This document shows, piece after piece, positions 1 through 39,614 of a stretch of 39,614 nucleotides of DNA. Below the pieces are notes generated by a model. The model had not been told where the DNA came from. It made no database searches and saw only the letters and a program-made list of their open reading frames with translations. Position numbers and translations under genes: made by a program. The stretch comes from an uncultured Lachnospiraceae bacterium (GTDB lineage: Bacteria > Bacillota > Clostridia > Lachnospirales > Lachnospiraceae): NCBI GenBank assembly GCA_946544235.1, contig CAMNMC010000061.1, forward strand, positions 1 to 39,614, written 5' to 3'. Each line of letters opens with the position of its first letter. Position 1 is the stretch's first letter.

Positions 1-1
1 C

Positions 2-2344
2 GGTAATATGTTCACGGGCTGTACTGTTCTTGTGGGAGGGTTTGAGCCTTATATTACCGAATTTACATCTTCAAAGGTTAATTATGATTATGCAAGAGTA
101 AGTAAAGTATACAATGGTGTACACCAGAAGGGATACTTTACATCGGGAAGAGCTGTCCTGAAGGTGATGAATGCTGATTGGCTGTCGGCTGAACTTGGTG
201 CAAACAAGGCAAACATGACCGGATTTGAAAGAAATACAACACTTACCAAGGATGAAGTGCTTGCAATGGTTGAAGCCGGAACTGCAAAGGATCTTAAGGA
301 TGAATCGCTCAGCAAGATTTCCATTTACTTCTGGGTCGATAATAAGGTTGTTAAATGGTGGTCAGAGGCTGATAAGGTTTATACAAATCCAAATAGCAAC
401 AGTATTTTCAGAGAGTGGAAGAATGCTACAACTATTGACCTTCAGGGTGTTGATTTTTCACTTCAGACGAATTTTGCTTACTGCTTTGGCGGATGTGAAA
501 AACTTGAGCATATTATAGACGGAAGTAATGGTAATGCTGATTATGCAATTGATACTATGAGTGCGACTGGAGGAACCAATAATACTCTTACCAGTGGAAT
601 GAATTACATGTTTTGGCATTGTTATAAGCTTGAGTCGGTTGATCTTAGCAAGATGAATACATCTAATGTCGGCAGTATGAGAAGTATGTTTGCTCAGTGT
701 AATAAGCTTACACGTATTGATGCTAGTTCTTTCGATACATCGAATGTGACAAGTATGAACTATATGTTCCAGGAATGTAAAGCTGCTACGACAATAAATG
801 TGAGCAGTTTCGATACTCGTAACGTTAAGGAAATGCAGAATATGTTTGACAGCACTGCAATAAGTGAGATTGATCTGTCAGGATTCAGTTCGGAAAACTT
901 GGAATCCGGAAAATCATTATTCAGACTTTGCCAAAAGCTGACAAAGGTTAAATTTGGAAAGGATTTTACATGCTCGAAAGCAAAGGATATTTCATATATG
1001 TTCAATCAATGCGTAAAGTTGCAGGAAGTTGATCTTAAGTATTTTAATACTGAACGTGTAACAAATACCAGTGAGATGTTCCGGGGATGTAGTTCTCTTA
1101 AGACAATCTATGTGATCGATCCTGATGACAATGACGGAAGAGGATTTTATTACAGAACTGTTTCGGGACTTAACCGACCTATCAGTTCAAGTGGTAATAT
1201 GTTTAATGGATGCAGTGCACTTATCGGAGGCTTTGTTCCTAATACAACTGTATTTGATTCCTCAAAGATCAATGCAGAGTATGCACGCGTAAGTAAGACT
1301 GGGCAGCCGGGATATTTTACAGCAATAGTTGTAACAAAACATTCTCAACTGAGACTTATGGGTAGTAATTGGATTACTGCAAACAGCGTTATATCAAATA
1401 AGAATAGTATAACAGGATTCATTCGAAATACAACGATCACATCTCCGGATCAGCTGGAAGGAAAGAACGCAAAGAAACTTAGTGATGATAGTTATGTTGA
1501 TGAGATTACAGGCGAGAACTATCCTGTTTATTTCTGGAATGAGAATGGTGTGATCAACTGGTGGTCAGAGGCTGATGTTGTTTACATAAATCCGAATACA
1601 AAAGAGATGTTCTATGAATGGAAGAATGCAACCAGCTATGATTTCCAGGGACTTGATTTCTCGCTTCAGACCGACTTTACAAACTGTTTCTATGAAAATA
1701 ATAAGATTACTCGAATCATTGATGGAAGTACTGGTGAGGATTATGCTATAGATACAGCTTCAGCAAATAATATGCATTACATGTTTAATAACTGTGCTAA
1801 GCTGCAGTCGATAGATCTCAGCAAATTCAATACAAGCAAGGTAACTGATATGGAGAACCTTTTCAGAGGTTGTGCAGAGCTTAAAGAGATAGATATGTCA
1901 ACCTTTGATTCGACTAGCCTTAAAGTTGCAGCGTCAATATTTAAATACTGCACGAAGTTAACTGATATTACGATCGGCAAAAACTTTACATGTTCGAATG
2001 CAACCGATATGCATCATATGTTCATGGGATGCGTGGCCCTTGTAACAGTGGATATCTCGATGTTTAATACCACAAATGTGACAAATATGGAAATGATGTT
2101 CAACGGTTGTACGGATTTGGTTACTATTTATGTAACTGATGTTAACGGTGATCTGGGCTTCAACGTGGATTCTGTTACAGCGGATAAAGATATGTTTAAG
2201 GATAGTAAAAAAATTAAAGGCGGCGGAAATCCGCAAACATCATATAATGCTTCGTATATTAAAAAACAATATGCACGTGTAGATAAACCTGAAGAGGATA
2301 AACCGGGATACTTTACAGACATTAGTCAGAAACCAACAAACTAA
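2..2344 (+). CDS. BspA-type (DUF285) leucine-rich-repeat surface protein, 5' end outside window
   Basis: Partial gene: the reading frame is open to the left edge, and the first residues (GNMFTGC) match the internal repeat GNMFNGC near base 1195, so the true start lies upstream. The product is built of BspA/DUF285 repeats of about 23-25 residues with the pattern MF..C..L..ID.S.F.TSNVT.M. The visible part has two homologous modules of about 370-400 residues. Each carries an NW/DWL-type opening, a WWSEAD segment, an EWKNAT segment, a DFSLQT segment and then LRRs, and modules close with YARV(S/D)K followed by GYFT. The C-terminus (QKPTN) has no sortase motif or membrane anchor. BspA-like proteins are generally surface adhesins. 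The stop lies only 49 nt before the giant prepilin, with no terminator between, so co-transcription is likely. A role in the pilus system is inferred from position only. Confidence 0.85.
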   Translation, partial: GNMFTGCTVLVGGFEPYITEFTSSKVNYDYARVSKVYNGVHQKGYFTSGRAVLKVMNADWLSAELGANKANMTGFERNTTLTKDEVLAMVEAGTAKDLKDESLSKISIYFWVDNKVVKWWSEADKVYTNPNSNSIFREWKNATTIDLQGVDFSLQTNFAYCFGGCEKLEHIIDGSNGNADYAIDTMSATGGTNNTLTSGMNYMFWHCYKLESVDLSKMNTSNVGSMRSMFAQCNKLTRIDASSFDTSNVTSMNYMFQECKAATTINVSSFDTRNVKEMQNMFDSTAISEIDLSGFSSENLESGKSLFRLCQKLTKVKFGKDFTCSKAKDISYMFNQCVKLQEVDLKYFNTERVTNTSEMFRGCSSLKTIYVIDPDDNDGRGFYYRTVSGLNRPISSSGNMFNGCSALIGGFVPNTTVFDSSKINAEYARVSKTGQPGYFTAIVVTKHSQLRLMGSNWITANSVISNKNSITGFIRNTTITSPDQLEGKNAKKLSDDSYVDEITGENYPVYFWNENGVINWWSEADVVYINPNTKEMFYEWKNATSYDFQGLDFSLQTDFTNCFYENNKITRIIDGSTGEDYAIDTASANNMHYMFNNCAKLQSIDLSKFNTSKVTDMENLFRGCAELKEIDMSTFDSTSLKVAASIFKYCTKLTDITIGKNFTCSNATDMHHMFMGCVALVTVDISMFNTTNVTNMEMMFNGCTDLVTIYVTDVNGDLGFNVDSVTADKDMFKDSKKIKGGGNPQTSYNASYIKKQYARVDKPEEDKPGYFTDISQKPTN

Positions 2345-2393
2345 GGGCGTTTGACTAAGATATCAAGGGTTTCTATGATAGAGGAGAAAAACT

Positions 2394-5300
2394 ATGCTAA
2401 GAAGACGATCACAACTTAATAAGAACAAAGGCTTCACCCTCGTGGAGCTTGTTGTTGTGCTCGTACTTATGGGCATACTCCTTGCGTTGGGTGTTTCGGG
2501 GCTTCTGTCATGGCAGGACTATTCACAGTTTAAGCAGGAAAACACAAACGCTGAGACTGTATTTTATGCGGTTCAGAATCAGTTCACGGAGTATAGTTCG
2601 AGCGGTATATTTGACGATAAGGTTACGAAGGTAGTGAAGCCTATGGTTGATCACAGGATCGGCGATAAGGATTCTGCCAATAACCTTTTTGATGGACAGA
2701 CCATCTCTTATGCGAAGAACAAATACTATAAGTGGGCGCCGGATGGTACGGAAGGAGTAGCTCTGTGGGCTCATACACCTGACAGTATTTCTGGTGACGA
2801 TGATGAGAGTAATTATCAGGGAAGCATTTATTATCTTTCAGCTGATAAGGGCGATTATGATCGCTACCTTGATTATCTTGCTGGCGACAGTGTTGAACTG
2901 GCTGACGACACTAAGCTTCTTTTTGAACTGATCACTACATATATCTCTGACAAATCTGTTCTTAATGGTGCTATGTGGGTTGAGTTCTCACCTGAAGCAA
3001 GACAGGTTTTCTCTGTATGCTACAGTGACCGCGTGGAAAGCTTTACAAAAGCAGAAACAGGCTCGGATGGTGTTATCAGTATTCGCAAACGTGAGGAAAG
3101 CATCAGACGTGACCTCATGATGGGGTATTATGCGGTTGATTCTCTTTCTGTTCCGATAAAGGGCAGGAGCAAAGGTAAGAACTTTGATATCTGGCTTGAG
3201 AACGACAATACGCTTGACCTTGTTATGTCGCTTGAGGATTTCACAGCAGCAACATATGTGGTAAATATTTACAACTATTCCGGTGAGATGATCGTTACAA
3301 GTAATTCACTTGTATCATTTGAGATACCGCTTAATGCAAATACTCCGGGAAATATCAAGGACGCTGAGGCAAATCCTGTCGAAACACAGGCTCTTATTGA
3401 CGGCGAGCAGAAGAGCATTCGTGTTCCTGTCTGGAAGAAGGATGTCGGAACCGGTGCTGAGATACATATAGTACTTGACGCGGCTGACGTTCAGGCTCAG
3501 TCTTATCTCTATGGAGAGACCTATACTGATGGCAGTATCAGTGCAGATAATAAGACACGTCTCCTTAAGACCTTCAGCTTCTATCGCTTTGGACTCGATA
3601 TGGGCAGCATCAGGCAGATAGGATGCGGAATTACCAGACAGGGCGAAACAGATGAATCTCTTTCATCAAATGTTGAGTCACCGACCTTTGCTTACGTTGA
3701 AAAGGATGATCTGGATAATCCTGTATATGGAATCAAAAACGGAAGACATCTCTACAATGTAAGATTTGAAACTGATTATAAGAAGGTAAGTAGTGAGAGA
3801 ACCTTCAGGCTTGAAGATGATATCGACTGGAAGGCTTTTACCGGCGGAACGGAAGATTCGAATATTAACTATTTCCTGAATTCCTACAAGCAGGGACAGA
3901 ATGTCGGCATAGATTATGACGGCAGGGATTATTCTATCAACTATTATGTTGATCAGATAGTAGACAGCAATGCGCGTAATACAGCTAATTATGCATTCCC
4001 TGGCTTCAAGGTTCTTTCGCTTGGCGATACCTTCACCGGCGAGAAGAGTGATGGCGAAGGCTGCTATACGATAAGCAACCTTACCATTACTTTTGCTGCA
4101 AATATGGCTTACGGTGTTTATGGAAGAGAAGCAAGATTTGAGTGGCAGTCTAAGAATGCTGACGGAACTGCTGCTGATTATGCATTGTCTGATTTTGGTA
4201 AATATCCTGAAAATCCTACAACAGGTTCTGAGCTTCATCCTTCACATCAGAAGGTTAACAGAGGCTTATATCCGCTCGGCCTTTTTGCAGAGAACTGCGG
4301 AAATATAAAGAATCTCGCACTCAATGCTCACAAGGTTGTTGGTATGCAGCTTCTTAAGACTGATATCAACGGTGAGAATCTTGAGCTTGTATATACAAAT
4401 ATGGTTGGTGGTTTCGTAGGAAACAACCTCGGAACACTTACAGGTCTTAAGCTCAGAAATGTGGCTTCACTTGCTGATAAGGATATCAGAGCCAAAGAAG
4501 CAGGTGTATCATCTGTTAATGGTAAGACTGACGTCGGTGGTATATTTGGTCGTGCAACATGGACCGTTAATACAACGACAGTTACTTTCGAGAACCTTGA
4601 AAACTATGCCAAGGTTTCCGGTATGGAAAATGTCGGAGGTATCGTCGGAAGAGCCTTTGTTATCAGAAATTATCTGGGCCCGAATAATCCTACGAGCAAT
4701 TCTATAATGCTTAATCATTTTGTTGAAAGAGAAAGCTACTATGATGATGGTTATGACCTTTACGGCAGCTACAACAACGTTGGCGAGTATCTGGACAGTA
4801 CTGAATTATGTCTGGGTGGACATCAGGTTAACAGGCTGGATAAAATCTACATTAAGAATTGCAAGAATCGTGGGGATGTTTCAGGAGATGAGCTTGTATA
4901 TCATAATATGATCTATCTCTATGAAGATCTGAAGATAACACAGAAAAACGGAGATAGATTATGGGAACCGAAAGATAATGCGAATCTTTCGAATGAAAAT
5001 TACAGATGTGCATTTATTGGTGGTATTGCAGGAATAACCATGGATGGTTATTACTATGATTTCAATGCCGGTGGAACCAAATGGATAGATAATGATCGTG
5101 ATACTGATCCGGATGATGCGGGACATACTAAGTTTGCAAAGAGCTTTTATAATAAAAGAGTTGTTGTTGAGAATTGCAGTTCCTACAGATTGTATGACAA
5201 TAGTGAACTGAGTGTTCTTATATCTGATGGCATCAATTTAGACAGCAGCAGCTTTATCTATCACAGACTCCATCATGATTATTATGTCGGAAGTCTTGTG

Positions 5301-8300
5301 GGCTATGCAAGATTTACTGAATTCAAGGACTGCGGAAACAGTGTTGATGATGAAGAAACAGGAGATTACAAAGCCTTCGTATTTGGCAGAAGCTACACAG
5401 GAGGACTCTTTGGATGCTTTGATCTGTCAACGGTTAAAAGCACCAATCTTATAGAGGGCAGATATAATATTGTTAATTATACTAATGTTATCGGTGTAAT
5501 GTATGCCGGTGGTTTTGCCGGTGGTGCAGGTATCGGAGAAGCTTCACAGCAGCATCTGTCATATAAACATCCTTCAACCAATCCTGGTTCTGCGTGTTCA
5601 CAGATTACAGGGTTTGCGGATTATATGAAGAACAGTGGAATCAAGAATACGGCAGTTGTTCTCGGGATCAGACGTGAAGCACTTGGCTATGATGACAATT
5701 CGCTGCTTAAGGCTCAGGACAGAGCGGCATTTGAATATGACGGTTTCACCAGCTTTTATTCTCGCCAGACGGAGGTTTTTTATGATTCTGGTATCGGAGG
5801 AGTAATTGGCTATGCCAGAGTTAAAATTGATAATTGTGATAATATTCAGAGTGAAGATGTTAAGAACTATGTTATTCAGCTCTTAGGTAAAGATCAGGAT
5901 GTTAACTTTGATACGTTTGCATATAGTAATAATATTCATGATTACTCTAGTTTATATGGAGGTACCGGAGTCGGAGGCATATATGGTATCACTCCGGGTA
6001 ACGCTGACCTGAACAGTGGCAGTGGCGCTTATAGTGTAGTAAGTGCAGTAGTCTACGGTGACGACATTGTCGGTGGTGTGGTTGGATCAAATAGAGATAG
6101 TAATGGAGGCTCAAACATTAATAATTCATATCTTGACGGGACTCTTGTCCTCGGAAGGAATATGGTTGGTGGATATATAGGGAAAAGCAGTTTTCATAAT
6201 AGTGTAACCAATGCTGCTCATGCGAGCCACAATTTCAGGGTTTATGGAGAATATGCGGTAGGTGGCTTTGCCGGAATGATGCGTGAGGGTACATCGAAGT
6301 ATTATATTTCCGGCGGAACTATAGATGGCGAACCGGGAGTTGATGTTGAGGTTCAGGGTAGTGCTTACGTTGGAGGAGTTGTCGGAGTTCTTTCAACCGA
6401 TAATAGTATAAGCGGAACTATCAAGAATGTTCATGTTAAAGCTAATCTTTATGCCGGAGGTATAGTAGGAGCTGTTTATCGTGCTGATAATGATAAAGAT
6501 TATACTAATCCTAAGCTGGATAATGTAAATGCCACAGGAACAGGCGTTTCTGTAGAGGCGGATTACTTCGCAGGAGGAATGTTTGGACTATACTCATATA
6601 GACATAATAATAGAGGAAAGTCATTTACATCATATGATGTTATAGATTATTCGGAGACGGATAATTACAATAATCATTTGGATTCACTTTGCCGTACAAT
6701 AAATAGTATAATAGCTTCGGATCCTATAGGTTTCTTTATTAATATAGCAAAATTAGAAAATGATGTAGATGCATCATTATGCGTGAACAGGAATAATAAA
6801 ACCCTCAAGAATTCGGTATTAAAACTGAATGCAACTACTGCAACACAGTTCAAGCCTTCCGTAAAGGCAAATGCAATGTTTGCCGGAGGTGTATTCGGAT
6901 ATATTCCGAAGGGATTGGGGATAACCTTTGACATGGAAGATAGAGAGATTAGTATTCCTGTTACTGCCGGATATGCTTATGTTAATAATATTGCATTCTA
7001 TGATGATGGAGTGTATGAATGTTTTCCTGAAATGGATTTGAGCACTTCAGATTGTGCTAATAATTATTCGTATTGCGGAGGTATCATAGGAAGAATTTCT
7101 AAGGATACTACTATTACCAATGCTTTATATACCGGTAAACTGACCAAGAATAATGAGACTACTTATCTTGGGCAGATTGCAGAAGTAAATGCAGGTACGA
7201 TCAGCAGTTCGGTTGTTAAAGGCTTTAACAGTGACGGCTCTCTGCATGATATAATGGGTGGACTTGTCGGGCTGAATGTCGGAACTATCGCTTCGAACAA
7301 CAGTATCGGAGAGGGAGTCACCCTTTCGGGCAAAAAGACTCTGGGTGCTCTTATGGGTGAGAACAGATCGGATATGTCACTTGGCGGCTGGAATATCAGC
7401 TGTGGAGATATGAATGTATCTGAAGCAGGAGGGTACGTGGGCGCTCTTGCCGGTATAAACACAGCCGCTATCGATATCGCAGGTTCAACTGTGAGAACGG
7501 GTACTGTCACCGGACAGGCATCGGTTGGCGCGTATGTTGGTGCAAATCTGGCCTATGACGACATAAGCAGTGTGATATATAACAGTTCCGTACAGGATTT
7601 TATACAGAACAGATATGACGGCGATTACAATGCATATCGTTATAATATAAAGGATGATGTCGCTGATCAGTCAAATAAGCTTTATGTAAATATTGATCTT
7701 ACCGTACAGAACGTTGCCGGAGTGGGCTTGATTGCTGGATACAGTGAAGGCGTTATCAGTGATATCTGTATATCGGATAGCTGCAGGCTTAGTATAAACG
7801 GCAGTTGTACAGATGCAGGTTCTGTCTGTGGTACTGCTGTTTCGACTGATCCGGATGCTGCCACAGTCGGAATAGTCAGATGTGTAAACTTTATTGATAT
7901 TGGACGTACAGGATCGTCCGAAATAACAAACGCGGGAGGTATTGTTGCGCGGATATTCTCCAAAGATGTTGCTGAGCTTACTTTGTCACAACTGGATAAT
8001 CATGGCGATATTTATGCCGGTAAAATGGCCGGAGGTATATTTGCTGTTTCGGAATCCGGTGACGTTAATGTCAGCGACTGCGTAAATACAGGAAAAGTAT
8101 CGACGGCTTCAGATGATGGCGTGGCAGGCGGTATGGCAGCAGATATAAATTTATCTTCAGATACAGAACTAAGATATTGCAGAAATTACGGCCTGCTTAA
8201 TGGCAGTGCTGAAAATTATGGTATCGGACCTGAAATATCAGCAATTGGTAATTGCATCAATGCAGGAAAACTTGGTGTTGATTCTGCATCCGGAGAAGAA

Positions 8301-9083
8301 GTGACTTACGGAGAGATAGGAAGCACTGAACATAATGCGGAATTTGTTCGTGATTTCTATATTGACGGAGTATCGGAAGAACCATATACGGGCGCAAAGC
8401 TGCCGTCTGTGACTATGGCTGCTGCGCCGAGTACTATCGCAGCGGGTGCTTTTAATATTGAGTTTCCACAGGAGGTTTTAGAGTATAAAAATAATTATAA
8501 TCAGTTGTATACTGAAAGGTATGGCTGGGCTCTTAGCCAGGGACCAAAGAACTATGTGAATCCAAGACTCCATCCTGAATGGAATCATGGTTACACTGAT
8601 AATTTATGGTTATATGATGTATATGTTGCATCCGGAATGAGTGATGATGGAGTTGATAGCGATTTTCATGATTATTGTGCAAAGGTTTTTGCTGCATTTA
8701 TATATACTGGGCACGAATATGATGAGACTAAGATAGAAGATTATCTTGATTATCTTAGGAGGGTTATCGAGACAGGAAAACTTCCGGGAATTGATGATTC
8801 AGGTGAAGAACTTGGTGAAGACACAAGTCATTGGCCGGTTCAGCTTTATGTTTATAAATATGATTCTGATGGTGGAGATCTGTATAGTCTGACCTTCAAG
8901 AGATGGAATAAGTATCTTCCGGCTGGAATCAGCGGGCTTATGTATGATCCGATAACGGAGAATGACAGATACAATGTATTTCTGGACGTTGATCCGGAGT
9001 TTATGAATATGGTCGATGATACAGATAATTATCCAAATACTGATGCGGATTCAGAAACTAAGAACGGATTTGTTTTGGAATAG
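2394..9083 (+). CDS. Giant type IV prepilin-like protein with GLUG-type repeats
   Basis: This 2229-residue protein starts with a class III prepilin leader: basic residues, then cleavage expected after G13 (NKG/FTLVE). Glu18 is mature position 5, followed by a hydrophobic helix of about 20 residues. Residues 14-60 look like an ordinary pilin N-terminal helix. From about residue 660 to 1900 there are roughly 25 GLUG-like motifs of the type VGG(I/F/V)xG, each followed by a short strand-forming segment. These repeats are found in large secreted bacterial adhesins and are expected to form a beta-solenoid. The last 240 residues are a separate unrecognised region rich in Tyr and Asp. There is no C-terminal anchor. 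The start is supported by a GAGGAG ribosome binding site about 8 nt upstream. As first of a run of pilin-like genes, it is inferred to be a minor pilin or tip adhesin displayed by the pilus. Typical pilins have 100-300 residues, so the size is exceptional. Confidence 0.88.
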   Translation: MLRRRSQLNKNKGFTLVELVVVLVLMGILLALGVSGLLSWQDYSQFKQENTNAETVFYAVQNQFTEYSSSGIFDDKVTKVVKPMVDHRIGDKDSANNLFDGQTISYAKNKYYKWAPDGTEGVALWAHTPDSISGDDDESNYQGSIYYLSADKGDYDRYLDYLAGDSVELADDTKLLFELITTYISDKSVLNGAMWVEFSPEARQVFSVCYSDRVESFTKAETGSDGVISIRKREESIRRDLMMGYYAVDSLSVPIKGRSKGKNFDIWLENDNTLDLVMSLEDFTAATYVVNIYNYSGEMIVTSNSLVSFEIPLNANTPGNIKDAEANPVETQALIDGEQKSIRVPVWKKDVGTGAEIHIVLDAADVQAQSYLYGETYTDGSISADNKTRLLKTFSFYRFGLDMGSIRQIGCGITRQGETDESLSSNVESPTFAYVEKDDLDNPVYGIKNGRHLYNVRFETDYKKVSSERTFRLEDDIDWKAFTGGTEDSNINYFLNSYKQGQNVGIDYDGRDYSINYYVDQIVDSNARNTANYAFPGFKVLSLGDTFTGEKSDGEGCYTISNLTITFAANMAYGVYGREARFEWQSKNADGTAADYALSDFGKYPENPTTGSELHPSHQKVNRGLYPLGLFAENCGNIKNLALNAHKVVGMQLLKTDINGENLELVYTNMVGGFVGNNLGTLTGLKLRNVASLADKDIRAKEAGVSSVNGKTDVGGIFGRATWTVNTTTVTFENLENYAKVSGMENVGGIVGRAFVIRNYLGPNNPTSNSIMLNHFVERESYYDDGYDLYGSYNNVGEYLDSTELCLGGHQVNRLDKIYIKNCKNRGDVSGDELVYHNMIYLYEDLKITQKNGDRLWEPKDNANLSNENYRCAFIGGIAGITMDGYYYDFNAGGTKWIDNDRDTDPDDAGHTKFAKSFYNKRVVVENCSSYRLYDNSELSVLISDGINLDSSSFIYHRLHHDYYVGSLVGYARFTEFKDCGNSVDDEETGDYKAFVFGRSYTGGLFGCFDLSTVKSTNLIEGRYNIVNYTNVIGVMYAGGFAGGAGIGEASQQHLSYKHPSTNPGSACSQITGFADYMKNSGIKNTAVVLGIRREALGYDDNSLLKAQDRAAFEYDGFTSFYSRQTEVFYDSGIGGVIGYARVKIDNCDNIQSEDVKNYVIQLLGKDQDVNFDTFAYSNNIHDYSSLYGGTGVGGIYGITPGNADLNSGSGAYSVVSAVVYGDDIVGGVVGSNRDSNGGSNINNSYLDGTLVLGRNMVGGYIGKSSFHNSVTNAAHASHNFRVYGEYAVGGFAGMMREGTSKYYISGGTIDGEPGVDVEVQGSAYVGGVVGVLSTDNSISGTIKNVHVKANLYAGGIVGAVYRADNDKDYTNPKLDNVNATGTGVSVEADYFAGGMFGLYSYRHNNRGKSFTSYDVIDYSETDNYNNHLDSLCRTINSIIASDPIGFFINIAKLENDVDASLCVNRNNKTLKNSVLKLNATTATQFKPSVKANAMFAGGVFGYIPKGLGITFDMEDREISIPVTAGYAYVNNIAFYDDGVYECFPEMDLSTSDCANNYSYCGGIIGRISKDTTITNALYTGKLTKNNETTYLGQIAEVNAGTISSSVVKGFNSDGSLHDIMGGLVGLNVGTIASNNSIGEGVTLSGKKTLGALMGENRSDMSLGGWNISCGDMNVSEAGGYVGALAGINTAAIDIAGSTVRTGTVTGQASVGAYVGANLAYDDISSVIYNSSVQDFIQNRYDGDYNAYRYNIKDDVADQSNKLYVNIDLTVQNVAGVGLIAGYSEGVISDICISDSCRLSINGSCTDAGSVCGTAVSTDPDAATVGIVRCVNFIDIGRTGSSEITNAGGIVARIFSKDVAELTLSQLDNHGDIYAGKMAGGIFAVSESGDVNVSDCVNTGKVSTASDDGVAGGMAADINLSSDTELRYCRNYGLLNGSAENYGIGPEISAIGNCINAGKLGVDSASGEEVTYGEIGSTEHNAEFVRDFYIDGVSEEPYTGAKLPSVTMAAAPSTIAAGAFNIEFPQEVLEYKNNYNQLYTERYGWALSQGPKNYVNPRLHPEWNHGYTDNLWLYDVYVASGMSDDGVDSDFHDYCAKVFAAFIYTGHEYDETKIEDYLDYLRRVIETGKLPGIDDSGEELGEDTSHWPVQLYVYKYDSDGGDLYSLTFKRWNKYLPAGISGLMYDPITENDRYNVFLDVDPEFMNMVDDTDNYPNTDADSETKNGFVLE

Positions 9084-9115
9084 TAATTTATTGATTATGT
9101 ATGAGGCGAGGAAGA

Positions 9116-9832
9116 ATGAGGACATTCAGAAGATCAAAAAAGAATAATCGAGGAGCGGCGATGTTGGTAACCATTATCATCATTGCTGTTCTTGTTGTAT
9201 TTTCTTTCACCCTGATCCTTATATCATATAATCTCTATGCGTCGCAGAATAAGAATCTGGCAAGTGACAGGAACTCCGAAGCGGCAAATACCTTATCCAG
9301 GGCGCTTCAGGAGGAGCTTAATCCGGATAATAAACCTGCTGCGAACAGTAATCTCTGGAAATATCTCAGATGCAATATTGCGTATGAGAATGGAAGTACC
9401 GAAGATAAAGGAGGCTGGGAGGACTGGCCATATTATCAGGCAGGTTTGGAAAACCATGGCGAGAAGGAAGCTAAGAGGTATTTCAAACTGGATAATAACA
9501 ATGACATCGAAGGCATGCCTGCTGATGTGAGCGTCTGCATCTATTGGGAGCTTCCGGATGACGTTACTATCGATGAAACAACCGGTCTTCCGAATAAGAA
9601 AACACCTGAACAGGTTGAAGAAAAGAGAAGCGGTATCCTCCTTTATATCGAGATTACCTGCACCACGGGCGGACAGATATACAGGATGACAGATAAATAT
9701 GAGCTGGAAGTATATGCGCCGGAGGATCTCCTTGTTCAGGAAGAGCTCAGGGCTGCTAACAATTCCAGAAATAATCCGGTGAATCATACTATCAACTTGA
9801 ATGAAGACTGGCATTGGGTACATAAAAACTGA
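9116..9832 (+). CDS. Pseudopilin-like protein lacking Glu5 (PilX/GspK-like)
   Basis: The second pilin-like gene of the cluster, about 238 residues. The preferred start is the ATG at 9116, because the GAGGAA-type site lies before it, while the in-frame ATG at 9101 has no ribosome binding site. The N-terminus is basic (RRSKKNNRG) followed by AAML and a long hydrophobic helix to about residue 37, as in a class III leader. Mature position 5 is Val instead of the usual Glu. GspK and some tip-forming minor pilins naturally lack this Glu, so the protein may sit at the tip of a minor-pilin complex. This is inference; no family-specific C-terminal domain was recognised. The soluble part (about residues 45-238) is hydrophilic. 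It ends 9 nt before the next pseudopilin gene, so the two are translated from one message. Confidence 0.75.
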   Translation: MRTFRRSKKNNRGAAMLVTIIIIAVLVVFSFTLILISYNLYASQNKNLASDRNSEAANTLSRALQEELNPDNKPAANSNLWKYLRCNIAYENGSTEDKGGWEDWPYYQAGLENHGEKEAKRYFKLDNNNDIEGMPADVSVCIYWELPDDVTIDETTGLPNKKTPEQVEEKRSGILLYIEITCTTGGQIYRMTDKYELEVYAPEDLLVQEELRAANNSRNNPVNHTINLNEDWHWVHKN

Positions 9833-9841
9833 GGAAACGAT

Positions 9842-10360
9842 ATGAAAAAGAGAACTAAGTACAAACTGAATAATACCGGTTCGACCATGGTGGAAACTCT
9901 GGTTTCTTTTGTGGTTCTCTTTATCGTGCTTGCTTCGCTCTACGGCATTGTAAGTTTTTCAAATGAACTGTATATGAAGTCGGTGGATACGAGCAGAATA
10001 AATCAGAAATTTTACATTGAGATATATAAATATCCGCTTGGAAAGGTGACAGGCGCAGCTGATGATGCATATGTTAAACCTGTGAATTATGATCCGGGTT
10101 ATGCACCTGCCGATGAGGATGACGAAGAAAATGACGAGGAAGGCGACGGAGAGAACACTAAATACGCCGGCCTCACACTGCTTCTTGATACTGAGAAGAC
10201 CAAGCCGGAAAATGGCATAGAAAATGCTATCAGGGACGCATATATCAGCCTTGATAATGTCGGAGTTACAAGCTTTACCTGTAATGATGAAGAAGCAGAG
10301 GAAGAGGAGCTGATCCTTCCTAAGGCTATTCATTTCTGGTGGATAGCTCCGGAACCGTAG
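9842..10360 (+). CDS. Minor pseudopilin with class III signal
   Basis: A 172-residue prepilin-like protein. The leader is basic and ends NNTG13; the mature protein would start STMVE, with Glu at position 5, followed by a hydrophobic helix (LVSFVVLFIVLASLYGIVSF). This fits processing by a prepilin peptidase and membrane insertion before pilus assembly. The C-terminal half is strongly acidic (a D/E-rich stretch around residues 94-104 and another near 150-155) and the protein ends in a short hydrophobic WWIAPEP tail. A GAGGAA ribosome binding site overlaps the preceding stop. It probably forms part of a minor-pilin priming complex with its neighbours. No specific subtype can be assigned. Confidence 0.78.
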   Translation: MKKRTKYKLNNTGSTMVETLVSFVVLFIVLASLYGIVSFSNELYMKSVDTSRINQKFYIEIYKYPLGKVTGAADDAYVKPVNYDPGYAPADEDDEENDEEGDGENTKYAGLTLLLDTEKTKPENGIENAIRDAYISLDNVGVTSFTCNDEEAEEEELILPKAIHFWWIAPEP

Positions 10361-10406
10361 GATAAAGGTTTTTTGATGTACAGTATTTGTCACATGGAGA
10401 AATGTT

Positions 10407-11093
10407 ATGAAGAGATTCAGTAGAAAACTGAACAGACATACCGCCGATAACAAAGGTATGACTCTCGTAGAGATGATAGTGAGCTTTATGCTGCTCAGTA
10501 TCTTTGTTGTGTTGTCTACGATCATCATTTCAAATGTTGTGGCACTTTATTACAGAGTTCGCGGTGAAAGTTATGCGCGCCAGGTTGGCGATATCGTGAT
10601 GAAAAAGATCACGGCTGAGGTATCGGGAGCTGAGTATTTTGGAGATTCTTCTCTTGACCCTGTTATATATTGCAGGAGTCTGGAGGGTTCGGACAAGGCC
10701 TACGATCTCGTGCTGGTAGACAGTACCGATACACGCATCAGGATATATTCAGCTGATAATATGCTTAAGATATATTATTATCCGATCAATGACGATAATC
10801 AGCCGGTTAATTCAAGATCATCCGTTGAATGGACCTTTGATAAGAAGATGTACAACGGTTATTCACTGGTTTCAATGGATTTTGCCCAGGCAAATTCTGA
10901 TCTGAACGAAACACTCGCTGAAAAATATAACATCAAGGGTGTTGATAAAACCGGTTATCCGTCTAATGTTGTTGCGGTTTACATGAAACTGAAAAGCGGC
11001 AAATACGGAACTTTTACAATATGTCGTTATGTTAAGATGTACAATATACCCGAAACGGGGTATAATATAGAGATAAAAAACTATTCGGAATAA
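10407..11093 (+). CDS. Minor pseudopilin with class III signal
   Basis: A 228-residue prepilin-like protein. The leader ends DNKG17 and the mature end would be MTLVE, with Glu at position 5, then a hydrophobic helix (MIVSFMLLSIFVVLSTIIISNVVAL). The soluble region has mixed strand-like sequence, including KIYYYPI and a late YGTFTICRYVKMY segment, consistent with a PulJ/ComGF-like pseudopilin fold, though the subtype is not certain. A GGAG site precedes the ATG. It follows the previous pseudopilin by 46 nt without a terminator and belongs to the same operon. Expected role: minor pilin in assembly or tip complex. Confidence 0.78.
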   Translation: MKRFSRKLNRHTADNKGMTLVEMIVSFMLLSIFVVLSTIIISNVVALYYRVRGESYARQVGDIVMKKITAEVSGAEYFGDSSLDPVIYCRSLEGSDKAYDLVLVDSTDTRIRIYSADNMLKIYYYPINDDNQPVNSRSSVEWTFDKKMYNGYSLVSMDFAQANSDLNETLAEKYNIKGVDKTGYPSNVVAVYMKLKSGKYGTFTICRYVKMYNIPETGYNIEIKNYSE

Positions 11094-11175
11094 TATGATA
11101 TATTAGTCCGGGTAAAGGTATAAAATATAGGTATGATTATTGGGGCATACCGTGTATTTATGGGGGAGACTTAAT

Positions 11176-11601
11176 TTGAAGGACAGAATCAATCTAGGCA
11201 AAGCTGTAAAGTTTTTACTGATCGCAGTAGGGCTTTTCATTATCGGAATAGCTGTATTTGCGTTCTTTAAAGTGCGCTCAAATGCGAAGAATGCGCTTCG
11301 TGAAGCAAAGAATGTTTATCTTGCGCTGTATACGACCGATATTGAGTATTACGCTCAGGGTAAGAGTATCTATGATCACTCCAAGGCTGACGGTATGGCC
11401 GACGGTGTTAAGGAAGTAGTCGATACACTGGCGGATGCTGATGGAAAATATATCATAACCTCGTACAATGCTCGTAAGAGAGAGGTTACCGGAATGCAGT
11501 ATCGTAAAGGACATTATCTTGTTACCTTTACAAAGAAAGATGGTCATGAAATCTGGACGGTTGATTATTCGATGAGACTGTACAGAATGACGGATGAGTG
11601 A
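11176..11601 (+). CDS. Small pilin-like membrane protein without prepilin leader
   Basis: A protein of about 141 residues. The start chosen is TTG at 11176, since the GGGGGAGA site lies at the right distance before it; an in-frame TTG at 11140 has no site and would add 12 residues. It has one N-terminal membrane helix (AVKFLLIAVGLFIIGIAVFAFF), then an amphipathic stretch (AKNALREAKNVYLALYT) that resembles the region following the membrane helix in the major pilin encoded at 18037. There is no Gly-Phe-Thr cleavage site and no Glu5. It could be an uncleaved pilin-like assembly factor or a diverged minor pilin. Its position between pseudopilins and the prepilin peptidase gene supports a T4P role. 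Function is not established. Confidence 0.65.
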   Translation: MKDRINLGKAVKFLLIAVGLFIIGIAVFAFFKVRSNAKNALREAKNVYLALYTTDIEYYAQGKSIYDHSKADGMADGVKEVVDTLADADGKYIITSYNARKREVTGMQYRKGHYLVTFTKKDGHEIWTVDYSMRLYRMTDE

Positions 11602-11689
11602 TGAAGGATAATAACGTATAGCTGAGCCGGTGTGGGATAAAGAATGATACCGGCATTGAGTATAGAACGATGCAGCATGGAGAAGAACG

Positions 11690-12097
11690 ATGTTCTGGCT
11701 TGAATTTACGATCATCGCGGCAAGGACTCTTATAGAGATCATATTTTTCGCGATAGGTGCTACGATTTTTTCATTTTTAAATGTTGTTATATACAGACTG
11801 CCGAGACATAAGGGGTATGTTAAGGGCAAGTCAATGTGTCCGAAGTGCACACACACCTTGTACCGTAAGGATCTGGTTCCGATCATTTCATGGATCAGCC
11901 TGAAAGGGCGCTGCCGTTACTGTGGATGCCGCATCTCGCCACGTTACACGATAGTCGAGCTTCTCGGCGGCATAAGCGCAGTTGTCTTCACCCTGTGTGT
12001 TGGAATCAATTTATGGGCACTCGCAGGATTCCTGCTTACGGGAGTTGTGACTGTTGCAGTATGCATTACTTATGATGTAATGCTGAAGAGGATATGA
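11690..12097 (+). CDS. pilD: Prepilin peptidase (PilD/ComC family), N-terminal domain only
   Basis: A 135-residue protein matching the N-terminal part of A24 prepilin peptidases. It has a first membrane helix, the FLNVVIYRLPR segment, a Cys4-type motif (C50xxC53 and C75xxC78, plus C80), then the SPRYTIVELLGG segment that precedes further membrane helices. Full-length enzymes have about 220-290 residues and two catalytic aspartates. Here an Asp at 129 (ITYDVML) sits near the usual first aspartate, but the protein stops 6 residues later, so the GxGD motif with the second aspartate is absent. No continuation was found in other frames downstream. The remaining part corresponds to the N-methyltransferase/zinc region. 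It is either a natural split protein with the peptidase domain encoded elsewhere, or a truncated gene. A GGAGAAG site precedes the ATG. Confidence 0.8.
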   Translation: MFWLEFTIIAARTLIEIIFFAIGATIFSFLNVVIYRLPRHKGYVKGKSMCPKCTHTLYRKDLVPIISWISLKGRCRYCGCRISPRYTIVELLGGISAVVFTLCVGINLWALAGFLLTGVVTVAVCITYDVMLKRI

Positions 12098-12128
12098 TGT
12101 ATTATATTATTGATATTGCCAATTAAGA

Positions 12129-12201
12129 GGGTTGGAACAAGCATATGTCCCTGAAGGCGTATTCTTGCTACAACTGAAGGGACATATGCTTGTTCCAACC
12201 C
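12129..12201. repeat. Perfect long inverted repeat (hairpin element, family B, copy 1)
   Basis: Arms of 24 bases at 12129-12152 and 12178-12201 are perfectly complementary, and the loop contains CTGAAGGCGTATT and a second CTGAAG. It starts 32 nt after the short prepilin peptidase stop, inside the operon. The loop closely resembles that of the element at 24152-24222, while the arms differ. There is no T-tract, so it is not a classic terminator, although it could stop or process transcript. Confidence 0.85.
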
Positions 12202-12251
12202 GACGGGTATAGATATAGCAAAACAAAAGTATTTTATAAAGGGGAACAAGT

Positions 12252-13457
12252 ATGGCTACATACAAGTACAAAGCTAAGGATGAAGAAGGGCGTGTCGTTT
12301 CCGGTGAGTTAACCGCGGCGGATGAAAATGAACTCCACGAGAAACTGAAACTGGACAAGATGCTTCTTATGGAATCCAAGGAAAAGGTTGAGAAGAAGAA
12401 AAGCTCAAGAAAACTGAAATATGACCGACTGGCTGACTTTTCACGAAGTCTCGCCAAGCTTCTTGCAGCGGGCGTTACTCTTGTAAGAGCGCTCAGGATC
12501 ATTGCGGATGATGAGTCTATTCCTGAGAAGGAGAGAGCAATCTACAATGATGTATTGAAGCAGGTAAGAGCAGGAATGACGCTTTCGGATGCCATGGAAG
12601 AGCAGGGAGATACATTTCCGACTCTCTTCGTAAATATGATACGTTCTGCGGAAACCGGCGGTAACATGGATGTCACCTGTATGAACATGGCTGAGTATTA
12701 CAGCAAGGAACACAGGATGCGTCAGAAGATTTCAAGTTCGATGACCTATCCTAAGATACTTGGTGTTTTGATAGTCATAGTGCTTATAATCATCATGGGC
12801 TTCGTGCTTCCTCAGTTTGATTCACTGTTTTCACAGATGGAAAGCCTGCCGGTTGCAACGAGATTGCTCATGGGTATATCGGATTTCATATCGCACAAGT
12901 GGTACCTCCTGATATTCTTCGGCGTTATCTTTGTGATGATACTAAAGATAGTCTTCTCATTTCCGGCTGTTAAGCTCTGGAAGGATAAGATGGAGCTCAG
13001 AATCCCGAAGATAGGTAAGCTGAGAAAGATCATCTACACAGCAAGATTTGCAAGAACTCTGGCAAGCCTTTATTCAGCAGGTATTCCGATCATAAGCTGT
13101 CTGCAGATAGCCAAGACGACCATTGGCAATACATATATAGAAGGTCAGTTCGACGATCTTATCGCATACATCCGTTCCGGCGGAACGCTGAGTGACGGTG
13201 TTGACAGGATAGACGGCTTCGTTAAGAAGCTTCCTTCATCGATCAATGTCGGTGAAGAGACCGGTGCTCTGGATCATATGCTTGTTTCCATCGCTGATCA
13301 GATGGATTATGATTCCGAGATCGCCACAGAGAAGATGGTTGCAATGATAGAACCGCTTATGATAGTAATTATGGCGGTCATGGTAGGATTCATATTGATA
13401 GCCATTATTCAGCCTATTTATGGTTCATATCAGGCTATTGCCGATACGGCCAAGTAA
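12252..13457 (+). CDS. pilC: Type IV pilus inner membrane platform protein PilC (T2SSF family)
   Basis: A 401-residue protein of the GspF/PilC family. It begins with the typical MATYKYKAKDEEGRVVSGEL segment and carries two T2SSF repeats: the first around residues 60-185 (LADFSRSLAKLLAAGVTLVRAL), the second around 265-390 (ARFARTLASLYSAGIPI). Membrane segments lie near residues 172-192, 215-237 and 372-395. The length is normal for the family. In T4P systems PilC sits in the cytoplasmic membrane and couples the PilB ATPase to pilin insertion at the pilus base. A GGGGAAC site precedes the start. It is separated from the peptidase gene by the long hairpin at 12129-12201, which could set the ratio of upstream pilins to downstream motor proteins. 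Confidence 0.95.
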   Translation: MATYKYKAKDEEGRVVSGELTAADENELHEKLKLDKMLLMESKEKVEKKKSSRKLKYDRLADFSRSLAKLLAAGVTLVRALRIIADDESIPEKERAIYNDVLKQVRAGMTLSDAMEEQGDTFPTLFVNMIRSAETGGNMDVTCMNMAEYYSKEHRMRQKISSSMTYPKILGVLIVIVLIIIMGFVLPQFDSLFSQMESLPVATRLLMGISDFISHKWYLLIFFGVIFVMILKIVFSFPAVKLWKDKMELRIPKIGKLRKIIYTARFARTLASLYSAGIPIISCLQIAKTTIGNTYIEGQFDDLIAYIRSGGTLSDGVDRIDGFVKKLPSSINVGEETGALDHMLVSIADQMDYDSEIATEKMVAMIEPLMIVIMAVMVGFILIAIIQPIYGSYQAIADTAK

Positions 13458-13472
13458 GGGGGAGGGTGAAAG

Positions 13473-14939
13473 ATGAGCGTAAGTATATTTTTAAACAATG
13501 CAACAGTTCAGATAGTAACTGGGAAGAAAGCAAAGAAGGGTGTATTTGAGCGTGCCATTAAGGTTAATGCGCCTGAAGGAAGCATAATCAATGGTATAAT
13601 CATGGAATCCGACAGATTTGCGGCCTTCCTTAATGAAGTATGGACTGCAAATAACCTTCCTCGTAAGGATGTAATTCTTGTTGTTAACAGCAACAAGATA
13701 CCGGGGCGTACGATTGAGATGCCTCTGATGAATCCTAAAAAGTCGGTTGAATACATGAAGAGAGAGCTCTCTGACATGATGCGTGAGGGTGAGGAAATGA
13801 TCCTTGCCTATAACAGTCTCTCATCTGATTCAAGTAAGAAGATGAAGAAGATGTATGTTGAGCTTGCAAGTCGTGATCAGCTGAAGGATTATATTGATAT
13901 CTTTGCTGCAGCGGGTATTACGCTGAGCAGTATTCAGTCGGCAGAAGGAAGTCTTATCGGTCTTCTCGAGCAGGCGACGGCAAAACAGTACAAGACCTTT
14001 GTTATGCAGATAACAGATCAGAATATCGTATCGAATGTTCTCTGGGTTAATGGTGTGTTTAACTATTTCAACTCTGTAAGACTCTTTAACGAGCCGGGAA
14101 CAGAGGGTTATTATGACGACTGCGCAAGATCGCTCAGTAACCTGAAGCAGTTCATGGTTGCAAATAAGATTGAGGCCAGAATCGAGAGAGTTGTTATAGC
14201 AGGAACAGAGAGAAATGATGTTTCATTCTATAGCGAGATGGTTGCCAACTACGGAATCGAGGCTCCGGTTGAGATCATGAATTCCGGACTGGGGACAAAT
14301 CCTCAGCAGCAGTTTGAGGCGCAGAAGGCTATATTTGCCCTGGGCGGACTTTTCGACTGCGGAAAGCAGGAGAATTTCCTGACCAATTACAAAACCAAGG
14401 ATAAGAAGCAGTCTGTTAATCCTGAACTTAAGAAAAATATAATCATAATTGCATCGGTTTTTGCAGTGATGATGATCGGCTTTGTAACCGCGCTTTTCCT
14501 TAAGATTCAGCGTCAGAAGAAATATGATGAGCTGAAGGAATACAATGAGAACCCGGCGGTAGTTTCACAGGCAATGCTCTTTGATACATTTTCCGTTAAG
14601 AGAGATAAGCTGGCTGCACAGTCCAATTCCATCGACAATATGTTAAATACGATCGAAACCTATCCGATACTTAACGATGAAATTATCAAGATCCTTCAGG
14701 AAACCGCAAAGGGGTATGCTACCATCGAAATAGGTAATTTCAACGCGGACAGTGGTGTCGTTAACGTGGCTGCCAAGGCGAAGGATGTTGAGAAGATAAA
14801 TGAATATATTAAACGTCTTGAGGAAAAGGATATATTCAACAGCGTGAAGTATTCAGGATACACCATGAACTCGGACGGCACGTGGACTATAAATGTTAAC
14901 TGCACCTTTGCCGAAGGTGTCGGAAGGGGGGAGAAGTAA
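13473..14939 (+). CDS. pilM: PilM-like protein fused to a PilN-like membrane segment
   Basis: A 488-residue protein. Residues 1-315 resemble the actin-like cytoplasmic PilM protein of T4P systems, with an N-terminal strand opening and the segment RTIEMPLMNPKKSVEYMKREL. Residues about 322-343 form one membrane helix (IIIIASVFAVMMIGFVTALF). This is followed by a predicted coiled coil and an extracytoplasmic domain ending in KINEYIKRLEEKDIFNSVKYSGYT, which looks like the C-terminal part of PilN. In most T4P systems PilM and PilN are separate, with the PilN N-terminus binding PilM. Here the order PilM-TM-PilN suggests a single-chain fusion. It follows pilC by 15 nt (ribosome binding site GGGGGAGGG) and ends 1 nt before the PilO-like gene. 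The family assignment is moderate; the topology is clearly visible. Confidence 0.75.
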   Translation: MSVSIFLNNATVQIVTGKKAKKGVFERAIKVNAPEGSIINGIIMESDRFAAFLNEVWTANNLPRKDVILVVNSNKIPGRTIEMPLMNPKKSVEYMKRELSDMMREGEEMILAYNSLSSDSSKKMKKMYVELASRDQLKDYIDIFAAAGITLSSIQSAEGSLIGLLEQATAKQYKTFVMQITDQNIVSNVLWVNGVFNYFNSVRLFNEPGTEGYYDDCARSLSNLKQFMVANKIEARIERVVIAGTERNDVSFYSEMVANYGIEAPVEIMNSGLGTNPQQQFEAQKAIFALGGLFDCGKQENFLTNYKTKDKKQSVNPELKKNIIIIASVFAVMMIGFVTALFLKIQRQKKYDELKEYNENPAVVSQAMLFDTFSVKRDKLAAQSNSIDNMLNTIETYPILNDEIIKILQETAKGYATIEIGNFNADSGVVNVAAKAKDVEKINEYIKRLEEKDIFNSVKYSGYTMNSDGTWTINVNCTFAEGVGRGEK

Positions 14940-14940
14940 C

Positions 14941-15855
14941 ATGAAGACAACGATGACAGATAGAGATAAAAAGCTTCTCCTCGGAATGTTTATTTTCGTA
15001 ATAGTTGTTGCTATAGGCTACTGGGGTATCATTCCTCAGATCAAGGCTTATAATAAGCTTGGTACCAAGATCGATAAGGAAGAAGTTACCAAGAGTGTGA
15101 ATGAGCAGAAGGTTTCAAACCTTATCTTTGTAGAGTCTATGTGCGAGGAATTCGAGGAGGCAATGGCTGAGAATAAGGCTAAGTTCTTCGACAGGATGAC
15201 TGAGGCTGAAGTTGACTTCATGCTGACGACCAAGGCAGTGAATCATAATCTTGAGGCGTATAGCCTGAGTATTGATATTCCGACAAAACCATCCGGTCGT
15301 ATGGCTTATGTATATTCTAAATTATATCTTCAGCAGAAGGAATGGGAGAAGGAAAGACAGAAAAATGATTTTGATGAGGATGATGAGGAGGATGACCTCC
15401 TAGGAATCGAAAGCAGTGATAAAAAGGATAAAAAGGATAAATCATCAAAGGAAGATGAAACCATTGATATCTTCGGAGATACAGATACGGTTGGTCAGAA
15501 TACTGATATCTATGCTGCCAAGGTAACAATTTCCCTCGGTGGAGATGAGGCGGATCTTAAGGCCTATCTCAATGAGATTATGGCTTCTGAGAAGAAGATT
15601 CTTATCACTTCGTTCTCGTGGGGTGAATACAAGACTCAGAAGCCGGTAACCGTTACCGCAGAGGAAGTGATAGAGGCTGAGGAAAAGGCTGAAGCTGAAG
15701 GAAAAACTGACGGAGACGGAAGTGAGTCAGAGAGCGGTGATGATTCTTCAGAAAAAGCGACTACAAAAAAGAAGACAGAAACAAAGTATGAGCTTGTAAC
15801 GGTTAAGTCTCTGACCGTAACAATGGAAATATTTATGTGTGATAAGGTTGAGTAA
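14941..15855 (+). CDS. pilO: PilO-like pilus assembly protein
   Basis: A protein of about 304 residues. The start is ATG at 14941, with a GGGGGGAG site directly before it; an upstream in-frame ATG at 14893 lies inside the preceding gene and is less likely. It has one membrane helix near residues 10-30, a coiled-coil stretch, then a region split by two low-complexity acidic/Lys-rich segments (about residues 140-180 and 245-285). The C-terminal part (KSLTVTMEIFMCDKVE) is strand-like. Size, topology and place after the PilM/N gene fit PilO/GspM, which forms the alignment subcomplex with PilN. Sequence similarity is weak by eye, so the name rests largely on context. The acidic linkers are unusual for PilO. 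Confidence 0.7.
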   Translation: MKTTMTDRDKKLLLGMFIFVIVVAIGYWGIIPQIKAYNKLGTKIDKEEVTKSVNEQKVSNLIFVESMCEEFEEAMAENKAKFFDRMTEAEVDFMLTTKAVNHNLEAYSLSIDIPTKPSGRMAYVYSKLYLQQKEWEKERQKNDFDEDDEEDDLLGIESSDKKDKKDKSSKEDETIDIFGDTDTVGQNTDIYAAKVTISLGGDEADLKAYLNEIMASEKKILITSFSWGEYKTQKPVTVTAEEVIEAEEKAEAEGKTDGDGSESESGDDSSEKATTKKKTETKYELVTVKSLTVTMEIFMCDKVE

Positions 15856-15905
15856 TTTGTTTAAGTTGACATAATATATGATTACGCGGAGAAGGAACAG
15901 GGAAT

Positions 15906-17591
15906 ATGGAGATTAAAAACAACAGAAACATACGAATAGGCGATGTTTTAAAGGAATTCGGATATGTTACCGAAGAACAGATCGAGGAGGCTATAGCATA
16001 TCAGAAAACTCATGAGGGAGTACGTCTGGGTGGTGCTCTTATCGAACTCAATATCATTACAGAGAGACAGATGCTTGAGGCACTTGGGCAGAGACTTCAG
16101 TACAGGGTGGTTAATATTTCCGATATCACCTTCGATATAAATGCTGTTGAGATAATTCCGCGGCCTCTGTCTGAAAAATACTGTATACTTTCATATAAGG
16201 ATGAGGATGGTGTTCTCTATATACTGACAAACGATCCGCTGAACTTCTACGGAATTGAGGATATCAGACAGGTTGCAGGTGAGGACCTTCATATCGAGCT
16301 CTGTGAGAAGAAACCTCTTGAAAATGCTATCCAGTATTACTATTCAGAGGTTTCGGCTAAGAAGGCGGCAGATAAGGCTGCAAAGTCAAACTTTGCCGAG
16401 GCGGAAGAGATTGAGGTAAATGTTGAGGATGCGGATGATGATACGCCTATCATCAATCTTCTTAATTCACTTATAATAAGAGCCTACAATTCGAATGTTT
16501 CCGATATTCATATCGAACCTTTTGAGAAACACACATCAGTAAGAATGCGTATGGATGGTGTTATTGTTGATTTCCTTACGCTTCAGAAAAATATACATAA
16601 CTCCCTTATTGCTCGTATCAAGATCCTGGGTGATCTTGATATAGCTGAGAGAAGAGTTCCTCAGGACGGACATTTTAAAACTACCATTGACGGTACTCCT
16701 GTCAATGTCAGAGTTTCGGTTCTTCCTACTGTATTTGGAGAGAAGGCGGTTCTTCGACTTCTTGCCAGCTCGGCTACCATCGATCATTCCGGAACCTTCG
16801 GAATGAGTGAAAAGAATTACGAGATAGTAAAGGGCATGCTCAATTCTCCGAACGGCATCGTGTATGTTACCGGTCCTACCGGATCCGGAAAGTCAACTAC
16901 TCTTTATATGATTCTCTCTGAACTCTCTCAGAGAGCGGTTAACATAATGACAATTGAGGATCCGGTTGAGAAGAATCTTCCGAAGCTCAATCAGACTCAG
17001 GTTAATGTTACTGCGGGTCTAACATTTGAGATCGGTCTTCGTGCTTTGCTCCGTCAGGATCCGGATATCATCATGCTCGGTGAGACTCGTGATGCTGAGA
17101 CCGCATCAATCTCAGTCAGAGCAGCTATCACCGGTCACCTTGTTCTTTCAACACTTCATACCAATGATGCGGCTTCTTCTGTAACACGACTTATTGATAT
17201 GGGCATTGAGCCATACATGCTCGCAAACTCTCTGGTTGGAATCATTGCTCAGAGACTTGTAAGAAAAGTTTGTCCGGCATGTTCGGTCTGGGCCGAAATG
17301 ACTCCTGAAGAGGAGAGAATAGTCGGAAGAAGACTCCCACAGGTTAAACATATCGTCGGCTGTAAACAGTGTAACAATACCGGTTACCGGGGACGTATCT
17401 CCCTCCATGAGATACTTCCAATCGATAAAAATGTCAGAAAGATGATCTCTGAGAACAGAACAGCAGAAGAGATCAAGGAATATGGCGTAAAGGAGCTCGG
17501 TATGGAACCGTTAAAGAGCGGTGCAATCAGGCTGATCAACGAGGGTATTACAACAGTAGAAGAGCTTGCGAAGGTTGCATACTACGATTAA
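15906..17591 (+). CDS. pilB: Type IV pilus assembly ATPase PilB (GspE/PilB family) with MshEN motifs
   Basis: A 561-residue hexameric-type secretion ATPase that powers pilus extension from the cytoplasmic face. The N-terminus holds two consecutive MshEN-type motifs: R10-I-G-x-x-L with G19, and R40-L-G-x-x-L, each followed by an amphipathic helix ending near Q33 and Q62. The GspE/PilB core includes the Walker A GPTGSGKST near residue 322, the Asp-box region, the Walker B motif DPDIIMLGETRD near 385, a His box GHLVLSTLHTNDA near 410, and a zinc-type Cys4 motif (CPAC near 456, CKQC near 486). Length is normal. It is the last gene of the operon before a strong terminator. No retraction ATPase PilT gene is seen in the window. 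MshEN domains are known c-di-GMP sensors, so second-messenger control is plausible but inferred. Confidence 0.96.
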   Translation: MEIKNNRNIRIGDVLKEFGYVTEEQIEEAIAYQKTHEGVRLGGALIELNIITERQMLEALGQRLQYRVVNISDITFDINAVEIIPRPLSEKYCILSYKDEDGVLYILTNDPLNFYGIEDIRQVAGEDLHIELCEKKPLENAIQYYYSEVSAKKAADKAAKSNFAEAEEIEVNVEDADDDTPIINLLNSLIIRAYNSNVSDIHIEPFEKHTSVRMRMDGVIVDFLTLQKNIHNSLIARIKILGDLDIAERRVPQDGHFKTTIDGTPVNVRVSVLPTVFGEKAVLRLLASSATIDHSGTFGMSEKNYEIVKGMLNSPNGIVYVTGPTGSGKSTTLYMILSELSQRAVNIMTIEDPVEKNLPKLNQTQVNVTAGLTFEIGLRALLRQDPDIIMLGETRDAETASISVRAAITGHLVLSTLHTNDAASSVTRLIDMGIEPYMLANSLVGIIAQRLVRKVCPACSVWAEMTPEEERIVGRRLPQVKHIVGCKQCNNTGYRGRISLHEILPIDKNVRKMISENRTAEEIKEYGVKELGMEPLKSGAIRLINEGITTVEELAKVAYYD

Positions 17592-17606
17592 TCTTATAAT
17601 TATAAT

Positions 17607-17644
17607 CGGACAAGACGAAAAATTGCGTCTTGTCCGTTTTTTTT
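17607..17644 (+). terminator. Rho-independent terminator after pilB
   Basis: An 11-bp stem (arms 17607-17617 and 17626-17636, CGGACAAGACG and its complement) is followed by eight T residues. It closes the pilus assembly operon and separates it from the major pilin gene. Confidence 0.93.
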
Positions 17645-17956
17645 GATAATTTTTTGGCTCATTTTTCAAAATATTACATTAATTTGTTGCGCATTTGTTG
17701 CGTTTTGGATGCTATAATTACAATTGTTGAAGGTGATGAGATTCAGATATGAGAATCGACATCTAAAAGGCGATATTTCCGATATAAATATTAAAAATTG
17801 TATCGGATAAATACAAAAATGTGAAGGGGCGTGATTGATACTGACGGAGTGTGACGGGAAAAAAGTGGTAAAAAAGAAGTAAATATACATAATGCACAAA
17901 CGGATTTGTTTAAAATAGTGCAATGATACAAATTATGACAACGAGGCAAATATTTC
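17645..17956 (+). other. Intergenic leader region upstream of major pilin gene
   Basis: This AT-rich stretch has no coding region. It holds a possible promoter (see 17710-17718), a small inverted repeat TCCGATA/TATCGGA around 17778-17807, and purine-rich sequence near 17855-17882. A transcript from the first promoter would have a leader of about 300 nt before the major pilin start. No known riboswitch consensus was recognised. Confidence 0.5.
17710..17718 (+). promoter_or_regulatory. Possible extended -10 promoter
   Basis: TGcTATAAT matches the extended -10 consensus. No good -35 lies at a standard distance. It could start a long-leader transcript towards the major pilin. Confidence 0.4.
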
Positions 17957-17985
17957 TTGAAAAAAATGGTACTCGTTGATATAAT
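17957..17985 (+). promoter_or_regulatory. Strong promoter of the major pilin gene
   Basis: TTGAAA at 17957-17962 and a perfect TATAAT at 17980-17985 are separated by exactly 17 bases. The predicted start of transcription near 17992 gives a short leader of about 45 nt carrying a GAAGGAGG ribosome binding site. This fits separate high expression of the major pilin. Confidence 0.85.
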
Positions 17986-18036
17986 AAAGTCATCTAGAAT
18001 ACGTGAGAATTATGAAAATGAAGGAGGATAAAACGT

Positions 18037-18534
18037 ATGAAGAGAAAGACTAACAAAGATAAAGGTTTTACACTGGTTGAGCTGATTGTTGTTCTGGTTA
18101 TCCTGGCTATACTTGCAGCAATTCTTGTTCCTGCACTTCTGGGATATATCGACAGAGCAAGAGAGAAACAGTACGTACTTAACGCTAAGTCAGCTCTTAC
18201 AGCTACACAGGCTGAACTGTCATCTATCTATGGTGAGGATAGCAATACTCCTAAAACATTATTAGGCGATAGATCAGAAACAATTAAGAACACTGCAGAT
18301 GTTCCGGGAGCATTCTATATCGTAACTACATTGGAAGATGGAACAGGTGAAGTAGGCGACAAGGATTATGCGCAGACATCTACTCCAGCAGATAAGGATC
18401 ATCATAGTGATTATACAGTTAAGAAAGCACTTTATGTAGAAAAAGGTTATTATTGTGTATTTGATGGTTCTACATGGACAACAACTCAGGAAGAGCCTGA
18501 TAACATGGATGATTACACACTGATTTTTGAATAA
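18037..18534 (+). CDS. pilA: Putative major type IV pilin
   Basis: A 165-residue prepilin. The leader MKRKTNKDKG10 is cut before F11; the mature protein begins FTLVE with Glu at position 5. The hydrophobic helix is long and regular (LIVVLVILAILAAILVPALLGYI), continuing into an amphipathic stretch (DRAREKQYVLNAKSALTATQAEL) typical of pilin alpha-1. The globular domain is short, with a Gly/Asp/Thr-rich middle and a strand-like C-terminus (YYCVFDGSTWTT). No disulfide pair is visible: only one Cys is present. Its own near-consensus promoter, strong AAGGAGG site and terminator, and its separation from the minor pilins, point to the abundant structural pilin. It could still be an alternative pilin if another copy exists elsewhere in the genome. 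Confidence 0.9.
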   Translation: MKRKTNKDKGFTLVELIVVLVILAILAAILVPALLGYIDRAREKQYVLNAKSALTATQAELSSIYGEDSNTPKTLLGDRSETIKNTADVPGAFYIVTTLEDGTGEVGDKDYAQTSTPADKDHHSDYTVKKALYVEKGYYCVFDGSTWTTTQEEPDNMDDYTLIFE

Positions 18535-18576
18535 ACATAGATTATTGTGTTTAGTATTATCTTAGTATTTTATTGG

Positions 18577-18605
18577 AACCGCAGACCAAATGGTCTGCGG
18601 TTTTT
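18577..18605 (+). terminator. Rho-independent terminator after major pilin
   Basis: An 11-bp perfect stem (AACCGCAGACC with its complement), 4-base loop and T-tract, about 40 nt after the pilin stop codon. Confidence 0.92.
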
Positions 18606-19006
18606 GTATGTACCAGAATTGATAATAAAGACTAAACAAGTTTGTTCTTTGGCTATAAAGCACCATCGAGGCATCCTGCGGGATGCCTTTTTTGGTATAA
18701 AAAAGAAACGTAGTACCCCGCATAAGCTATTGCTGTACGGCTCGGTTTGGTCATCAACCACATTTCTTTCGGGGGCGATTATAGCGGAGTATGATGATAA
18801 AGTAAATAACATATTTCAAAACAAACTCGTCCCTCAGGCCATCCGGCCAGCGTTATTTTTAGCCTTAGAGTAGAGAGACTATTGATGTAGATTATTATAG
18901 ACAAAGATGTACATTCACTAATATGAACAAAGACATATACAAGGAATAAGATATTGACTGATATTTGTATAAGTGATAATATCCATATATATGATGATAT
19001 TGATTG
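18606..19006. other. Gene-poor region between pilin gene and toxin-antitoxin genes
   Basis: There is no convincing gene. A frame of about 108 codons (18547-18873) runs straight through two terminators and has no ribosome binding site, so it is rejected. The region holds a second terminator hairpin (18669-18693) with no gene in front of it, and an AT-rich part from about 18875 with repeated GATATT words before the toxin promoter. It may be a remnant of a lost gene or a small RNA locus. Confidence 0.5.
18669..18693 (+). terminator. Orphan rho-independent terminator
   Basis: Stem AGGCATCC/GGATGCCT with a 4-base loop and six T. It lies 64 nt beyond the pilin terminator with no coding region between, so it may end a small RNA or back up the pilin terminator. 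Confidence 0.8.
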
Positions 19007-19035
19007 TTGACACGATATAACAAATTTGCTATTAT
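19007..19035 (+). promoter_or_regulatory. Promoter of the toxin-antitoxin operon
   Basis: A consensus TTGACA at 19007-19012 and TATTAT at 19030-19035 with 17 bases between. The predicted start near 19042 would fall inside the AAGGAG ribosome binding site, giving an almost leaderless message. GATATT words repeated just upstream are candidate antitoxin operators. Confidence 0.75.
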
Positions 19036-19052
19036 AAGAAAGGAGAAAATTA

Positions 19053-19412
19053 ATGTTTGATCTTATTTTTTTCAGGGATAAAGATGGTAATAGTGATGTT
19101 TTGGATTATTTATGCGAATTAAGAGACGAATCCTTTCGGAATAAGGATTGTAGAGTAAACCTAAACAAGATAACAGCATATATGGATATGTTGCAGGAAT
19201 ATGGAACGTTTATAGGAACTCCGTTTGTTAAATATATTGAAGATGATATTTGGGAGTTGAGTCCTTTATCAAATAGAATATTCTTTGCATTTATTAATAA
19301 TGCTACATATATTGTGTTGAGCTGTTATATCAAAAAATCGAAGAAGACGCCTAAACGTGAGATTAAAAAGGCAAGGGACAGATTGGAAGAGTATAGAAGG
19401 AGAAATGTATAA
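19053..19412 (+). CDS. RelE/HigB-type toxin (Gp49-like family)
   Basis: A 119-residue basic protein of the phage-derived Gp49-like / HigB branch of the RelE superfamily. It has the family pattern: a VLDYLCELRD helix after the first strand, a middle YGTFIGTPFVKYIEDDIWELS segment, then RIFFAFINNATYIVLSCYIKK and a basic C-terminal helix (TPKREIKKARDRLEEYRRR). The IWEL and R-I-F-F positions with the late Lys/Arg cluster correspond to the substrate-binding face in such toxins. RelE-type toxins cleave mRNA, usually at the ribosome. Toxin-first order, with the XRE antitoxin gene starting 2 nt after the toxin stop, is typical of higBA modules. The promoter is close and near consensus. Confidence 0.88.
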   Translation: MFDLIFFRDKDGNSDVLDYLCELRDESFRNKDCRVNLNKITAYMDMLQEYGTFIGTPFVKYIEDDIWELSPLSNRIFFAFINNATYIVLSCYIKKSKKTPKREIKKARDRLEEYRRRNV

Positions 19413-19414
19413 AT

Positions 19415-19792
19415 ATGGATGAGTGGAGAGAACTCAGGAAAACTTTTAATTTTACTCCTGAAGAAGAAAAAATAATTGAATGTGAGAAAGAATTAATAAG
19501 AACTATGGTGAGAATACGTGAGGAGCAAGGCCTTTCTCAGGCTGAATTGGCAAGAATGAGTAACGTTAAGCAACCGGTCATTGCAAGAATGGAAAAAGCA
19601 GTTCATTCTCCTCAAATTGACAGCCTTCTTCGTATACTTACACCGATGGGCTATACTTTAAGCATTGTTCCAATTGGAAAGGATCCGGATGCCAAAGAGA
19701 TGCTCGAGCAGGCAGAAGCCTGGGCGGCTTTAATGACAACTGTGAATAATACAGAAGATAATAAGGATTATGATAGGGAGATAATGAAGTGA
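19415..19792 (+). CDS. XRE-family antitoxin (HigA-like)
   Basis: A 125-residue protein with a Cro/cI-type helix-turn-helix at about residues 28-85 (REEQGLSQAELARMSNVKQPVIARME, then SLLRILTPMGYTLSIVPIG). This domain, with its TLSIVP ending, is typical of antitoxins paired with Gp49-like toxins. It is expected to neutralise the product of the preceding gene and to repress the shared promoter. The start 2 nt after the toxin stop implies translational coupling; an AAGGAG site lies inside the toxin end. The C-terminal tail (about residues 95-125) is acidic. Confidence 0.87.
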   Translation: MDEWRELRKTFNFTPEEEKIIECEKELIRTMVRIREEQGLSQAELARMSNVKQPVIARMEKAVHSPQIDSLLRILTPMGYTLSIVPIGKDPDAKEMLEQAEAWAALMTTVNNTEDNKDYDREIMK

Positions 19793-20139
19793 ATATCGCA
19801 GAAAGAATATTTGAAAGATTGAAGGAACTTAAGATGTCTCAGACTGAGTTTTCAGAGAAGACCGGAATCAAGATGTCAACTATGAGCGAGTGGAAGAAGA
19901 AGCGAACCAATCCTTCCTCTGAGAAGATCATGCCTATCTGCCTGGCTCTTGATGTATCACCGGAGTGGCTGCTTTCGGGTGCAGAGCGTAAGGGCAGGAA
20001 CAGCAGTATTTCCAGTACGTATATTATCGATAAGGATTCTGAAATGGGGCTGCTGATTGATGCGTATTCCGGACTGGATCATGATATGCGCCAGAGACTT
20101 TTGGGATATGCGGAAGCGCTGAGAGAGTATAATTCATAG
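19789..20139 (+). CDS. Second XRE-family helix-turn-helix protein
   Basis: A 116-residue protein starting with GTG that overlaps the antitoxin stop by 4 nt (GTGA), so translation is coupled. Residues 1-62 form a cI-like helix-turn-helix (LKELKMSQTEFSEKTGIKMSTMSEWKK and CLALDVSPEWLLSG). The C-terminal part (residues 80-116, LLIDAYSGLDHDMRQRLLGYAEAL) is helical and may be a dimerisation or sensing segment. It probably acts as an extra regulator of the toxin-antitoxin module; three-gene modules with an additional repressor are known, but the role here is inferred. Confidence 0.82.
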   Translation: MNIAERIFERLKELKMSQTEFSEKTGIKMSTMSEWKKKRTNPSSEKIMPICLALDVSPEWLLSGAERKGRNSSISSTYIIDKDSEMGLLIDAYSGLDHDMRQRLLGYAEALREYNS

Positions 20140-20208
20140 AATAACCAGGGTTGGATTAATATGGTTTTATCAGTATAATTGTAGTACTACTGGGAAATAA
20201 TGTATAAT

Positions 20209-20238
20209 TTGACGAGTTACCGGCAAATGTTTTATATT
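20209..20238 (+). promoter_or_regulatory. Probable promoter of the TIGR01440 gene
   Basis: TTGACG at 20209-20214 and TATATT at 20233-20238 with an 18-base spacer, about 49 bases before the start codon. Confidence 0.55.
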
Positions 20239-20286
20239 TTGATGAGTTGATCAGAAAAAAAGTAGAGAGACGAGGAATAGATTTTG

Positions 20287-20826
20287 ATGAGCGAGATTTA
20301 CGAACAGGCGAAGGAAGTTTTTGAGGAGATAAGCAGTAAGATCAATATGAGCATGGGTAATCTATTGGTGGTTGGATGCTCAACGAGTACGGTTCAGGGC
20401 GATATGCCGGGGATGAATTCCAGCGAAGAGATTGCGGATGAACTTTACAGAGCTGTGATTGAGACCTTCGGTGACAGCTTCGATATTGCGATCCAGTGCT
20501 GTGAGCATCTGAACAGAGCTCTTGTTATTGAGAGAGAAGTGGCTGAGAGATATGGCTTTGAGATAGTAAATGCAGTTCCTTACAAGAAGGGCGGCGGCGC
20601 TTTCGCTACGAAGCATTACTATAGCCTGAAGGATGCTGTGGTTGTTGAGAGTGTAAATGCAAAGGCAGTTGTCGGAATCGATATCGGCGGCGTTATGGTA
20701 GGAATGCACCTGAAGCCGGTGGTTGTTCCGATGAAGCTGCAGAACCGTCACATCGGAGAGGCTTTTGTACTCGCCGGCACAAGCCGCCTCAAATATATCG
20801 GTGGCGAGAGAGCGAGATATATGTAG
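20287..20826 (+). CDS. TIGR01440 / UPF0340 (DUF436) family protein
   Basis: A protein of 179 residues from the ATG at 20287; a TTG directly before it could add one residue. It matches the UPF0340 (YwlG-like) family by the segments VVGCSTSTVQG, DIAIQCCEHLNRAL, PYKKGGGAFATKHY and ESVNAKAVVGIDIGGVMVGMHLKPVV. The length is normal for the family, and no signal peptide or membrane segment is present. The biochemical function of the family is not firmly established. It is preceded by a reasonable promoter and a GAGG site and followed after 132 nt by a terminator, so it is probably monocistronic. Confidence 0.92.
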   Translation: MSEIYEQAKEVFEEISSKINMSMGNLLVVGCSTSTVQGDMPGMNSSEEIADELYRAVIETFGDSFDIAIQCCEHLNRALVIEREVAERYGFEIVNAVPYKKGGGAFATKHYYSLKDAVVVESVNAKAVVGIDIGGVMVGMHLKPVVVPMKLQNRHIGEAFVLAGTSRLKYIGGERARYM

Positions 20827-20958
20827 ATAAAAACTCATTCTGACGGAATCAACATATATGCGTTTCTTATTGCAGGATCATGTTGAATGTGTGCGTTTTA
20901 AACAGAATCAGTTTGCATGTGTACTATAAATTGAATATATTAATATACAGATGCTTAG

Positions 20959-20994
20959 ATCCGCCGGAACAGAATGCGTGTTCCGGCGGATTTT
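20959..20994 (+). terminator. Rho-independent terminator
   Basis: A 12-bp perfect stem (ATCCGCCGGAAC and its complement), 9-base loop and a short T-run, 132 nt after the TIGR01440 gene. Confidence 0.88.
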
Positions 20995-21188
20995 GCTATT
21001 GAAATATATATGCAAAGTGACTATTATTATGAAGGGTGTAATGAACTGTATTTCACCACAATAACTGACATGAATGAGTGTTTAAATAATGGAATTGTAT
21101 GAATCAATACAATTCATCAGGAGTTGGTCAGTACCAAACATTTTTTGAAATTGATTGTACTGAATCGATTTAACAGGAGGAAAGTATC
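20995..21188 (+). promoter_or_regulatory. Leader region of the permease gene with inverted repeat
   Basis: A perfect 9-bp inverted repeat GAATTGTAT/ATACAATTC with a 6-base spacer lies at 21092-21115, about 73 nt before the start codon. It could be an operator or a leader hairpin. No clear purine riboswitch, PyrR-type anti-terminator or strong promoter was recognised. The start codon is preceded by AGGAGG. Confidence 0.45.
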
Positions 21189-22646
21189 ATGGCTGACGGT
21201 GACAAGGTTAAAGAAAAGGATAAGAAGAACGAGGAATCCGGCGCCGAAGAGAAGATAATGAAGGACGTAAATGACTGCGCGATATATGATGCGAGGACTC
21301 TGGGCAATGGAAAGATTGCAGTACTCGGTTTTCAGCATATGTTTGCAATGTTCGGATCGACAGTGCTTGTTCCGGCGTTAACAGGTCTTTCGGTTTCGGC
21401 TACACTTCTTTTTGCAGGACTCGGAACACTTCTGTTTCATCTGATCACAAAGGGTAAGGTGCCTGCATTTCTTGGGTCATCCTTTGCTTTCCTTCCGGGA
21501 TATTTTGCGATAGCTCCGAACGGAGAGAAGGAGCTGTTACCTTACGCATGTCTCGGCGTTGCGTGTGCCGGACTGGTATATCTCCTTATGGCCGGACTTA
21601 TCAAGGTCTTTGGTGTTAAGAAGGTTATGAGATTTTTCCCGCCTATCGTTACAGGTCCGATAATCATCGCAATAGGTCTTACGCTTTCGAAGTCAGCAGT
21701 TGACAATTGCGCGAAAAACTGGCTTGTAGCGATGCTTGCTATTCTTATAGTTATTATTTGTAATATTTATGCAAAGGGCATGATCAGGATCGTTCCGATT
21801 CTTGTAGGAGTGCTCGGGGCATGTGCCATAGCTGCCGGTCTTGCGTATGTTTTCGGCCAGACCATTACTGTTAATGAAGGCGGAAATGCTGTGGAATATA
21901 TCGCTATGGGCGGTTCAAACAAATTCATTCTCTTCAGTAAGTCAAGTCTTGATGCTATTAAGAATGCCGACTGGCTGGGATTTCCTGTAAAATCCGGAGA
22001 TACGGTTTTCTCTGTATTTAAGGATCCGGATAAGAAGCTTATTATTTCGTCAATCGCAACCATCGTTCCGATAGCTCTTGCGACTATAGTTGAGCATATC
22101 GGCGATATTTCGGCTATTTCTTCAACGGTTGGAAGAAACTATATCAAGGATCCGGGACTTCACAGAACACTTACCGGTGACGGCGCAGCAACAGTTTTTG
22201 CTTCAATATTCGGAGCACCTGCAAATACAACCTACGGCGAGAACACAGGCGTTCTTTCACTTTCAAAGGTTTATGATCCGCGTGTTGTCAGACTTGCCGG
22301 ACTCTTTGCAATGGTGTTTTCTTTCTGCCCGAAGTTTGCGGCATGTATATCAGCCATGCCTGTGCCGGTTCTCGGTGGTATATCACTCGTGCTTTACGGC
22401 ATGATCTCTGCAATCGGTGTACGTAACGTGGTTGAGAATCACGTTGATTTCAGCAAGGCAAGAAATACGATAATAGCAGGACTTATCCTTGTTCTTTCTA
22501 TCGGCGTTACTTACAGTACAGCCGGTGCAATCAAGTTCTATGTTGGCGATGTTAAGATATCGCTTTCCGGACTTGCGGTCGGATCCATTGTCGGAATCCT
22601 GATGAACGCGATCCTGAAGGGCAAGGACTATGAGTATGATGAGTAA
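21189..22646 (+). CDS. uraA: Uracil permease (NCS2 family)
   Basis: A 485-residue polytopic membrane protein. It carries NCS2 hallmarks: QHMFAMFGSTVLVPALTGL in the first membrane segment, PAFLGSSFAFLPGY, PPIVTGPIIIAIGLTLS, and the uracil-branch signature TGDGAATVFASIFGAPANTTYGEN followed by TGVLSLSKVYDPRV. A Glu-containing segment (TIVEHIGDI) corresponds to the substrate-site Glu in transmembrane segment 8. It would import uracil with protons across the cytoplasmic membrane for pyrimidine salvage. The first 33 residues form a highly charged Lys/Glu-rich cytoplasmic extension, longer than in well-known members. It is a single gene with its own terminator. A broader nucleobase specificity cannot be excluded. 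Confidence 0.93.
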   Translation: MADGDKVKEKDKKNEESGAEEKIMKDVNDCAIYDARTLGNGKIAVLGFQHMFAMFGSTVLVPALTGLSVSATLLFAGLGTLLFHLITKGKVPAFLGSSFAFLPGYFAIAPNGEKELLPYACLGVACAGLVYLLMAGLIKVFGVKKVMRFFPPIVTGPIIIAIGLTLSKSAVDNCAKNWLVAMLAILIVIICNIYAKGMIRIVPILVGVLGACAIAAGLAYVFGQTITVNEGGNAVEYIAMGGSNKFILFSKSSLDAIKNADWLGFPVKSGDTVFSVFKDPDKKLIISSIATIVPIALATIVEHIGDISAISSTVGRNYIKDPGLHRTLTGDGAATVFASIFGAPANTTYGENTGVLSLSKVYDPRVVRLAGLFAMVFSFCPKFAACISAMPVPVLGGISLVLYGMISAIGVRNVVENHVDFSKARNTIIAGLILVLSIGVTYSTAGAIKFYVGDVKISLSGLAVGSIVGILMNAILKGKDYEYDE

Positions 22647-22724
22647 AAAATAATATTTGCATTTTGTGGGCAAGATGTTATAACTGATTCAAAGGATATG
22701 ATGATTGCAAGCAATCACCAATAC

Positions 22725-22758
22725 AAAAACCCCAACAGTAGCCGCTGTTGGGGTTTTT
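22725..22758. terminator. Bidirectional-looking terminator after uraA
   Basis: A 9-bp GC stem (CCCCAACAG/CTGTTGGGG) is flanked by A5 on the left and T5 on the right, so it could work in both directions. The only gene reading into it here is uraA. Confidence 0.9.
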
Positions 22759-22801
22759 CACGAAAAATACATATTTATTTATAGATAATCATATTGGTTT
22801 G

Positions 22802-22810
22802 TGATATACT
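22802..22810 (+). promoter_or_regulatory. Extended -10 promoter of glyA
   Basis: TGaTATACT matches the extended -10 form. The -35 region is weak. It lies about 75 nt before the glyA start. Confidence 0.55.
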
Positions 22811-22884
22811 GTGGGGTGGAGCGCTTCCGCCCCATTTTGTATTTGAAAAACAAAGAGATAATAAAATAAAACGGAGGACAAAAA

Positions 22885-24135
22885 ATGTACGGTTTTGACG
22901 AAATCTTAAAAATCGATCCGGAAGTTGCAGCAGCGATGACCGACGAGATCACAAGGCAGAATGTAAACTTAGAGCTGATCGCATCAGAGAATATCGCTTC
23001 TAAGGCAGTTATGGCAGCTATGGGCAGCCCTCTTACCAATAAATATGCCGAGGGTTATCCTGGAAAGAGATACTACGGCGGATGTCAGTATGTAGACGTT
23101 GTTGAGGATCTTGCAAGAGAGAGAGCTAAGGAGCTCTTTGGCGCAGAGTATGCTAACGTTCAGCCTCATTCAGGCGCCCAGGCAAATATGGCTGTATTTT
23201 TTGCTATCATGAATCCTGGCGACACATACATGGGAATGTCTCTTGATCACGGCGGCCACCTTTCACACGGTTCACCTGTAAATATGTCAGGTAAATATTT
23301 CAACTGCGTGCCTTACGGTGTAAATGACGAAGGTCGTATCGATTATGATGAGGTTCTCCGCATCGCTAAGGAGTGCAAGCCTAAGATGATCATCGCCGGC
23401 GCATCTGCTTATGCAAGAGCTATTGATTTCAAGAAGTTCCGTGAGATCGCTGATGAAGTTGGCGCAGTTCTTATGGTTGATATGGCACATATCGCAGGTC
23501 TTATAGCTGCAGGAAAACACATGAGCCCGATCCCATACGCTCATGTTACAACTTCGACAACTCACAAGACTCTCCGCGGACCAAGAGGAGGACTTATCCT
23601 CTGCAGCGAAGAGGTTAATGCAAAATACAACTTCAACAAGGCTATTTTCCCTGGTATTCAGGGTGGTCCTCTTATGCATGTTATCGCAGGTAAGGCTGTC
23701 TGCTTCAAAGAGGCACTTTCTCAGGAATACAAGGATTACATGGGCAGAGTAGTTGAGAACGCTTCAACTCTTGCAAGTGCACTTATCGACAGAGGCTTTG
23801 ATATTGTTTCAGGCGGTACAGACAACCACCTTATGCTTGTAGACCTCAGACGTCTTGACATCTCAGGTAAGGAAGTTGAGAAGCTTCTTGATGAGGTTCA
23901 TATCACAGTAAATAAAAATACAGTTCCAAATGACCCACGTTCTCCATTTGTAACAAGCGGTGTCAGAGTAGGTACTCCTGCAGTTACAACAAGAGGAGCA
24001 GTTAAGGAAGATATGTACGTGATCGCTGATGCATTTAAGGCAGCAATCATTGATAAGGATAACGCAGCCGCAGAAGCTCTCGTTAAGAGCATCACCGATA
24101 AGTACCCGTTGTACGGGGGAGCGGCTTTAAATTAA
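22885..24135 (+). CDS. glyA: Serine hydroxymethyltransferase
   Basis: A 416-residue PLP enzyme that interconverts serine and glycine with transfer of a one-carbon unit to tetrahydrofolate, in the cytosol. Family motifs are present: [16 protein letters not shown] near the N-terminus, [47 protein letters not shown], and the PLP-lysine segment [15 protein letters not shown] with Lys228. [15 protein letters not shown], another conserved segment, lies near the C-terminus. The length is normal. An ACGGAGG site precedes the ATG. The gene stands alone between the uraA terminator and a hairpin element, and is a housekeeping gene. Confidence 0.98.
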
Positions 24136-24151
24136 TAAATATAGCATACTA

Positions 24152-24222
24152 GATTCGCGCGTACATATACCTCTGAAGGCGTATTTTATCTACGCCTGAA
24201 GAGGTATATGTGAGTGCGAATC
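24152..24222. repeat. Long inverted repeat (hairpin element, family B, copy 2)
   Basis: Arms of 23 bases at 24152-24174 and 24200-24222 pair with two G-T wobbles and one mismatch. The loop contains CTGAAGGCGTATT and a second CTGAAG, as in the element at 12129-12201, with an inner GGCGTA/TACGCC stem. It starts 17 nt after the glyA stop codon and ends 23 nt before the ftsH start, so it lies both in the glyA 3' region and the ftsH leader. Confidence 0.82.
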
Positions 24223-24245
24223 GGACTATATTAAAAGGAGTGGAA

Positions 24246-26816
24246 ATGGACAACAATCCTAATAACAGAGATAATGGCGGTCCTAAGAAGAGCGGTCCTT
24301 CCGCGACTCTTATCATCCTCATTATTTCAATCGTTCTTACCCTTGTTTTCTGGCAGCAGTACAATGCCTACAAAACATCCGGGGAAGAAGAAGTTTCATA
24401 TGACAAATTCATTACAATGGTAGACCAGAAGGAAGTCGAGAAGGTCGAAATATATGATGAAAAAATATATTTCACACCTAAACAGCAGACTGATATAACC
24501 AAGGATGTTACTTATTATGTTGTAAGAACTGATGATTACAGCCTTGTAGATCGTCTTGCTGCGGCAGATGTCAAGTTCTCCCAGATCGACGAGGGCGGCA
24601 ATGCGATGATCCGTACGATTCTGTCCTACGTCATCATGATAGCTGTATTTTACATCTTTATGATGCTCATCATGAGAAGCGCCACCAAGGGCGGCGGGAT
24701 CATGGGCGGTGTCGGCAAGTCCAATGCCAAGATGTATGTGCAGAAGAAGACCGGTATCACCTTCAAGGATGTTGCCGGTGAGGAAGAGGCCAAGGAATCA
24801 CTGGTTGAGCTGGTTGATTTCCTTCACCAGCCTGAAAAATACACCGCAATCGGTGCGAAGCTGCCTCGAGGCGCCCTGCTTGTAGGCCCTCCTGGTACAG
24901 GTAAGACACTTCTTGCCAAGGCCGTTGCAGGTGAGGCAAACGTACCATTCTTCTCTATTTCCGGTTCGGAATTCGTTGAGATGTACGTCGGTGTCGGTGC
25001 AAGCCGAGTAAGAGACCTCTTTAAGCAGGCTAACGCAATGGCACCTTGTATTATATTTATCGATGAGATCGATGCCATCGGTCGAAGCCGTGATACCAGA
25101 CATATGGGCGGCGATTCAGAGCGTGAGCAGACTCTTAACCAGCTGCTTTCAGAGATGGATGGTTTCGATACTTCGAAGGGTCTGATAGTCCTTGCGGCTA
25201 CCAACAGGCCTGAGGTTCTTGATAAGGCGCTCCTTCGTCCGGGACGTTTCGACAGACGGGTTATTGTTGAGAAGCCTGACATGAAGGGCCGTGAAGACAT
25301 CATCAAGGTTCATGCCAAGAACGTTAAGCTTGATGAAACGGTTAATATTCACGAGCTCGCACTTGCCACAAGTGGTGCGGTAGGTGCCGATCTTGCAAAT
25401 ATAGTTAATGAGGCTGCCCTCCTTGCAGTTCGTAAGGGAAGAGGCCTTGTATCGCAGAAGGATCTCATCGAGTCGGTTGAGGTTGTATTTGCAGGTAAGG
25501 AGAAGAAGGACCGTATCCTCAGCAAAGAGGAGAAGTCAATCGTTGCTTATCACGAGACCGGACATGCACTTCTTACAACACTTCAGAAGCATTCAATGCC
25601 TGTTCAGAGGATCACTATCATTCCGAGAACCATGGGTTCACTCGGTTATGTATGGCAGGTTCCTGAAGAGGAGAAATACCTCGAGACCAAGGCTGAGCTC
25701 GAGGCTCGTATAGTAGTTACCATGGGCGGCCGTGCAGCAGAAGAGCTGAAGTTCAATTCCGTTACGACCGGCGCCGCAAATGATATCGAGCAGGCAACCA
25801 AGATTGCCAAAGCTATGGTTACCATGTACGGTATGTCTGACCGCTTCGGTATGGTTCAGATGGAAGAGACCACAGGTCAGTACCTGGACAACAGGTCTTA
25901 CTACAACTGTTCCGACAGGACAGCGGCTATGGTTGATGAGGAGATCAGACTTATCGTCAAGAGATGCTATGATAAGGCTATCATGCTTCTCAAGAAGAAT
26001 GAGAAGATCCTTGATGCTGTTGCAGCTTTCCTTGTTGAGCATGAGACCATCACCGGTGAAGAATTCATGGACATCTTCAACAAGATCACTGCCAATCAGA
26101 AGGCAGTTTATGAGGTTGATGATGCATCAGGAAAATACTCTGTAAGACGCAGCTCTTATTCTGTAAGCGTTTCTGACAAAAAGCTTTCGGACGAAGAGGC
26201 TAAGGCACTTAAGAAAGCTGAGAAGAAAGCCGAGAAGAAGGCTAAGAAGGAAAAAGATAAGGATAAGAAGGACAAGGGTCTGAAGGCCATCCTCAAGGGC
26301 GTTAAGGGTAAGGATAAATACAAGGCTTATAAGCAGTACGAAGCCAGTGATGAATACTACGGCAAGTTCTCTATGGGAGACGATGAGGATGACGAGGATG
26401 ATGTTCCTGTGAATCCGCTGATCGGTAAAAACAGCGCCGGACAGTCATCTGACAGAAGGGATTCTGTAGCTGCTCGTAATGATAATGCCGGATCGAATAA
26501 TATCAGTTTTGATACGGATAATCGTTCAAATAATGATAAGAACAGCATGTACAAGACTCCGACAGAAGAGAAGACAACAGGCACTTATCATTCAGTAAAT
26601 GCTTATTATCCTGCTCCTTCGGATAACAGTTCTTTGGAAGAAAATCAGATAACTGAGGTTTCTACAGATGTTGAAGCATCTTCTGAGACTGAAGCTACTT
26701 CAGAAGAGGCAGATAACAACTCGTCAGAAGAGAGAGTTGTAATGCCTTGGGAGAATTATCAGTCAGCTGAAGAGAAGAGAGCTGAGGCGGAAGAAGAGAC
26801 TGAGGACGATGAATAG
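24246..26816 (+). CDS. ftsH: ATP-dependent zinc metalloprotease FtsH with long C-terminal extension
   Basis: The product has 856 residues. The start is ATG at 24246, since an AAGGAG site lies just upstream; the in-frame ATG at 24210 would fall in the hairpin element. There are two membrane segments (about residues 18-38 and 120-145) around an extracytoplasmic region. The AAA+ module has Walker A GPPGTGKT near 214, Walker [12 protein letters not shown], and the SRH segment [21 protein letters not shown]. The M41 protease has zinc motif HETGH near 436 and the third ligand region [10 protein letters not shown]. FtsH degrades unassembled membrane proteins and some regulators. The core ends near residue 630; beyond it lie about 220 extra residues, first Lys-rich ([13 protein letters not shown]), then acidic, Ser/Asn-rich. 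Most FtsH proteins have 600-700 residues, so the tail is unusual. Confidence 0.97.
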
Positions 26817-26821
26817 TATTA

Positions 26822-26956
26822 TAACAAGCCATGTGTTCTTGATGCACAAGTGCATCAAGAACCGGCGCCATAGGCGCCGTATATTCACATAAAAAAACAC
26901 AGATTGGTATGCAAGCATCCCATCTGTGTTTTTTTATGTGAATGCATGGCTTGTTA
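26822..26956. repeat. Nested hairpin element (family C, copy 1)
   Basis: It begins 6 nt after the ftsH stop. The outer stem is TAACAAGCCATG (26822-26833) with CATGGCTTGTTA (26945-26956). Inside are a 13-bp stem (GTTCTTGATGCAC and complement, from 26835), a CGGCGCC/GGCGCCG hairpin, and a perfect 22-bp stem (26883-26904 with 26922-26943) around the loop TGGTATGCAAGCATCCC. The A7 and T7 runs in the long stem would also make it a terminator in either direction. A second copy lies at 37744-37956. Confidence 0.88.
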
Positions 26957-27129
26957 CTTTGCTTTGCTCCAGCATCATGTTCCATGATGCTGCTCAGCTG
27001 CTGCGCAGCTGCGGTCGTGTTTCACACGACGAGTCCTCACTTCGTTCGGATCATGGGACCATCATCCACTTCGTGGATGCAATCCCATGACTTATTTGTT
27101 GCGCTTTTGTTATTATTGGTGGTATACGA
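26957..27129. other. Cluster of short hairpins, possible non-coding RNA
   Basis: Four hairpins follow one another: AGCATCATG/CATGATGCT (26971-26991), CAGCTG/CAGCTG (26995-27011), GTCGTGT/ACACGAC (27014-27030), and TCATGGGA/TCCCATGA (27051-27090) enclosing CATCCAC/GTGGATG. Three of the loops are TTC. A 77-codon frame across it is not credible as a gene, because it has no ribosome binding site and its sequence is dictated by the palindromes. Its role is unknown. Confidence 0.6.
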
Positions 27130-27158
27130 TTGTCATATGAAAAACATAGAATTATTAT
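27130..27158 (+). promoter_or_regulatory. Promoter of the 1032-aa protein gene
   Basis: TTGTCA at 27130-27135 and TATTAT at 27153-27158 with a 17-base spacer. It gives a leader of about 75 nt with a GAAGGAG ribosome binding site. Confidence 0.65.
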
Positions 27159-27238
27159 TGTTTTTTAGCGGATGAAATAATGATAATATAAACAAAACAA
27201 AGGATAATTATTTACCTAATAAAGAAGGAGATAAAGTC

Positions 27239-30200
27239 ATGCCACAGCCACAGAAATTAGTTGATATTTATTCAATCGATGAGATCAAACGTATGACGAA
27301 CATCGCAGGATCCGTACTGTATGGTATCCTCGGAGATACTTTACCGGATAATGAAAAGTTTGCGCTTCTCAGACAGATAAATACTTATGATATTGTTCAG
27401 ACCAAGCCTGAGTACATATATCCGGTTTATAAAAATGTCATGCCGGGCTTTGCCGAGAGATTTAACGACGTAGATGAGTTTGACACTATTGTCAAGCTTA
27501 ATGAGACGAGAAAGAATATTCCGTCAGACAATTACTATGGCAACAACGACTCTTCAGCAACGAGTTATCTTGATGATACCTTTGAGGAGGTTATTAAGTA
27601 TTCCATAGAGCCTTTCAAGAAAATATCACAGCATCTGGACAACTATCTGAAGACGGCAATCCTTTCAGACAGTGAGATTGAATATGTAAAGACCTATAAG
27701 ACTGTTGTTGACTGCATAGCAAATGGCAAGAGTATTAACCAGGTAATATATAAAAATCCTGCTTTCATGGTTTCTGAGCGATTTACCGGAGCTATGCTTA
27801 AAACAGAGACATATGGCGTGGCTCTTGAGATAACGAATGCAGAGAATAATGAGATTGGATTCGTATTGAAGAATAACTCTGATAAGAAAACGGTAAACTG
27901 GAAGAAAACGGTTCTTTCGATTGATAAAACTCCGATCATGGATATGATCAGACAGGGAAATAAGATCCAGGATGACCTTGCTGCATTTGAGATAGGCAAT
28001 CTCAGCAGGGAGCAGCTTAAGAAGAGCTATAGAGACTATATTAAAACCTGCGAGAAGATGTTCACGATGTCGCAGGAGGAGTTCGACAAGATACAGGCCA
28101 GAGGCGGTCTTCAGAACAACTACGACAACTTTGTAAGCGGCTCAAGATCACATAACTATGCCCAGTATGATGCTGAAGCAAGACTTCAGCTTCTTGAGGC
28201 AGGCTATCCGATGTCTGATATCCCTGTCATGGCTCAGTTCTATGTAAATATGAAGCAGCTGAGCAGAAAGAATAATCTTCCGGGCGGAGATAAGTCAGAG
28301 AAGATTGATGCTGAATGTCAGGCTATGGAAGAGGTCTGGAACAGTGTAGTTAAGGCTCCTACGAAGGCTGATACACTTAATCTCGAGAGCAGAAAGCAGG
28401 GTATTGACAGACTTGCAAACTATACAAGAGATCTTATCGGCAGGATTGGTAACGGCGAATTCAAGAATACAGACCTTAATGAGGGCAGAGCAATGGCCAC
28501 AATCCTTAAGGGGATTGAAACCAGAAAGGCAGCTGAGCCGAGCTTAAATGAGAAGATAGTTCTTGCCGGAACTGCAAAGGATATGTTCAATGCATTCAGA
28601 ACAGTTGATCCTACGCATATCATATCTTCTTCAGAGTTCAAGGCTATGAAGAAGGCTGTTGAGAATCTTGCGTGGGTAAACAAGAAGGAGAATCCTGCAA
28701 AATACGATCTTCTTCGTGATGAGGTAATCAAGGCTACCAAGGCTTACCTCACAATGAAGAATAAAGAGATGAAGGATGGCAAGCATAAGAGGTCTGATCG
28801 TGAAGCTAAAAGAGTAAATTTTGCCAACGCTATCTATGACAGACTGACTCTTACCAAAACCAGAGATTACTACAGAGAGGCTGCCAAAGACAAGCGCTTT
28901 GTTGTAAATGATGATCTCTCATTTAAGAATGCCAAGGCATTCATCAGAGCAGAGAGACAGCTTAACTACGGAAGAAAGCAGTTTATTTCAGAACTTGAAG
29001 GTATAGCAAATGTCCTGATCAACACTCAGGATGACAGAAATAAGAATTTCGAAAACACTGAAGAGCTTGAGGGTTCAACCTCATATCAGCTTATGACTCA
29101 GTCACTTCAGCTTGCAATCAATAAACTGAAGAATCCTAATTCTAAACCGGATGACGTTAAGAGAGCACTCAGCCAGTATAATAAATGTGCCAGAAAATAT
29201 ATCAAGGAACATGAAGGCATAATATTTGGACCTGGAACAGGAAAGGGTCAGTCCAGACTTGAGATGGCAAAATACGGTGCAGGTCTTGTTCCGGGTATGA
29301 TCAACTGCTATGACAATATGAGACGCGAGTTTAATCCTGTAAAGGATGAAACAGGCAAATCATATATGGATATGACAGCTCAGGAAATCGAGGATATGTC
29401 ATTCCACCTTGAGGAGCTTCATGAGCAGGAAATGCTCAGTAGTTCTACCATCAGGACTGCGGATAATTTTGAGAGAACCTTTGAGTCTTCAAAGAAACAG
29501 ATTGAGGTCAGGAAGCTTATTTCTGAGAAGAATAAGTTTATGAGTTCAAATTATTTCACCGATGCCAAGAGTGACAGATATGTTGCTCAGAAGAGCGGTG
29601 CAAGTGTTTCAGAGCTTGCAGGTAACTTCATCGCGAAGAAATACCTCGATAAGGTCTACAAGGTTGGCATTAAGCCTGAGGAGCTTGAGCAGATTGAGGA
29701 GGAGATTAAGAACGGAACCTACGACAGAGAGGTTGCTAGACTCCAGAAGAATCCTGTATTTAAGGCTGTTGTGAAGGGGTATCCTGAGAAGGCTTACAGC
29801 AAGTGGGAGGCAGTTGAGAGGAAGGCTGCCAAGATCCAGTCTGACTGCCAGAAGGAGCTTGATGACAATCTTAAGTTCAGAGTAGAGAATTGTACTACTC
29901 AGGGCGAATTTATCATTAATTACCACAGAAATGATATATGCGAGAATGCTGCTTCTGTAATGGTAAATCAGTCGATTGCGTCTAAGTCCGGTCAGATCAT
30001 TGCTCAGGCAATCGCTGCCGATTCAAGTATAGATGCAAACGATGTTATTAAGGGACTTATTGAGAAGGAAACGCAGAACCTTAAGAATAAAGAGAATTAC
30101 AGAGATAAGAATAATCGTGACCAGTTCGGTATTCATGAGTATGATGGCGATGTTAAGAGCGCTGAGACTATGCAGAAATACATCAGTAACGCAGCAAACA

Positions 30201-30337
30201 GAAAGAATGTATTTAACAGAATAGTGAACAGTACTCAGACATCACTTAAGAATAACGAGGTTAACAGAGTTGCAGCAGTGAGAGCTCAGAGACAGCTCGA
30301 TGCGGCAAATAAGAGACCTTCAGCAATGGGCCGCTAG
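27239..30337 (+). CDS. Large hypothetical cytosolic, mostly helical protein
   Basis: A 1032-residue protein not recognised as a member of any family. It has no signal peptide, no membrane helix, no sortase signal and no clear repeats. It is rich in Lys, Glu, Asn, Gln and Arg, with long amphipathic helix-like stretches, for example around residues 370-560 and 720-900, suggesting an elongated helical or coiled-coil protein. The C-terminus (QRQLDAANKRPSAMGR) is basic. A GPGTGKGQS stretch near residue 663 only superficially resembles a Walker A motif. The gene has its own promoter and a very strong GAAGGAG site, so it is probably well expressed and monocistronic. Its stop overlaps that of the convergent regulator gene. 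Possible roles (structural, scaffold, or secreted effector without classical signal) cannot be told apart from sequence. Confidence 0.85.
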   Translation: MPQPQKLVDIYSIDEIKRMTNIAGSVLYGILGDTLPDNEKFALLRQINTYDIVQTKPEYIYPVYKNVMPGFAERFNDVDEFDTIVKLNETRKNIPSDNYYGNNDSSATSYLDDTFEEVIKYSIEPFKKISQHLDNYLKTAILSDSEIEYVKTYKTVVDCIANGKSINQVIYKNPAFMVSERFTGAMLKTETYGVALEITNAENNEIGFVLKNNSDKKTVNWKKTVLSIDKTPIMDMIRQGNKIQDDLAAFEIGNLSREQLKKSYRDYIKTCEKMFTMSQEEFDKIQARGGLQNNYDNFVSGSRSHNYAQYDAEARLQLLEAGYPMSDIPVMAQFYVNMKQLSRKNNLPGGDKSEKIDAECQAMEEVWNSVVKAPTKADTLNLESRKQGIDRLANYTRDLIGRIGNGEFKNTDLNEGRAMATILKGIETRKAAEPSLNEKIVLAGTAKDMFNAFRTVDPTHIISSSEFKAMKKAVENLAWVNKKENPAKYDLLRDEVIKATKAYLTMKNKEMKDGKHKRSDREAKRVNFANAIYDRLTLTKTRDYYREAAKDKRFVVNDDLSFKNAKAFIRAERQLNYGRKQFISELEGIANVLINTQDDRNKNFENTEELEGSTSYQLMTQSLQLAINKLKNPNSKPDDVKRALSQYNKCARKYIKEHEGIIFGPGTGKGQSRLEMAKYGAGLVPGMINCYDNMRREFNPVKDETGKSYMDMTAQEIEDMSFHLEELHEQEMLSSSTIRTADNFERTFESSKKQIEVRKLISEKNKFMSSNYFTDAKSDRYVAQKSGASVSELAGNFIAKKYLDKVYKVGIKPEELEQIEEEIKNGTYDREVARLQKNPVFKAVVKGYPEKAYSKWEAVERKAAKIQSDCQKELDDNLKFRVENCTTQGEFIINYHRNDICENAASVMVNQSIASKSGQIIAQAIAADSSIDANDVIKGLIEKETQNLKNKENYRDKNNRDQFGIHEYDGDVKSAETMQKYISNAANRKNVFNRIVNSTQTSLKNNEVNRVAAVRAQRQLDAANKRPSAMGR

Positions 30338-31758
30338 CGGTGCATCTGCAGCTTGCGGACAGCATCGACACGATTTTCGGAACCTGTCTTCTTCAGCAGG
30401 TTGGATATATGAAAACGAACGGTGCTTTTTGATATAAAGTATTTATCAGCAATCTCACTGTCACTGAGACCATCCTTTATACAACTAAGTATATCGGACT
30501 CTCTGGCGGTGAGATTGTATTGTTTAGAGAAATGTGCAAGGAGATTTTCCTCGGTAACAGGATGCTCCTTTGGTGCTTTTCCGAGCATATAATAAACAAA
30601 GAGTATAAGCAGAACGGAAAAGATAGCTGTTGATATCAGGAGCTGGGCTATCAGTGGGATTTCTACATAATAAAACAGAAGAGTTACGAAAACATCCACA
30701 AGCCTTGAAAGCATAAGGCCATATGCCGCAAAAGGCAGAAAGCAGGATGAATCCTTTTTCATGTCTGAGAAAGCAACTACTCTGTATACTGCAAGAAATC
30801 CGATGAAAAGGTAGCTTAAACAGACTGCCAGAGTTCCGTTTTCACTATGAAAGAGAATGGATGTGGCAATCAGCGGATAGGTCAGACTTGCAAGTGTGAA
30901 GAGTTCTCCGAGCGGTCTTGACTTGTCTATTATAAAGCCTGCAGAGATGAGCCCTACGGCATAGAAGGCTCTTCCAAGAGTAAAGTTTGCATTGGAGGTT
31001 CCCGGCAGTGACAGGTACAGTCCCGAACCGAGGGAACTTACAAATGACATAATGAGTATAAAAGAAGCAATCCATTTGAAGCTTTTCTTTATTTTCGGAC
31101 TTTTTTCCGAAGCCGGATCATAGTACATGGTTTCGGAATCGTTTTCCTTGTTCTGAAGTCCGTTTTCGGCGGTATCAGGAGATAATATCGGAAGATCGTC
31201 ACCATAATAAACTGTCATGATCGTTATAACTGCAAATATTATGTAAACATAAACGGCGGATTCTGAAACAAGAAATTTAGAACCGTCAATCAGTGTCATA
31301 AAATACGTTCCTACCGAAGCAACAGCATAGCTGAAGCCGTAGGATTTACCGAGTTCATTGTCCTTAACGAAGGAAGAGAGGAATGTGAGATAATACCCGA
31401 AATATATTCCGACCAGCAGGTTGAAGAGGCTTCCGAAGATTATTATGGAAGGGCCATTTTTGATAAGGAGCATACAGGACATAAACGGAATACCGATGAG
31501 CAGCGCCACGATAAAGGCCTGCTTCTTTCTGAAGAGCTTTGGTCTTCTGCGTACTATGAAGATGAAGAGTATTACTCCGAGAGCCTGCAGGAGATAATTG
31601 AGTCCTGAGGTTATAAGATCAACAAAACCATCGGAATAATAATCCGTAAGAATATACATCTGTGACATATATGCTGATCCGGTATAGAAAAAGCAGAATG
31701 CTACCATGAGAGTATAAAGTATAGTTTTGTTGTTTTTCATATTTCTTATCTTATCCAT
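30334..31758 (-). CDS. LuxR-type transcription regulator with 12-TM MFS-like N-terminal domain
   Basis: A 474-residue protein. Residues 12-395 hold about 12 hydrophobic segments arranged like a major facilitator protein. Residues about 412-474 are a LuxR/GerE helix-turn-helix (LTARESDILSCIKDGLSDSE, then IADKYFISKSTVRFHISNLLKKTGSENR). Such membrane-anchored LuxR regulators are known from anaerobic Actinobacteria and Firmicutes and are thought to sense a ligand at the membrane and act on nearby genes. The ATG at 31758 is preceded by AAAGAGG on the minus strand. It is divergent from the sortase-anchored surface protein, with a 300-bp shared upstream region holding a dyad, so that gene is a candidate target. 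The ligand is unknown. Confidence 0.9.
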   Translation of the reverse strand: MDKIRNMKNNKTILYTLMVAFCFFYTGSAYMSQMYILTDYYSDGFVDLITSGLNYLLQALGVILFIFIVRRRPKLFRKKQAFIVALLIGIPFMSCMLLIKNGPSIIIFGSLFNLLVGIYFGYYLTFLSSFVKDNELGKSYGFSYAVASVGTYFMTLIDGSKFLVSESAVYVYIIFAVITIMTVYYGDDLPILSPDTAENGLQNKENDSETMYYDPASEKSPKIKKSFKWIASFILIMSFVSSLGSGLYLSLPGTSNANFTLGRAFYAVGLISAGFIIDKSRPLGELFTLASLTYPLIATSILFHSENGTLAVCLSYLFIGFLAVYRVVAFSDMKKDSSCFLPFAAYGLMLSRLVDVFVTLLFYYVEIPLIAQLLISTAIFSVLLILFVYYMLGKAPKEHPVTEENLLAHFSKQYNLTARESDILSCIKDGLSDSEIADKYFISKSTVRFHISNLLKKTGSENRVDAVRKLQMHR

Positions 31759-31791
31759 TTGAAACTGCCTCTTTAAGATAAATATGAAAAG

Positions 31792-31820
31792 ATTTTAACA
31801 TATTAATTGTTTTTGAACAA
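31792..31820 (-). promoter_or_regulatory. Promoter of the LuxR-type regulator gene
   Basis: On the minus strand TTGTTC (31820-31815) and TAAAAT (31797-31792) are separated by 17 bases. Confidence 0.6.
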
Positions 31821-31825
31821 TATCT

Positions 31826-31842
31826 GCAAATGACGTATTTGC
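31826..31842. promoter_or_regulatory. Candidate operator dyad
   Basis: GCAAAT-gacgt-ATTTGC is a perfect 6-bp dyad with a 5-base spacer, placed directly upstream of the -35 of the regulator promoter. Its size fits a LuxR-type site. Binding is inferred. Confidence 0.45.
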
Positions 31843-32058
31843 GTGCCCTGTCATTAATCAAACTTGTTTTTTTATAAAATTTAATGATATGTTTATGATG
31901 TATTATTGGGAGAAATATGCCTTTCACCGGGTTACAAAAGGGGTGTTCTCAAATCGGATCATTTTTGAGGGGGAACTGAGAGCTATAAAGGTGATAGGAT
32001 TAATTGTTTCCCCTGATAGATTGAAATGATCCAAAGATATGATAACAGGAGGGATGTT

Positions 32059-35000
32059 ATGAAAAAAGCAGCAAAAAAGAGAGGCCTGTATTTTGCCCTG
32101 GCTTTTATGCTGACTGTGGGATTCTGTCTCGCAGGTATTCCGGCGAAAAGGGTTAGAGCAGGACTTGAGGGAGCCGTCCTTAAGATCGGCGATACGACCA
32201 TAGTTGATAATGGTCAGTTCGTTGATAATAATGATGGCGATGATGATGCCTATATCGGGCAGAATTTTAAAGTTGTAGAAGATGGAACCAATTACAGAAT
32301 CACGCTTTCACCGGGAGATTTCGGAGCTATCTATGTAAAAAATATGGCTCTGTTTATTTCGGTAGATGCATCGGGAGACTATAATATCGCAAAGAATAAG
32401 GATGCAGATTCGGATTATTATGATTACTCGGTTTATTGTGAAGGTGGACGTATTGAATTTCTTGATGCACCTGCTCCACTCGATGGCAGTGAGGAGATTC
32501 TTCCAACATTCAATTTTGAAGGCGGAATCAGTAATGGCGGTGCAGCACTGAGATTCAGTGAAGGTACATTTTTTATTGGTAACGGATATGATCCGGCATC
32601 TGTCGGTATCGCAGGATTTGGTATAGCTCGTGAGCAGGACGAGCAGTATTCAATCTACCTTAAGGGACGCTGCTACGTCAATATTTATGCTGATACTGCT
32701 ATAGGCGGAGGCCCCGGACCTGACGATGCATATGCTTATGTCGAAGTTACAAATGGTGCGTTTTTACATATTGATGCCACTGAGTGTGCATGTGATGTTC
32801 CTGCACAGTATACTGTCAGCCATGAAGGTGGGGTTTATGTAACAAATGTTGAAGCCGGAGTTGATCAGGGTTCAAACAAGTATATCTGCAGCTATATTGA
32901 TCCTGATAAAGAAGGATATGATGTAAATTACCGTAAGCAGAACGACGGTGATCCAAGTGGCAAGCAGAACAATACAACCTACAAGGAAACGCAGAATGGT
33001 GACGATAATGAGTACTACTCAATGTCTCTTACAGATGGCGCACTTGAGCTTATTTCCAAGCAGAAGCAGCTTACAGCTTTCGGATGGAATACAACGGATA
33101 TTAAGAACGGCGGTGGTTTTAAGGTATTAAACGGTGTCGGATTCCTCATGAATGTTACTACCGACGAAGAGGGAAATGAAGATTATACCTATAACCTCAT
33201 CCAGGGAACGGAGCTTGAGATAGAAGTCCTTCCAAAGTACGGTTATCAGTTTAATGTAGATGATATTACACGTGCTGCTAATGATGTTGAAAAAGATGAT
33301 ATTAAAGCTCAGAATGATGTAGCTACATATAAGCTTCCTGTAAGTCTGTGGAACGTTCATCTTGCAGAAGCTTACAGAGGAGCTACAAACGATGCGGATG
33401 CATCGAAGGCAACAAGCATTGATGGTGCTAATATCGTACTTGATAAAGCTGAGGATACCAGTAATTTCAACGGAAATCTCAGACTCACTGTAGAAGATGC
33501 CGAGAATGCAAATGAAGAAGGTCTGATGAACGAACTTGGTGATGATAAGGATGATTATGAACTCTTTGGAGTATATGACCTTACAGTTAATTCCGTAGTT
33601 ACACAGGGTGATACTGATGGTGTGTGGAAATCAGAGCCTATTACGGAATTCCAGAAGGATGCTGAAGTTTATCTCTATCTTGAAGGAGAGGTAGAGCCGG
33701 GAACAAAGGCTAAGGTTGTTCGTGAGCATCAGAACGGAAAGAACGTTGAAACAGAAGTACTTGAAGGCGAGGTTGTTGAAGTACAGGTACCTGGAGAAAA
33801 TGGCGAAGGAACGAATTCTGTTCCTGCAGTACGCGTTAGTTCTGACAGATTTTCTACCTACGCTATCGCATTGGAAGCTACGTCTGATGACGATGACGAC
33901 GATGATGACGATGACGACGATGATGACGATGACGACGATGATGACAATGATGACGATGACGACGACGATGATGACGACGGTGACGGTGACGATGATGACA
34001 ACGATGACGAAGGTGACGACGATGTAGATGATGATGGTGACGGCGACGATATAGAGCCGGGGCCTGATCCTGAACCAATCCCTGAACCTGGCCCTGAAGA
34101 GCAGCGTATCCTTGTAAAGGATGAGGCAACAGGTATCAATGTCGAGATCAGAGCTTATGAGGGTACTGAACATTATAAGCTCAGAATTGAGAGCTTTGAT
34201 CTTTTGGGTGCGCCGGAGGATGAGCTTGCAGAGGGCAAGGAATTCCTGAATATACCTGAGGGATACGAATTCCTTGAGGCACATGAGATATTCATGTTAT
34301 CTGATATAAATGAGGAAGGCGAATTCACAGGAAAGTTTGATTATGAGGTTTATGGCAGAGAGCCGGTTATCTATATCCCGGTAGAACAGTACCTTGAGGT
34401 ATGTGATCTTAAACTTCTTTACTACGTTCATGATGATTGGGAAACAAAGGTTGAATATCCTGAGTTCACAATTGAGAACGGAATGCTTGTAGTATCAGGA
34501 GAAGGCATTGAAACAGATGGTGACTTTGTCTTACTCGGCAAGGCTATTGAATGGAACAGAATCACTATTACGGATCAAGCTACCGGAATAAGCGTTACAT
34601 TCCTTGCTCCGGATGGTCCTGAAAACTATAAGCTGGATATTGAAGAACAACTCGGTGAAATTAATGATGAAACTATGGATTATCTCAGATTAGTCTATGA
34701 TGTCCCTGAAGATTATGAAGTAGCTTCAGTTCCGGTGTTAAGGATCGTATCATCTGATCCGGATAAGGATATTACGTATTATAATCGTCTGCCGGTTACA
34801 TATTTACCGCTTGGTGAGGATGTAATTGAACTGTATAATATCAAAATACTCTATATAAATGCTGAAGATGAGTCAGATTACAAGTATCTCGATTTCACTG
34901 TTGAGGGTGGTAATGTCGTAATTGATCAGGAATTGGACGGAACCTTTGTCATCCTTGTTTCTCCGAAAGAGGCAGAAACAGAGGCTCCAACAGAAGAACC

Positions 35001-35238
35001 ATCTTCTGAGTCTGTGACAGAAGTGCCTTCAAGTGAAACACCAACATCAGAGGCAACTTCTGCCAAAGAAGCTGATATATCGACAGAGGCTGCGACAGAA
35101 GCAACTACTCAGGCCGGGGATTCTTCACCGCAGACCGGAGACAGCAGTGATCCTGCACTTATGCTTATGCTTCTCTTTGCATCGGCAGGTCTTGTGATCA
35201 TGTCTATGAAGAAGAGCAAAGAAATGAGAAATAAGTGA
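32059..35238 (+). CDS. Sortase-anchored surface protein with poly-Asp linker
   Basis: The product has 1059 residues. The start is ATG at 32059 with an AGGAGGG site; an upstream in-frame ATG at 32026 lacks a site and would precede the signal peptide. Residues 1-34 are a signal peptide ending VRA. Residues about 35-560 form one or more strand-rich extracellular regions of unclear family, followed by an SSDRFSTYAIALE segment common in Firmicute surface proteins. Residues 610-664 are an almost pure Asp tract, followed by a Pro-rich stretch (EPGPDPEPIPEPGPEE). Next come two related modules of about 140-150 residues beginning ILVKDEATGINVE and ITITDQATGISVTF, then a Glu/Thr/Ser-rich wall-spanning stretch. 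The end has the sortase-type signal SPQTGD, a hydrophobic segment and MKKSKEMRNK. It should be covalently attached to peptidoglycan. Confidence 0.9.
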   Translation: MKKAAKKRGLYFALAFMLTVGFCLAGIPAKRVRAGLEGAVLKIGDTTIVDNGQFVDNNDGDDDAYIGQNFKVVEDGTNYRITLSPGDFGAIYVKNMALFISVDASGDYNIAKNKDADSDYYDYSVYCEGGRIEFLDAPAPLDGSEEILPTFNFEGGISNGGAALRFSEGTFFIGNGYDPASVGIAGFGIAREQDEQYSIYLKGRCYVNIYADTAIGGGPGPDDAYAYVEVTNGAFLHIDATECACDVPAQYTVSHEGGVYVTNVEAGVDQGSNKYICSYIDPDKEGYDVNYRKQNDGDPSGKQNNTTYKETQNGDDNEYYSMSLTDGALELISKQKQLTAFGWNTTDIKNGGGFKVLNGVGFLMNVTTDEEGNEDYTYNLIQGTELEIEVLPKYGYQFNVDDITRAANDVEKDDIKAQNDVATYKLPVSLWNVHLAEAYRGATNDADASKATSIDGANIVLDKAEDTSNFNGNLRLTVEDAENANEEGLMNELGDDKDDYELFGVYDLTVNSVVTQGDTDGVWKSEPITEFQKDAEVYLYLEGEVEPGTKAKVVREHQNGKNVETEVLEGEVVEVQVPGENGEGTNSVPAVRVSSDRFSTYAIALEATSDDDDDDDDDDDDDDDDDDDDNDDDDDDDDDDGDGDDDDNDDEGDDDVDDDGDGDDIEPGPDPEPIPEPGPEEQRILVKDEATGINVEIRAYEGTEHYKLRIESFDLLGAPEDELAEGKEFLNIPEGYEFLEAHEIFMLSDINEEGEFTGKFDYEVYGREPVIYIPVEQYLEVCDLKLLYYVHDDWETKVEYPEFTIENGMLVVSGEGIETDGDFVLLGKAIEWNRITITDQATGISVTFLAPDGPENYKLDIEEQLGEINDETMDYLRLVYDVPEDYEVASVPVLRIVSSDPDKDITYYNRLPVTYLPLGEDVIELYNIKILYINAEDESDYKYLDFTVEGGNVVIDQELDGTFVILVSPKEAETEAPTEEPSSESVTEVPSSETPTSEATSAKEADISTEAATEATTQAGDSSPQTGDSSDPALMLMLLFASAGLVIMSMKKSKEMRNK
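33886..34050 (+). repeat. Low-complexity GAT/GAC tract coding poly-Asp
   Basis: 165 bases of mixed GAT and GAC codons with a few Asn, Gly, Glu and Val interruptions, coding a 55-residue acidic linker. The alternating codons and 9-12-base internal repeats make length change by slippage likely. Confidence 0.9.
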
Positions 35239-35319
35239 TCATTTATATGATCATAATTGAAAAATGATATTTGATCATTATTGATCATAACAAAGGGGCT
35301 GCCGGTTCGGCAGCCCCTT
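35236..35319 (+). terminator. TGATCA-rich spacer and GC-rich terminator-like hairpin
   Basis: Four TGATCA palindromes lie within about 52 bases after the surface protein stop, the first overlapping the stop codon. Then a 10-bp stem GGGGCTGCCG/CGGCAGCCCC (35295-35317) follows. The T-run is poor (TTA), but placement between convergent genes fits a terminator. Confidence 0.65.
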
Positions 35320-35406
35320 ACGTCTTATATGAATATGTGATGCTACGTATATGTTGATATATGGAGGTAATAATACGTCGGACCATGGAGTATATGATGC
35401 TGTGTA

Positions 35407-36006
35407 TTATCTCTCCGACAATTCGTCGAGTGTTTTACCATAAGATGGGATGAAATCACGCATAAAATCAGAAACCTCAGGAAGCTCATCGGCAAGATTG
35501 GTGAGCTTCTTTTCTATGCTCGCCTTTGCACTGCGGAATTCTCTGTTACCGGAGTTTTCTTCTTCAATACATTTGATATAGGCGGAGAGCTTGTCGGCAG
35601 CCTTGACGAGACGACGCATGTAGCGGTCGTTTTCGGTGTTTTCTGCTCTGTAAAGCTTCTCGAATTCAGGTCGCAGGTCGTTAGGAAGCTCATTCAGAAG
35701 TTTCTTCTCGGCGATTGATTCAACCTCCTTGTAGGCTGCTTTGATATCCTCGTTGTAATATTTTACTGGGGTAGGCATATCGCCTGTGATGATCTCCGAA
35801 GAATCATGATAGAGTCCGATAAGAGCGGCCTTATCACTGTCGAGGGATTTGCCGTAGCGTACATTTCCGATAACGCATAAAGCGTGTGAGATCATCGCTA
35901 CCTCAAGACTGTGCTCTGACAGATTCTCGGCCCTTGAGTTTCTCATGAGCGCCCAACGCTCGATATATTTCATTCTTGATATAGTTGCAAAGAAATTGTA
36001 GTTCAT
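35407..36006 (-). CDS. yfbR: HD-domain 5'-deoxynucleotidase YfbR-like
   Basis: A 199-residue protein of the YfbR/HDDC2 group of HD phosphohydrolases. Metal and substrate residues are visible: R17-W18, H32 (in AENLSEHSLEVAM), H67-D68 (in GLYHDSSEIITGDMPTPVK) with E71 and D76, and a late Asp in KAADKLSAYIKC. These match the pattern of the E. coli enzyme with a one-residue shift. YfbR hydrolyses deoxyribonucleoside 5'-monophosphates to nucleosides and helps control nucleotide pools in the cytosol. The length is normal. It is divergent from the DHH phosphoesterase gene, convergent with the surface protein gene, and probably transcribed alone. Confidence 0.93.
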   Translation of the reverse strand: MNYNFFATISRMKYIERWALMRNSRAENLSEHSLEVAMISHALCVIGNVRYGKSLDSDKAALIGLYHDSSEIITGDMPTPVKYYNEDIKAAYKEVESIAEKKLLNELPNDLRPEFEKLYRAENTENDRYMRRLVKAADKLSAYIKCIEEENSGNREFRSAKASIEKKLTNLADELPEVSDFMRDFIPSYGKTLDELSER

Positions 36007-36116
36007 ATTTTCACCATCCGCTTTTTATTTATGACATAATTATATCTGTGTGTATTGCTTAATTCAATACAAACATTCAAAGCGAGAGAAGGTGTGATAA
36101 TAATTGTACATTTCTT

Positions 36117-36145
36117 TTGACATACTGCATGTATTGTTGCAAAAT
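36117..36145 (+). promoter_or_regulatory. Probable promoter of the DHH phosphoesterase gene
   Basis: A consensus TTGACA at 36117-36122 and CAAAAT at 36140-36145 with a 17-base spacer, about 50 nt before the start codon. Confidence 0.5.
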
Positions 36146-36196
36146 GTAATGGAGAGGGTCATCAGATCTCTTGATATGATGTTGGAGGGAATTTAG

Positions 36197-37741
36197 TTGA
36201 AGCTGAAAAATCTTTTACAGTACAATGATATAGTGATCCAGTGCCATGACAATCCGGATGCGGATGCACTTGCATCGGGATACGCGCTGTATTGGTATCT
36301 GGAGCAGAAGGGGAAGAGTCCGAGGTTTATCTACCGCGGACGTAATCAGGTGCAGAAGAGTAATCTTATGATCATGATCGATCAGCTTTCCGTGCCGGTA
36401 AGCTACGAACCGGATTTTGAGGAGAAGCCGGAGCTTCTGGTAACGGTTGACTGTCAGTACGGTGAGAAAAATGTCACAAAAACAGAAGCCGGTACAGTTG
36501 CTGTTATAGACCACCATGAGTCTATGATCAAAGCCGGAAAGGAATCTGATGAGAATCATGAGATCCGTGCAAATATAGGCAGCTGCGCGACTATCCTCTG
36601 GGATATGATCCGCGAGGAAGGACTGGATGTTAACGAAAACAGAAAGCTTGCAACAGCCATGTATTACGGACTTTTTACAGATACAAACAGGCTTTCCGAG
36701 GTGTCTCATCCGCTTGACCGTGATATGATCGATAACCTGATTATCATGAAAAGTCTGATCACTGAGATGTCCAATTCAAATATAACCCTGCGTGAGCTGA
36801 AGATAACAGGAAGGGCGATAATGGACTATCAGTATTTTTACGACAACAGATATATGATCATCTGTGCCGAAAAATGCGATCCCAACATCCTCGGAGTTAT
36901 AAGTGATTTTGCTATGGAAACAGCCGGTGTTAATGTGTGTATGGCTTACTACAGCGCACCTTCGGAGATTAAGTTTTCTGTAAGAAGCTGCGTCAAGGAG
37001 GTTCATGCGGATGAACTGGCAGCCTTTCTTGCGGAAGGACTCGGCGGTGGCGGAGGCCATATAACCAAAGCCGGAGGTACTATAAGACCGGAAAAACTGA
37101 TGAGAAGCATCGGTGGCAGCTTCACAGAGGATGAAATAAATGAAAAACAGCTGGCCAAGGTGGCAGCGGAGCATTTTAAGAGTAAATTTGCACTTTATTT
37201 TGAAAGCTATGAGATCATCTATGCAAGAACTGCAGAAATCGATATGACAGGCATGAAGCTTTATGAGAAGCTTCCACAGGAACTGGGTGTTGCCAAACTC
37301 ACAGATATCTTTCCGGCAGGTACCAGAGTCGGCATAAGAACGCTTGAGGGCGACATTGATATAGATATAAATGATGAACTGTATCTTATGATAGGAATTG
37401 AAGGAGAGGTTTATCCGATCAAGGCCGAAAAGCTTGCGAGAAGCTACAATATGCTTGATAAGCGTTATGAAAGAACGCTCGAATATTCACCAAGCATCCG
37501 CAACAGCCTTACAGGAGAGGTTCGCAAGGTTCTTGAGTACTCGCATACTGTCATTAGCACGGGAATATCGCGTATTTACGCACGGCCTCTTAATCGGAGC
37601 GTCAAGCTTTTCACAGCCTGGGACGAAGAAAAATACTACTCGGGTGATCCGGGAGATTATATCGCCGTCCGCGAGGATGACCCACACGACATATATGTCA
37701 TTCGCGAGCGCCTCTTCCCACAGTTATATAAAGAAATATAA
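36197..37741 (+). CDS. DHH/DHHA1 family phosphoesterase
   Basis: A 514-residue protein starting with TTG, supported by GGAGGG about 8 nt upstream. The DHH domain has motif I HDNPDADALASG (residues 17-28), a VTVDC motif near 80, and the DHH signature D105-H106-H107. The DHHA1 domain follows, with GGGGGHITKAGGTI near 283-296. These residues bind two metal ions in phosphoesterases such as NrnA and c-di-AMP hydrolases. About 190 further residues form a C-terminal region of unknown fold that is not part of the minimal family architecture. The substrate may be oligonucleotides or pAp-like nucleotides; a cyclic-dinucleotide substrate is possible. No membrane segment is present. The stop is 2 nt before a nested hairpin element. 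Confidence 0.88.
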   Translation: MKLKNLLQYNDIVIQCHDNPDADALASGYALYWYLEQKGKSPRFIYRGRNQVQKSNLMIMIDQLSVPVSYEPDFEEKPELLVTVDCQYGEKNVTKTEAGTVAVIDHHESMIKAGKESDENHEIRANIGSCATILWDMIREEGLDVNENRKLATAMYYGLFTDTNRLSEVSHPLDRDMIDNLIIMKSLITEMSNSNITLRELKITGRAIMDYQYFYDNRYMIICAEKCDPNILGVISDFAMETAGVNVCMAYYSAPSEIKFSVRSCVKEVHADELAAFLAEGLGGGGGHITKAGGTIRPEKLMRSIGGSFTEDEINEKQLAKVAAEHFKSKFALYFESYEIIYARTAEIDMTGMKLYEKLPQELGVAKLTDIFPAGTRVGIRTLEGDIDIDINDELYLMIGIEGEVYPIKAEKLARSYNMLDKRYERTLEYSPSIRNSLTGEVRKVLEYSHTVISTGISRIYARPLNRSVKLFTAWDEEKYYSGDPGDYIAVREDDPHDIYVIRERLFPQLYKEI

Positions 37742-37743
37742 AA

Positions 37744-37956
37744 AACAAGCCATGCTCTGTTCTTGATCCACTGCGTGAATCAAGAACCATCGCCGTAGGC
37801 TCCTGTATGCGAAAAAACAAGCCATGCTCTGTTCTTGATCCACTGCATGAATCAAGAACCATCGCCGTAGGCGCCGTATACGAAAAAAACATAATGCACA
37901 GAATGGTATGCAAGCATCCCATCTGAGCATTATGTTTTTTTCGTGCATGGCTTGTT
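37744..37956. repeat. Nested hairpin element (family C, copy 2) with internal tandem duplication
   Basis: The outer stem is AACAAGCCATG (37744-37754) with CATGGCTTGTT (37946-37956). The first hairpin unit (GTTCTTGAT ... ATCAAGAAC plus a GCCGTAGGC-type segment) is present twice with a 72-base period (units starting 37745 and 37817). A 17-bp perfect stem (37881-37897 with 37927-37943) encloses GGTATGCAAGCATCCCATCTG, the same loop as in copy 1. It fills the space between two convergent genes and may be a terminator for both. Confidence 0.88.
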
Positions 37957-37964
37957 ACATTAGC

Positions 37965-39614
37965 TTAGTGTTCAAGTCCATATTCCGATTTCTCCTCATC
38001 AGTCATCTCAAGACCATTGAGGAACTTTTTACCCTTTTCCATCAGCTCATCCACGGTATAATGCTTAAAATACCCCAGATGAAATTTTGTCTTGCTGTTA
38101 TATGAGTAGGACATAAAGTGATCCGTAGGACCATGATGTCCGAGACAGTAGTTGAGATTTGTAATCTCATACCAGCTCTTTGTATCGATAACGTCAGTCA
38201 GCTGGCCAATCTGTATATACAGAAGATGGTTCTTTTTGTCATATTCAAACTTGGCTACGTTTTTTGCAGCGATATAGGTTGAAAGATCACATCTGCTAAT
38301 GAAGGAACCATCAGCTATTTTGTATCTGTAAAGTGTTCCGTTTGAGTATGGAACAAGAAGCTCGCCATCCAGACAGAAGAGACCGATAGGCGTTGTGCCC
38401 GGACAGGTGAAATAGTATTTCAGCGAACCTTTTCTGTCAAACGCTCCAATTGTACTTTCATCGGTTGCTATGATCAGCTCCTCAGTATCATCATAGACGC
38501 AGTATTTACCGCCGGTCCATGCATATGGAGACTCAATATTTACGGTTTTTTTGGTATTCGTATCGATCAGGAAATCATCGCGCTCTGTCGGATAATATAT
38601 AATCTCCGCATCCTTTATGTATATAGGAGATGTGCTGTATGATTTGTATTCATTGCCAATAGGATAGATTGCGGTCTTTCCGGTTTTGGTATCATACATC
38701 CCGACAGAAAATGCATTGTCCGGATCATTAACAACATACACCAGCTTATCGTCAGTAAGCTCTGCTATGTGGTCTGTAAGTGATGAAACGTCCGAAAGGA
38801 ATGAGTCACTGACCTCACCGGTTGACAGGTTTACTGAAGTCAGAACAGTTTCAAGGTTCTTGAACTGGACGAGATAGTAGTAGCCTCCACTTGCTCCGAG
38901 CAGCTTATGGTTAGCTACGAATTCGTGGCTAGCATCCGATGCAATACGCCACATAACTCTGTTTTCGTTTGGATCTACAAGCGTCAGGGTTTTTACACCT
39001 TCTTCATCTGACATGACTGCCAGAACTTCGTCATCGAGAGTAAAATTATGAAGCAGTTCACTGATAACAAGATTTTCATCGATTTCCTGCCATTCATCAT
39101 CACCTACATGAAGTCCGTAGTAGATGATATCTCTTGAAAAATCCTGATGAACATAAACGCCGTTACTGATATCGACCTTATCAAGGTTATCCGTAAATTC
39201 ATTAAGTACTGATACTGCGTTTTCTCCGTATGACGGATATGGATTTACCAGTTGACCATCAGTGGTTATGTATAACGGCCATCCGTCACCGTCGCGGTCA
39301 CTGATATCTATGATAGAAGAGTTTGTATTATGGCTGTAGTAGCATGTTCCGTTATCCAGGTCGTAGATCTCGGCTATATTTCCGCAGAAATAAGCCACCT
39401 GATTATCCTGAAGTATAGGCATGAATTCGCTGGCGAGAACAACCTCGGTACTTACCAGATCATGACTCCAGTTTTTGATGAGCGTTTTAGCATTGAGACA
39501 TTCTATAAGAGTATGATCCTGGTTAAGAAATGTCATTTCCGATATGGTCATGCTGCTGCTTGAGGATTTTCCCGAATAGGCTATCATAATACGGTTATCA
39601 TCAGCCCATGCGAT
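37965..39614 (-). CDS. Probable beta-propeller (WD40-like) protein, C-terminal part; start outside window
   Basis: The frame is open to the right edge (upstream codons read IAWADDNRI before the first Met), so the true start lies beyond the window. At least 549 residues are visible. The sequence has recurring blade-like units of 40-50 residues: strand pairs with D-G-T or TGK turns, such as YDLDNGTCYYSHN, MYDTKTGKTAIYPIG, FDRKGSLKYYFTCPG and YKIADGSFISRCDL. This suggests a repeat propeller. No catalytic motif, membrane segment or anchor is visible in this part. The end GLEMTDEEKSEYGLEH is charged. Similar propellers occur as sensor or binding domains in larger membrane proteins; without the N-terminus the role cannot be named. 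Confidence 0.75.
   Translation of the reverse strand: MAWADDNRIMIAYSGKSSSSSMTISEMTFLNQDHTLIECLNAKTLIKNWSHDLVSTEVVLASEFMPILQDNQVAYFCGNIAEIYDLDNGTCYYSHNTNSSIIDISDRDGDGWPLYITTDGQLVNPYPSYGENAVSVLNEFTDNLDKVDISNGVYVHQDFSRDIIYYGLHVGDDEWQEIDENLVISELLHNFTLDDEVLAVMSDEEGVKTLTLVDPNENRVMWRIASDASHEFVANHKLLGASGGYYYLVQFKNLETVLTSVNLSTGEVSDSFLSDVSSLTDHIAELTDDKLVYVVNDPDNAFSVGMYDTKTGKTAIYPIGNEYKSYSTSPIYIKDAEIIYYPTERDDFLIDTNTKKTVNIESPYAWTGGKYCVYDDTEELIIATDESTIGAFDRKGSLKYYFTCPGTTPIGLFCLDGELLVPYSNGTLYRYKIADGSFISRCDLSTYIAAKNVAKFEYDKKNHLLYIQIGQLTDVIDTKSWYEITNLNYCLGHHGPTDHFMSYSYNSKTKFHLGYFKHYTVDELMEKGKKFLNGLEMTDEEKSEYGLEH

Follow-up and report, generated by a model that had tools for sequence, protein, structure and literature searches.

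The window, as we call the whole stretch of 39,614 nucleotides analysed, encodes what is best read as a giant modular minor pilin, which would present a probably β-helical arm at or near the tip of a monoderm type IV pilus, likely for adhesion. The evidence consists of the prepilin leader, the repeats, the gene order, its conservation among relatives and the occurrence of the pilin head as a stand-alone protein, as read from the sequences. The gene and its parts are the following.

2394..9083, + strand: giant GLUG-like modular prepilin, 2229 aa, with leader, N_methyl domain and repeat motifs
2394..2432, + strand: prepilin leader peptide, residues 1-13, predicted cleavage after G13
2433..3143, + strand: pilin head, residues 14-250, the most conserved part (mean pairwise identity 0.49)
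3144..3731, + strand: linking region, residues 251-446, with a conserved LDAAD.QA stretch
3732..8273, + strand: GLUG-like repeat region, residues ~447-1960, probable β-helix from motif counts and profile match
8274..9080, + strand: variable C-terminal tail, residues 1961-2229 (mean pairwise identity 0.22)

Length, strand and coordinates of the open reading frame were verified, and the 2229 residues given in the initial annotation were borne out. The protein starts with the prepilin leader MLRRRSQLNKNKG/FTLVE with Glu5 and is matched by PF07963 (N_methyl) with E=3.6e-7 and 29.9 bits, above the cut-off of 21.2, confirming the textbook leader that had been proposed. The cleavage rule for class III signals is established knowledge; prepilin peptidase would cut after G13, and the mature protein has a mass of about 241 kDa. 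With a pI of 4.59 the protein is acidic (4.25-5.42 across 34 giants), and a simple pattern scan revealed no membrane stretch beyond the leader helix. In a search against solved structures, the head profile matched PilE1 of Streptococcus sanguinis (E=5e-8) over about the first 73 positions, the longest stretch of the head matched by solved pilins. The GspH profile TIGR01708 covers the leader only (residues 12-33, 20.9 bits, cut-off 80), and a Pfam scan of a piece spanning most of residues 251-446 gave no match for the linking region. Two AlphaFold models, one of the head (pLDDT 29.3) and a second one (pLDDT 32.2), were each built on an alignment of three sequences and are uninformative. One promoter-like site was found at 2351-2379, compared to a shuffle mean of 1.2, which is no excess. 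Two terminator-like hairpins (shuffle mean 0.2) fall within the opening stretch of the gene.

For comparison, 34 loci were selected by a match to the protein or to its head, with a leader and at least five repeat motifs being required. Mean pairwise identity along the giants is 0.49 in the head and declines to 0.22 in the tail, and since the aligned fraction drops as well, from 0.88 to about 0.5, this gradient may partly reflect relaxed constraint or poor alignment. A sortase-anchored surface protein is disfavoured, as neither an LPxTG motif nor a hydrophobic C-tail was found in any of the 34 giants.

The pattern VGG(I/V/F)xG occurs seven times in its strict form, 15 times in a relaxed and 22 times in a loose form. 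Means in 2000 shuffles were 0.036, 0.25 and 1.3, and the maxima were 2, 3 and 7, respectively; since the counts exceed all shuffles, the motifs are far beyond chance. The repeats announced in the initial annotation are real, but their number of about 25 was set too high. Likewise, their resemblance to GLUG is supported, although the window protein stays under the Pfam cut-off: searched in pieces it reaches 18.7 bits for PF07581 compared to the required 20.5, and searched as a whole it gave no match at E up to 1. Among eight relatives scanned whole, GLUG exceeded the cut-off in two (L026, 32.5; L032, 32.8), stayed below it in L023 (18.0) and L029 (20.0), and gave no match at the limits used in L022, L024, L025 and L122.

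A profile of the repeats matched structure 7uvl with E=1.4e-5 at chain positions 215-429; this match is weakened by its restriction to a single chain and by a composition bias that, in the best stretch, amounts to as much as 22.2 beside 24.4 bits. The protein of 7uvl is an M26 metalloprotease with an NTD2 described as a β-helix in the passage available (PMC9637739), so that a β-helical fold of the repeat region (~447-1960) is likely. As this sole solved relative of the repeats is a peptidase (PMC9637739), and as a survey predicts a peptidase for the architecture IPR012902-IPR011493 (PMC8179133), the extra module could itself be an M26-type enzyme. We consider this very improbable. By our reading of the published description (PMC9637739), the matched positions lie in the part with the β-helical NTD2 and not at the HEMTH site, and HExxH is missing in 33 of the 34 giants including that of the window, the sole one being located at residue 2361 of a 2437-aa protein (L075).

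The GLUG-like giant sits among pilus genes, comprising PilC, a PilB-type ATPase, a weak PilM match, the major pilin and three pilin-like genes.

9101..9832, + strand: K-like pilin-like protein without Glu5 (NRG/AAMLV), from sequence reading
9842..10360, + strand: I-like minor prepilin (G/STMVE), N_methyl 16.1 bits, below the cut-off of 21.2
10407..11093, + strand: J-like minor prepilin (G/MTLVE), PF07963 E=2.2e-5
11140..11601, + strand: small protein in the pilus run, a similar-sized frame being present here in many relatives
11690..12097, + strand: A24_N-only protein, methylase half of prepilin peptidase, PF06750 E=3.1e-29
12252..13457, + strand: PilC/GspF-type platform protein, T2SSF E=2.5e-54
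13473..14939, + strand: PilM-like protein, weak matches (TIGR01175 E=6e-4, PF11104 E=0.0067)
14893..15855, + strand: possible PilN/PilO-type protein, suggested by position; no family match
15906..17591, + strand: PilB/GspE-type extension ATPase with MshE-related c-di-GMP-binding motif, PF00437 over cut-off
18037..18534, + strand: major pilin, 165 aa, PF07963 E=4.8e-10, presumed 'major' from size and sequence

The ATPase matched TIGR02538 with E=1.6e-154 and 515.7 bits, below the cut-off of 675.65, and NF053729 with 51.4 bits (cut-off 38). Profile searches with the K-like protein and the I-like prepilin found no solved K or I subunit, respectively; that with the J-like prepilin reached pilin N-termini only and no solved J subunit. 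No convincing family emerged from profile scans for the small protein at 11140..11601. An H-I-J-K set has been placed at the pilus tip, capped by a subunit without Glu5 (PMC10191384, passage). By its neighbours the giant fits the H position of such a set, the labels K, I and J being without profile confirmation.

This arrangement is conserved. The first gene 3' of the giant lacks Glu5 in 32 of the 33 loci having such a gene (L030 was read by eye against the label of the script, and the start in L073 is uncertain). I- and J-like prepilins come next in 26 of the 34 loci; L030-L032 were set aside for their other order, L028, L064, L066 and L074 are cut, and in L076 one leader was undetected. Locus L122, from a genome outside the family, has PilD, PilM and a T2SSM/PilO-like gene ahead of this cassette. 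The proposed position of a GLUG-like prepilin beside minor pilins is supported by this conserved place in type IV pilus loci. In L086 a PilB-type frame adjoins a PilT-sized frame. A pattern scan of the 34 loci for WalkerA and A24_N was positive in 8 and 12, respectively, and says little because most loci end before those genes.

Three genomes carry the head alone, as prepilins of 213, 191 and 189 aa (loci L123, L124 and L125). One of them belongs to Lachnospiraceae (G172), the other two, G1009 and G1071, are closely related and belong to another family. In all three the head directly precedes a Glu5-less pilin-like protein and then an I-like prepilin; a J-like prepilin completes the cassette in two, and the contig of L125 ends before the J position. 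The roles around these heads were read by eye. Because the head alone holds the same cassette place, the repeats of the giant are best understood as a graft on a complete pilin. A head-bearing frame of 338 aa (L126, G846) has no pilin cassette around it, which counts against reading the giant as a minor pilin.

These data also bear on whether the giant is a wall-spanning surface protein that stays outside pili, its prepilin helix serving only as a membrane anchor. With its mass of about 241 kDa, the giant would presumably be difficult to pull out of the membrane and to move across the wall, and the assembly of the giant into pili is something we infer. Several observations speak against an anchor: the cassette, with its Glu5-less pilin and its I- and J-like prepilins, is conserved; all 22 aligned heads retain Glu5; three genomes have a prepilin of ordinary size with this head at this position; and pilus machinery adjoins the giant in another family too. 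We regard the anchor as unlikely and prefer the giant modular minor pilin, the head of which (residues 14 to ~250) would pack into a monoderm type IV pilus together with the K-, I- and J-like pilins.

The initial annotation placed the giant first in the run of minor pilins. This was wrong, as the end of a second giant prepilin lies upstream.

2..2344, + strand: 780 aa, C-terminal portion of the second giant modular prepilin, with DUF285 repeats (E=1.9e-50)

This frame ends 49 bp upstream of the GLUG-like giant, and its 5' side is cut by the contig edge. Its best local alignment, 42% over 691 columns, is to residues 1471-2146 of a 2220-aa prepilin of L007. The leader-bearing end of contig C117 (L033) aligns to the same prepilin with 38% over 1546 columns, and by homology the two are pieces of one upstream giant prepilin that are not joined. 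The tandem pair of giants is present in 21 of 22 readable same-genus loci (L007, L008 of Lachnospiraceae bacterium C6A11 and 20 others, a part of the genus genomes with matches). The upstream partner measures 858-2254 aa in relatives, and DUF285 was found in eight of nine partners scanned. The heads of 20 of the 22 upstream giants align to the major pilin of the window with 34-45% over 114-169 of their residues, the remaining two with 57-59% over 61 residues; for the upstream giant of L007 the value is 42% over 145 columns with 18037..18534. The upstream partner thus combines a complete module resembling the major pilin with repeats that are mostly of the DUF285 type, and in this genus the GLUG-like giant would work beside it. 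A further proposal, to which we give somewhat less than an even chance, is that in the pili of this genus two giant tip arms replace PilY1: a GLUG β-helix on the fourth minor pilin, that of the H position, and a second copy of the major pilin lengthened by DUF285 repeats. Together the two arms would build a tip structure tens of nanometres long, with outer ends that diversify between species.

Head matches at E<=1e-20 occur in 32 of 61 genus genomes and are absent at this threshold in 29; among the 31 genus genomes of at least 90% completeness and at most 5% contamination, nine are without the head. With the looser threshold of E<=1e-10, 52 of 397 sampled family genomes match, 40 of which (counted by eye) have an open frame that reaches 1000 aa or more. 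The match in G291 is without a pilin start. For G129, G220, G026, G233, G222, G834 and G087, the match of the long frame is confined to about the first 68-112 of 461 positions, so that these seven may be other giant pilins. Since about 40 of the 397 genomes have such long frames, the device is not the curiosity of one strain. The longest head-bearing frame among the relatives encodes 7664 aa, and this prepilin is far above the pilin sizes met in the passages of the papers cited here.

Taken as a tip arm, the rod of GLUG-like repeats (~447-1960), most likely a β-helix, would project from at or near the tip and carry the variable end, probably as an adhesin for surfaces of the animal gut such as plant fibre or mucus. 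This raises the testable question of how a protein as large as about 241 kDa is brought across the cell wall by the pilus motor, and the stand-alone heads in the same place open the graft itself to study.

With a class III signal, an extra domain behind a complete pilin part and a context of pilus genes, the window giant is, by its predicted features, an extreme variant of known modular pilins. If IPR011493 is GLUG, the giant shares its pair of features with the IPR012902-IPR011493 pilins named among the 264 architectures of modular pilins in one survey (PMC8179133). The initial suggestion of an architecture not yet described is unsupported as worded, as modular pilins are already a described class. 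In the passage of the survey the added module is called a predicted M26 peptidase, with size, context and species left unstated, and the extreme case named there has 860 residues, in which another motif is repeated to give 12 copies (PMC8179133). The parts of the open-licence literature at hand contain no description of giants of such size, of their wide conservation with the minor-pilin cassette or of the tandem pair. Over the examples in the cited papers, the modular-pilin idea is stretched several-fold in size.

According to the passages available, PilB and PilC of S. sanguinis share with the giant the class III signal with Glu5, the pilin part and the grafted module; there, too, a monoderm has two different modular pilins, which are modelled at the tip (PMC8179133, PMC9934059). 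PilB and PilC have about 50 and 53 kDa and one compact vWA or lectin module (PMC8179133, PMC9934059), whereas for the window giant the mass is about 241 kDa, the repeats take up some 1500 residues, and the upstream partner measures 858-2254 aa in relatives.

ComZ of Thermus thermophilus is likewise a pilin with a β-solenoid, for which a tip location is argued on structural grounds, and it binds DNA (PMC6561018, passage). By analogy, the arm could be a tip receptor for DNA uptake instead of a surface adhesin, and a ComEC-family match in the genome does not decide on competence either way. We find this role distinctly improbable. The giant is acidic, although the ComZ solenoid is also described without a marked positive patch, and the wide variation of length and tail from species to species would suit diverse ligands better than DNA. 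In addition, the solenoid of the diderm protein has about 380 residues and is inserted in the pilin sheet (PMC6561018, passage), whereas the repeats in the window come after the head and span about four times that length.

The tip adhesin of diderms, PilC/PilY1, resembles the proposed adhesive arm in being very large, modular and located on the minor pilin complex at the tip (PMC8179133, PMC10191384, PMC9934059, passages). It differs in not being a pilin and in being absent from monoderms (PMC9934059, passage). In the window the large arm belongs to a pilin itself, which suggests how monoderm pili without PilY1 may gain a large tip adhesin.

The open reading frame at 2394-9083 (+) codes for 2229 residues. 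The proposed prepilin leader was confirmed, with G13/FTLVE at the protein's start and Pfam N_methyl over cut-off. VGG(I/V/F)xG-type patterns at strict, relaxed and loose stringency occurred 7, 15 and 22 times, against shuffled-sequence means of 0.036, 0.25 and 1.3. The counts lie far above the shuffle means, so the repeats go well beyond chance. The initial annotation's figure of about 25 does not hold for the strict pattern, which occurs 7 times. GLUG was absent from a Pfam search with the entire protein (E limit 1); after splitting, GLUG appeared in four of ten pieces, the top one reaching 18.7 bits (cut-off 20.5). Compared with all solved chains, a profile of 21 repeat regions matched 7uvl_P at E=1.4e-5, a hit whose bias term is large. 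In 7uvl, a Gemella IgA1 metalloprotease complex, NTD2 is described as a beta-helix (PMC9637739). Together with GLUG scores over cut-off in the giants of two other loci (L026 and L032), this match makes it likely that the repeats form a beta-helix. Among 20 sequences (190 pairs, including L022 from another genus), mean pairwise identity was highest in the head (0.49), lower through the middle and repeats (0.33-0.44) and lowest in the tail (0.22). The aligned fraction dropped along the protein from 0.88 to about 0.5. A conserved base whose outer end diversifies would produce this gradient; relaxed constraint would produce it as well.

The start of the window is a contig edge, directly followed by:

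2-2344, DUF285 open reading frame, directly upstream of the giant

This frame aligns with 42% over 691 columns to a prepilin of 2220 aa in locus L007 (record titled Eubacterium sp., goat omasum), the match lying in the later part of that protein. The end of contig C117, from the same genome as the window, aligns to the same prepilin from the protein start including the leader (38%, 1546 columns). Because both pieces align to it, the window giant most likely stands second in a pair of giant prepilins, and not first in its run as initially annotated. The upstream side could be read in 22 loci of the genus (L007, L008, L062-L081). In 21 of them a prepilin of 858-2254 aa precedes the giant at no more than 84 bp; in the remaining one, L081, it measures 168 aa at 278 bp. 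Nine of 22 upstream giants were scanned; DUF285 was over cut-off in eight, and the ninth (L080) carries Flg_new. Among 11 loci of other genera (L022-L032), a giant lies upstream in L022 and a 119-289-aa prepilin in three, and no upstream prepilin was found within script limits in seven. The window's major pilin aligns to the head of the L007 giant with 42% over 145 columns. Tandem giants of 3222 and 3167 aa with near-identical prepilin starts were also observed in genome G184 (contig C36; L114, L115).

Downstream, one of 34 loci (L066) terminates with the giant. The next same-strand gene, readable in the other 33, has a pilin-like start without Glu5 in 32, L030 being counted by eye against the script's label and the start in L073 not being settled. 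I- and J-like prepilins come next in 26 of the 34; the exceptions are another order in L030-L032, four cut loci and one undetected leader (L076).

At E<=1e-20 the whole protein was found in 13/299 family and 31/61 genus genomes, and the head profile in 32/61 genus genomes. At E<=1e-10 the head profile matched 52/397 family, 18/391 class and 5/398 phylum genomes, many of the weaker matches being ordinary pilins because the profile opens with the general pilin helix. Outside the family, the full head occurred in one class-sample genome, G936 (E=1.5e-83). The prepilin that bears it there has 2034 aa and 22 loose motifs; it follows PilD, PilM and a T2SSM/PilO-like gene and precedes K-, I- and J-like genes. 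In two further class-sample genomes, of another family, the match to frames of 2449 and 2780 aa is confined to the first 78-82 positions. The longest frame, 7664 aa (genome G179, contig C19; L110 and L111), is of prepilin type, with a leader and 69 loose GLUG-like motifs across two fetched pieces. An adjoining 393-aa frame is PilT-like by eye.

The head profile also matched short frames. In L123 (G172, same family, different genus) a 213-aa prepilin with the giant's head stands after PilD-, PilC-, PilM- and PilB-like genes, directly followed by a Glu5-less pilin-like protein and I-like and J-like prepilins. The nearly alike L124 and L125 (G1009 and G1071, another family) encode prepilins of 191 and 189 aa that stop where the window head stops, near residue 250, and precede the same kind of genes, L125 ending before the J-like gene; roles in L123-L125 were assigned by eye. 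As head-only prepilins precede the same genes, the cassette occurs both with and without the giant arm. A counter-example is L126, whose 338-aa head frame has no such neighbours.

Pilus genes in the window include a PilC-type gene, the major pilin, a weak PilM match and:

11690-12097 (+), A24_N-only protein (methylase half; Pfam)
15906-17591 (+), PilB-type ATPase, MshE-related c-di-GMP-binding motif over cut-off

This motif hints at c-di-GMP control of piliation. The prepilin peptidase seems to be split into two proteins. In this genome, which is 82% complete, a single Peptidase_A24 match was found, on contig C97 and lacking A24_N. All eight genomes of the genus that were checked (completeness 97-100%) have one A24_N, in a frame of 140-146 aa, encoded apart from Peptidase_A24, whose frames measure 250-353 aa. 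A second pilus locus, on contig C105, bears a PilB-type ATPase, a 351-aa PilT-sized T2SSE ATPase and more pilin-like and PilC-like frames, so an ATPase encoded elsewhere could drive retraction of the window's pilus.

Just past the pilus genes, a Gp49-like and then a helix-turn-helix protein (19053-19792, +) look like a toxin-antitoxin pair. Tandem repeats with units like TGACGACGA (33885-34055) lie within a 1070-aa frame (32026-35238) for which Pfam gave no match at E up to 1e-5. A 72-bp unit in about two copies (94% matches) is intergenic at 37740-37888.

In the literature searched, no description was found of such a size, of a conserved giant in a minor-pilin cassette or of a two-giant tandem. 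The pair named by the modular-pilin survey is, as we take it, prepilin and GLUG. With this pair and with modular pilins already described, the giant's general kind is already known. The suggestion that the architecture is undescribed is thus not supported as it stands: modular pilins form a well-described class (PMC8179133, PMC9934059, PMC10191384).
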